Source of the DNA: Mycteria americana
Taxonomy: Eukaryota > Chordata > Aves > Ciconiiformes > Ciconiidae
NCBI RefSeq assembly: GCF_035582795.1
Contig: NC_134383.1
Span: 1,743,501-1,807,500, forward strand
Direction of reading: 5' to 3'
DNA: 64,000 nt
Part shown: positions 1 to 64,000 of the stretch, in pieces
Layout of the letters: each line of letters opens with the position of its first letter
Numbering within the stretch: position 1 is the stretch's first letter
Notes under the pieces: generated by a model
What the model saw: only the letters and a program-made list of their open reading frames with translations
Database searches by the model: none
What the model was told of the DNA's origin: nothing
Translations under genes and position numbers: made by a program

Positions 1-2595
1 AGTTGCAGCTGATCCAGTCTCTCTCACAGAAAAGCAGCCCATAGCCTGCCCGTGGGGATGCAGGCTGCCCCCTCTCTCTACCCAGTTTATAATAATGTCC
101 TCATGACATGTTCAACTGGTCAAATGTGAAAATAACCGCATGGGAAGTGACTAAGAGATTTTTAATAGCAGGCACTGTCATTACAATCATCCCTCCTGAC
201 ATTTTATTTAGTGTAGTCCAGAGAGCTTCAGTTAAAGCTAATCTAAGAAAAAGCATGCTGTGTTAAAAAATGAAATATAGTTATGACTGACACATCACAA
301 TATAGCTTAGTTCTCATAGAACATTTTAAACCTGACATTCTGCTCTGTCCTGATCAAACAACTGCCAGCTTTTCCTGGACAATGAGCATTTCTCAGACAC
401 ACCAAGCCCAGAGGAAGCTGCTGAACAGAACTTCCCTCTACTAGAGCAATTCTAGTTGTTGGCCAGAGCTGAAAAGGAACTCCCTTTTGTATGCCATTCA
501 CACTTGTTAGCACGAGGTAAAGAACCAGTACGACATTTCTGAATGGCTAAAGCACTGAAGACAACACTAGAATACCAGCAGAGCAACAAGAACAATTACT
601 GATGTTCAGCTAGAGGAGACAGTCTCCAGCACAGTTATATTTCTTTTCAGCCCAAGCACAGCTACTGGAGCTTTAACAGCTGTCTGTTCAGACCTAGTAA
701 GCCTGTTTGTCTGGAGCCCACCATTCTCTCACTGTAGGAAGCAAATTACATGTTTGCATTATTGCTTTGGCTTGCTTGCTGGGACCTGAAGTGCTCTGCA
801 TGCACAAATAGACTTTTCTATTTCTCCATCTATAAAGGATAAAAAGCAACACTTGCTTTTTATGTAAAAAAGTCATTACACTTATAATGACTCCCAGCTA
901 ATAACGTCCATCAAGAAAGATGCACCTTCTCCCCTGCAGAGCTGTGGATTATTTGTTTACATTTTTTAGCATCTTTCCAGCTAAGATGATGAAAGAAGTC
1001 ATCATCGCAGGCACATTTTGGAAGTGCTTAGCAAATCATGGTAGGATTGTCACAAGCTGCACAGAAGTACTACTTACTGTGACAAAAGAATCAAATCCAT
1101 GAAGACTACATGTTCTCCAGAGAAGTAATGAAGCTCTAGAACATCTTCCTGCTGGAGATCAAGACCTATTTCCCAGCAGAGACGTGATGTAAACCTTGAC
1201 CCAAAAATAACCAGTTCTCTTGTGTATCAACTGTTAAGTGACAACTTCTTTGGGGCTAGAAAGTCTCCCTTGCTCTCTAGCCAGCATACTGAATGACCTA
1301 TGCTGCTACCTAACTTACTGTTGAGCAATTTCCCTGATTCTTCACCTCTAAAACCAACCCCCACAAACAAGACCAGACATAAAAATAGGATGCATTTCTC
1401 ATAAAGCCTGTTCTACTCATCCACAGAACACACACAGAAACATATTTTCAGCAGAAAAGATTGAATCTAGGCAATTGAATTCAATACCATAAACACTGCT
1501 TTCCAGAAGACCCCACCTCCTCAAAGACTACACAAAGGCTCTTGGAGGAATAGCCTTTTAAGCTAATAGCTACAGCTGACTATTATAAGCCCCACCTGTT
1601 CCTTTCCACAGAGTAAGTATCTGCTAACTTTCCCAGCTGCTTGGTGCTCCAAAAAAAAAAAAAAGGGGAAAAAAAAAAAAAAAGGCTATGAGAATTTGGG
1701 GTAAGCCAAATTAGATACCGCTTTTCTAAGTAGGAACTCTTTCAACCAGTCTATGAACCTCCCACAGCAGCATTTTGTAGTTAAGACTGGAGGTTATTGG
1801 TAACCCTCATGGCAGGGAACAGGATTCAGAACTGCACCCACTTTTTGGCTTATCCTTAGAGCCATCTTTCTAATGACAGCCTCAGTGTTTAAAGTCTGAA
1901 ATGTGGAGGCGGTCAATAAGTAATTTGAATGCTTAGGAAAAAAGCTCTTGGCTCTTTTTTTCTGAAGGGATGGAGTGGAATTATTCTAGAATTTGTTTTC
2001 CCTGTGCTGCATCCATTTAAATACCTTCTACTAGTGATTTTTTTTCCTTTCTTGTTTTATTTTATTCTTGTTACAAAAATGAGATGTCAGAAAATCTGAC
2101 ACGTTGCTGTACCATATGCTTAGTGTCTATTTCCAGCAGCAGGTGAGAATTTCATGATTCAATTCCCACCTGTGCCAAGGCCATTTTACACCAATCTGCT
2201 CTGTAGGAAAACATAGAATAAAAGCAATAAAATCTGTGGAAGACATGTATATACGGGTTGTTGTGCACAGTTTCAGCATTGCCCATATGAAAAGGGAGTA
2301 CATATATCCATTTCCATCCCTGCACAGCAAGTATTAAAACAGGAAAGCATTGCCTAAAGCCAGCATCACCAAGCCAAAATGTTCTACAAGCTTGGTCAGA
2401 CTCTGGAAAATAACTTGTCTACTTCCTTCTGCAGCTCCATTTTCTTTTACTCTTTTAGAGTTCATGCTTAGAAACTTCCATTAAAAAAAAAAAAAAAAGT
2501 ATTTTCCTGTAATCACCAGGTAACAGGATATGGTGGTTTAAGGCATAGCACCTGATATTGGAAAACTCAAGTCAGAAATGCCAGACTTGATGAAT
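1..2595. other. 3' flank and probable 3' UTR of ANKK1; no gene seen
   Basis: Only short, unsupported ORFs occur here, with no splice-consistent exon that I can recognise. There are two A-rich stretches, at about 1651-1684 and 2482-2498. The part from about 2040 to 2595 is probably the ANKK1 3' untranslated region, because a double AATAAA signal lies on the minus strand at 2056-2066. By conserved synteny DRD2 would be expected further left, but nothing of it is visible. Confidence 0.5.
2056..2066 (-). promoter_or_regulatory. Candidate ANKK1 polyadenylation signal
   Basis: Two overlapping AATAAA hexamers are read on the minus strand, about 530 nt after the ANKK1 stop codon. I saw no other AATAAA between the stop and this point. 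The cleavage site itself is not defined. Confidence 0.4.
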
Positions 2596-3944
2596 CTACA
2601 AATCTGTCCTTCCTGGAACAAATTTGGGTCTTGAAATCTTAGCATCATTCACCAGAGTCCTATTCCCCAATTTATTCATCAACGACTCCTTGCCTTGAAG
2701 CAGCGTAATGATGTTTTCTCTCTGATGTCTAATTGCCAACTGGAGGGCCGTACAGCCAGTGGTATCTTCCACATCAAGCAGAGCACCAGCCTTAATCAAG
2801 GTCTTTATAATGGCCATGTTACCCTTGAGGACAGCAAGGTGCAAGGGTGTCCAGCCCACTTTGTTCTTAGCATTGACATCTGCCTTGCACTCCAAAAGAT
2901 TGATGACAGTCAAAAAGGAGCCCCGCTGGACTGCAAAATGGAGGGGGGCCCACTCTGACTTCTCAGCTATGTTGGGATCTGCCCCACATCTCAATAGCTC
3001 ACAGACTACCGGCTCATTGCTGTAACGAGTAGCCAAGTGAAGTGGTGTCCAGTCCATGCTTCCTTTGGCATTCAGTTTGGCATGGCTGTCTTTTAGCAGG
3101 TGGATTATTTCAATGTGTCCTTTGAAAGAAGCCAGGTGCAGGGGAGTCCAACCTTTGTCTGTCCTCAGCTCCACATTCGCTCCATATTTGATGAGTTTCT
3201 CACAGATGAGATACTTCCCCCTCACCACAGCCAGGTGCAGGGCACTGTAATGATTTTGATCCAGGCTGTTGACAGAGGTCCCGTTCTTCAGCAAATAATG
3301 GACTACCCTGAACTTCCCCCTCTCCACAGCAACATGAAGTGGGGTTCTGTGGTTCTTCTGCTTTTTCTCCAGGTCCGCTCCTTGACTGGCAAGCAGTTTC
3401 ACCAAGCTGACGTGTCCGAAGCAAGCTGCCACATGGAGGGCAGTTTTCCCATCGACCTCCTGGGTGTTGGAGTCAGCCTGGCGAGATAGCAGTACTCGGG
3501 CCACATTCTCAAAGTTGTTCTGTGATGCCAAGTGCAGAGGGGTCCACCCATCATGCTCTTGAGCATTTACCTGTGCCTGGTGGTCCAGCAAGAGACGTAC
3601 AATTCTGTCATCCCCATTCTGAGCAGCGAAGTGAAGAGGTGTCCAGCCATCATCATCAGGCATATTGATGTCCGCATCATGCTCTATCAGAACTGAGCAG
3701 ATCTCTGGCGACCTTTTCTGAACAGCCATAATGAGTGGAGTGTAGCCACAGACTACCTGGCTGTTGACATTGGCTTTACAGCTCAGGAGAAACTTCACTT
3801 TTTCCACATTTCCCTGGATCACCATGATGTGAAGCAATGTGAGGCCATTTTCATGGACTCTACAGATTTCCTCAGACAGGATGTCCTCTGGACTTTCAAC
3901 CTCACTGTAAGAAGGTGGGATACGAACCTCCTGATTATCAGTTT
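2596..3944 (-). CDS. ANKK1: ANKK1 exon 8 (12 ankyrin repeats, stop)
   Basis: One long terminal exon with acceptor GCTTTTAG and a TAG stop at 2596-2598. It encodes 12 consecutive 33-residue ankyrin repeats with the usual TPLHxA and LLxxGA signatures, followed by a short tail. Confidence 0.95.
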
Positions 3945-6900
3945 CTAAAAGCAGGGGAAACAAAATAGAAGAAAGAGACTAAGACCAAGTGAAATAGCTT
4001 GGTGTGCACAAGATGGGAGGGAGAGCATGTGAATCTTCATAGTATGACATGAAATAAAAGGCATTTTAGAGATAGGGAATATGAAATGAGGCAAGACTGC
4101 TGCATGCAGTCTCTTAGAAAGCAGTGAGACATTTGGTCTCTCCCTCACGAAGATTATCTGTGCTATTTTCTTTAACTTAAAAAGAAAAGTCAACCACATG
4201 GAAAACTTTCTTGAGCCACATCATTATCACTGGAGAGCAAGGAAATAGGCTATTCTTTGTAGGTTTCTCCTTTATTTTTCAATTATAAAGAAAGTCCCCA
4301 ACTTACCACCACTTCTGGTGTCTCGGGGGAAGGTGAACTCTTCTTTGTCACTCTCATTTTCAGGAAGGGGAAAAGAAAAAGCCATAAGACAAGGTTGCTT
4401 ATTTGCATTCTATAATATTTGCACAGAGTTCTTTGCTACTGCGTTAGAACTTTGTATTATCATTCGAGTGGTTTTTATCCAATCCTGTTATTGCATCCAA
4501 AACTCAGCAGAGCAAATCATGACACTAACAGGAATGAGGGAGCCTGAAAATGATCTCTGGATATCAATGAGGTTTTCCTCCTCTTACTCATTTGCTCCCA
4601 AACATACATATATTCTACTTCCTTATTGCAGCGTGTGCCCATGGCAGCATCCCAGCTAGTCATTTTCTTTGTTGTATAGGGAACCCAAACACCCCCACCT
4701 CCTCAATCGTCTATACTCAGGCATCTTGTTTCTTGCTGACTGTACAACTAGGCAAAACTGCAAAACAGCAATAGTTCTCAGCTGCTACTTCTCCCTGTAT
4801 GAAGCTGACTTCTAGACACAATTACACTCCAGTAGCTGGGCTAAAATTGTGACTATTCTGAAACCTGATTTTTTTCTTAGTTAGAGAAACACAGGGATTT
4901 AAAACTTTTTTTTCTTCTATGAGAGTTGTTTAAACTGGAATGTCCTCAGTTCCACGGAGCTGGAGAATGGTCATCTGAGCACATATGCCAGTGCCATGAG
5001 CAGAACCCCCATGATACTATGTCTGCTTGAGCTTCTTCTAATGACTGAGGCCTACATGACAAACCCACTTCATCTGAGCAGGCAGAAAGAAGGGTCTTCC
5101 TCTCAGACTGTCTATCATTTAGCACACTGGCCAGCTTGCTAAATTTATTTGCAAGTTTCTTGTCCCCATAAATGAATTACAGATGTGCAACCTATGCAAA
5201 CACACTGGGCAAAGGTTGCTGAGGTGCCCTTGTCCGATGATAAACAGTGATGAGAGAGGAAACACATTTTCAAGAACCGGTAAGAATAGGGAAAGGACTC
5301 AGTGGAATTTCCTGAGTGGTACTGGGAAGCTTTCCTCACCTGCTGGTTCCCAGAGATGGCAGGCTTGTGGGACATCTTCCTAACAAGGCGCTCATTCTCT
5401 GGATCTACTACAAGGCTTTGTATCAGTGACAGCAGCATGTCTGTTTCTACAGGGATATCTACCAGAGCAAAAAGACTGTTAGCTGTGCAGACTACCCAGA
5501 TGTTCAGTCCCCAGTCAGTACCCAAGGTTATGGAAGTCTTCCACGTATCCTCCACATGGGGAGGAAGGAAAGCGGGAGAAAGAGGATGTGCTGACAGCAA
5601 ACGGGTACCAAGCACTTCCAGGAAAACAGGCGATTTAACTGGCAAAGAGTTATACACAAGCTTGTCCCGCACTTGTTAATCCATGCAGCTGACCCTTGGC
5701 TGATCCATATCACAATCAGCTACTACACCTGTAAAGCTTGGCCTTTGCTTAGGGTCTTGGTCCCAACACCTCTTCATCAAGTCAACCATCTGCTGGCATT
5801 CCCCTGGCCAGTCATTGCTGATAGGTTCTAGGCAGGGCCTCTTTCCTGCTGCCACCTTGACTATAATGGCCATCATGTTGGCTCCTGAAAAAGAGCAATA
5901 TGCACTGGGCTTTTTCTCTGTGAAGATGGCTGTAATAAACATTTAATAAGTGCAGATCATGTAAGAAGCATTCATATTTACCTGCATAAGGTTTCTTCTG
6001 CATAAGTACCTCCCAAATGACAATTCCAAAGCTGCAGGCAATGAGAGATCATGAGCAATCGCTCCCATATGTACACAAACATCAAATTCACTTATTGCTT
6101 TCATCTTCTTGAGAAATGGAAAAATTATAAAAGAAGTTCTTCAGGATGGAAGGATTTCATCCCCCACACCAAAAGGACAAGATCTTATGAATCACCACAT
6201 ACATCTCTGATGCCTCAGTAAAAGGGTTGGTGTAGTGAATGAGTGACTTAGAGCATTTCCTGTGAAAGTCAGGCTCTCAGTGTCTTTTTTTCCACTTTAT
6301 TCACATTGGGTTTTAGAGCCCTTGACTACTGCAAGTTCAAGGGGCCATGCAAACCCTCCTTTGCGTCTTGTCTTGGGTTACTGTGTAGTGTAGTGGCTAA
6401 GGAGCTGATGAATTTCCAGAACGTATATACATAGCTTGTGTAAGTGGGCTGCAAAGCACTTTGGCCCAAAGGAAAAAAGTAAAGTTGAAATCTTTTTTCC
6501 ACCTGTTACTGACCAAAATGAGCTGAATACCGAAGTAGACAAGCAATATTACAGTTGTTTTAAAATCAAAATAAATCTAAGCAGAGGCTGTTATGAAAGA
6601 ACAGACACCGTTCTGTGCTCTAATCTTACTCTTTTTCTGTAATAACTTCCAGCAACCTAACAGGGTACAATGGAACCTAAGGCAATACAGTCTGCAGCTC
6701 ACATGGGACCGGTGCTACACAGAGGTGCATCCGTGATTATTCACAGATAATCCCACTCCCCCTCACTCTCCACCACTGAGGCTGGAGTACCACATGTCAC
6801 TCCCAGTGTGTTCCCCACCGAGGACATTATGCAAGGCAGAAAGCCAGAATATAAACAAAACGAGGCAATGTGCCAGTCTCTCTTGCTCTGTGTAAGAGCT

Positions 6901-9900
6901 AGGTGGCAATCCTGTGTGACCCCTGAACAGAAAGGCAGCCCTTACCTGTACACATCATATTTGATTCCTGGGGGCTTGCTGTTCTGGAGGAACATTTCTG
7001 GGGGGATGTAGCTCAAAGTGCCTCTCAAAGCAGAGCTTTCAATATATTGCATTCGGCTAGACCGCTCCATCCATTTTGATAGCCCAAAGTCTGAGATCTG
7101 GAAGCAGAAAAAATGAGTCTCCCCCGTAATGCTCACAATCTCACCCCTCCTTATATTAGCTAGGAGATACCTCCATCCTTCATGATCAGGGATATGAGGA
7201 GGTGCGTAGCAGCTGAAATTTGATAAAACCCTGGTAAAATTGTAGTCAGTGCTTTTCACTGAGTCCAGCAGATCAGCACTTCCTCCTAAGTTGGAGCCTT
7301 AAGTTCCCAGTTCTGGCACAGATTGCCTGTATGATCTTGAGAATACCATGTAATTTGTTTACCAGCTGCTTCTTATAAGTCCCACCGATCAATCTTTCAT
7401 TGAGTGTTCCTGAGGAACCTAACTTATTAGGATTCTGGACTCATTTGGCAAAAATAACCTTTCTCTTATTTGAGAAATAACCTGTCCCTACAAACACAGC
7501 ATTAAGGTCATACCTTGACATGCATATTCCCATCTAGGAGAATGTTCCCTGGTTTTAGATCTAAGTGCAGCAAAGGAGGTGTCATGCTATGCAGGAAATT
7601 CATAGCCAAGCCCATTTCATGGATAACCCGGAATTTGAGCTGCCATGACATTTTGTGAGTGGGAAGAATTTTCTCCAAGGACCCTCTCGCCATATATTCC
7701 ATCACTATCCCCAAAGGGCTGTTGCAGACCCCATAGATAGTGACAATGTGCTGGAATTTTATTTTCTCCATCTTGGTTGCCTCTTCCATTAGACAGTTCA
7801 TACTGGTCCTGGAAAAATAAAAAATAAAATAAAAAAAACAGTAGAACCAAGAAATGGTATCAGTCAATTCACAGGCTGAGATACTGTATAGTAGCTTAGT
7901 GATATCCAGCCTTTCCAAGCAGCCCTGCCTACCCCAAAAAGATTCATTCCAGTTTTCCCCTTGAATTGGAGATAATGCAACCACATCATGATCTTTTGCA
8001 GACTAAAACTGAACATACAAGGTGTTATGACTTTTCAAAGTGACCTGAGGATTGCTTGGGCAAATTCAACCACTAGGCTCCTAAAGTGATCAAAACTTCC
8101 ATCTTAGTCCAGCTCTTAGAAGACCTTCAGTGATCAGAGAAATCCTTGTCCATGTGCTTGTTTTCACATTGTGGTGAAATTCCCAAGTGATGCTTCCCTG
8201 AAAGCATGATATCAGAAGCAGGCACAGCATGGTGAACCATGCCTTTTTCATACAGCACATGTTCCCTGGGTAACCTCAATGACAGCCTGCACACTGCTTG
8301 CAGGCAGCCAGGGTCCAATGACACACTAACATGCTAAGCCTGAGGCTTGCACGGCCAGAGGGCATGCCTTGGTCATACGTATACCTATGCCTCTGCCTGC
8401 AGCTTTCTGTCTGTAAGCATGAATTCTGACCGTGAATCTGGTCCCAAAGGGAGTCTAGACATGTCTGTCCATTGTTGCCAGTTTTGGCAGACCTGTTTCA
8501 CTAAATCTTTACATTTCCCAACCTGCTGAGCAAGTTGGGGTGCGAGAACATGCTGACAGCAGCCAAGCAGTAAAGTGCCAAAATTGCATTTAAAAAGCAC
8601 ACCCTGGGAATGAATCTGAGCTTGCAACAACATTATGCCAGGACACTAATAGCTCTAAATGTAGTTCAGCTAAGCAAATCCTTCTGCCAAACTTCTTCTA
8701 GCAAGCTCCCCACAGTAAAACGTACCTCTGTATTGAGGAATCTCAGGTATTGTCTTTCCCACTGTGGAAGAAAGGCTTAACATGGGAAGACAGTTGGAAC
8801 CTGCAGCATAGAGGGTTGCAGATTGGTTCTTCCCCCTCCCAGGAAAATGATGGGTGTGGATAAAGAAGTGATTTCTGTGATTTCTGGTTCCCTTCCTGGG
8901 ACAGAATCACTGGGCACAGTCCCTGTCTGCCTCCCTCCCAGGCACCCCAGGGGCTGGCAAGAGCTGACCTTCACAGAAGGTTAGGCTAGATCCTGTGGCG
9001 GACCAGCATTGTGGGGAGTAACAGAGGGAGTGAGGTTAGCCCAGGAGGAGGCATTTGCACCATTAGCACAGATATGTGAGAAGGTACAGCAAGAAGGTGG
9101 ACGTTGCACAAGCAGAGGGAGCCCCAAGAAATGAGGCTTGTAAGGGAGAAAAGCAAGAGCCCCAAAGCAATTCCCATATAAGACTCTGAGTGTTTCAGCC
9201 CTCTGCGAAATACTGTGACTGCATCTGTGGCTGTATTTTCTTTTCTGTGGGTTCCCTGTAATTTTTTTTTTCCTCTCCTCAGCCTCAACAGACCTGCTAA
9301 CTATGAGCCTTTGCAGCTGACAGAAGTTGAAGCAAGAGCCATCTTCCAGCCACTCTCTTTCCTTCTCTCAGGTGATATATAGATTCAGTAGCATTCACTG
9401 AGCACCTGCCCTCCTTGCTTTCATGTGCCCCCAGGGATGTCTTCCATCATCCCACAAAATCCATCTTCTGTTTTGTCGTGACAAGCAAAACCATCCAAGG
9501 TTAATAAACTTGCTGTCAATTTGCCCCATCATTTTGAATGAACAGTGCGAGGCAGTTGGTTATGCATCAAGAACGCGAGCAGATGGAAGTCACCACACCA
9601 CCGTCTTCATTCATAGCTACTGATGAGACACATTGTTTTTACAAGCCCACAGACAGGAGTGCTAAAGACTTTTAAAAGCTTCTCTGAAACCTTTGCCTCC
9701 TTTGCCTCCCTTACCAGGCAACTGTGCTGCTGTGTTTTTTTCAAACCACTGAGAGTGGCCTGGAAGCTTTCAGTTTTGCATTTGGGGCTTGTACTTAGTA
9801 CTGACAGGTAGACCAGAACAATTTTATAACACACATGAGAAGGCTCGTGACAGATTCATATGCCACGCACTCAAAGATGTTCTCTGTGGATATGTGTGCA

Positions 9901-11584
9901 TTAGACAAACTGCACACTGAAGGTCTGCCTCTCACAAATGTGGAAAACTTCTAAAGCAAGTAGAAATAGCCATTGAACAATAGCCCCCAGATGCACAGGA
10001 CTCCAGGACCAATGCTGGCCCTTCTTACAACCCCCATGGAAAGGAAGGATTTTTGGCACAGCCATAGTGCAGGACAGCATGGTCTTGCCCTGTAATCCAG
10101 AACTCACAGGGGTTACTGAAAAGTATAATGTAAGTCAGAGCAGCCTCAAGGCTGTTTGGACATATGGAAGGGGTAGGAAAGCCTTTTATAACACTACATT
10201 GGAGTGCAAAGTTGTTTTAATGACAAAATAGCATAACTTCAGTCCCTAGGAGACCAGTACAGTAACTATTAAAGGCACATGTACTGTTAGATATTTTTCC
10301 CAGACTCAGATTTTCAGACGTAGTTTTTCAAATCCTGGTGATTGCAGAAATAGGGTGGGGTTTGGTTTTTTTTTTTGGGGGGGGGGGGGGAGGGGGGGGC
10401 GGAATCAATGAACATTTCTGTTCACATTCAACCATTCTTCTGGAGCATACACTAGGAGTTACGATAATCCATGAAAGCCACATGATTAAATTTACTAGAA
10501 CTGATATACGCAGAAGTAAAACTGATTAACTTGACTCTTTTTGTTTTCCCAAAAGAGAATGAAATGCAAACATAACATCTGAAGAGCATAAGCAGTGCAA
10601 ACCAAAGAGGACAGTCACTGCTCAAATTGAACCATCTCAACTGTTGTCGGTACACGAGTAGAAAAATCATACAAGCATGTGATTTTTAACCAGGCAGGAT
10701 CCTTCCACCTTGAACGGAACAAAATTTCAGAATAAATAACTTCATTGACTCAGTTGTTTTTTCATCAGGACTGCCTATATTGTATGTGGTATTGGCAGTG
10801 GTTGCAATTACCTGGCTTTGTTCTATCTCCAGACCCAAGGCACTCAGCAGAAGAGTCTCTGCAGGTGAGAGACAGAGCAAAAAGTAAACTGAAGGTGCAG
10901 GTGCACCGTCAAGAGAAAAGAGCATGTCTGGAGGGTAAGGCAAGTGAGGGAGCAGAGAGCTTTGTGAGCCCAGCAAAAACAGCTGGAAATTCTCTGTCCC
11001 TCAGCTTTAAGCCTGGTGATTTTAATGACTAATTTAGTTTAATAGATACCCATTAGTCCCAATGTCCAGTGGAAGCTGCAAATAAATAATCAGGCTGGTT
11101 TTATCCACATGCCCGTGTTTAGTGTAAGATGCCTACTTCAGCCTCCAGATTTCAACGCTATTTGTTCTGAATAAGTGTTCCTTTCCCATTTGCACGTGCA
11201 CATACACACATAAGAAAGAGAGAGGCAGAACTCCAGATCACTAGTGTTTTTCCCACTCCCTTTGGGTACCAAAAACTTGACTTGGCAGGGAGAGGAAGCT
11301 ATGTGAACATTTCCTTCAGAGTTTTAGCACCAAATTACCCTGGATGGCTCTAATTGACAGTTTGAACTGCTAAGCTAGAAGAGACCGCACAGTTACCTCT
11401 CCATGCTGGAATCCTGCAGCAGGTACGGAGAGCATTTCACTGCATAAACTGTTCTCCACTTCTTGTGCTTGACTTGATACACATGCCCAAAGCCTCCGCT
11501 GGCCACTTTAATCCAGTCTTCTTCAAAATCCTCCTTATTAAAGACAGTTAAGCTGCCCAGTTCCCGGTCTGTCTCCGAAGTCAT
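2596..11584 (-). CDS. ANKK1: ANKK1, ankyrin repeat and kinase domain-containing protein 1 (complete, 8 exons)
   Basis: Joining 11397-11584, 7514-7808, 6946-7097, 5982-6031, 5729-5884, 5340-5458, 4307-4352 and 2596-3944 gives one frame of 784 residues. All introns are GT-AG and all phases match. Human ANKK1 is about 765 residues. The N-terminal kinase domain is of RIPK4/ANKK1 type: glycine loop at about residues 27-35, lysine in AVK at 50, HLDLKPGN at 144-151 (HLD instead of HRD, as usual in this subfamily), DFG at 164-166 and PPE at 193-195. Residues from about 368 to 760 form 12 ankyrin repeats, all in the last exon. No key catalytic residue is missing, so an active Ser/Thr kinase is possible. 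ANKK1 is cytoplasmic or nuclear, and its substrates are poorly known. TTC12 lies upstream in the same orientation as in mammals, but here another gene and a duplication separate them. Confidence 0.95.
4307..4352 (-). CDS. ANKK1: ANKK1 exon 7 (short linker exon)
   Basis: A 46-nt exon encoding [15 protein letters not shown] between a weak acceptor (AATGAG) and a good donor (GTAAGT). It is supported mainly by phase: it joins exon 6 (phase 0) to exon 8 (needing one base) without a frame break. Confidence 0.65.
5340..5458 (-). CDS. ANKK1: ANKK1 exon 6 (post-kinase linker)
   Basis: Encodes the linker that starts [19 protein letters not shown], which resembles the human ITIETDILLSLLQS segment. The acceptor is CTGGTAG and the donor is CAG|GTGAGG, in phase 0. 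Confidence 0.88.
5729..5884 (-). CDS. ANKK1: ANKK1 exon 5 (end of kinase domain)
   Basis: Encodes the C-lobe end, including [19 protein letters not shown], the standard kinase subdomain XI with its conserved Arg. The acceptor is TTTTTCAG and the donor is ACAG|GTGTAG. Confidence 0.92.
5982..6031 (-). CDS. ANKK1: ANKK1 exon 4 (50-nt kinase exon)
   Basis: This short exon encodes [16 protein letters not shown], the conserved kinase helix after the APE motif. Acceptor CCTGCAG, donor GCAG|GTAAAT. It is phase-compatible with both neighbours. Confidence 0.9.
6946..7097 (-). CDS. ANKK1: ANKK1 exon 3 (DFG and activation segment)
   Basis: Starts in phase 0 after CTTCCAG with ISDFGLSKW and runs through the activation segment to YIPPEMF. 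It ends with TACAG|GTAAGG in phase 2. Confidence 0.93.
7514..7808 (-). CDS. ANKK1: ANKK1 exon 2 (kinase N- to C-lobe, HLDLKPGN)
   Basis: The acceptor is TTTTTCCAG and the donor is AAG|GTATGA. It encodes the alpha-C region, the hinge ([13 protein letters not shown]) and the catalytic loop HLDLKPGN. The phase 2 start completes an Arg codon with exon 1. Confidence 0.93.
7809..11396 (-). other. ANKK1 intron 1 (3.6 kb)
   Basis: I see no exon-like ORF with proper splice sites here. It contains a pure G-rich run at about 10375-10400 after a T run, which is a likely assembly-difficult or quadruplex-prone spot. Confidence 0.6.
10360..10400 (+). repeat. T-run followed by poly-G tract
   Basis: A short T run is followed by about 25 nearly uninterrupted G residues with single A and C breaks. 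It is a simple low-complexity tract and lies in ANKK1 intron 1. Confidence 0.85.
11397..11584 (-). CDS. ANKK1: ANKK1 exon 1 (start codon, kinase glycine loop)
   Basis: Encodes residues 1-62 and part of 63, including the GGFGHV loop and the AVK lysine. The ATG at 11584 is chosen because the N-terminus [16 protein letters not shown] resembles human ANKK1. It ends at a GTAACT donor in phase 2. Confidence 0.9.
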
Positions 11585-12349
11585 GACAGAAAAGGCAGCC
11601 TGGCTGTCTGCCTCCTGCTCAGGCAGTATCAGAGAAGAATAAAGGAACTCTTCCTACTTCTGACTTGCATAGGGAGGTAGGGAGTTACCCGAGATGAACC
11701 ATGTTACTTACTGCCAAGAGGTGGATCCTAAGTGTCACTTTCATTTGGTATGCAGAGGAGCTGCATTACTTAATTCCAAGCACTCATGCCAGGCTACTGC
11801 GCGGAGCTTGGCCCCGCTGGGTGTATGTCTACATTTCCATAAGGCTGCCGTTCTCTCTCATATCGAGCACTAGGTGGACAAATGCTGAAAGAATACAAGA
11901 TGAAAAACAGTGCAGTGCAACAATCCTTTAGCAATTGCACTGTGCTGAAGATGGGATTCCTCACCTGAGGCATCCGTATAGGCTGGGTGAAAGTGAGGCA
12001 GACTGATACTTAAAGGGAAGGATGGCCTTATACAGAGAGAAATCCACAAGGGTGCAGCATTGCGAACATGAGCTGGATGAAGAAGAAAACACTCCAGAAA
12101 GTGGAAAACACTCCAGAAAGATAAAGAACAGAGAAGACCCCAGGACTAGCATGTGGCAAACATGAGCGCATGATCCTGAGAAAATATTTTAACAGAAATA
12201 CGACAAACATGGTGAGCCAGAGTGGTTACCTCAGGAATGAAGTATGCCGTCGAATGCCTGCAAGGGCATTTGAAGGAACAAGAGAATACTGAAGAGCTGG
12301 TCTGAGCAGTTTAACCATTACCATGTAAGCACTAGTAGCAGCACGCATG
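11585..12349. other. ANKK1 upstream flank
   Basis: This is the sequence between the ANKK1 start codon and the first segmental-duplication element. There is no clear TATA box or CpG island. A small direct duplication of AACACTCCAGAAAG occurs at about 12086-12121. The ANKK1 promoter presumably lies here, but nothing defines it. Confidence 0.4.
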
Positions 12350-12677
12350 CTTTTAGCTGCTTCATGCCTTGACTCCCCAGCTGTAAAAAGGGTTTAATGA
12401 CACTCATCTGGGTCTTGTGCATATACGTCTTTCACAACTTAGCACAGGGACTATCTCTGTAGGTAAGTCAGTGTCAAATACAACACAGTGCTGGTTTCCT
12501 TAGCACTACTGCAATACAAATAATAATTATTATTTCTGAAACGTAATTGTCATTGAGTCTTGACCTGGGATTTTTAGCTACGTATTGGATCTGAAGAAAT
12601 TCTTGGAGGAAGACTGATCCAGGTGGAAGTGCAAGCTACTTCTCCATTGCATTTGACACAAGGTGCTCTGGCAATGG
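12350..12677 (+). repeat. Element A, copy 1
   Basis: A 328-bp direct repeat that begins CTTTTAG and ends CTGGCAATGG. It differs from copies 2 and 3 at several sites (for example CATATACGTC versus CATATACATC, and GAAACG versus GAAGCG), so it is the older, diverged flank. Confidence 0.88.
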
Positions 12678-12679
12678 TC

Positions 12680-12772
12680 CATCACTCACAACTGCAAGGC
12701 TTTAGGGAAAGAAGGAAAAGGAAGAAAGCCAGACAGGCTCTGCAGCCTTTTAGGGAAAAAAAAGCATTAGAG
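12680..12772 (-). pseudogene. Relic of the ZP-mucin gene splice-acceptor region (B copy 1)
   Basis: On the plus strand, about 93 bp starting CATCACTCACAACTGCAAGG closely match 35617-35712. There the same sequence is intron 3 plus the first bases of the ZP-C exon of the neighbouring gene. Similarity stops about 11 nt into the exon, so no ZP coding sequence survives. It shows that part of B came from the ZP-mucin locus or a paralogue. Confidence 0.7.
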
Positions 12773-15217
12773 TTTGACATGTGATTGTTGCTGATTCCCT
12801 GCCACTCCCTAAGAGTTACCCACCAAGTGTGATGCTTCTGGCCCAGGTACCACCCCCAGCCACCTGCACTCCCACTTGCTGGTACTCACCTGCCAACACA
12901 ACTTCAGAGCCGAGGACAAGCACGATGGGGCTCCATTCCCTTGTGTTCAGGCACAGGCAGACAAATCCTTGCTGAAATGCTCAAGTTTTATTACAGAAAG
13001 TTCAGGAGAAGGTGAGGGAGTGGAGAAAAACAATCCATGGTTGCAGAGTGGCAGCTGCTGCTGCTTCACTTCCTCCACAGAGCTTACAGGTGTGCTGCAT
13101 TTCTTGGCAATTAGCTCAGGCAGGCTCCAGGGTTTGTCTCAACTTTAATGGCATTAAAATAAATGGTTAAGAAGTGAGGCAGTCATGCTGATCATTTACA
13201 CCTTTGTTAACAACAGCAACTTACATTTCTTGAAATGAACCTTTCCTCCTTTTGCCCGAAACTGGGGAGCAATTGTACCCCAGTCCACTCCAAAGAACAC
13301 CCTAACTGTGGAAGTGGCACTCAAACCCATGAGTTCGCAACTGTCACTCTTTCTTTTGAATTTCCTAAGGCACAAGGTTGCAGTGCATCTCTGAAGCGAA
13401 TGTGAACCCTGCAGTTCTTGATGGCCCTCCTCGGCCTCGAGATGCAGAAGGATGGAGGCTGAGATGGTCAGGGAGGGCTGGGGCCTTGGTCACTCTCAAA
13501 AACCCAGCCCCAATTTGCTCTGCACACCAGTCCCATTGCACAACACATGCAACCTCAGCTCTGCCCCTAACAGCCCACACATCCATCCCCTTGTCCTGAA
13601 CTAAGGCCCTGCCAGCTACAGCTCAGTCTAAAGATGAACCAACATAAATCCCTCCTACAGCAACACTGCCCTACCACCAAACTTGTTTCTGGAAACCGCC
13701 ACCTATCTCCCTGAGATTCCCCTTGCAACCAGCCAGGACCAACACACACAACAAAAATTCCAGTGGTTGCTGAAGGTTAAAATCACATGTGCAGTGCGAT
13801 TTTGCTGGCATCACTTAAAGCACAGCTGAGCAGGAAAGTAGCTAAATGGGGAACACACAGTTGGAGAAAGCATTTTATTGGGTACACCCAGCACTGAATA
13901 GCTGGGAAAAGGGCAGCGACAGCAGCTGTTTTGGGACAGAGAGGAGAAACATGTTCTTCCAGAGGCTGAGGTCCACCGGCTTCCTCTCCCGTGCAGGTGC
14001 TGAAAGAGAAGCATTCAGAATGGGGGAAACCACTTCAAAATCCCTGCTCTCGAGTACTCGTCCCCCAGCATGCACACAGCCTCAAAGGACACTTCGGGTG
14101 TCTGCAGAGCCCTTCCACTCCCCACAGCTGGTGCGGCAACATCAAGGTACAAAGTAGTTTTGAGACAACTTTGGGAAGTCGTGTCATCTTAACGCACAAC
14201 CGGAGCAGCTTCTAAAAATCGCGGGAACTGCAATGAGCCAAGTACCTGCTACGGAGGCACAGAAAACATCCCCAAAGGGCCAGGGATGCTTTAGGTGACG
14301 GCAGCCCCGAAGACAGGGAGATCCCCTTCCCAGCAGTGCCTTTCTCTTGCCCCTTCTTGAGCCCACTGCCGCTCCTCCTCTCGCTCGCTCCTGCCTCGCG
14401 GTTCCTTCCACACACGATGGATGCCTCTTCTTTCTTCTTCACCGGCAGCTGCTGCAAAGGCAGGAGGACGCGCTCAGGACCGAGAAGCCCCCGCTCCTCC
14501 GCCTGGAGCACAGAGGGACGCCGGGCCGGCCCCCGGAGGGAGCTCTCCACAGCACCACCCGACCCCGGCGTTCCACCCACACCTACCCCCTATCCCTTAA
14601 CACCCCCCACCCCCCACCCCGGAAAAAAACCTCGCCGACCGGCTTTTCTCACCGGATTGGTGCTCCGGTGCTCCCCCCGGGCGCCACCCCTGCCGCCTGC
14701 GGAGTTCCAGCCGGCGCTGGATCTGGGCTCGGTCGGAGGCGGGCACCCTGGGCAAATGAAGCTGGGCCGGCAAAGCAGCGGCCACAGAGGCCGCGCCCCT
14801 GCTTACAGGGGGCTCGAGCCGCTGCCTGGACTGCAAAGCGCCCGGGACTCCAGGGCACTGGCCGGGCCCTGGCTTACAGGGCAGCCCTGGTCCCAAAGGC
14901 CCACGGAGGCTCCTTCTCTCCGATTCAGGGGCACCCTGACCCGCACCCCGCTAACGGGGCGGTCACCCCACACAGGCTGCCAGCTGAGCACTATCAAGAG
15001 TGCTGGGCACATTCTGCCCTGGAGGCAGGTGAATCGGCAGCGGTGGCTGGTGACTTTGGCACGGGCTTTTCCCGGGAGGTTCTGGGGGCTTGGGCAGAAA
15101 AACTTCCTGAGGTGGGCTCCTCACCACTTGGGAGAAGCTGCCGCTTCAATGCAGAGCAGCTGGTTGGAAAGTGGCTGGTGTTTGGGGCCTGCAAGTGGTG
15201 CTGGCCACCCTAAATCT

Positions 15218-15288
15218 GCTGCCCTGCTCTGCCCTGCCCTGCCCTGCTCTGCCCTGCTCTGCCCTACCCTGCCCTGCCATGCCCTGGT
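15218..15288 (+). repeat. CCCTGCTCTG simple repeat (copy 1; copy 2 at 24440-24510)
   Basis: About 70 bp of alternating GCCCTGCTCT and GCCCTGCCCT units. The same tract occurs in the second B copy. Confidence 0.85.
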
Positions 15289-15860
15289 CCCCTTTCCCTC
15301 TGCTCTCAGACCCAGGAGCAGCTTGGGAGAAAGGGAGCCACAGGGGAAGGCAGGAGGCTGGGGGGAAGGGGCCCATTCCGGGCCTGCAAGCAGGGCCCAG
15401 GTCCTGCCCAGGCAGCCCTGGCACTGGGAAGCCCTTTTATTGCCTTGAGCTGGGCCACCGCCCTGGAAGCAGGGCTGGGGCCTCTGCTCTTTAAGCCTCC
15501 AGGCTGCTGGGCACCACAGGGTCTAAGATGGCTGAGCCTGGGGGGGTAGGGGGCGGAGGGAGGAAGGACGGCCGGGGGTCGGGGAGCGCTGTGGGGAGGT
15601 CCCTCCAGGGGCCGGCACCCCTCTGTCCTCCGGGCGGAGGAGCTGGCACTTGACTGCGCCCTCCTTCCTTGGCAGCAGCTCCTGGAGAAGAAAGAAAGAA
15701 GAGGCATCCATCGTGTGTGGAACTGCGAGGCAAGAGCGAGCGAGAGGAAGAGCGGCGTTGGGCTGAAAAGGGGGAAAGAGAAAGGCGCTCCTGGGCAAAG
15801 GGACCTCCCTGTCACCAGGGCTGCGGTCACACAAGAGCATCCTTGGGATGTTTTTTATGG
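15270..15860 (+). repeat. Inverted repeat, left arm (copy 1; copy 2 at about 24492-25082)
   Basis: This roughly 590-bp stretch is an imperfect reverse complement of about 17205-17790. Shared landmarks include GGAAGCCCTTTTATTGCC (15427) against its complement near 17630, and GGCATCCATCG...GCGAGGCAAGAGCGAGCG against the direct modules. The arms are separated by about 1.35 kb. Confidence 0.75.
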
Positions 15861-16686
15861 CTCTTGGGATGTTTTTTATGGCTCTGGGGGAGATACTTGG
15901 CTCAGTGCTGCTCCCTAGATTTCTAGAAGCCATTCCAATTCTCTGGTAAGAAGACAAAACTTCCAAATTTTTGTCCCTGAAAGGCCGGGGCCAGAGGCAC
16001 CCGCCTGCTTACAGGGGGTCCCTCCAAGCACCGGGGGGCACGCACAGCCCTACTTACAGGGCGGTCCCCCTCGGCTCGGCACTCGCTCCCAACAAGTCCC
16101 ACGGAGCCCGAGGCTCCCGCCTGCGCCCGAGTTACGGGCTGGCCGTCCTGGCTGCAGCACAACACCACGTCTTCAGGAGCCCAGGGAGCGACCTCGACCC
16201 CAACGGCGGGGGGAGGTCGCCCCAGCCAAAAGCAGCGCCAAAGGCGGGACCGCACCCTCCAGCACAGCGCTTCCTCAACCTGCACCCTTCTCAAGGGCGA
16301 GGGAGGGCTCGCTCCTGTTGGCTGGCTAAAGCAGCCCCTCAGCCCTGCCTACAGGGAGGTCGGGCTGCTCCTGGGGACAGAGGGCTCCACGGCTCGTGAC
16401 ACACGCCCCGAGTGCGGGGCTGTCACGCTGGCAGGTCGCCAGCAGGACAGGCGGCCACGCAGGCAGAGACCCGGGCCCTGACTACAGGCAGGTCGCGTTG
16501 CCCGCGCTACGACTAAGCGGCTTCGCTCCGTCCTTAGAAAGAAGGGGCAAGCCCGGACCCTCCCTCCGCTCGTGGGCTCAGAGGGGACCCCCCCGTTGCT
16601 GCACAGAGCCCTTCTCTCCCTCCTGGGAAGTTTAGGCTAAGTACGCTGCAGCAATTTTAACAGGGGCCTAAACAAGAAGCTCATTC

Positions 16687-16740
16687 GCTCACTCACTCAC
16701 ACAGACACAGACACGGATACAGAAACAGACACAGACAGGG
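16687..16740 (+). repeat. Degenerate CACAGA simple repeat (copy 1; copy 2 at 25909-25962)
   Basis: About 54 bp of CACTCA and CACAGACA units with interruptions. Confidence 0.75.
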
Positions 16741-17204
16741 AAAAACAGAACTTCCCAGAAGAGAGAGCGAGCTCTGCGCAGCCAATGCCTGGGGAGCCAT
16801 CCCTACCCCCGAGCAGGAGAGGAGAGCCTCAGACCTGCCCCCCGGGCTGCATGGAGGCCCAGAGGGGCCTCAACACGCCAAGGGGCTTCACGGGTGGCCA
16901 AGGGGCTAATGTCGTGACACGCCCCGACTCCAGGGGGTCACGCCAGCCAGGCCACCAGCAGGCAGAAAGCCGCCAGGGCCGCAGGAGGGGAGCGGGGAAA
17001 CGGCTCTCCCCTGCTTACAGGGTGGGCCTGGGGTCCAGAGAGCTCCATTTCCCCCTCGGGTACGGAGACAGCGGCTCTCACCCTCCTTACAGGGTTGCCA
17101 CTTTCTCTGAGCAGCCAAATCATGGGGCAACGTGGCAAAAGGCCAAAGACCAAGCCCTGGTTACAGGGAGGTCGCCCAGCACAAAGCCAGCCAGGGCACC
17201 AAAG

Positions 17205-17790
17205 GTGCTGGCAATGCTCTTGTGTGACCACAGCCTCGGTGACAGGGCGGTCCCTTTGCCCAGAGCGCCTTTCTCTTTCCCCCTCTTCAGCCCACTGCTC
17301 CTCCTCTCGCTCGCTCTTGCCTCGCAGTTCCACATGATGCCTTTTGTTCTCCAGGAGCTGCTGCCAAGGAAGGAGGGCACAGTCAAGCGCCAGCTCCTCC
17401 GCCTGGAGGAGAGAGGGATGCCAGCCCCCGGAGGGAGGTCCCCACAGCACTCCCCGACCCCCGGCCATCCTTCCCCCCTCCTACGCTCTACCCCCCCGGG
17501 CTCACCCACCTTAGACCAACCTTTCTCACCACCATGGTGCCCAGCGGCCTGGAGGGGGGCAGAAGCAGAAGAGCAGAGGTCCCAGCCCTGCTTCCAGGGC
17601 GGTGGCCCAGCTCAAGGCAATAAAAGGGCTTCCCAGTGCCAGGCCTGCCCGGGCAGGACCCGAGCCCCCCTCACAGGCATGACCCAATGCCAGGAGAGGG
17701 CCCTTTCTTCCCAGCCTCCCACCTTCCCCCATGGCTCTCTTTCTCCCAAGCTGCTCCAGGGGCTGAGAGCAGAGAGAAAGAGGGCTAGGG
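17205..17790 (-). repeat. Inverted repeat, right arm (copy 1; copy 2 at about 26427-27012)
   Basis: The partner of the arm at 15270-15860. The match is imperfect, with indels, so the inversion predates the recent tandem duplication. Confidence 0.75.
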
Positions 17791-18728
17791 CAGGGCACGC
17801 CCAGCCCCACACATCTCAACCCCATGCCTCTGAAAGGCCGGGGCCAGGGACACCCACCTGCTTACAGGGGGTCCCTCCCAGCACCTCCCATTGAGCACAG
17901 GGGACGTGCACAACCCTACTTACAGGGCCGTCCCCTTCGGCTCGGCACACTCAACAAGCCCCACGGAGCCCAAGGCTCTGACCTGCACCCAAGTTACGGG
18001 CTGCCCATCCTGGCTGCACCACAACACCATGTCTTCAGGAGCTCCACCTCCCCCCAGGTGCCAAGACGGTGGCTTTCACCCTCCTTACAGGGTTGCCACT
18101 CTCTCCGGGCAGCCAAACCATGGGGCAACATGACAAAAGGCCAACAAAAGCCAAGACCCAAGCCCTGGTTACAGGGAGGTCACCCAGTGCAAAGCCAGCC
18201 ATGGCACCTAAGGTGCTGGCAACGCCTTTGTGTGACCATAGCCCCGGTGACAGGGAGGTCCCTTTGCCCAGAGTGCCTTTCTCTTTCCTCCACTTCAGTC
18301 TCCCGGGCTTCCTCCGCTCCTCTTCTCGTCGCTCTTGCCTCGCAGTGCCTGCTCTGTCTGCTCCACCAGCTGCTGCAAAGGCACGACGACGCGGTCAGGG
18401 CCGAGAGGACACCGGCCCCGGGAGGGAGCTCTCCACAGCACCACCCGACCCGCGGAGGGAGCTCTCCACAGCACCACCCGACCCCGGCCGTCCTCCCGCC
18501 CCTACCCCCTACACCCCGCCCTCGGAAAAAACCTCGCAGATCGGCTTTTCTCACCGAATTGGTGCTCCGGTGCTCCCTGCAGGGACGAGTGCGAAGGGTC
18601 CTCTGCTGCTCCGGGCTCCTGGCCGCTCCCGGCGGGGGCTGGACCCTCCGCACCCCCTGTGGCGATGGCTGACCGCGCCTCCCCGGGACGGCGCCTGAGC
18701 CCCAGCCCTCCCCACGGCGCTCGCAGAC

Positions 18729-18935
18729 CCCCCGAAGGCGATGGTCGACCCCCGCCCGCCCGCCCGCCCCGAGGCGATCGCGGCCCTCTCCCCACGAAGG
18801 CGGTGGCCGACCCCCGCCCCGAGGCGATCGCGGCCCGCTCCCCACGAAGGCGATGGCCGACCCCCGCCCCGAGGCGATCGCGGCGCCCTCCCCACGAAGG
18901 CGATGGCCGACCCCCGCCCCGAGGCGATCGCGGAC
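18729..18935 (+). repeat. 50-bp GC minisatellite (copy 1; copy 2 at 27951-28157)
   Basis: Four units, the last three at an exact 50-bp period (18791, 18841, 18891). Each carries CCCACGAAGGCG, GACCCCCGCCCCGAGG and CGATCGCGG. The first unit has an expanded CCCG run. It lies in the CpG-dense end of the GC-rich core. Confidence 0.9.
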
Positions 18936-19359
18936 CCTCCCCAGGCGGCGCCGACCCCCGCCCGCCCGCCCGCCCGCCCCTTCCCCAGGCGGGTCCCGCT
19001 CCCCTTCCCCTCAGGCGGCCGCTCTCCCCCTCACACAGGCGCGCGACCGTTGGTGACCCCCGCGCGCGACGGCTGCTCCCGCCCGCCCCCCGCCCCCGCG
19101 AGACGCCCGCGCGCCGCCCGGGGAGGGGGCACGCGCCCCGCGCCCGCCGCGGCCCCCGCGCCTCGTTGCCCGCCCCGCAGGGGGACCGTCTGCACGGCCT
19201 CGGACCCGCTCCCGCAGTGCGGCGGGCTCCGACGGCTGCGGCGGAGCCGACTGGGCTCCGCTGGGACGCAGCGCCGGTGGCAGACGCGACCGAGTCTGCC
19301 GGCAGCTGAGGGGATCGGTCAGTATCTGACAGGCCCTCCTGCGGCTCCACCAGGCTCTC

Positions 19360-20340
19360 GCACTTACTAGTAGGAGATTTTTATTTCACTCCCAAAGACT
19401 CGGGGGGCTCCATCGTTAGAATCCAGGAGTAGATTTTCCAGCTGTAGAATTACTTACTGCTAGAAGACTCTGACAGAAGTATCTGGCAGCACTTCTTAGT
19501 GTCTGCGGCAGCCATGAATTACCTAGCGCAATCTGGGAGTCGCAAGAGTGTCAGCAATGACCTCAGGTCTCAGAGTCTTCAACATTTGTTAAAAGAAAGA
19601 CCTATTAGTAGGTCTTGCACCATGCTATTGATACCTTTCCCCAGTGTGATCCTACAGATTCCAGTAACTCACTCTGCTGCTGGAGTTCTCTGCCAGCAGT
19701 TACCTCTGCTGTAGCTATTAATGCACTACTGGTGGTACGGCTATCTTCTAGGATCAGTTACTATCCTTTGGAATCTAGTAATGGAATTACCATTGCTGAT
19801 TCCCCTCTGTATTAGCTACTCGGGCAATAGCCTGCTGGTGCATGTGGCTGGGGCCCCACCGGCTGCACCCCTGGCACTGGCAGCCCAGCACACACCATCC
19901 TCCCATAGGGACCGAGCACCTGCGCAGAGTTTTCAGTGCTCAAACTGAACACAACCCTTTGGAAATAGCAAGACCCGCCCTCTTTCAGTGTACTCGGTAC
20001 AATCGCCACCAGTACGAGGCACCGGGCAAACACAAGCAAGAATAGGAAAAGTGAATTGGCATCAGTAAGGAGATCAAGTCCAGTCTCACAGGACCCTAGC
20101 AAAGAAAGGCTCCGCTTTTTCAAATGAGCTTTCATATCACGCACGCAGAACAGGAAGATGCTTGGTCTTCGCTGACAGGAATTTCCACATTCAGAATGTG
20201 CGCAGGTACTTGAAGCCCACACCGCCTTTGTAAAAGGCGCTGCAACAACACACAGCGTTAGGTCCAACAAGACGTAGGCCACATTCTCCAGATCGGCAAC
20301 AAGTGCAGACGCCGCTCGAGCACCTGAAAACAAGATACAA
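19360..20340. other. AT-balanced part of B between the GC core and the FDX-ACB fragment (copy 2 at about 28582-29562)
   Basis: There is no gene I can support. Short ORFs on both strands lack splice sites or recognisable domains. A 173-codon minus-strand ORF (19812-20333) has hydrophobic stretches but no support. Confidence 0.4.
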
Positions 20341-20344
20341 TGCT

Positions 20345-20637
20345 CTACCGAAGAGTTACATGCAAGCGTTGGTTTATTTCCTTCCGGAAGAGCAGCTGCA
20401 TCTCTGCCACCTCCTGGCGGCTCAGCGCCTTGTCACAGGACTGAAAGGTCAGCCTGTAGCAGAGGCTCTTCCGTCCGGTCTCTGACTGCTGGAAATTGCC
20501 GATTAACTGGATGGATATGACCATTTCACCTGACACCCACCTAGCAATGGTGTGAAAAGCAACTTCATCAAATTGTTCCCCATCAGGAACCCAAAAGCTG
20601 ACATCATGCACATAGGAAAGCGGACAAAGAGAAAACA
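20345..20637 (-). pseudogene. FDXACB1-like: FDXACB1-like 3' fragment encoding an FDX-ACB domain (B copy 1)
   Basis: The minus strand reads open to a stop at 20345-20347. It carries the hallmarks of a ferredoxin-fold anticodon-binding domain, as in mitochondrial Phe-tRNA synthetase and FDXACB1: YVHDVSFWVPDGEQFDE, then GRKSLCYRLTFQSCDKALS, then a terminal helix ending HVTLR. The likely acceptor is CTTTTCAAG at 20638. The sequence upstream (20662-20820) is in another frame and cannot join through a normal intron of that length. I see no start codon or catalytic region. The best reading is a duplicated 3' fragment of FDXACB1, moved from its usual place elsewhere in the 11q23-equivalent region. 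The domain itself is intact. Confidence 0.75.
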
Positions 20638-20661
20638 CTTGAAAAGCCACATGGCAGTTAC

Positions 20662-20820
20662 CTGTAGACTGTATATTGACACCCCTGGACAGTCTCTGCG
20701 TTGAAAGAATGAACATCACTCAAGACAAACCTGTCTCTTGCTGCCACAGCCAACCATGTGCCAGCAGTTGTGCTGCTCTCTCCTTGGCTGATGAGGTGCC
20801 CCACCCCATCCACTGCAGAG
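20662..20820 (-). other. Exon-like segment upstream of the FDX-ACB fragment (copy 1; copy 2 at 29884-30042)
   Basis: A strong acceptor (TTTCCTTCCAG) and donor (CTACAG|GTAACT) bracket an open 159-nt segment that encodes VGHLISQGESSTTAGTWLAV and more. It may be the preceding exon of the FDXACB1-like fragment, but only about 24 nt separate it from the domain's likely acceptor. Either the boundary is wrong or the frame is broken. Confidence 0.35.
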
Positions 20821-21570
20821 CTGGAAGGAAAGCCAGAGGGTAAGGAAAATTCTGCTAGGACACTCAAAAGTTTTATAGTGCAAACAAAATATCCACAAAG
20901 TGGTAGAAAACTATCACTGCAGTTGGCATAGCACTCCATCTGGTTTATTCACCGAAAAAAAGAGGGCAAAATGCTGCTGCTGGCCAACCTCTGGGGTGGT
21001 TGCTGACTCTAAACCCCCTCACTCTGAGATGCTTTTGTCCCCCCCCACTGCAAGGTGAATGCGAAACACTCCTTCCCTGAGATGCTTGATTACTGTCCCC
21101 AAAAAGGCTGTTGCTGATCTCCTTGAAGATGGTTCCTGACCTGTCCCCAGAGATAGTTGCCAACTCTTATTTCCAAGGCGGCTGCTGACGATCCCCCCCG
21201 CCCCCGGCTATGGCCCCCATCGTGTCAGCTGTGGTGTCCAGCATGCGGCACCCCACTCTGCCTGTGGCTGTACCTGGGCACCATGCCAGACTGCTTCAGA
21301 ACGACAAAGCGCTTGTATTTGTGTTTCTAACAAGCTGCTGTACTTCAAATGTGACTGCATTTCAGGGGCATTTGAGTGCAAAAAGCAGTACGGCTTTTTA
21401 CGTTGTATTCCTTTCACTGCTATTTTGTACAGACCTGCCGTGTCAGTCTCAGAGACCCTGTTTACAAACGTATTTCAGGAAAGAGAACAGTCCTTTGGTT
21501 GAAGAGCAGGGGTGCGGCACAGGAGAGCTGAACTCCTTCCTGGCTCTATCAGAGTATTGATGTGCACGTG

Positions 21571-21898
21571 CTTTTAGTTGCTTTATGCCTTGACTCCCCA
21601 GCTGTAAAAAGGGTTTAATGACACTCATCTGGGTCTTGTGCATATACATCTTTCACGACTTAGCACAGGGACTATCTCTGTAGGTAAGTCAGTGTCAAAT
21701 ACAACACAGTGCTGGTTTCCTTAGCACTACTGCAATACAAATAATAATTATTATTTCTGAAGCGTAATTGTCATTGAGTCTTGACCTGGGATTTTTAGCT
21801 ACGTATTGGATCTGAAGAAATTCTTGGAGGAAGACTGATCCAGGTGGAAGTGCAAGCTACTTCTCCATTGCATTTGACACAAGGTGCTCTGGCAATGG
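21571..21898 (+). repeat. Element A, copy 2 (central junction)
   Basis: The middle 328-bp direct repeat, which joins the two B copies. It looks identical to copy 3, as expected if duplication occurred by unequal exchange between flanking A elements. Confidence 0.9.
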
Positions 21899-21900
21899 TC

Positions 21901-21993
21901 CATCACTCACAACTGCAAGGCTTTAGGGAAAGAAGGAAAAGGAAGAAAGCCAGACAGGCTCTGCAGCCTTTTAGGGAAAAAAAAGCATTAGAG
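21901..21993 (-). pseudogene. Relic of the ZP-mucin gene splice-acceptor region (B copy 2)
   Basis: The same fragment in the second unit, identical to the copy at 12680-12772. Confidence 0.7.
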
Positions 21994-23420
21994 TTTGACA
22001 TGTGATTGTTGCTGATTCCCTGCCACTCCCTAAGAGTTACCCACCAAGTGTGATGCTTCTGGCCCAGGTACCACCCCCAGCCACCTGCACTCCCACTTGC
22101 TGGTACTCACCTGCCAACACAACTTCAGAGCCGAGGACAAGCACGATGGGGCTCCATTCCCTTGTGTTCAGGCACAGGCAGACAAATCCTTGCTGAAATG
22201 CTCAAGTTTTATTACAGAAAGTTCAGGAGAAGGTGAGGGAGTGGAGAAAAACAATCCATGGTTGCAGAGTGGCAGCTGCTGCTGCTTCACTTCCTCCACA
22301 GAGCTTACAGGTGTGCTGCATTTCTTGGCAATTAGCTCAGGCAGGCTCCAGGGTTTGTCTCAACTTTAATGGCATTAAAATAAATGGTTAAGAAGTGAGG
22401 CAGTCATGCTGATCATTTACACCTTTGTTAACAACAGCAACTTACATTTCTTGAAATGAACCTTTCCTCCTTTTGCCCGAAACTGGGGAGCAATTGTACC
22501 CCAGTCCACTCCAAAGAACACCCTAACTGTGGAAGTGGCACTCAAACCCATGAGTTCGCAACTGTCACTCTTTCTTTTGAATTTCCTAAGGCACAAGGTT
22601 GCAGTGCATCTCTGAAGCGAATGTGAACCCTGCAGTTCTTGATGGCCCTCCTCGGCCTCGAGATGCAGAAGGATGGAGGCTGAGATGGTCAGGGAGGGCT
22701 GGGGCCTTGGTCACTCTCAAAAACCCAGCCCCAATTTGCTCTGCACACCAGTCCCATTGCACAACACATGCAACCTCAGCTCTGCCCCTAACAGCCCACA
22801 CATCCATCCCCTTGTCCTGAACTAAGGCCCTGCCAGCTACAGCTCAGTCTAAAGATGAACCAACATAAATCCCTCCTACAGCAACACTGCCCTACCACCA
22901 AACTTGTTTCTGGAAACCGCCACCTATCTCCCTGAGATTCCCCTTGCAACCAGCCAGGACCAACACACACAACAAAAATTCCAGTGGTTGCTGAAGGTTA
23001 AAATCACATGTGCAGTGCGATTTTGCTGGCATCACTTAAAGCACAGCTGAGCAGGAAAGTAGCTAAATGGGGAACACACAGTTGGAGAAAGCATTTTATT
23101 GGGTACACCCAGCACTGAATAGCTGGGAAAAGGGCAGCGACAGCAGCTGTTTTGGGACAGAGAGGAGAAACATGTTCTTCCAGAGGCTGAGGTCCACCGG
23201 CTTCCTCTCCCGTGCAGGTGCTGAAAGAGAAGCATTCAGAATGGGGGAAACCACTTCAAAATCCCTGCTCTCGAGTACTCGTCCCCCAGCATGCACACAG
23301 CCTCAAAGGACACTTCGGGTGTCTGCAGAGCCCTTCCACTCCCCACAGCTGGTGCGGCAACATCAAGGTACAAAGTAGTTTTGAGACAACTTTGGGAAGT
23401 CGTGTCATCTTAACGCACAA

Positions 23421-26400
23421 CCGGAGCAGCTTCTAAAAATCGCGGGAACTGCAATGAGCCAAGTACCTGCTACGGAGGCACAGAAAACATCCCCAAAGGG
23501 CCAGGGATGCTTTAGGTGACGGCAGCCCCGAAGACAGGGAGATCCCCTTCCCAGCAGTGCCTTTCTCTTGCCCCTTCTTGAGCCCACTGCCGCTCCTCCT
23601 CTCGCTCGCTCCTGCCTCGCGGTTCCTTCCACACACGATGGATGCCTCTTCTTTCTTCTTCACCGGCAGCTGCTGCAAAGGCAGGAGGACGCGCTCAGGA
23701 CCGAGAAGCCCCCGCTCCTCCGCCTGGAGCACAGAGGGACGCCGGGCCGGCCCCCGGAGGGAGCTCTCCACAGCACCACCCGACCCCGGCGTTCCACCCA
23801 CACCTACCCCCTATCCCTTAACACCCCCCACCCCCCCACCCCGGAAAAAAACCTCGCCGACCGGCTTTTCTCACCGGATTGGTGCTCCGGTGCTCCCCCC
23901 GGGCGCCACCCCTGCCGCCTGCGGAGTTCCAGCCGGCGCTGGATCTGGGCTCGGTCGGAGGCGGGCACCCTGGGCAAATGAAGCTGGGCCGGCAAAGCAG
24001 CGGCCACAGAGGCCGCGCCCCTGCTTACAGGGGGCTCGAGCCGCTGCCTGGACTGCAAAGCGCCCGGGACTCCAGGGCACTGGCCGGGCCCTGGCTTACA
24101 GGGCAGCCCTGGTCCCAAAGGCCCACGGAGGCTCCTTCTCTCCGATTCAGGGGCACCCTGACCCGCACCCCGCTAACGGGGCGGTCACCCCACACAGGCT
24201 GCCAGCTGAGCACTATCAAGAGTGCTGGGCACGTTCTGCCCTGGAGGCAGGTGAATCGGCAGCGGTGGCTGGTGACTTTGGCACGGGCTTTTCCCGGGAG
24301 GTTCTGGGGGCTTGGGCAGAAAAACTTCCTGAGGTGGGCTCCTCACCACTTGGGAGAAGCTGCCGCTTCAATGCAGAGCAGCTGGTTGGAAAGTGGCTGG
24401 TGTTTGGGGCCTGCAAGTGGTGCTGGCCACCCTAAATCTGCTGCCCTGCTCTGCCCTGCCCTGCCCTGCTCTGCCCTGCTCTGCCCTACCCTGCCCTGCC
24501 ATGCCCTGGTCCCCTTTCCCTCTGCTCTCAGACCCAGGAGCAGCTTGGGAGAAAGGGAGCCACAGGGGAAGGCAGGAGGCTGGGGGGAAGGGGCCCATTC
24601 CGGGCCTGCAAGCAGGGCCCGGGTCCTGCCCAGGCAGCCCTGGCACTGGGAAGCCCTTTTATTGCCTTGAGCTGGGCCACCGCCCTGGAAGCAGGGCTGG
24701 GGCCTCTGCTCTTTAAGCCTCCAGGCTGCTGGGCACCACAGGGTCTAAGATGGCTGAGCCTGGGGGGGTAGGGGGCGGAGGGAGGAAGGACGGCCGGGGG
24801 TCGGGGAGCGCTGTGGGGAGGTCCCTCCAGGGGCCGGCACCCCTCTGTCCTCCGGGCGGAGGAGCTGGCACTTGACTGCGCCCTCCTTCCTTGGCAGCAG
24901 CTCCTGGAGAAGAAAGAAAGAAGAGGCATCCATCGTGTGTGGAACTGCGAGGCAAGAGCGAGCGAGAGGAAGAGCGGCGTTGGGCTGAAAAGGGGGAAAG
25001 AGAAAGGCGCTCCTGGGCAAAGGGACCTCCCTGTCACCAGGGCTGCGGTCACACAAGAGCATCCTTGGGATGTTTTTTATGGCTCTTGGGATGTTTTTTA
25101 TGGCTCTGGGGGAGATACTTGGCTCAGTGCTGCTCCCTAGATTTCTAGAAGCCATTCCAATTCTCTGGTAAGAAGACAAAACTTCCAAATTTTTGTCCCT
25201 GAAAGGCCGGGGCCAGAGGCACCCGCCTGCTTACAGGGGGTCCCTCCAAGCACCGGGGGGCACGCACAGCCCTACTTACAGGGCGGTCCCCCTCGGCTCG
25301 GCACTCGCTCCCAACAAGTCCCACGGAGCCCGAGGCTCCCGCCTGCGCCCGAGTTACGGGCTGGCCGTCCTGGCTGCAGCACAACACCACGTCTTCAGGA
25401 GCCCAGGGAGCGACCTCGACCCCAACGGCGGGGGGAGGTCGCCCCAGCCAAAAGCAGCGCCAAAGGCGGGACCGCACCCTCCAGCACAGCGCTTCCTCAA
25501 CCTGCACCCTTCTCAAGGGCGAGGGAGGGCTCGCTCCTGTTGGCTGGCTAAAGCAGCCCCTCAGCCCTGCCTACAGGGAGGTCGGGCTGCTCCTGGGGAC
25601 AGAGGGCTCCACGGCTCGTGACACACGCCCCGAGTGCGGGGCTGTCACGCTGGCAGGTCGCCAGCAGGACAGGCGGCCACGCAGGCAGAGACCCGGGCCC
25701 TGACTACAGGCAGGTCGCGTTGCCCGCGCTACGACTAAGCGGCTTCGCTCCGTCCTTAGAAAGAAGGGGCAAGCCCGGACCCTCCCTCCGCTCGTGGGCT
25801 CAGAGGGGACCCCCCCGTTGCTGCACAGAGCCCTTCTCTCCCTCCTGGGAAGTTTAGGCTAAGTACGCTGCAGCAATTTTAACAGGGGCCTAAACAAGAA
25901 GCTCATTCGCTCACTCACTCACACAGACACAGACACGGATACAGAAACAGACACAGACAGGGAAAAACAGAACTTCCCAGAAGAGAGAGCGAGCTCTGCG
26001 CAGCCAATGCCTGGGGAGCCATCCCTACCCCCGAGCAGGAGAGGAGAGCCTCAGACCTGCCCCCCGGGCTGCATGGAGGCCCAGAGGGGCCTCAACACGC
26101 CAAGGGGCTTCACGGGTGGCCAAGGGGCTAATGTCGTGACACGCCCCGACTCCAGGGGGTCACGCCAGCCAGGCCACCAGCAGGCAGAAAGCCGCCAGGG
26201 CCGCAGGAGGGGAGCGGGGAAACGGCTCTCCCCTGCTTACAGGGTGGGCCTGGGGTCCAGAGAGCTCCATTTCCCCCTCGGGTACGGAGACAGCGGCTCT
26301 CACCCTCCTTACAGGGTTGCCACTTTCTCTGAGCAGCCAAATCACGGGGCAACGTGGCAAAAGGCCAAAGACCAAGCCCTGGTTACAGGGAGGTCGCCCA

Positions 26401-28572
26401 GCACAAAGCCAGCCAGGGCACCAAAGGTGCTGGCAATGCTCTTGTGTGACCACAGCCTCGGTGACAGGGCGGTCCCTTTGCCCAGAGCGCCTTTCTCTTT
26501 CCCCCTCTTCAGCCCACTGCTCCTCCTCTCGCTCGCTCTTGCCTCGCAGTTCCACATGATGCCTTTTGTTCTCCAGGAGCTGCTGCCAAGGAAGGAGGGC
26601 ACAGTCAAGCGCCAGCTCCTCCGCCTGGAGGAGAGAGGGATGCCAGCCCCCGGAGGGAGGTCCCCACAGCACTCCCCGACCCCCGGCCATCCTTCCCCCC
26701 TCCTACGCTCTACCCCCCCGGGCTCACCCACCTTAGACCAACCTTTCTCACCACCATGGTGCCCAGCGGCCTGGAGGGGGGCAGAAGCAGAAGAGCAGAG
26801 GCCCCAGCCCTGCTTCCAGGGCGGTGGCCCAGCTCAAGGCAATAAAAGGGCTTCCCAGTGCCAGGCCTGCCCGGGCAGGACCCGAGCCCCCCTCACAGGC
26901 ATGACCCAATGCCAGGAGAGGGCCCTTTCTTCCCAGCCTCCCACCTTCCCCCATGGCTCTCTTTCTCCCAAGCTGCTCCAGGGGCTGAGAGCAGAGAGAA
27001 AGAGGGCTAGGGCAGGGCACGCCCAGCCCCACACATCTCAACCCCATGCCTCTGAAAGGCCGGGGCCAGGGACACCCACCTGCTTACAGGGGGTCCCTCC
27101 CAGCACCTCCCATTGAGCACAGGGGACGTGCACAACCCTACTTACAGGGCCGTCCCCTTCGGCTCGGCACACTCAACAAGCCCCACGGAGCCCAAGGCTC
27201 TGACCTGCACCCAAGTTACGGGCTGCCCATCCTGGCTGCACCACAACACCATGTCTTCAGGAGCTCCACCTCCCCCCAGGTGCCAAGACGGTGGCTTTCA
27301 CCCTCCTTACAGGGTTGCCACTCTCTCCGGGCAGCCAAACCATGGGGCAACATGACAAAAGGCCAACAAAAGCCAAGACCCAAGCCCTGGTTACAGGGAG
27401 GTCACCCAGTGCAAAGCCAGCCATGGCACCTAAGGTGCTGGCAACGCCTTTGTGTGACCATAGCCCCGGTGACAGGGAGGTCCCTTTGCCCAGAGTGCCT
27501 TTCTCTTTCCTCCACTTCAGTCTCCCGGGCTTCCTCCGCTCCTCTTCTCGTCGCTCTTGCCTCGCAGTGCCTGCTCTGTCTGCTCCACCAGCTGCTGCAA
27601 AGGCACGACGACGCGGTCAGGGCCGAGAGGACACCGGCCCCGGGAGGGAGCTCTCCACAGCACCACCCGACCCGCGGAGGGAGCTCTCCACAGCACCACC
27701 CGACCCCGGCCGTCCTCCCGCCCCTACCCCCTACACCCCGCCCTCGGAAAAAACCTCGCAGATCGGCTTTTCTCACCGAATTGGTGCTCCGGTGCTCCCT
27801 GCAGGGACGAGTGCGAAGGGTCCTCTGCTGCTCCGGGCTCCTGGCCGCTCCCGGCGGGGGCTGGACCCTCCGCACCCCCTGTGGCGATGGCTGACCGCGC
27901 CTCCCCGGGACGGCGCCTGAGCCCCAGCCCTCCCCACGGCGCTCGCAGACCCCCCGAAGGCGATGGTCGACCCCCGCCCGCCCGCCCGCCCCGAGGCGAT
28001 CGCGGCCCTCTCCCCACGAAGGCGGTGGCCGACCCCCGCCCCGAGGCGATCGCGGCCCGCTCCCCACGAAGGCGATGGCCGACCCCCGCCCCGAGGCGAT
28101 CGCGGCGCCCTCCCCACGAAGGCGATGGCCGACCCCCGCCCCGAGGCGATCGCGGACCCTCCCCAGGCGGCGCCGACCCCCGCCCGCCCGCCCGCCCGCC
28201 CCTTCCCCAGGCGGGTCCCGCTCCCCTTCCCCTCAGGCGGCCGCTCTCCCCCTCACACAGGCGCGCGACCGTTGGTGACCCCCGCGCGCGACGGCTGCTC
28301 CCGCCCGCCCCCCGCCCCCGCGAGACGCCCGCGCGCCGCCCGGGGAGGGGGCACGCGCCCCGCGCCCGCCGCGGCCCCCGCGCCTCGTTGCCCGCCCCGC
28401 AGGGGGACCGTCTGCACGGCCTCGGACCCGCTCCCGCAGTGCGGCGGGCTCCGACGGCTGCGGCGGAGCCGACTGGGCTCCGCTGGGACGCAGCGCTGGT
28501 GGCAGACGCGACCGAGTCTGCCGGCAGCTGAGGGGATCGGTCAGTATCTGACAGGCCCTCCTGCGGCTCCAC
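23421..28572. repeat. GC-rich nested-repeat core of B copy 2
   Basis: The second copy of the GC-rich core, with the same internal modules shifted by 9221-9222 bp. It differs by one extra C in the run near 23835 and a few substitutions. Confidence 0.8.
27951..28157 (+). repeat. 50-bp GC minisatellite, second copy
   Basis: Identical in structure and unit number to the array at 18729-18935. That the array did not change size fits a very recent duplication. Confidence 0.88.
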
Positions 28573-29566
28573 CAGGCTCTCGCACTTACTAGTAGGAGAT
28601 TTTTATTTCACTCCCAAAGACTCGGGGGGCTCCATCGTTAGAATCCAGGAGTAGATTTTCCAGCTGTAGAATTACTTACTGCTAGAAGACTCTGACAGAA
28701 GTATCTGGCAGCACTTCTTAGTGTCTGCGGCAGCCATGAATTACCTAGCGCAATCTGGGAGTCGCAAGAGTGTCAGCAATGACCTCAGGTCTCAGAGTCT
28801 TCAACATTTGTTAAAAGAAAGACCTATTAGTAGGTCTTGCACCATGCTATTGATACCTTTCCCCAGTGTGATCCTACAGATTCCAGTAACTCACTCTGCT
28901 GCTGGAGTTCTCTGCCAGCAGTTACCTCTGCTGTAGCTATTAATGCACTACTGGTGGTACGGCTATCTTCTAGGATCAGTTACTATCCTTTGGAATCTAG
29001 TAATGGAATTACCATTGCTGATTCCCCTCTGTATTAGCTACTCGGGCAATAGCCTGCTGGCGCATGTGGCTGGGGCCCCACCGGCTGCACCCCTGGCACT
29101 GGCAGCCCAGCACACACCATCCTCCCATAGGGACCGAGCACCTGCGCAGAGTTTTCAGTGCTCAAACTGAACACAACCCTTTGGAAATAGCAAGACCCGC
29201 CCTCTTTCAGTGTACTCGGTACAATCGCCACCAGTACGAGGCACCGGGCAAACACAAGCAAGAATAGGAAAAGTGAATTGGCATCAGTAAGGAGATCAAG
29301 TCCAGTCTCACAGGACCCTAGCAAAGAAAGGCTCCGCTTTTTCAAATGAGCTTTCATATCACGCACGCAGAACAGGAAGATGCTTGGTCTTCGCTGACAG
29401 GAATTTCCACATTCAGAATGTGCGCAGGTACTTGAAGCCCACACCGCCTTTGTAAAAGGCGCTGCAACAACACACAGCGTTAGGTCCAACAAGACGTAGG
29501 CCACATTCTCCAGATCGGCAACAAGTGCAGACGCCGCTCGAGCACCTGAAAACAAGATACAATGCT

Positions 29567-29859
29567 CTACCGAAGAGTTACATGCAAGCGTTGGTTTATT
29601 TCCTTCCGGAAGAGCAGCTGCATCTCTGCCACCTCCTGGCGGCTCAGCGCCTTGTCACAGGACTGAAAGGTCAGCCTGTAGCAGAGGCTCTTCCGTCCGG
29701 TCTCTGACTGCTGGAAATTGCCGATTAACTGGATGGATATGACCATTTCACCTGACACCCACCTAGCAATGGTGTGAAAAGCAACTTCATCAAATTGTTC
29801 CCCATCAGGAACCCAAAAGCTGACATCATGCACATAGGAAAGCGGACAAAGAGAAAACA
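29567..29859 (-). pseudogene. FDXACB1-like: FDXACB1-like 3' fragment encoding an FDX-ACB domain (B copy 2)
   Basis: The second copy of the fragment at 20345-20637, with an identical translation. Both copies keep the frame open through the whole domain. Confidence 0.75.
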
Positions 29860-30792
29860 CTTGAAAAGCCACATGGCAGTTACCTGTAGACTGTATATTG
29901 ACACCCCTGGACAGTCTCTGCGTTGAAAGAATGAACATCACTCAAGACAAACCTGTCTCTTGCTGCCACAGCCAACCATGTGCCAGCAGTTGTGCTGCTC
30001 TCTCCTTGGCTGATGAGGTGCCCCACCCCATCCACTGCAGAGCTGGAAGGAAAGCCAGAGGGTAAGGAAAATTCTGCTAGGACACTCAAAAGTTTTATAG
30101 TGCAAACAAAATATCCACAAAGTGGTAGAAAACTATCACTGCAGTTGGCATAGCACTCTATCTGGTTTATTCACCGAAAAAAAGAGGGCAAAATGCTGCT
30201 GCTGGCCAACCTCTGGGGTGGTTGCTGACTCTAAACCCCCTCACTCTGAGATGCTTTTGTCCCCCCCCACTGCAAGGTGAATGCGAAACACTCCTTCCCT
30301 GAGATGCTTGATTACTGTCCCCAAAAAGGCTGTTGCTGATCTCCTTGAAGATGGTTCCTGACCTGTCCCCAGAGATAGTTGCCAACTCTTATTTCCAAGG
30401 CGGCTGCTGACGATCCCCCCCGCCCCCGGCTATGGCCCCCATCGTGTCAGCTGTGGTGTCCAGCATGCGGCACCCCACTCTGCCTGTGGCTGTACCTGGG
30501 CACCATGCCAGACTGCTTCAGAACGACAAAGCGCTTGTATTTGTGTTTCTAACAAGCTGCTGTACTTCAAATGTGACTGCATTTCAGGGGCATTTGAGTG
30601 CAAAAAGCAGTACGGCTTTTTACGTTGTATTCCTTTCACTGCTATTTTGTACAGACCTGCCGTGTCAGTCTCAGAGACCCTGTTTACAAACGTATTTCAG
30701 GAAAGAGAACAGTCCTTTGGTTGAAGAGCAGGGGTGCGGCACAGGAGAGCTGAACTCTTTCCTGGCTCTATCAGAGTATTGATGTGCACGTG

Positions 30793-31120
30793 CTTTTAGT
30801 TGCTTTATGCCTTGACTCCCCAGCTGTAAAAAGGGTTTAATGACACTCATCTGGGTCTTGTGCATATACATCTTTCACGACTTAGCACAGGGACTATCTC
30901 TGTAGGTAAGTCAGTGTCAAATACAACACAGTGCTGGTTTCCTTAGCACTACTGCAATACAAATAATAATTATTATTTCTGAAGCGTAATTGTCATTGAG
31001 TCTTGACCTGGGATTTTTAGCTACGTATTGGATCTGAAGAAATTCTTGGAGGAAGACTGATCCAGGTGGAAGTGCAAGCTACTTCTCCATTGCATTTGAC
31101 ACAAGGTGCTCTGGCAATGG
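30793..31120 (+). repeat. Element A, copy 3 (truncated third unit)
   Basis: It matches copy 2 up to CTGGCAATGG, where the sequence changes from B (TCCATCACTC) to unique DNA (CCCCTTTCC). This defines the right boundary of the duplication, about 380 bp before the ZP-mucin poly(A) signal. Confidence 0.92.
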
Positions 31121-31500
31121 CCCCTTTCCTGCCTGCATTCTGGCAACAACAGTAAAGAAACTGGACCCAGAAGTTGAACATGGTGAGTTCTTTTCATGTG
31201 CTCTCAAATTCAGCTTTATGGACAAAGCTTTTGCATTCTGAACTTTCTTCCACTATGTGGATTTCACGAACAGACAGTTAGTGGAAACTTGCTTCCACTC
31301 AAAGTGGGAAAACAGTAACATGAGTAAAGCAAAAGGATAAAGGGACTCGGCTCCATAGGTGCGAGAAAAGCTGTAAAGCTGAGTGGCTGGACCTCTGGAG
31401 CTCTTGGGTCCTGTCCACATTCCCAATCAATAAACTTGGGTTTCATCATTTTTTCCCAACAATCCATTCTCCTTGATGGCATGGCTCTAGTCTACAGTGC

Positions 31501-31506
31501 TTTATT
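31501..31506 (-). promoter_or_regulatory. Candidate poly(A) signal of the ZP-mucin gene
   Basis: AATAAA on the minus strand, about 337 nt after the predicted stop codon (31843-31845). Confidence 0.5.
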
Positions 31507-31842
31507 TTACATAGCTCTTCTGCACCCTGATTTCCTGTCTGCTTTCCCATTTCTGTGAACAGATTGTGTGCTGATGCCTGCACATACTGCATTTTAAGCT
31601 CTGCTCTCCCTTATAGGTGGGCCACTACTACAATTCTTTCTCTACTCTGCAGTTTGTGGGCTCGTTCACGCAGAAGGAAAGAAAGGAAGGAGAGAGGTGC
31701 TTAAAGCAGAGATTGGATATCTTGCTCCCTGGGTCAGCAGAAGCTCTACGAAAGCAATACAGTGTGCAAAGCAAAATCAATTGCTTTTCTGATCATTGTA
31801 GCAGTGGCGTGGGATCTGCAGGATTGGTCAGCTGCTCGTAGT

Positions 31843-31994
31843 TCACAGGCCATGGATTTCTCCAAGTTGTGGATAGCATATGTTTTTGGTTTTCTGTCTA
31901 TGATGCAGCCAAAGGCTTATGAAAGCACTGCCCAAGACAGCAAAGCCAGTAAGGGATCCCAGCAGAATGGGTACCAGCATAGCAGAATCAGGAC
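31843..31994 (-). CDS. ZP-mucin gene exon 7 (transmembrane helix, tail, stop)
   Basis: Acceptor TTACTTCCAG. It encodes MLVPILLGSLTGFAVLGSAF plus ISLWL, then a basic stop-transfer stretch and a short tail to a TGA at 31843-31845. Confidence 0.83.
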
Positions 31995-34900
31995 CTGGAA
32001 GTAAAGAAAGAAGTAATCAAGCAGTGAACAGTGTTAAGAGAGGAGGGAGAAGAAAGAGAAAGTTAAACTCCCATTCATCTTTATAGCATGCCAAGCAGGT
32101 ATGGCTAAGTTTCTGTCCACAGAGTAGTCTGAATGGGTAGTGCCTTTTCAAACACACTACCTTCTTGCCATAAGATCCCAGCAGTAAATATTCCTTGCAC
32201 AAACAAGTAAAGACACAAGAATTTAGGTAACTCTCAGGGATGGTACCAGTGGATTTAAGAAGTCTCTCATGCTCATGATGTGCCAGGTTCAGTGTCACTC
32301 CTTTCTAATAGATGGACAACATCTAATTAACATTAACCAGCTGCTGTATTTCACCTATGAACAGAAATAAAAAAGAAAATGCTCCTGCCTCATGACCAGC
32401 CTCGTTCTGCACCAAATGTTCCTAAGTTAGATTTTTGTCCAGTTACCTGTGGATGGTGTTTCCTTGCTATACCAGATAACTACCTCTAAATAAGGGGACT
32501 CTTCCCAAAGCTCAGTAGAAAAAATGACTGCATTGCTCTTTCATTCTAAAAGCTGCAAAGCTAACAGAAAAAAATATTTAAAAGGAGGCCCCTATACCCT
32601 GATTCCTCCCATCTCATCTCACCTAAAACCCAGACACCTGAAGGAAAGAGTTAGTGGATGTCTCTCACAATTATTTGAATGGCATTCCTCATCTGCAGTC
32701 AACATGTTTCACCAAAATACTGCAACATGCAGGACAATTCTTTTCATCTAGAGGACATTCTGCCTTATTTTTCTTCCCTTCTCCTCCATCTAAAGCTTCA
32801 GTTCCTGCAGAGGATACATTTGGCTCCGCCTCCTGTCTGAAAGTCTGTCGGATCTGATACTGATTAACCATCGTGTTTGTGATTTAGGAAGGCCAAAACA
32901 AAGATGAGGAGTTATTAGGATGTAATCTAGTCATACCAGATGGCTGTCAAGAAAGTTGTTAAAAGTGTACTGTTTTTCTTACAGCAGGAAAAGTCAAACA
33001 GAAACTTCTGCAAGAGAGAGACAGAGAGAGAGAAGAAAAAAACAGGAGACCCACCTTCCACAGGTTTATATAGAAACCTGTTCTTCATTCTCAAAACTGG
33101 ACCAAATGAGATCAGGTTGTGCAGGTTTCCATAGCTGTTCCTGTCACTTGGCTGGAGGAGTGGCTCCGCACTTTCAAAGCAGTCCTGGGAAAGACATATG
33201 AAAAACATTTGAAAGCATACTGGTGGTGCCTGAAGAGAATCTCCTACACTAGCGACTGTGTGAAGTCCACAGCAACCACAGTGCTGATCAGAGCAGGTCT
33301 CCTCAGATTCAGTCTTTGTCCAGCTCTGCTGTCATTCCAAAAAGTGAGTTGCCTAACTCTTGGAGCAGCCCATATGTATATCTCCATTCCCTAACTTCTT
33401 TTCCCTAGGGATTAGCACCTATTGCTACCATTGCATATCATTAATTCATCTTCCAGACTTTCAACAAAGGGATTGACCAGATATGGGATGATCCTGATGT
33501 GGTGACTTTGTTACAGGAGATGGCAGAGTTCTTTCCCAGAGAGTGCAACTCTCTTTTTAGGCCCAATGGTTGTGTCTGCAGGCCAGCAAGTACTCTTAGA
33601 GCAAGCAGGGCATATGCAAGATGCAGACATTCATCCTTCACATGCCCATGCAACTGATTTTCTAATTCCTGCCAAAGCTTCTTAAAAGCAGGCTCAGCCT
33701 GACTGGCTGAATTTTCAGAGCTTTTCTAGCTCTACTGTGCAGCTCAACCACTCAAACTTTCATGAATCTCTCTTCATCCATCTCAAACACTTCTTTGCAC
33801 TACTTCTGTAGTGCTGTGCCTTTTAAATCTACCGCATGGCCTATGGGTAAGTATGAGACACTGTGCCAAGCGTTTCACGGAAGTCTTATCCCTGAGCCCT
33901 CCAAGCTTGTGGAAGCCTGAAAACTTCCATATCCCAGATCCAGGACAATCCAATATAGAGATAGATTTGAGCCCTTTCACATAATTCTGCAATGCAAAAT
34001 TATATAGCTCTGCTGAGCCTTTTCCTTGCGATTCTCCTATAAGGTGGCTACTTGCTTATTTGTTGATATGCTTCTTATGTTGATTACACAAAGCAACAGT
34101 AAATTGCTTGTGGTCATAAAGTGAAAATAAAGCACTGTGAGCTCAGTTAGCTTAACCGAGAGTAGAAATTGAGCTGGGTCTTTAGGAGACACAGACTATG
34201 CAAGAAACAAAGAAGGAACTGTATGAGCTGGAAGAAAGTGGAGCTCTATAATCTACCATCAAGGTTCTTTATTGAATCAGCTGTACTCGCTGGAAGCACC
34301 AAATATTTCCAAAAGTTCCTTAGACCAGTGAAAGCGGACCCATCCCACGTACCTGTTCACACCCTGTTTTGCCATGCAGACAGACATTAAGCTCACAGTG
34401 CAAATAGGCCACTGAATGATTCAGCATCTGGAACAGCTGGATGGTGAAGCTAGCAGCTCTGGACTTACTGCTCTGCAGTAACTGGATGTGTCTGCATTCA
34501 AATGGCAACCTGGCAAGGACAAATGGCAAACAGTTTCAAATTCCAGCTCTCCCTGACTAAAGGCAGGGAAGAGGGGGATCTGCTGACACAGGTCTGCACA
34601 AGTTCTAAGCCAGGTACTTGCATCTACAGAGTCAAACAAAAATCCACAAAATGTGAGCGTCTCAGGCTGTACCTGTCCCTGCTGTGGCGGCCACAGTCCT
34701 AGAGCAGCAGAATTGTTTCTTGGAGGTTGATTTTGCTACAACCATTAAAATGGCTGCTGTAGCGCGATAATCATTCCCTGACCTAGACAAATTCAAAAGC
34801 ACTGCAGAGGTGATCTCCCACTATAGCTGATATGAAAGCTCTTTTACTGATGACAATAATGCGTAGCACTTCTAATGCACATTTCATGCCCCAGTGGTTT

Positions 34901-37900
34901 TACAAACTTCAACTAATGAATCCTTCAGTTTCTCTGGGCTCAACCCAGACAGGTTAGCCAAGAACAGCTGTGAAATGCTGATGGGGAAATGGAGGCCTGT
35001 GGAGAAGCCTGGCTCCCATCCTTGGACTGCTCTGCTCCTAGGCTGTGCTGACCCCTAGCAGGAAGTGCGCGAGGATGCTGTGAACCTGACATCTGTGACA
35101 GCGCGGCGTGGAGAAGCCGGACTGCTTACTTACACAAAGCAAAAGGTGAAGGGATATTTTTTCCCTGAGGGTTCTTTGTCTTATCAAGCCCTTAGTATTA
35201 ATTATAAGGCAGCTAAGGGACCAGAGCACTCTCAGACTCATTCTTACTGCTTTGAGCTTACTCTGAACTCCAAAGAGATCAGAGTGCAGCCACCGGATAC
35301 AAGAGAGAGGGTCCTCTAAGGATCAGCCCATTCCCAGCCGAGGCCCAAAGAGCCAGGTGAAGCTATGCCCATCCCTGCAGCTCCGTATCTGACCTGCGGA
35401 ACAGGCAGCACATCGCGCCTGGTCCCCCTGGGCTGGCAGAAGGCGTCACACAGCATGACCGGATCTGGAGCACGGGCTGGCTGCTGTTACTCTGCACAGT
35501 GATTAAAGCCAGGAAAGTCTCCTGGGAAGGTGCTGACCCTTCGAGCTCAGGGCCTGCTTCTTCAGGAGGGCGCAGGCTCATCTGCACAGTGTAGTTACCA
35601 GAGCCGCAGACATCATCGCTCACAACTGCAAGGCTTTAGGGAAAGAAGGAAAAAAAGCTGAGACCCAGCTAGGCTCCACAGCCTGTTAGGAAGAAAGCAG
35701 CATTAAGATGAGTTTCCTCAGTGAAACCAAATAGTAATTTGAAACAAATGAACAACATGTAGACCCTGGCATGACAGAGCCTCCCATGATCAGAACCACC
35801 TCCTGCCTCTCTGCACAGTCAAATCATTTGAACTGAGGGGAACCTGGCAGTATTTTACTGTATGGGAACATCTACCTTCTTTGCTAGTGCATTTGATAAC
35901 TTGAGCAATATCAAATGTCCCCGCTTGCAAAATTGCATGTAGATTGTTTTTGGGAGGAGAGGCGGAGAGTTGAAGGCTATTGTGAAAAAGAAAACTAGGT
36001 CTGAAGGTCAGTATTAATATCTGAAATGTGAAAAGGCCCTTTTTTTTTAATGTGATGTCATTGCTGAATGAACTAAGTGTTTTTAAAACCACAATACAGA
36101 GTACCCATGTTACTGAGCCCATGGAGCAATTTGGATATTAACCCCTGCTCCTTAAATCACACAGCATAAATATGCAACAGCAACTACACTGAGATAATTA
36201 CCCATTCAGAATGACAGCATCTGACTGCAAAACCCTCCTCTGATGTGATTCACTCAGCAGTGCACTGGGCTCCGAATCCAGCAGTGTTAGAACAGTTACT
36301 AAGCCTTCAGCTGCTTCTTCTTTTCCTTTGTTTGTTCTAACTGTCTTCTCTGTCTCTGTGTTCAAGAACAGCATCTCAGATTCTCCAGTGTTTGCAACAC
36401 CCAGCAAGGAATTCCCCTGTTGCGTAAGCACTACCAGACTCCGAGAAGAATGTGAAGGGCTCTCTGGGGTTGGAAGGAACTGGATTAGATCTCTGGCTAG
36501 AAGCACGTCAGCATCATTGACAGCCACTTTATTGAAGACAGCTGACTGATTAGTAACTTTGTTTACGAGCCTATTAGCAGAGACAGAAAATGCTTTTGTT
36601 GTAGATGGCCCAGTGGCATGCATGTCAGGGCTAGAATGACCAGTCTCATGTTCAATGTTATCTTCCAGTGATACCTTCTCCAAAGGGCGTCTTGCTGATG
36701 CCTGATGTGGTGAAGACACAGGTGCCTGAGTGAGCAGCTGGCTAGCAGTGGCTGCATCTCCTTTCAGTAACATGTCCTCACTCTTCCCCATTGATGTAGA
36801 GACCACAGTTGATTTGTTCACTCTGGCAACTGTAGGCAGCACCATGTTTGGATCAGATTGGATAGCTGATGTTGCCAGCAGAAACGCTCTTTTATTTGTA
36901 AGTGAAGTAGTGATATAACCTTTCTTAGCTGCAGAGAGAGAAGTCATTGCTAATGGAGACTGTGATGTAGTCTGTGTCAGTTTAGGCTGTATCTCAAGAG
37001 CAATAATAGATCCTGCAGATGGTTGTACAGGAGTTAAAACACCGTTATTCCCAAGAACTGCTGTGGGGGGTTGCTGTGTCCTTATATTAAACATGGCTGA
37101 CAGAGATATGCTTGTTCCCAAGAATTTACCAGTTCCTATTTTTCTTGCACTTGTGCTGATTTCAGTTGGCTTTGTATTTTCTCCCATGTTGGCCTGTGAG
37201 AACAGTTTAGTAGGGGCTTGATGGATTTGGTCACGTTTCATGGCTGATAGCAGGGGAACATGTGTAGACGCAGGTGAAGGTGGGCTTGCAGGAGAGTTGA
37301 TATACACCCTTGGATGGGTAATTGCAGCCAGAAGTTTCCCAGAAACTGTTGTTTTCATTTGGACCTTTGTTGAAAATGGACTATGCGCTGGGGCTACTGT
37401 TGGTGTCTCTGTCATTATAAAGGGCTTAGGCACAATGGGAGTAAATTCCAAATGTTTAGTAAGATAAGGTTTTATAGAAGTGGTGTGGGTTTGTGCTGCT
37501 TTAGCGCACTCAGTGGCTCCTCCTGAACAGGCCGTGCTGGCCAGTACCGAATCTTTCCGATCATTTCCAGCTGGAAGTGCTGAGAAAGCTGATGACGTGC
37601 TGGGGACAAACTGAACTTGTGATGGCAGCCTTTGAAGTGACTCGGTACTTAGGAAACTTTGCAATGTGGACTGCAAAGGCATGATGCTTGTGAACATCTT
37701 TAACGGGTATGTTATGGTTCTAGCTGAGTGCAAGGTCAAACACTCTGTGCATTGTGCACGGACAGAGGAAGGTGTGCTCACTAAGCCTTGGTGATGGCCA
37801 GTAGTTTGCAGCATTAGCTTCTGACTGTGCTGAACCTGATCTACAGCCCCTGTGACAGCAAACGGAGATTGGGCAGGCATTTGAAAATCAGGGAGTCCGT

Positions 37901-40900
37901 TTGCTGACCGTAAAGGAATTACAGAAGAAGAATGTGGCTTTTCAGTGGTGAAAAATACTTCAGGGGAAATACGGAGGCTATGCTGTGGAGACACCACTAA
38001 CGGTGGCACAGCGGAGGTGAAAGGCTCTGCTAACATACCGTTAAGTAAAAGCAAATCAGTCCCCTTGGCCTCTTGGGAACTGGGAGCAGGCACCTGCATC
38101 TCTTCAGGGAGCCTGTGCAGATGCATGGCCTGCACTGTAGTGCTAGTCCTCATCCGTGGGTCCAGCAAATGACTTGATGTTGAGGTAACAGCTTGAAACA
38201 AACTAGTGATGTCTGTATAGTTAGGATTAGTTAGTACTGGCTGAGAAGTTATTTTTGTTTTCTCTGCTTGTTGGTTAGATGCAGTAGAGAGAGTAGTTTC
38301 AGGCCTCAAAGACTTACTAGTGGGATAAGAGGAACTAGTTTTCATTGGGATATCATGGCTGCTTTCAGGGGTACCCAAATTCAGATCTTGCTTGTTTGTG
38401 AACAAGAGGGCAGTTTTGTGCTCATCTTCACCCTCAGGAGAGGGTACCATCTGTAAATCCGGTCTGTCAGTGGGCAAAAGGATAAATACAGGCTTAACCA
38501 GAATTAAGCTAGGACTCAGATTTTGTAAGTTTGCAAGGTCCAGCGCTGAAGAATTTGATGCTGCCAGGATTTGCTGAATGGAAACCAGACCCCCAACACT
38601 GGTATTTGGGAATTTTGTAGGTAGAGAGGAATCTTGCAGGGGCTGCAGGCATATCATGCCATTAGTACTTTTAAGCAGGAAGGACAAGTACGGGGATGAT
38701 GGTAGCACTGTAAGTTGATCACCTCTAAAAGCACTGAGGTTTTTGGTAGCTGCATCATGTGACATACCAAACCGCTGCACTAGTGCTTGTGCCAGATATT
38801 CTGGGATCTCATCAGAAACACTGGGCACCACCGGTTCAGGATGTGCTGTTGTTGAGCTGGACTGGCTTCCCTGCGCACGGAGTGAGGGCAGTTTTGAAGC
38901 AAAAGCTGCCAGGCTGCCAGGTTGCTGGATCTGGAAGGCTGAAGGGGCAAAGCTGTGAAGAGGAACTTTCTGGCTCCCATTGTCATGCAGTCCAGAGGGG
39001 CTGAGGACTGGGCTGGCTTGTGGAGTCAGTGGGGGAGAACCAGTTTTACCTATCTGTTGTGGGAGACTTTTCTTTCTCTTGGAGTCTTCCACTGTGCTCA
39101 TCTGCAGCATCATAGGGAAGGCTTCCTGAGATACAGGATGGGCAGAAATGCCTTGAACCTGAGACCCAGAACCAGTAGACATGGATGAAGTTGGTACGTG
39201 AAGTCCTTTCTCAGCAGAGGCCGGGATGCCCATTAGCTGCAATCCAACGTAAGTAGGAAAAGATGTACCTGGTGGCTGAAGCCCTGCATGAACAGAATCA
39301 AAAGTGCTTACAGGTTGAAGGGCTGTGTTCTCAAAGGTAGACGTACCTGGAAAGAGTGCAGATGTTACTCCTTTTAGCTCTTTAGTAGTTTGGGAAAGTT
39401 TTAATGTGGAAATCCATGATTGGCTTAATGAGGATGAATTAGCAGAAGCCTGTGGGGTCTCAGGGGATCTGAATTTTTCAGGTTTACTTGTCATCATCTG
39501 ATGATCAGTATCTCTTTGCAAAACTAGAACTGTGATTTCTTGAGAGCTCCTATTGGTTTCTTGGGAAACGTGTTGTTTAGTACAGTTGAGAGTCCGGGAC
39601 AAAGTGAGGGGCTGTTGTCTATCAGTTGTGCTAATGGGCCCTTGAAATGGAGGTGGAAGTAAGTCATCATGAACTAGAGCTTCCAGATGCATCAATAGTG
39701 AAGAAGAATGTACGTTGCCTTGTGGGAGTGTCTGAAGAGCAGGCAACTGAGTCGGGTGTCCAGAACCATTTATTACAGCTGTTGTTGAGTTTCTGGCTTT
39801 ACTGCCTGTTGTTTCTTGCTTCAGAGATAAAATAGGGGAAAACTGAACAGCATTTGTCTGTGTCATTCTGGAATAGACTGCGTCAAGGTCCCCTGAAGCT
39901 GGCTTTTGTAGGAATGCAGAAGTTGTAACTTTAGGATCCACACTCTGAGACTTCTTCAGGTATGCAGGTGTCACACCAGCTTTGCTGTCAGGCTGGACTT
40001 GTGGATTTGTGTCTTTTGGCCTTTTGCTAGTGGGAGGCATTCCTGTTGGTAACCAATCCACCCTTGCACTTTCAAGAGCAATCTTAACTCTGGTGGGAAA
40101 TGGAGATGCTGCTATTTCTTTTCTTGGAGGATGAAAATTTACCGTTGAAGTCAGAAGAGATGTTTTAGGACTTGGCACCTCCATCTGCTTGATAACAGGA
40201 ATGGAAGAGAAAGCTGTAAACTCGGGAGAGTCTTGATGTGTCCCTCCACTGAGAAAGGTCTGGGGCAGCCCAGCGCTAGAGCTGGTAGGACTGAAACCAG
40301 CCTCAGTAGTATTTTCTAGTTTTCCTTGCAGTGACCTGTCTGGCTGTTCCAGATGTGTGGTAGCCCGTGATCCTTGTGTGGAGACAGGGATGCTTATGCT
40401 ACTCAAGAGCTTGCTAGGAAGAGTGTGTCCATCCTGGAGTTTTAAAACTGCTGCTTCTGTGTGCAGTTGCTCAGGCACCTCCAAGTTTCTAACCAACTCC
40501 TTAGGCAGCATGGCTGTTCTTTTTGCAGCTGTCTCTGTATGGACAGGAATGAAGTCAGCTGTCGTTTCATTGGTAGGATCAACTGCTGGACTCTGAAAAT
40601 TAAAGGTCACCTCATCTGAGTTATCTTCTGTAATGGAAAACACTTTGCTGGGCACTGCGCTGCTCTCAGCTCTTGGTTGGGCTTCTCTAGAAAAGCTCAG
40701 GCCTACTACTTCACTGACATGATGTTCATTCCTGGAGGCACCTAATGAACAGAAAACAAGCCCTTTACCTATTCAGTTGTACATAACTTTTAACAGCTTG
40801 CAGCAGCACTTTGCAACAGGCTGAGTGGGAAGCGGAAAGTTAAGTGGCTACTGGCTGCATTCAGAACCATACAGGAGGGAGGATGGGCAGCTCTGGCACT

Positions 40901-42813
40901 GCCATTCTTACAGTGAGCTGCTATAAATCTGATCCTCTGCTGTTTATATTCAGAGTCATACGAAGGATGACACTTCATACTCCTGCCACACTGATGCAAA
41001 GCATTAACCAGCCAGAGAGGAACCCTTTATCTTAATTGTACAAGGATATAAATGACAGGCAAAGATGCAGGGAGAATGGAATCCTCAGGTTGCCCGAGGA
41101 CAGGTTGGTAGCTCTTTAATAGCAAAGCAAGAGCTTTGCTCACCTGGCTCTCCTTAATCACTCTTCCTCCCCCAATATCCCAGTCCTATAATGAGTTTCC
41201 TGATTCATACTGGGTGACCAGGCAGGACAAAGCTGGTTTGTTTTGTGGAAGTGACACAGCAGACAGAACATAGTAACTTCTCTACTTTTAACTTCTCAAA
41301 TCAAAAGCAGACGCTTTGTCATTTAAAGAGGCAGACCTATGGTTTAAAAGGCTATTGTTTTATCCACATTTTACTTTTTTCTGTCTTTCTATACTTTCCA
41401 AGCCATGGACTAAAATATTAATGTACTTTCCTCTCCAAAAACTTTTAAGCATTTTCCCTGAGGCACTGGCCAGCAAATACATATATCTAAAAGTTAAGAA
41501 GTGATTATGCTTTTAAGTGTTATGCATTTAAATTGTGTTTTTTGACAAAGGCAAAGCAGAGGTTTAGCAGTTTCGCATCAGATGAAATCCCTGAGGTTGG
41601 CATCCAAGTGTAGTGACGTAAGAGGAGATCACAACTTGTCTGTGGTCATTTGGAGAACCAGTACTACTTTCAGTCAACAGTGAACAGGGTAAGCTAATCT
41701 AAGGGAACCCAAAAAGCTGATATAATGCTAAAAAAGAAATGGAAGTTAATGGATTATGAAGATTGGTATGTTAAATCTATAAAATATTTTGAATTGTGGT
41801 TTTGTATAAACAAATGAAACTCCCATGGTTTAGCCCCAACTCAGCAAAGCACACAAGTGATCTGTCTATAAAGACAAGCACTTACTGAATCAAGATCTTG
41901 TATAAAGAAAGCAGTGTAAATATGCACAAATACACCTTGCAGAGGGACAAGATAATTTAAAAAAACATAACAAACAAACCTCACAAAAAGAACAGAATTA
42001 CTAATTAGGTGGAAAATTCTTTGATACCATCCCCCCAAGTTTATCTTTACTGAACAGTCTGCCTGAAGACCCAAGACTGCTTTTATTAGCCAAGTTAATT
42101 TTATGTACACTTGCAGTGTATGCTCACAGGCACACAATAAGAGGTAGAAAGCAAAGACTGACTGGTTCCCTTCAATGAGTGACAGCAGCCCTAGGAACTC
42201 ATTTGAGGCATGACAGCATTACAAACTCATCATTGATTTCATGCTGTCAGAAATATTTGGCAGGACAGCTGTTCCCAAAGAAAATGCAGAACAATGTGTT
42301 ACTGCATGGTGAAGAGGGGAGCCCATGCTTAATGTGATAAACAGTGGTGCCTGGAAAAGTATATTCTGAACAAGGCTTCAGCAGACAGGAGCTTGATTCT
42401 CAGTTCTGCTATAGACCTACTCTGTGAAAAGTGACTCTATTTTTCCTTTGCTTTCCCCCACCTGAAGGGGAAAGTATCTTCTTTGGAGAATGGACTGCCT
42501 CTTAGCTTGGGTAAGGAGCACAGCTGTGTCCTGATTAGGGGCCATTAATACTCCCACAACAGAAACCATTTAAACCAAATCTTGAGCCTTACAGCACAGC
42601 TGCACAAACAGAGAGAAGTTGCTCCTTCATCTCATTGTTGTCACACACCTGAGACTGACGGCACAATATTTAGCATAGTTTTTCTGCTCACTGATAATAG
42701 AGGAAAAGAAGGCAGAAAGACAGCAATTGAGATTAGAACAAAACATATCACTCACCAGATAAATCCAGTAGTCCAGCTGCAATCAGAATAAAGATAGGGA
42801 ATTTTTCCTGCAT
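31843..42813 (-). CDS. Unnamed mucin-like type I membrane protein with ZP-C domain (complete model, 7 exons)
   Basis: Joining 42756-42813, 36202-40741, 35876-36000, 35394-35625, 34353-34509, 33055-33184 and 31843-31994 gives one frame of about 1,797 residues with matching phases. Residues 1 to about 21 are a signal peptide (hydrophobic FPIFILIAAGLLDL). About 21-1533 is Ser/Thr/Pro-rich and mucin-like, with many N-X-S/T sites and few Cys. About 1575-1715 is a ZP-C subdomain with its Cys set (SCCVTPSASP, AYLHCELNVC, GCEQDC), followed by NLISFGPVL, which resembles the external hydrophobic patch of ZP proteins. About 1753-1778 is a membrane helix, with the tail HHRQKTKNICYPQLGEIHGL. No ZP-N half is recognisable. 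ZP modules mediate assembly of extracellular filaments, so a surface or egg-coat-like glycoprotein is inferred. I do not recognise a named gene. Exon 3 is the weakest. Confidence 0.82.
33055..33184 (-). CDS. ZP-mucin gene exon 6 (last ZP cysteine and hydrophobic patch)
   Basis: Acceptor CTTTCCCAG, donor GAAG|GTGGGT. It begins DCFES, giving the final C-x3-C pair with exon 5. It continues through NLHNLISFGPVLRMKNRF, placed where ZP proteins carry their external hydrophobic patch. No clear RxxR furin site is seen. Confidence 0.8.
34353..34509 (-). CDS. ZP-mucin gene exon 5 (ZP-C, second part)
   Basis: Acceptor CCTTGCCAG, donor GAACAG|GTACGT. It encodes AASFTIQLFQMLNHSVAYLH and CELNVCLHGKTGCEQ, the most diagnostic ZP-C signature (F-x-F-x(n)-V-x-L-H-C-x-V-x-V-C). 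Confidence 0.88.
35394..35625 (-). CDS. ZP-mucin gene exon 4 (ZP-C, first part)
   Basis: Acceptor AGCCTTGCAG, donor CGCAG|GTCAGA. It encodes NYTVQMSLRPPEEAGPE, then ITVQSNSSQPVLQIRSCCVT and AMCCLF, the central beta strands and cysteines of a ZP-C subdomain. Confidence 0.85.
35876..36000 (-). CDS. ZP-mucin gene exon 3 (linker; tentative)
   Basis: Between GACCTTCAG (acceptor at 36001) and GAAG|GTAGAT. An alternative acceptor at 35977 (CACAATAG) keeps the same frame and is 24 nt shorter. It encodes LQLSASPPKNNLHAILQAGT and a single Cys. It is chosen because it alone links exon 2 (phase 2) to exon 4 (needing one base). It may hold a degenerate ZP-N piece or just a linker. Confidence 0.5.
36202..40741 (-). 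CDS. ZP-mucin gene exon 2 (giant 4,540-nt mucin exon)
   Basis: Acceptor TGTTCATTAG at 40742, donor AATGG|GTAATT at 36201. It is open for 1,512 codons without a break, and the frame continues past the first GTG at 40655 back to the acceptor. The composition is rich in Ser, Thr, Pro, Gln and Val without a clean tandem repeat. A segment at about residues 660-785 is less mucin-like. An in-frame stop lies immediately after the donor, so either splicing occurs there or the product ends as a secreted mucin. Confidence 0.88.
40742..42755 (-). other. ZP-mucin gene intron 1
   Basis: A 2.0-kb intron between the signal-peptide exon (GTGAGT donor) and the giant exon (TTTTCTGTTCATTAG acceptor). I see nothing else in it. 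Confidence 0.75.
42756..42813 (-). CDS. ZP-mucin gene exon 1 (signal peptide)
   Basis: The ATG at 42813 opens MQEKFPIFILIAAGLLDLS, a classical signal peptide, ending at TCTG|GTGAGT in phase 1. This joins exactly to the phase of the giant exon 2. No upstream in-frame alternative is needed. Confidence 0.82.
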
Positions 42814-42945
42814 CTTGTGAAGCAGCTCCTGAGTCACCCCAATAACAATATATTCAGACAGGAAGCAGCTCGCTAAGGAGTCACTGCTGCCTCTTAGCAA
42901 TGGGCATTTGGCTTGTTTGTTCTGGAAGGGCAGAGTATTGGGTTA

Positions 42946-42954
42946 CTTTATAAG
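42946..42954 (-). promoter_or_regulatory. Candidate TATA box of the ZP-mucin gene
   Basis: CTTATAAAG on the minus strand, about 135 nt before the predicted start codon. A start site near 42915-42925 would leave a 5' UTR of about 100 nt. Confidence 0.45.
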
Positions 42955-42988
42955 AGCTTAGGCCAGACAGCAACCAATAATCTGTTCC

Positions 42989-43035
42989 AAAAAAAAAAAA
43001 AAAAAAAGCGCTTGTTCCCCCCCCCCAAAAAAAAA
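42989..43035 (+). repeat. Poly(A)/poly(C) low-complexity tract
   Basis: An A run, GCGCTTGTT, a C run and another A run lie just upstream of the ZP-mucin gene and near the CR1 insertion. Confidence 0.85.
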
Positions 43036-43171
43036 CCCAAAACAAACCTGCACCAATTGGAATCAATCGATTTTTAACAAAAGAAGAGAGTGTGTTCACG
43101 TGAGTGGCAAAGATGGAAAACATGATTGTAAACATGAGAGCTTACCTATGCAAGGCAGCTCTTTATCTCTG

Positions 43172-43708
43172 AAGGAAGAGTTAAAATGCTACCTTGAGTA
43201 CTGTGTGCAGTTCTAGGCCCCACCATTTTCAAAGGATGTGAAGGTCCTTGAATGCATCCAGAGGAGGGCAACAAAGCTGGTGAAAGGGCTGGAAGGAATG
43301 TCCTACGAGGAGTGGCTGAGGACTTTGGGTTTGTCTAATTTGGAGAACAGGAGGCTGAGGGATGACCTCATTGCTCTCTACAGCTTCCTCAGGAGGGCAC
43401 ACGGAGAGGGAGGTGCTGATCTCTTCTCCCTGGGATCCAGGGACAGGACACGTGGGAATGGTTCAAAGCTGCATCAAGGGAGGTTCAGACTTGACATTAG
43501 GAAGCACTTCTTTACTGAGAGGGTGGTCAAACACTGGAACAGGCTTCCTAGAGAGGTGATCAAAGCCCTGTGCCTGTCAGTGTTTAAAAGGCATTTGGGC
43601 AATGCCCTTAATAACATGCTTTAGCTTTTGGTCAGCCCTGAAGTGGTCAGGCAGTTGGACTAGATGATATTTGTAGGTCCCTTCCAACTGAACTATAATT
43701 CTAATTCT
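43172..43708 (+). mobile_element. CR1 LINE, 5'-truncated 3' end
   Basis: About 535 bp that translate on the plus strand to the C-terminal end of the CR1 reverse-transcriptase ORF. This includes VLECIQRRATKLVKGLEGM, then LRRAHGEGGADLFSLGS and VVKHWNRLPREV. It ends in the typical CR1 3' tail (GATGATATTTGTAGGTCCCTTCCAACTGAACTATAATTCTA, with an ATTCTA-type terminus). An in-frame stop replaces Trp near 43220, so this is a dead copy. It supports an avian (or other sauropsid) origin and lies between TTC12 and the ZP-mucin gene. Confidence 0.92.
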
Positions 43709-46700
43709 GCCCAATAAGGGTCAGAAGGTTTTGCCAGTTTGTGCTAAGACAAATATACACAGGGATCACTCTGGATCCCAGATGGAGACACTTCACTAAA
43801 GCAATCCATTTATGTAGGTGTTTGGCTCTGTGAGCCCAAATAAGATGGACATTCTCTCCCTGCGACCCTCCAGGTAGGGTTAGGCCACAGAGGAAGGCTG
43901 CTGGTGGTGCTGCTTCTATCATTCTATCAAGCCTGCTGGATCTTTTCTTCTCTAGGCCTACAAGCATTGGCAAAGTGTGTTCTTAATTCAAGAGATACGA
44001 AGAAAAGCCAACACACACCGAAGAGAAGCAGCTTCCAGTACAGCAACTAACCCCATCTTGCTCAGAGCAGCCTGAACTAACATTTTGGCGAGACAGAAAT
44101 GAGAACCATAGTTAAAGAACAAGCATGACAAACACTTAACAAGCACACAATTTAAACTTTCATAATAACCGAAGAAGAGACCAGAGGCTTCTTAGGCAAA
44201 GTCGCAGTTACACCCCTTTTACCTTTAATTGCAAGGCCCTAGTGTCCTTGCAAATATTCACCTGAAGATAGTAAGCAGTATACATCAGGCATCTTTTTAG
44301 TGCCAGGCACCTGCACACACACAAATAGCGAGCGAAACTCTTGGAGACAGGAAATTTAGAGCAATGCAGGTTAAGGAGATGAGAGAACATTACTACATAG
44401 CCATGACTGCTGCAAGTGCAGCTGAAATCCTATGTAAAAAAAATGAGCAAAAGTCAGACAAGTAGCATAATGGCAGCGCAGAAAAGCACTGCAAAAGACA
44501 CCGAGGACGAGGTGACTGCTCTTGAGGGAAATAACAATAAACCATTATCCATCCTTCAGCAAACTGATGAAGTGTAGTCTAGTAGATAATACAACAGATT
44601 AGGTGCTGACAGATACAATTTCCAGTCCTAGCCATGTCACTCACCTAAATGTGGTAACCAAGGTCAGGTCACTTCATCTTTTTCCCACTCTGTAAGTTGT
44701 CTGGGAAAAAATTATCCTGACTGGCATTTGTACAGCACCTGACACACAGGGCCCTAATTTGAGTCAGTGCCTCTACCCAAAACCAGCACACAGTAATTTG
44801 TCACATTAGCTAACACATTAAACACTTTCAAGAAGACTCTGTTTCCAGAAGTTCCACATCTCCAAGTTGCGTTCTGCTTCTTCTACTGGTTGACAGTCCA
44901 ACCATTGCCTGGTCCTGTCTTCACACAGCTGATAGTGAGGCCAAGTCTGTATTACTGCATTACCTGGATTAGAACAGATATGCTATTTTGCATCCTAGGT
45001 ACTGTGATCAAAGTTTGTGATCTGCAATTCAACCCATATCACATTGTTTGACAGACAGAAAGTAGCATGATACATCAGCATGGATACCAGACCTGGTACT
45101 GTTAAGACTAAACAGCATGAAACTTTACAATTGTAACTAAAGGAATAATTCTACTAGAAACACTAATTAGTACACTCATAGTCTCTGCAGACCACTTCCC
45201 CTTGAGAAGGCATGGGTCTTTTCCCACAGACTGTCATGAGTTATACTACCTGAATACCAGTCAAGACATATTCCTGAACCATAGAATCTGGTGCAACTGT
45301 TTTACAAGTATAAAGGTGCTACAAAAGCGATCCATAAACCCATGGCAGCTCCCAGCTAGGATCCACTGGCAGGTTCTTTGTTCTTCAAACAGGACTATAG
45401 CTTGTACAAGCTCAATGCCACTTCTGTAACTGCTCGATTGCTCAGGCCCACTTGCCATCCCCAAATGGCAATAGTTCCTGCTTGTAACCTGGTGCGCTCG
45501 TAAAAATTCTGCAATAGTTATTCTTTTTGAGGAGAACAAATCAGTTCTCAAACACCTTTTGCAGAAGGAAGTTAGAAGCAATTCTCTTACCTGATCACCA
45601 TTTTCTTCTGGGGGCTATAGCACCCGGTATGTGAAAGGTTCCATTAAGCAAAACCCAGCTTGTCAGTCAAAGCCAAGGAAGATCTTTAGCTTTTTGGCTT
45701 TTATTTCAACTCTCCTGTAATTTTCTGGTGACACATTACACCTGTTGTTCCCCTTTGACTTCCCCATCTGCCTCTGTAAACATGAGATTCAATAACTTCT
45801 TTTCCTTAAGACAATGCTTGGTGTTTGTCAGGTTTAGAGCATAGTACTTATTTGGACTTGAACCCTACACACAGTATTTGCTACATATTTGTCTAGGCAG
45901 GGTGTAACTTAATGGTAAGAGCTTAAAAAAAGACAGTGAGATTATCAATTGCATGCTTTTCACTGTGAGGGGAGAAAAACCAGGTGCAAGAGAATTTCCT
46001 TCTTCTGAAGTGGGAAGATGATTCAGCTGCTATTTTGAAAAGGCGATGATATATAATTTGTCAGCCACTGTTCTGAAGGGACAAGATTACATACAGAATA
46101 GACACCCACAGGTGTCAAGGAGGCAAATTGAAGAGCCATTTTAAAGTCAAACATGACTGGCCTGTGCTTCTTCATATAAATGTAATATATTCTTTTGTTT
46201 CCTGTGTTCAAAACCAAGGCAAAAAAAAGAAGTATTGTATTTTATGGCCAAAGTTCTTGTCTAGCCTAAGTTCTACAAGCTTTTAGTATAGATTTGTGTC
46301 TATGTGCATCTGTTTATTTGTGAAGAGACTATTTGTTAAATTTGACAGGTTTCCACCAGCAGTACTACAGCTGCTGTTCTGTTAGCACTACCACCAGAGT
46401 CCTCAATGGATATGCTCTCCAGAAGCATCTTAAACTGCCTTTTTGGAAGCACAATAAGAGGTAAGAGCAATGCATTCCTGCCTTTCTTTTCAAATTACAC
46501 TTGCCATTAGTAGTAATTCATTTTTGACCTCTCCAGAAAACACAGACGCTAGAAGGATGTGCCATTTGTGTTATTGTTTAAAAAATGAATAACTGTAGAG
46601 GAGGTTAGAGATGAACACAAGGGGCCATGAGAAAGTACTTAAAATCAGGAAGGTCAACTATTGTTCTTACTCCACACAAAAGTAAAGGACCAAGGGATAT

Positions 46701-47249
46701 AATTAAATTTAAAAAGATAGTAAGTGTAATGCTACTAAAATAAACAGCCTGTAATTCATAAACAAACCTCATTGTCATAAGTTATCACTAAGACTGAGCG
46801 CTTGGTGAAATTAAGACCAACATATTTAAGCAGGTAAGTATGAGGTTTAAGGTTTAGGCAAAGTGTGAGATGATATCACACATGCGATACTGAATCATCA
46901 TCTAGCCACCAGAGGACAACGTATGGAGGGAAAAAAAGGATTCTGCAAAGTCACCACTCACAATTTATTTCTATTTTCTTCTAATACACTGGGTACCGTA
47001 CCCAAACTGGAAAGCAGACTTGACGAGCCATTGGTCAATGATTAACTAGCAAGGAACTCGCCAGTAAGAAAAGGCAACATCGTTTATTAAAGCAAACACA
47101 AGCTTTATGCAAGCTGTTATTTTAGTTGTTAGCCTAGATAATAAACTTCTTTCTCCTGATACTTACATTGATATTGTTTCACTGGCTTCTATGGAGGACC
47201 AGGAAACAATTTGAAAAGAGATTGAAAAGTTGTTGTGCTTTGAGTTAGT
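43709..47249. other. Intergenic DNA between TTC12 and the CR1/ZP-mucin 5' side
   Basis: About 3.5 kb without a supportable exon. It is AT-rich unique sequence with short ORFs only. Confidence 0.5.
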
Positions 47250-47255
47250 TTTATT
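47250..47255 (-). promoter_or_regulatory. Candidate TTC12 poly(A) signal
   Basis: AATAAA on the minus strand, about 75 nt after the TTC12 stop codon (47330-47332). Confidence 0.55.
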
Positions 47256-47329
47256 AAAGAAGAGAAGAAGAAGAAAATACTCAACAGCAAGTGATATTAA
47301 CAGCATGTTGCAAAGCTCTCGTGAGGATT

Positions 47330-47405
47330 TCAGATGCTATGCACGTATTTCATAGAGGAGTTCAGGATGGCCAGTCCATTGAGTTTCCGCAGTTGAAAAA
47401 TATGC
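47330..47405 (-). CDS. TTC12: TTC12 last exon (stop)
   Basis: Encodes HIFQLRKLNGLAILNSSMKY and VHSI to a TGA at 47330-47332, like the human LRKLHGMEILNSTMKY end. Acceptor GTCTTTTCAG. Confidence 0.92.
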
Positions 47406-50400
47406 CTGAAAAGACAACAGAAGAGTTGCTGGGGGAATATAAGATGCCTAACAATAAAAGTTTTAAGCTTCCACTGCTCTGCTATACCCCATGCCCAAAC
47501 TCTCAGGGATGTTTAGTGTTACATTCAATAAATTCCTCCTAAAGTAGCATGAGAAACAGAGTTTCTAGATTACTACTCCCCACAAAAAGGAAAATGAAAG
47601 TTCTAAATAGTACTTGACAATTGTTCAAATAGGTGACATTTCAAATTAACAAAACTAAGAAAATAAGGTGTTTCCATTTTATATCTCTGGAGTGTTTTGC
47701 AAATCTCAGAGCAGATACTTTCTCTATTGCTCATTTGGGATCTCCAACAGAAGCAAGGTACTGAAACTTTTGGAACCTAAGCATTATCCCTTGCTTTCTG
47801 CTGTGGTTCAGGATGTATATTAACAAGCTGAACTCAGTTCATCTGTCTGGAATGCAGTTCAAGATAAAGTTGACAGTTGGCAGCTTGCTAGAGCTTGGCA
47901 TACTCTTGGCAGGCAGCAGCAGACATTCTTTGCTGACATTTATACTTTTGTTTTGCTCTCATTATTGCTCTGACCTCTACAAACTTATCACTCCTCCTCC
48001 TTCCATTCTTCCAGCACAAGTAACATCAGAAAGCAAGGAGCTTTCTGAGCTCCTTGAAACATGTTAAGACAGACAACTAACAACAAAGGAACCCTAAAGC
48101 AGAACTGTGGGGACAGTACCTCAAGTGGGAATTCTAGTTGGAGGAAGTGTGATAGATTTCATGGAGTATTTATATCAACTAATCATCTGTCCTGTACCTG
48201 TTTGTTCTACAAATAGAATCAACTTAACACTGGTCAGCTTTTCAAGAATTATCACCTAATAACAACCAGGGGAACAATAGCTCTTTCACAATACCTTGGT
48301 TCAGCGACACAAAGCTTCCCCAGAGCAATTGCTGCATTCTCCTGCACTAAAGGTCTTGTAGCATCACCACCAGCATGTTTCAACAAAATCATCACAACAT
48401 TGGAATTCAGTAAGGATGTCGCTGCTCCAGGAACTACAAGGCACTGGCCAAGGCAGAAAGCAGCATTTCCCACAATCATTTCATCCTCTGAGTCCAAGAG
48501 CTTCAGCAGCACATTGAACCCTGGGAGAAAGAGAGATTAACTGTACAGACTGCACACAGATTTGTTCAAGTAGCACTGATAATTTCTCCTGTCTTTACCT
48601 AAACTCCTAGAGAGCAAGCATTGTTCCATAGCGGGCATTTTTCAAGAAAACCTGGAGGAGCAAGGGAATTTCATAGCAAGGTTCAGGATCCAGGATGCTG
48701 TCTCAGTTTCACCTGCCTAGATGCCTTTCTCACAAAACTGAATCTACACCCTAAGATGTTCTCTAGCATGGAGCATGTGTTTCTGCATTTGTTTAATATT
48801 TCTCTGAAAGTGAACATGCCACCTTTGCTGCTTGCAGGATCTTGCACTGGCCTCTCACCCCACCATACCAGCAGGGCAAGCACAGAGTAGAGCACTTGCA
48901 GTGCCAAGCTAAATGTGTTAAGACAGAAATGCTGTTGCGGAAAGAATAGCTGAAAAAAGGAACATAAAAAAGCTTTCTATATATCCTTAGCTAACATAAA
49001 ACAGCTCAGCTCATCTACTTCCATAACCTGTACTAATGTACAGCCACAGAGTATTTTCTCTATACTCTTGACACAGAGTTGTGTATCTCTTGCTGGCATC
49101 TGTAAGCAGCAGCAACATCTCAGGCCACAGGATCTAGAAACATTTAGACAGACCGCTTTCTAAATAAAATACAGCCACGGCTTTCACATGCAGGAAGTTT
49201 CCTTGGGGGTTGCATAAGTTTGCTTTGGTTTTCTTTCATGCTCCCATCTGTTCTTCCAGATCACATCCCACCTTTTCTGCTGCAATAAGATCTTCTGAAA
49301 AAGCAGTGCTGCTTCTGACAGCAACAGTGGCTGGAGCAGAAGCTGAACTAAGTGGCCCAGCTGGAATGCAATTTAACATCATGGGACTATAGCTTGATTC
49401 CAACAGGCTCCTAGCAACAGGGCAATGTCTGGGTTGGCAAACAGACATGACAAAAATAAGAAATAGTGACTTCTCAAAAGATTAATACCCAGAGTTTTGG
49501 TGGAAAGATTGAGAGTGAAGTGTTATTGCTAATTTGAGGAAGTGAAAGCTTCATCTACAGATGACAGTGAAACTAATACGGGGTGTACAAAAGGAAGATG
49601 ATGCTCTGTGAGGTTTTTAATGAGTGCAAATCCTTAGGGTTCAAGTTGAACTACAAGAGCTGACAGTTTCTTGACAGGTTCAACCATTTAGATAAAACTT
49701 AAGTATTCTCTGTTGTAGCTACATTAGCATTAATTGAACCTGGATTTTAAAGCAATCCAAGTAGTGTTATACTGCACGACTAGAGCAAATATACTCAACA
49801 ATATCCTAAGACACCTGGTCTGATATCATCACTCTGTCTCCATATCCATTTCCTTTTAATACCAGGCCAAATATCCACATGTAAATTGAAGGAAACTATA
49901 AACAGCCTCAACCTCTGGAAAACAGATGTCTAAATGAAGTTTCTTACTTTAGTCACTAACTTTGGGAAATACAACCCAATTCAGTTACGGTTTACAAGCA
50001 CTTTTTTCAAAATATACATATTTCTGGCTCTGAGAAAGCATACCAAGCCATTTTACTGAAGTGCAGTTTCTCTAACTTGGGCTCGTTATCTGATGTGCCT
50101 ATTTCCGTCCACACACAGAGCTAAGGCTCGTTAAGCACTATTTCAGGAGGTAAAAGAGCACATTACTCAGAAAGCATGGCCAAAGTCTTGCAAGAGTAAA
50201 ACCCAGTGTTCAGTTCCATTCTAGAAGGGAAGAAAGTAATTGGATGATACTGAGATTAACTCTCTGCATTCAGTCTCTAATTAGTGAAGTTGTCACTTAC
50301 TTTTATCTGACTTCACTAGATCTTCTTGAGCTTGTCTATTACTTCTGGTGCAAATGGAAAGGGTCTTTATACCATAATTGGATGTGATCTGTCCTCCAGC

Positions 50401-53400
50401 CTAGATTTGATTAGAATAAAGCATACATTAACAAACATACAGTTCATAACCCAACTTACTCAAGGTTACAGAATGGCTTAGGTACCATGGAGATAGTTAG
50501 GTATTCCTTATGCCTAACCCCAAATACCAAAGTAAGACCTTTGTAGAGTATGTATCTCAAGATGAACACAGGCTGAAAATGTCACAAGAACCATCTCTTT
50601 CCTGCCAGCAATGAACATACAAAGTTCCCTGAATCTCTGGAGCTCAATTCCTTTCAAACTATTAACGCCTCTGATGCTTGCTTGTTACAAGAGCCAAGCT
50701 GAGTGCCACAACCTTTTCCTAGACTAATTTTATCTGCATCATAGCAAATCTGTAGAATCCACATCAAGCTGGGTAGACACACATTCTGTTAGATACACAG
50801 ATATACAGCAAAACAGTGACTACAGATTAACGTATGTATTATTTAAGGAAAAATTGTTCCCAAGCTTGATTCAGCACTCACTGATAATCAGTGGAAAGGG
50901 CTCCACTGCTTTTCAGTGGTCCAAATTAGATCACACCAATTTTAAGCTTTAATCTTCCAACTGGGCCTGCAGTAGTGGATTCTTGAATTTGCAAGTCTCT
51001 GCAAGCAGAGCTGTGCACAGGCACCTGGCTTATACAGAAACAACTGAAAAATCTGGGCTATGGACCAGACTACAGAAGGCAGTCTAGTCTCCAAACTGGC
51101 TACCTATCTTAAAATTAAACTTGACAGCACTGTTACAATGGACAACACAGATGCAAACACATGCAGCCAGTGACTGCACAGGTCTTTCTCCAAGGGAAAG
51201 GAGGCTAAACACAGGAGCAACTATGGTTTTCTTAAGGGACAATACAAGCAGAAATAAAGTTAATTTTGTTAAATTAATTTACTTTCAAGAATTTAATCAT
51301 TTTCTTCACCACCCCTCTTTTCACTACTTCTTCTACCGCCGAGGAGGATGCTGGCAGGATGCGACTTAGCACTCCAATGGCTCTCTTAATTAGAAAACAG
51401 TGAGAGAGAAGCAAAAAAAAAAGTTTATTTGCCCAGACAACTTTAAGGAATTGTCAAATGATTTTGTTTTTGCAGAATAAACCCAAAAGTAATTAAAGGA
51501 GACATTTACAGAAATACAACAAAGAACATCTTTAGGACATGGCTTTTTTATTGCTTACTGGAAACTGAACTCAGCACAGCTTCAAAGACTCAGTGTACAG
51601 AGAGATGAGACCAAACTGAGATCAGGACAACTCCCTTTATGTTGATTTAGTGAAACAAATTCCTAGAAAGAAACCAGCCCAGCACTTCTGGTCTTGAGTC
51701 AAGTGAAACAGATCAGAAAAATTCATGTGAGCTCAGAGCCGAACGGACTCTGAGTCCACATCTGTTCCTACCCATTTGCCTTGAATAATTGCTATCTGTG
51801 GGAATTATACACCATTAATAGGAGTACAATCTCCTAGGTATGATTCACATACAAGAATTGTAAAAAGAAACAGCTGCTAAACACCCACATTTTTCTTGCT
51901 CCTTTGCTTCTAGACTGTTTTTTTTTTTTAGAGAGTTTTATATTGAAAACCATCCTAAGGATGAAATGATTTGTAAGAGCTTCTGCTAAGTACCTTTCAA
52001 GAGAACATTGAGAACCTCTTGCATCAAACAATATAAAAAACTGAATAATATAAGTGGTATATTATTTCTTTACTACTAATAATTATGAATGTTTTAGGCT
52101 TCAAAGCCTAATGTACAGACTTGCACAGGGCAGCAGTTTGCACTGAAGCGTTCAGGTCAGGTCAGCTAATACAATCTTTCGTTAGTCCATAGACATCCCA
52201 CTTACTGTCACAATCCTTTCATCCTTATCCCTGAGGAGAGACATGCACCTGCCACTTATGTCCACAGCAAAGTACTGAAACAACAAAGTGAAAAACCCAG
52301 GTCCAGCTGATTGCTGGGAAGTGTTAGAGCAGCAATGGGTTAACAGACAAAGTACTCTACAACAAAGAATCTGATGGAGATCAGGGAGCACATGGCAGTA
52401 AGTTATAACACTTCAGCACCCAGATGTAACTTAAGAAATTCTTCCTAATTTTGGAGTGTGCCAAGCATCTAAGAATACCCCATAATTGGAGACTGATGCC
52501 GAACAAAAGATTTATACCACTATGGAAAGGTACTGTATGTGCTTTACACTGTATTTGTCTCGTAACTCGGGGTGGGGGGGGGGGGGGGGGGGTGGAGGAG
52601 AAAATTTTGTAAATTTTTTTCACTTTTTACCTTACTTAAATTGTCAACTACCCTTAATAATTACCTTAAACACCAATAAAAATTAAAAATTAACGGAACA
52701 CTAGCAAAATCCAAGGTTGGCAGCCTTTAAGTGCTTCAGCATGCTTGATGTGAAAGAGGGCTCTCAATCCATCTAACGCAGTCAAGCTCTTTTTCCCTGT
52801 ACAGACTGCAAGGTCACAATATTCCACGGTCATTCCCTCACCTATTCTATTTGAATGATCTGGTATGACTTCAGTGACTTGCATCAGGCCCATTTACAGT
52901 GACAAGGGAGAAGGATGCTCTAACTGCTCAAGCAATTCTGAATCTCTGAGGAAATGATTATAAGAACACTACTACCAAAGAACATTCACAGATCTTGTAT
53001 ACCTGGATGATCACATTTGGTTCAAGCAGTAAGTTCATTATTAGGCCCAGCACTGCAAACAAACAATCCTGGTATTTGGGTGTGCTGACATCAAAGTATT
53101 CATCCTGCGTACAAAGGAGAGAAGAGTGCAATCAGTTCAGAGGTTTGGAATATGCACTTCCTCAGTCTTCTGTGTATTTACTTACATGGTGCATCAGCGT
53201 TCCCTGATGCACCATGAACACAGAAGGAAGAAAAAGTCCCATGAGCACCAGAGCTAATGATGCCTTTTTGATACAGATTCGTTCTTGTGTTTGTTTCACT
53301 TTGGTATCTAAAGCTGCAAGCTCCAAACTTCTGATGTTTAGGCAAGATCCTTTCCCACTCTCTGAATTCTTTAGTTTCCAAGGACTGAGTTCATACCACA

Positions 53401-56400
53401 TCCTTACCCTGAAAGGGGCCAGTTACAATAAGGGACCACTCACTCTCCTCCACCCAGCTATCAATCCACAACTTATGTGAACAATGGACCGCTTTGAGAC
53501 CTTTATCCAACTATCAGATTTGAAAGATCTCAGTCAAGGGTTCAGAGCTGTTAAGGGAGGCAGACAAACATGATCACACAAGTGCCATTTCCACAGGAGA
53601 TAGGGCTGAAAACACTGTTCTAGGGAGCTGTTAAGTTTCTTTACCACAAGCTTTAAGCATGCTTGCCAGCACTCTCTGCACTCGGCCATCTGCATTCGAA
53701 TGACTACATCTGCACACAGATTCCCCATGATGCCAATGCAACGGGCAAGGGCTGCCTGGTTCACCAGCTTGGCAGAGGTCTAAAAACAGAAGAGTGGAAT
53801 AACAAATGAAGAACGAATGACAAGGAAACAACAACTATGTGTTGCTATCCCTCTGGCAATGGAAAATGTGATTCCAGAATCTCTCTCACCTATGTTAAAT
53901 CCCAACTGTCCAAAGTTTGCAAGTCACTCTCATTTTCACAATGAATCTCCCGATGACATTTTAAGTCTTGGGAAAAAGTGACTGGATTCTGTGGTCCCTA
54001 ACCTCAGACCATGAATATTTCCTACTATCACTTACTTAGGTCACAGACCAGAACAGCCTCTGCTGCAGCTGTAATTCCAGTAAGGTATGTTCAAAAGGAG
54101 AGAGCAACAAGCACTGTAAAAGTGCTGTAACTATTGCATTGTCTTGGTGCTCGTTTGGAGAAGTGGAAGTATTTTACCTTCCAGCTGTATCTACTGTTCT
54201 GCAACAGAACCAATCTTCCCTATCATCTTCCCTCTTCCTGAGGACAGGTTTCTGTACCAACAGTATTGTAAGTTTGTAGTTTAAATAAACGATAACCAGG
54301 AAAGGGATCTGAACAACTAAACATTTTTACCTTGTGACCTAATGTCATCTCTTCACCCTGATCTCTCAGATTAGAAACAGAAAAAGTCACTATCCAAGAT
54401 ATAACCAGTTGGTGACAGTGGATTAAAGTCACATTAAGAAGAGCGTAACACAAAGCTGAGGGTGAAATCCTGGCCTCACAGATTACCAGTGCGAATCTGC
54501 AACCAAGTCCAGCATTTTCATTGAATATAAAACTCGTCACGTGTAGAAACCAAGCACTAAGTACTAGAGCCTGAGAATATTTTCCAGAGGAAAGTGTATG
54601 ATAAAACTGGATTTCTTATGCCTACAGAACTAGGGACACAGTAACTACTGTAGTTCTACAACAGAGGGGTTTTGTCTAGGAACAACTGGCTGCAAAACTG
54701 GAAAGAGTGGTCATAAGACATGTTACACAAAAGTAAACCAGAAATACAGAAACTAAGATCTTTCATACCAGTAAGTGGGTGAATAAAGGTAAAACACCTG
54801 TGGAAAGCATGACACGGCACTGGGTTCTGAACCTGTTGAGGGATAAAGAAAGCCATATTTGGACACTTAAAGCTTTAGACGAAAATCACAGATAAAGGCA
54901 ACACAACAGCAACATAAAGACAGGTAAACATCAGTCAGCAAATGTACCCTCACAGCAAAGGCAGCCAACAGCGTCTGTCACTAGCTCATTTAGTACATTT
55001 CAAAGTACAACTTTATAAGAAAGAATGAAGAAATCTAAGTTACCTTTCCTCTTCAGTTAAATCAGATAGTATGTTCATGGCACTGCTAGCCCTGGCATCA
55101 GTGCTGTTGACAAATGTCATCAAAATCTGCAGCCATCTGTTATTTAAAAAAACCCAAAATTTATGTCAGCTTTGGTTTAATTATTAAAGATCAAAATTGT
55201 ATTTTAAGTGCACCAACACAATTTATAATCTTAAACTCCTTTGTGTTCAGTAGGGTTTTGACCAAGCTGGATATACTAGGCCCTCCAAACATACTCAGTC
55301 ACCTAACTGACATTAGAACAATATTTTGGCACTAGATTCTCTCGCAACATTGTCCCTCTTTGCACAAGTACAGTGATTTTAGCACATGTACCAATTTCTG
55401 TCAGCATTAGAACATTTCATCAGCATGTAAGCTTCACAGACATTTGAAGCTAAGCTGCTTTTCTGCTGGCAAACATCTTGGGGACAGATAAGTAGAATGC
55501 AATGGTCAGGACCAAGAACACCATCAGCACAGCCCAGTACTGAACAGCTTCAACAGATTGTAAAGGCCTGCAGGGAATGTCAGTGTTGATGCTTGCATGG
55601 CTTAAAAGGACATGCTGAGCAAACCCAACAGTCTTTGGAGGGGTTTAACTAAAAAGCTTTATAGTAGCAAAGAAATAGTAATCTCCTGCCTGAATAAAAA
55701 GAGCATCATACCATTCACCCTTTGAGCTTTTGGAATAGTGTGTGCTTGTGGCTGTGGGATTTGAACTGCATGCAATTCACAGGACTTCAGACTGTGAACC
55801 CATAAGCTCTGCCAAACAAGTACATCTGCAGAGACGTGCTGGGGTTTCCACATGCCCCTCTACTGAGCTGAAATTCTCTGCCACTCTTCTCCAACTTTGT
55901 AGCACAGTGAGAGAACCTATAGTCTCGTCTGTTTTTGATGACAAGTCCAACTGCCGAGAAGCTCAGTATCTGCAACTTTACCTTCTGAACATCCTAACTC
56001 TTTTCAAGCATTCAGGCCCAGGATCTCTTTCAGAAGTTGACAGAAGATTTTTCAGGCTCCTGATATTTCAAGCCACAGTAATATTATCTGCCTTTTTAAA
56101 GCATCCTCTTAGATGCGGCTCATTTCTTTAACCTTTCCTCTAAGGAAAAATGTCTCTGGATTAATGTTGTATATAATATAGTGAAGCATGTTCAACTGTT
56201 GGAGAATCTTTTCTGTTCATCCATTACTTCAAACCATGTAGTGCAAACCAGTAAATTAAAATTTCTCCTCTGCTTAACTCTAGAAGGAAATAGCAGGACA
56301 ATATGATAAAGGTAATAGACTGTTGTTTCTTTCTCCACTCAGGGAGTCATGGCAACACTGAAAAATCATAAATACCAATTACCAAATGAGGAAAGAGTCG

Positions 56401-59400
56401 CAGCTTGAAACCATGAGCTATTAAGAGACAACAGTGTAAGCTCCTGATTGAGTGCTAGACAAACACACACTTACTGGTTTAAAAAAAGGCAACTATGCCT
56501 CAAACTTACATGAACATCCTCAGGAATAAGCCCTTTCTACTTAGTTTCACAGTCATCTTCAGATACAAAGTTTACTATATAGTTTTCCCTGCACACCTAA
56601 CTTTTACTTTTGCTTAGCTAGGCCTATCCCTCAAGGATAGAGGTCTCAATGTCATTGTGTTCGTTTCAGAAAGGCTGTCACCTTGGTGCTAGTGGAATGA
56701 GTTCTGAACATCTGTGAACCCAGGCATTAAGGAAATTTTTCCGAGGTATAGTAGTGTTTATTACTTGGTTAGGTCCTGGTGCCTGACCAGCAGTCTCCTC
56801 CCATTCTCATTCTCCAAGTAAAGAGAAATTAGTGCCAATGTCTCCTTTTGGATCTCCGATACCCCAGAAGAAAGCAGTTTCGGCAGCTGTGCATTCACAT
56901 CAGGGTGAGTCAACAGAAGACGCTGATTTTCTTCTGAAAATAGAGAAGATCTAAGAGCAATGTCACACACAATGGCATCCCCATTACTCTTATAATTTTT
57001 TTTTCCTAGGTGCTGATTTAAGAGGTTTAATGTCTTTATTTCATCCACTAATGTGCTCATTCACTCTGATGTGTTCATCTTGAGTAACACTCCTGCAGAG
57101 CAATGGCAAGGCAGAACACCCACTAATCTTCTCTCAGCTCCATTACTTCTACACATACACTGGTGTTTGAATTTCTACTCTCCCTAGCAACACGCTAGCT
57201 TCTCGGGCACCAAGCGCTTCTTCAAAGAGACACCAGAATTGTGACTACAAAGTGCTCCTCACTTCTTCAGCTGCCTGCAAACTGCTAGGGCCCAGGCTGT
57301 TCAGCACAACAGTACACTGCCCTGCCAGGAACAAACACATAAGCCACACAAGCCTGCACATTACTCTGAATTTACTGCTAACTACCTATAGGCAGAATAT
57401 AAAATGTGTTTTCTCCTTACCTTGCAGCATGAATATTCTCTTGGGCATCAGCTGGATCCCATCATATACAAGTCACCACAGATGCTGACGCCAAGCACTC
57501 TGTATTTTCCTTGTGTGGCACTCTGCACCATTTTACGACCCGCCACCACCCCCCCAGACCATTTCTCATCTACGTGATTACTCTGTAGAAAGAGAGGCAA
57601 GGGCTACCTGCTCAAGGACTACTGATTGCGAATACCAAAGGAATTCAGCCTTCTATAATGGTACTTCTATAAAACTCTGCTTTTTGCTGGTCTAACTGCT
57701 TAAAAAAGACAAAGTGATACAAGTGATATTATCTTAAAAGCAGCAATAATCACAGGGAATTTACTTTCCACCCCTTCAGTAGATTTAAAATGCTCACGGA
57801 AATAGACTGGAAATTTTATCTCATGATGCACAGAACTGTCAAAATTGTGGTTGCTGCTAGCAGTATACCTCCAACACTTGCATTTGACCTGTAAAACTTT
57901 GTTTACAATAAGATCTAGACCCCAGTGCTATGGGAAAGCAATGTTCATGCCAAACAACAGTTTTAGACACAGTAAGTACCATATTAACAGTGCATTAACA
58001 ATGATTAATGTTGATTACATAGTTTTACCATTCCCAGCACAGACAGCTTGCCAAAGGACAAGAAGAGAAACAGACAGATCCACTTCAGCAGCGTTCTTTC
58101 TCTCTGCACAGAAGCCCCTAAATTAGAAACGTTAGCTCGTAAAAAGAGCAAAGGACAGATCAAACAATTAGCTCTTTGGCTAGGGAAATCAGCAAAGTCC
58201 CACAGAGATGAGGATCTGCCACATGAACACTTAAGCTCATAAGCTCTAAACCCAGCTCACTGGTTAAACATTTTTAGGACTATCAAACTTGTTTTCCAGA
58301 GGACTTCCTCTGAGACCAGATTTATGATCTACTAGCTCTACTCTACCCTCAACACACACAGACCCTATACGAGCATTACAAAGCACAATGCAGGTGATAA
58401 ATTCAGTTCTGCACTGAGGTAGTTGTGGATAGCCAAGGTGTAAAAACCTTGTGCAAATTTGGAAGTGCTTCATCTCTTAAGTCTGTTTACAGCCAACACC
58501 CAAAATACTGACAAAGCCTAAAGAAGTCTCTGTGCTGCAGTCCCACTGACAGCCTTAAAGAATAGCTCTCCTGCCCCTGTTCAACCAGATCATGCTGTTC
58601 TGAACCAACTTAGTTGTGCAAAATTTTCAAATCGCATCTTTTGTACGTCTTACTTGTTTCCATTATCTATCTGAACCTGACTCAAATATACATTCAGACA
58701 AGAGATGCCTCAAAGACAAAGTTTATAAAGCAATACAGATAAATATTAAATTTGGTTTTTGATTACTGAAACACAATACAACAGCAGCCAAGAAAATACA
58801 GCAGCAGAAGACAAAGGTCCCCAGAGGTGATCCTCTTCCTGGATTACAGGATTAGAGAGTTTCACAGGTTACATTACAGAGCTATATGGCCAAATATTTA
58901 GTGATGGCAAATTAATAGCACCAGAGAGTCTAGCCAGGTATACTTAAAGCAACTAAGTGCTTTCAGACGTTCTTTAATATTAAGGTTTTTTTACAAGTGT
59001 GCTCTCACCACAAGAGATAGGATAACTGTACAGAAATCGGAGACAGAAGCAGAAATTCATTAATTCTGTTCACTGCATCTAAGAGAGCACGTTTGTATAA
59101 AAGTCAGATATAAGTCAGTCCATTCAGACATTAAAATCTGTTATTACATTGTCTTTTGATCATTTCATCTGCATTTCAAGAGGTGATTGTGTTTCTTGAA
59201 AACAATATTTTCATTTCCTCATGCTGTAACACCCTACTGTTCTCCTTTGGAGAGCTCTTACCGTCTTACAATCTCGTTGTCTTTGAGGATACTGAACCCA
59301 TTGTTTGTTCTAAATAGAGTTTGCTCAGTGCCTGAAAAATTCAGAGATAAACAAATCAGCTCTATGATCCATCTGGCTGATGTATCATCGTGAAGGCAGA

Positions 59401-62400
59401 CTCCTGCTCTTCTATAACACAGTGTTAAAAGAAAAGGTCACTGGATCAACAGCTTTGGGGAAAGAACATCATTAAAAGAGGGGAAAAACTCCAAGAATGC
59501 TACTTGAAGTAGAAGCAGCTTTGAAGCTGAAGACCGCTCTAATTCATGCCTGGGCCTGTAGAGAACAACTGACTTCAAGTTAAAGGCTTTTTAGGAAGAC
59601 TGAAACATGAGACTGGCTTTGCAAATCAATATGCTTTAACAGCGAATTACAAGTATTTCTAAACAAATGAAACAGCTCTTCAGAGACCCAAATCCGTAAG
59701 TAATCTTAACAGCTCAGCTACAACATCAGTCTAGTTCCGAAAAATGGATGTAAATATCTACTGGCCAGAAATTTTGAAATATCAAACATTGCTGATTTTA
59801 TGTTTTAAATATAGGAATAGTTTTTCTGTTCCTTTAAAAACTACTCCACTTCTATTCATCTACTTGGATTACAACTCCCATGATCAACAAGCTTTGCATC
59901 AAATACTTACAACCTTTCACGGCTTCTGTCAAAAGCCTGATCCCTCCTGTATAGTAGAGGATATTCTGATCAGGCCTATCAAGTTTCTGCAGCAGTTCTT
60001 TTATGGACAGAGCGGCAAGCTTGCCAGACTGAACTTCGCTCATTGCTCTCTCTTCATCTTTCATTCTTTTTTCCTCCAAGTTTACCTCGTTCATACAGTC
60101 TTGGGCGAAAAAAGGAAAAAAAAGAAAAAAACAAACCATGGCAGTTAAATGTTTTGATACGGTCAAGTTTCAAGTAAAAAAAGAAGTTGACTCCATGACA
60201 GAGAGAATACTACTTCCTACACATAGATGTACAGAATGACCCACAGCTCTGGTGACTGAAACAGAGCTTAAAGAAGAAACAATCAGAAACAAAAGCTGCA
60301 TTGAAGAGACTCCATCAAAAGTTCTGAAGAGCAGAACAGTGGTTTTGATTAAGTTCCATCTTGATCAGAAAACAAGGGATGACAGTGTAAAAATTTCTAT
60401 TTCTTACCTTTAAATAGGCTTTCCTTTTGGGGATCAATTTGTAAGATCTTCTCATAACACTGCCTGGACTTAACAGAGAAAAGAAACAGGCTCTCAACTT
60501 AAGATAAAAATGGGAAGATGATAAAAATTATATCCTAGTCAGAGTCATCCTGTTTAAGCCCAAAAGTTCTTGGGCCACAGTACTTAATAAGTGTGAAAAA
60601 TAAAATCTATGGAGAAACACAAGTCAAAACTTTCATAATTAAAAGTGTAAGCGGAATATTATTCTCTGCCCCTACATCTGCCTGCTATTTCAAAATTAAA
60701 AGGAAAATTTCAGTAGTAGGAACTAGTACTAGTAGGAACAAAAAAAGCAAAGTTCCAGTGAGAAAACAGAAAATGAAGCATAGCATTAAAACTGCAGGAA
60801 CTGTAACTATCAGCAGGGATCGGACATGTGCATCTTGTATCTTCATCTTCTATTTGTGCATTTTGTGTATCTTGAGCATGTGCTCCGACTTAAACCGATC
60901 ACCAAGCTTGCAACAGGGAAGAACCTTCTTCACACATCAAGCTGTCAAGAACCCCTCAAGGTGGATTTCATGTAGACTTGTATTGTCCATGCTCTACAGT
61001 TATTTCTAGTGAAGTCATTTCTAGTGAAGTCATTTCTAGTGAAGTCATTTCTAGTGAAGTCATTTCTAGTGAAGTCATTTCTGACAGGATCAGAAATACT
61101 TTTGAGCTTGCCTGCTCTCCTCTTCAGGCTCTTTATTATTTTTGAAGATGAAGGGTCGGGGATTTACTAAAATATCTGGCAGTTTATTTCAAGCTCAAGT
61201 ATTTGTTAATAGGATGCCCATTATTTTAATAGTATTTATGCTTCCATTAGGTTTTCACACATGAAATGCAGAATTAAATCTTTTGTTTGACATCCATTTC
61301 ACTAGGATCTTGGAAAAAAAAAGATGGTATCACTCTCACTAGCATCCTTCATCTTAACAGTTCACTTAACTTCAAACACATAGAGATTTTTCTCATCCAC
61401 AGGTGACGTGCAATCATTTCTTAGTTATATGCAGCAACAGTTTAATAACAACCGCTGCACAGAGCAATTTAGGATAAAAACGTGAAATACATTTTACTCA
61501 ATTGTCTCTTTGGGGGAAATGTAGTCACTGCTAGTAGACTGCAATCACAAGAGTCTGCAGTACCTGACAAGGACATTCCTTCACTCTGATCCTTACCTGA
61601 GCTGAAATATGGCACTTCCAGCACTACCGCTTCCCTGAGCGCACATTGCTAATATCAGTCTTGAAGCACTTCAACAGAAGTGCCAGTCATGGGATTCTCT
61701 GAGCATATACACAATCTTTGCAGACTCCCCAGACTCACCCAGTCTAGACCCAAGCCTCACAGCACTGGAGTAAAGCTTGCTGTCTTGGTGTCCGACAGCC
61801 AAGTGGTGACAAATTCCCACCAGATAAACCATGTACACCAAATAGAAAATTCCCTCATTCTTTTGAGGTTGATTAGAGTACAAATTGACACAGCTACACA
61901 GAAGTGTCCTCCTACATTTTGTGTGTACCAAAGTAAAGGATACAGGCTATTTTACTAAGATGTGGAAAGACTTGATTTTAGAATTATTAGTCTTTGCAAA
62001 GCACAGAGAATTTCTCTCAAGTCTAAAGGCTCAACATACTTTCATTTGTCCTATTCTTAAGATAACAAATTTCTCCCTCTCACCCACAAGATCACATCAA
62101 AAGCAGAACAAAACACGATCCTATGGCCACAAGATTTAGTCAGCTTACCTCACTGTAGCGCTTAAGTGCCAGGTGAGTTTTCCCCATTAGAAAATAGGCT
62201 TTAATACATTTTTCATTGCACTGTGTTAAAAAAGGAATTATTAATTATGTGTTTAGAAATGTTAACCTTTTAATATTTTTTCCAGCTTTCTGATTAATAG
62301 TTATAGCTGGCCAAAATAACTGTAAGAACAGAAGAGGGTATTCATACCATCTACTAGACGCATCTAAAGTTTATATGCTGAATTATTACCTACAGGTACC

Positions 62401-63259
62401 AACTTTCCTTCCCTGTGCAAAGAACATAGGCTTTGGTCTGGTTTAAAGGTGGAAAGCAGCTGGTGCTAATATCCTTCCCAGAAAACTGCACTTCAGGCAA
62501 TACAGACTCTCATGCAATTAGGTAATGTTAAGGCCTGCTTCAACAAGTCTATAATCGCAGAACTTCTATAACAACAGAATTTCCATATGTCTTTTGATTA
62601 GTTCTGCGAGGAATGAAATAAGTACTAATTTTCGTTAGCTGTGCACAAAAAAAAAAATTGAGGAAACATCTAGCTCAACACTACCAGATTAGGTGATCTT
62701 TTCCAGTTCAATTATGTGTCAGAAATATTGATTTCTGGAAATGATGCTGCCAATATTATTAATAATCCGTTAATTGTGTTGTAGTCATGGGCATCACCAA
62801 TGTAACACAACTGAATTTGGATTCAGCTCTTTGGCATTTTATATAATCTTTACCTTCCCCACCAGGTCTGACCTTTGTCAGCTTAAAGAGTCCCTTTTCC
62901 CTTTTTAGAAGGATGAGCAAGATATTGTGTGCCAATGTCTGCAGTTAATAGCTCATTATCACTTATAACAAACTTTTTAATTAAAAGCTCTTAAGAGCTA
63001 AAAAAGCTTCTGCACACAGGCAGCACTGAAATATTAACTGCTTTACACTGTTCAAGTTAACTCAGAATGCAGGAATCTGTGCAACACCACCACATTCTTT
63101 CATTTCCATTAGCAAGTTTTCTCCGTATCATCAGTTACACACAAATCCACCTTCCAGGAGCACTTGACCTGATAGTAAAAGACAGAATCCTGAAGTTACC
63201 TTTAATGCCCATTCACAGTCACCAATGGCTTTTTCATACTCATGCATCTTCAGGTAGGC
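47330..63259 (-). CDS. TTC12: TTC12, tetratricopeptide repeat protein 12 (partial, last 16 exons)
   Basis: Sixteen GT-AG exons join in one frame of 558 residues plus stop: 63200-63259, 62149-62220, 60408-60468, 59911-60099, 59262-59331, 58029-58117, 56765-56933, 55044-55136, 54769-54832, 53645-53779, 53003-53104, 52206-52274, 51283-51384, 50301-50400, 48295-48520 and 47330-47405. This matches roughly the last 560 of about 705 residues of human TTC12. The first exons supply TPR helices (AYLKMHEYEKAIGDCEWALK, then CIKAYFLMGKTHLALKRYSE). The rest is armadillo-type helical repeat (for example ALARCIGIMGNLCADVV and MIVGNAAFCLGQCL). TTC12 is a cytoplasmic factor for assembly of axonemal dynein arms. 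The N-terminal exons lie beyond the right edge. No disruption is seen. Confidence 0.95.
48295..48520 (-). CDS. TTC12: TTC12 exon (ARM-type repeats)
   Basis: Encodes FNVLLKLLDSEDEMIVGNAA through AIALGKLCVAEP. Acceptor TTTCTCCCAG, donor CCAAG|GTATTG. Confidence 0.93.
50301..50400 (-). CDS. TTC12: TTC12 exon
   Basis: Encodes AGGQITSNYGIKTLSICTRS and onward to DLVKSDK. Donor AAAA|GTAAGT in phase 1. Confidence 0.9.
51283..51384 (-). CDS. TTC12: TTC12 exon
   Basis: Encodes RAIGVLSRILPASSSAVEEV and VKRGVVKKMIKFLK. Acceptor TCTAATTAAG after a good pyrimidine tract, donor AAA|GTAAAT. Confidence 0.9.
52206..52274 (-). CDS. TTC12: TTC12 exon
   Basis: Encodes YFAVDISGRCMSLLRDKDER and IVT. Acceptor TTGTTTCAG, donor GACA|GTAAGT, phase 0. 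Confidence 0.92.
52573..52595 (+). repeat. Poly-G tract
   Basis: An almost uninterrupted run of about 20 G residues in a TTC12 intron. Confidence 0.9.
53003..53104 (-). CDS. TTC12: TTC12 exon
   Basis: Encodes DEYFDVSTPKYQDCLFAVLG and LIMNLLLEPNVIIQ. Acceptor GTACGCAG, donor TCCAG|GTATAC. Confidence 0.92.
53645..53779 (-). CDS. TTC12: TTC12 exon (ARM-type repeat)
   Basis: Encodes NQAALARCIGIMGNLCADVV through ECWQACLKLV. Acceptor TGTTTTTAG, donor CTTGTG|GTAAAG, phase 0. Confidence 0.92.
54769..54832 (-). CDS. TTC12: TTC12 exon (64 nt)
   Basis: Encodes FRTQCRVMLSTGVLPLFTHL. It was found by looking for the piece needed between TEEER and TSAKLV; acceptor CCTCAACAG and donor CTG|GTATGA fit both phases. 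Confidence 0.88.
55044..55136 (-). CDS. TTC12: TTC12 exon
   Basis: Encodes WLQILMTFVNSTDARASSAM and NILSDLTEEE. Acceptor AAATAACAG, donor GAAAG|GTAACT. Confidence 0.9.
56765..56933 (-). CDS. TTC12: TTC12 exon (ARM-type repeats)
   Basis: Encodes EENQRLLLTHPDVNAQLPKL through GRRLLVRHQDLT. Acceptor CTATTTTCAG, donor ACCAA|GTAATA. Confidence 0.92.
58029..58117 (-). CDS. TTC12: TTC12 exon
   Basis: Encodes GFCAERKNAAEVDLSVSLLV and LWQAVCAGN, which resembles human VLKLWQAVCSRN. The acceptor AATTTAG at 58118 is chosen by phase; a downstream GTGCAG would break the frame. Confidence 0.85.
59262..59331 (-). CDS. TTC12: TTC12 exon
   Basis: Encodes TEQTLFRTNNGFSILKDNEI. Acceptor TTTTTCAG, donor GACG|GTAAGA, phase 2 at the end. 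Confidence 0.9.
59911..60099 (-). CDS. TTC12: TTC12 exon (charged linker to ARM region)
   Basis: Encodes a charged helix (NLEEKRMKDEERAMSEVQSG) and then ELLQKLDRPDQNILYYTGGI. Acceptor TCGCCCAAG after a long T-rich tract, donor GGTT|GTAAGT. Confidence 0.9.
60408..60468 (-). CDS. TTC12: TTC12 exon (end of TPR block)
   Basis: Encodes SRQCYEKILQIDPQKESLFK. The acceptor is CTGTTAAG at 60469, chosen over the CCAG five bases further because only it keeps the frame. Confidence 0.88.
61006..61080 (+). repeat. 15-bp perfect tandem repeat, five units
   Basis: Five exact copies of CTAGTGAAGTCATTT in a TTC12 intron, with partial copies on both sides. Confidence 0.95.
62149..62220 (-). CDS. TTC12: TTC12 exon (TPR)
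   Basis: Encodes CNEKCIKAYFLMGKTHLALK and RYSE. Acceptor TTAACACAG, donor GTGAG|GTAAGC, phase 0. Confidence 0.93.
63200..63259 (-). CDS. TTC12: TTC12 exon (TPR)
   Basis: Encodes AYLKMHEYEKAIGDCEWALK. Acceptor ATTTCAG, donor AAAG|GTAACT, phase 0 on both sides. It is the most 5' exon visible; no earlier exon was found up to 64000. Confidence 0.93.
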
Positions 63260-64000
63260 CTGAAATAAACCCAAGAGAGGCCAGGCAGAAGAATTAGAAT
63301 ACTTCAAACAGCTTCCACTAACTATTGTACAAACATTAGCTAATTAAAAAAAAAAAAAAAATTAGACTGCTGATTTGCCTAGCCATTGATTTCGCAGGAT
63401 AATTACCAGCTGTTTCTTAACTTGCCTTCCATCTCCTTGGAGTTTGTAACTTAGAATAAATTTAATAAAACAAAATTCAATACACACGTATGGATTATAC
63501 GAGGCAAGCAGAGAATGCAAAGCAAATGTTAACATTCTACAGTTATAAAACTGATCCCCCCCCCCAAATCAGTGCTTTTAAATAAAACTATGAACCCGAA
63601 TGCTTTTTTCCCCCACTTATTCTGGAGGAGCAGGGGTTCACCTGTGCCACATCCATGAGGGAGGAGACATGAAGACATGAACACTCCCTCAAGAAGGACT
63701 AGCCACAGCAGAACTAAAGCTGCCAAGGGATTCAGACACATCGATCAAGAGGGAAGAATTTACACCTGTAATGATCATCTTTGTGCAACTCTTTCGTTCA
63801 GTTTGTAAGAAGATTAAAACCCTCAGTCTGTACTGTCTTGTTGTTAACTCCTAGCCACAGTAAAAATTTACTGTTGATAATATGGCAGCAAAGCAGAACT
63901 CATTAATTCCTGGTAGTGGAGGACGGCCAGGAAAAATTGTTTGCTCCCTTTTTTAAGCCTCTCTGTAATGCAACATATATTGCCTTTTATGAAATTCACT
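63260..64000. other. TTC12 intron at right edge
   Basis: No further TTC12 exon is visible. There is an A run at about 63346-63360 and a C run at 63557-63565. The TTC12 5' exons must lie to the right of the window. Confidence 0.6.

Follow-up and report, generated by a model that had tools for sequence, protein, structure and literature searches.

A candidate standalone ZP-C domain at the base of a putative giant surface glycoprotein encoded between TTC12 and ANKK1

ZP-C was long believed always to come with a ZP-N, and the exceptions described in the literature used here are nematode proteins: according to PMC7456536, no isolated ZP-C was known before its nematode cases, five such proteins are counted in C. 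elegans (PMC7665627), and C. elegans is repeated as the standalone example in PMC9154058. These nematode proteins share a ZP-C without ZP-N with the protein predicted here (PMC7456536) but belong to another phylum, and the words "mucin" and "transmembrane" are absent from the main text of PMC7456536. The C. elegans protein LET-653 localizes and functions through its ZP-C, its ZP-N being inhibitory, and cleavage of its C terminus is unneeded for localization of the isolated ZP-C and promotes function (PMC7665627); its mucin-like part is insufficient for function (PMC4970718). LET-653 thus resembles our protein in having a Ser/Thr/Pro-rich region beside a ZP-C able to act in the absence of ZP-N (PMC7665627, PMC4970718), but it is secreted, contains PAN domains, ZP-N and a furin site, and has neither a transmembrane (TM) nor a GPI anchor (PMC4970718). 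Because of its secretion, its furin site, the promotion of function by cleavage and the insufficiency of its mucin-like part, we limit the analogy to ZP-C. In membrane-anchored form, ZP-C can dimerize without making filaments (betaglycan, endoglin) and bind ligands (betaglycan) (PMC7665627, PMC11865472). Uromodulin (UMOD) comprises EGF, D8C and ZP-N domains, the 586-RFRS cleavage site, an FRF motif and a GPI anchor (PMC7737619, PMC4755741).

Across gnathostomes, the DRD2 locus is described as defined by its upstream neighbors ANKK1 and TTC12 (PMC5900934), TTC12 and DRD2 are the genes flanking ANKK1, which is missing from some reptiles (PMC10492769), and conservation of the NCAM1-TTC12-ANKK1-DRD2 cluster has been described in 22 vertebrate species (PMC7177674). 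In the portions of text of these three papers used here, no gene is mentioned between TTC12 and ANKK1, and the figures of PMC5900934 draw intervening genes as gray lines. Within the 64-kb window, by which we mean the whole stretch of DNA analyzed, we observe a candidate gene at 42813 to 31843 on the minus strand, lying between partial matches to TTC12 (63262..48291) and matches to ANKK1 (11572..2686), with all three on that one strand. These flanks, named in an earlier note on this DNA, are borne out by alignment with human proteins as queries and, at the ANKK1 locus, by Pfam ankyrin and kinase domains. Mammals are not known to have a gene between TTC12 and ANKK1, and the new gene may, as the earlier note proposed, have been gained in sauropsids or lost in mammals. 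Tentatively, at a rough probability of 0.35, we read the new gene as encoding a standalone, polymerization-dead vertebrate ZP-C that forms the base of a giant glycosylated stalk, plays a SEA-like role as surface anchor or filament cap, and would be missing between TTC12 and ANKK1 in mammals. The literature on isolated ZP-C contains, judged by title and start of abstract, no vertebrate case among the matches listed, and open-licence PMC papers contain no description of the gene among the matches listed; a predicted, unnamed RefSeq or Ensembl model may well exist.

When its six coding exons are spliced together, the reading frame stays open over 1,758 codons and ends in a stop; all five introns run GT..AG. 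The features of the gene are given below in the direction of transcription, the two small alternative exons being candidates from sequence only.

42947..42952, minus strand: TATAAA, 139 bases before the ATG
42756..42813, minus strand: coding exon 1, with the ATG at 42813 and the signal-peptide-like MQEKFPIFILIAAGLLDLSG (by eye); donor percentile 99.6
42649..42690, minus strand: candidate small alternative exon, phase 1-1
40769..40820, minus strand: candidate small alternative exon, which requires the later acceptor 40731 in the giant exon
36202..40741, minus strand: coding exon 2, the giant stop-free exon, with 4,540 bases and 1,512 whole codons; encodes the stalk, rich in S/T/P/Q and free of Pfam domains
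35394..35633, minus strand: coding exon 3, which encodes a linker and the first half of ZP-C, including TVQMSL, the IHP strand
34353..34509, minus strand: coding exon 4, which encodes the second ZP-C half, including LHCELNVC
33055..33184, minus strand: coding exon 5, last ZP-C cysteine and the EHP-like LISFGPVLRM
31843..31994, minus strand: coding exon 6, TM helix, tail of ~20 residues with YPQL, and the stop ending at 31843; acceptor percentile 99.9
31501..31506, minus strand: AATAAA, 337 bases after the stop

Splice sites were scored with a Shapiro-Senapathy weight matrix. Ranked among the 556 GT sites of the region, the donors used by the six-exon model, five in all, fall at percentiles 90.6-99.6, and its five acceptors fall at percentiles 96.3-99.9 of the region's 875 AG sites. 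The start codon, the end of the stop and the in-frame GT..AG joining proposed in the earlier note all hold. Its seven exons are a different matter: the phases are compatible as it claimed, but six exons suffice, and seven are possible in that either of two optional exons in the first intron fits the phases. Likewise, the TATA box and poly(A) signal that it assigned to the gene are present as hexamers but count as weak evidence, because such hexamers are common here (TATAAA 0.34 and AATAAA 0.59 occurrences per kb per strand in the region).

The encoded protein would begin with a signal peptide and end in a short tail behind a membrane helix. A single strong TM stretch at residues ~1711-1738 passes our hydropathy cut-off of 1.6 over 19 residues, confirming the predicted helix, whereas the core of the signal peptide falls below the same cut-off, so that this element, signal-peptide-like by eye, is weaker than first stated. 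The stalk of ~1,510 residues is poor in cysteine and rich in Ser, Thr, Pro and Gln (residues 21-1534: S 13.4%, T 10.2%, P 8.8%, Q 6.5%, C 0.4%; S+T+P 32.4%), and 18 N-glycosylation sequons are found in the whole 1,758-aa protein. The threshold used by PTSpred is 40% S+T. Since S+T in the stalk reaches a maximum of 33 per 100 residues and no 6-residue word occurs twice, "mucin," the term chosen for this stretch in the earlier note, is too strong a label for a region that is only mildly S/T/P-rich. The stalk is degenerate and possibly O-glycosylated, and it differs from a classical tandem-repeat mucin.

Transmembrane mucins such as Muc13 resemble the predicted protein in having a signal peptide, a long stalk, a juxtamembrane folded domain, a TM helix and a tail, and in most described mucins the stalk lies in one large exon (PMC1552070). 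However, a mucin candidate requires a PTS domain plus VWD or SEA, transmembrane mucins have SEA or VWD together with a PTS region, and in chicken Muc13 several exons share the PTS (PMC1552070). Here, neither SEA nor VWD was matched by Pfam in the whole protein or the giant exon (PF00100 being the only family found), links to either domain were rejected for that reason, and outside ZP-C Pfam recovers no other domain in the 1,758 residues. The best PDB match of the giant exon, PAI-1 at E 0.11, was taken as chance and rejected as a relative. When the giant-exon protein was compared with viral contigs and with prokaryote genomes, four and five stretches, respectively, matched a pattern and none was confirmed; these searches are silent on conservation, because the collections hold viruses, bacteria and archaea. 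In the tail, YPQL at residue 1749 fits a YxxPhi-type sorting signal and could allow recycling by clathrin adaptors, weak evidence in that it depends on a single tyrosine. We also note HQRR at residues 1519-1522 (36234-36245), just before the boundary between stalk and ZP-C, a possible dibasic cleavage site that might free the stalk from its anchor.

As to ZP-C, PF00100 matches the C-terminal 225 aa at E=3.4e-6 and 27.6 bits, above the cut-off of 24.6; the whole 1,758 aa (23.9 bits) and exon 4 alone (E=6.9e-5, 23.4 bits) score just under it, and exon 3 scanned alone gives no Pfam match. Among solved structures, UMOD (E=1.4e-8) and GP2 (E=1e-5) are closest, and betaglycan (TGFBR3) reaches only E 1.2. 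The best alignments to uromodulin start in exon 3 at uromodulin residue 449, fully cross the exon 3-4 junction and reach just two or three residues into exon 5, so that the exon 3-4 splice is well supported and the exon 4-5 splice slightly; they offer no homology across the junction of the giant exon and exon 3. As we read them, C1593, C1651, C1656, C1663 and C1667 coincide with five of the six cysteines in the ZP-C of uromodulin, and the sixth is displaced (C1618). Our protein has additional cysteines at 1594, 1608 and 1609. In TVQMSL, M1551 and L1553 align with M460 and L462 of uromodulin, which are named as IHP residues (PMC7737619). On these profile and structure matches, the ZP-C proposed in the earlier note is real; its "diagnostic cysteines" are in register for five positions but not for the sixth. 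The likeness to UMOD and GP2 thus extends over the ZP-C sequence, these five cysteines, the IHP Met/Leu pair and an EHP pattern. In contrast to UMOD, the protein combines a giant stalk, a TM helix and extra cysteines with FQM at the FXF position, and neither ZP-N nor a furin-type site was found in it.

The EHP consensus is ..s.GPl... and the IHP consensus p..ls.t (PMC9692296). LISFGPVLRM, at residues 1689-1698, is the sole match to the former in the 1,758 residues, in agreement with the hydrophobic-patch-like segment described earlier. The pattern is loose, with 0.9 matches expected over the whole shuffled protein, and so only the position of the match counts; in that stretch of 48 residues the chance of a match is 0.024. 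Matches to the IHP consensus at 1512 and 1538 (searched over 1501-1580) lie off the aligned IHP strand and are too loose to weigh.

Features needed for filament growth were not seen. ZP-N gave no Pfam match in the whole protein (E up to 1), in the giant exon and 7 picked intron ORFs out of 21 (E up to 10), or in any of the 30 upstream ORFs with at least two cysteines, where two chance matches to unrelated families appeared (E 0.16 and 0.058); the power of these scans is limited, as the control finds ZP-C in exon 4 alone and misses it in exon 3 alone. At the position of uromodulin 553-FRF-555, where deletion of F555-A556 abolishes polymerization (PMC7737619), alignment places FQM (residues 1639-1641). 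No furin-type site separates ZP-C from EHP, as residues 1668-1720, between ZP-C and the membrane, contain no RxxR, RxKR or dibasic site; uromodulin is cleaved at 586-RFRS (PMC4755741). Cleavage by a single-arginine (hepsin-like) protease might still occur. Without a recognizable ZP-N, with FXF read as FQM and with no furin-type site, polymerization becomes doubtful; most cysteines of ZP-C and both hydrophobic patches are retained, as are the features linked to folding and secretion. The surface or matrix product suggested in the earlier note is supported as a probable glycosylated surface protein with ZP-C, EHP-like patch and TM helix, but weakened as regards polymerization into matrices.

A full, polymerizing ZP matrix protein, the direction in which the earlier note leaned, with ZP-N in unrecognized exons or in other proteins with which it co-polymerizes and with the stalk decorating the filament, is nonetheless the first alternative to consider, and we regard it as unlikely without being negligible. 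The retained EHP pattern and IHP residues and the proximity to UMOD and GP2 are what such a protein would have, and a distant ZP-N is conceivable from the layout of LET-653, where the mucin-like part sits between ZP-N and ZP-C (PMC4970718). Against it stand the FQM, the missing furin-type site, the lack of a ZP-N match in the protein or 37 neighboring ORFs (within the limits of power given above), and the signal-peptide-like exon that precedes the stalk.

The reading that we favor is a tethered protein that would not polymerize by itself. The pattern of kept and missing features suggests, if orthologs share it, a ZP-C locked next to the membrane: a folded juxtamembrane base held in the EHP-bound state, positioned where the transmembrane mucin Muc13 has its SEA domain. 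By itself this ZP-C would not build uromodulin-style filaments, with its ZP-N partner missing, FXF altered and EHP unfreed. The stalk would project outward and ZP-C would dimerize or bind a partner near the membrane, so that the protein would serve the glycocalyx or apical matrix as a spacer or anchor tethered to the cell. The sequence shows the parts and the missing motifs; surface location, glycosylation, the locked state and partner binding are what we infer from it. That the gene is genuine and encodes a type I glycoprotein that spans the membrane once, tethered and with a locked ZP-C, we consider fairly probable. If true, a vertebrate ZP-C that keeps the features of fold and secretion and lacks the three of polymerization would be a natural test of ZP-C alone, the ZP "module" would have been turned from a filament builder into a surface anchor or filament cap, and an unrecognized giant surface glycoprotein would reside inside the much-studied NCAM1-TTC12-ANKK1-DRD2 cluster.

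Somewhat less likely than a polymerizing protein is that the locus yields two products, with unspliced or alternatively ended transcripts stopping at the TAA at 36198 to give a secreted stalk, and the ZP-C form being minor or made from a separate short transcript. We observe that the donor of the giant exon overlaps this stop (AAT GGG TAA at 36198-36203), so that a retained intron would yield a secreted stalk lacking ZP-C, and that this donor, TGG/GTAATT at percentile 90.6, is the weakest splice site of the gene. The phases, however, fit the joining of the giant exon to exon 3, and we noticed no separate signal peptide that could serve a transcript of ZP-C alone.

More improbable again is that the protein works like betaglycan, endoglin or TGFBR3L, as a co-receptor whose ZP-C captures a growth factor at the cell surface. 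TGFBR3L, presumably a ZP-C protein of vertebrates that has no clear ZP-N, may serve as a vertebrate precedent for a standalone ZP-C. It is homologous to the ZP-C of betaglycan, a domain that in isolation binds TGF-beta and inhibin A (PMC11865472). These proteins are non-polymerizing and have a juxtamembrane ZP-C with a TM segment (PMC7665627, PMC11865472), and the near-membrane order of ZP-C, TM helix and short tail is the same in our protein. Betaglycan and endoglin, however, have an orphan domain and ZP-N (PMC11865472), and the sequence match is weak, the ZP-C being far closer to uromodulin than to TGFBR3 by the E values above. No orphan domain was found by Pfam in the whole protein, where ZP-C is the one domain matched, or in the giant exon (best PDB match the PAI-1 already mentioned).

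Finally, the giant exon offers a frame of 1,524 stop-free codons from stop to stop. The other two frames on the same strand contain 79 and 111 stops and the reverse-strand frames 84, 45 and 106, and the longest stop-free run in 200 first-order Markov copies, over three frames of one strand, was 284 codons. Chance comes nowhere near an open frame of this length. Codon usage, scored as log-odds with 978 codons from the two neighbor genes as the training set, placed the right frame first in two of the six exons, the giant exon not among them, and is uninformative, neither helping nor hurting the gene model. A decaying gene or an illusion of the gene model, that is, a relic with an accidental open frame, would be at ease with such codon usage but is hardly credible against this frame, six exons free of frameshifts and conserved ZP-C residues.

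The surroundings of the gene contain several repeats. An Rfam scan of the window recovered no family at gathering score. Just upstream of the promoter region of the gene, an ORF on the plus strand (43217-43624) resembles the reverse-transcriptase end of a CR1 LINE, and a 15-base tandem repeat (5.7 copies, 98%) lies between two TTC12 matches at 60998-61082. Between the 3' end of the gene and ANKK1, at 12341-31120, a 9.2 kb unit occurs twice. Its copies agree at 99.83% of 9,559 aligned bases and represent either a recent tandem duplication or an assembly duplicate. A third start of the unit extends over 337 bases (98%). Inside the unit we observe an inverted repeat of ~600 bases (82%), and each copy also contains a GC-rich 50-base tandem repeat, at 18728-18943 and 27950-28165.
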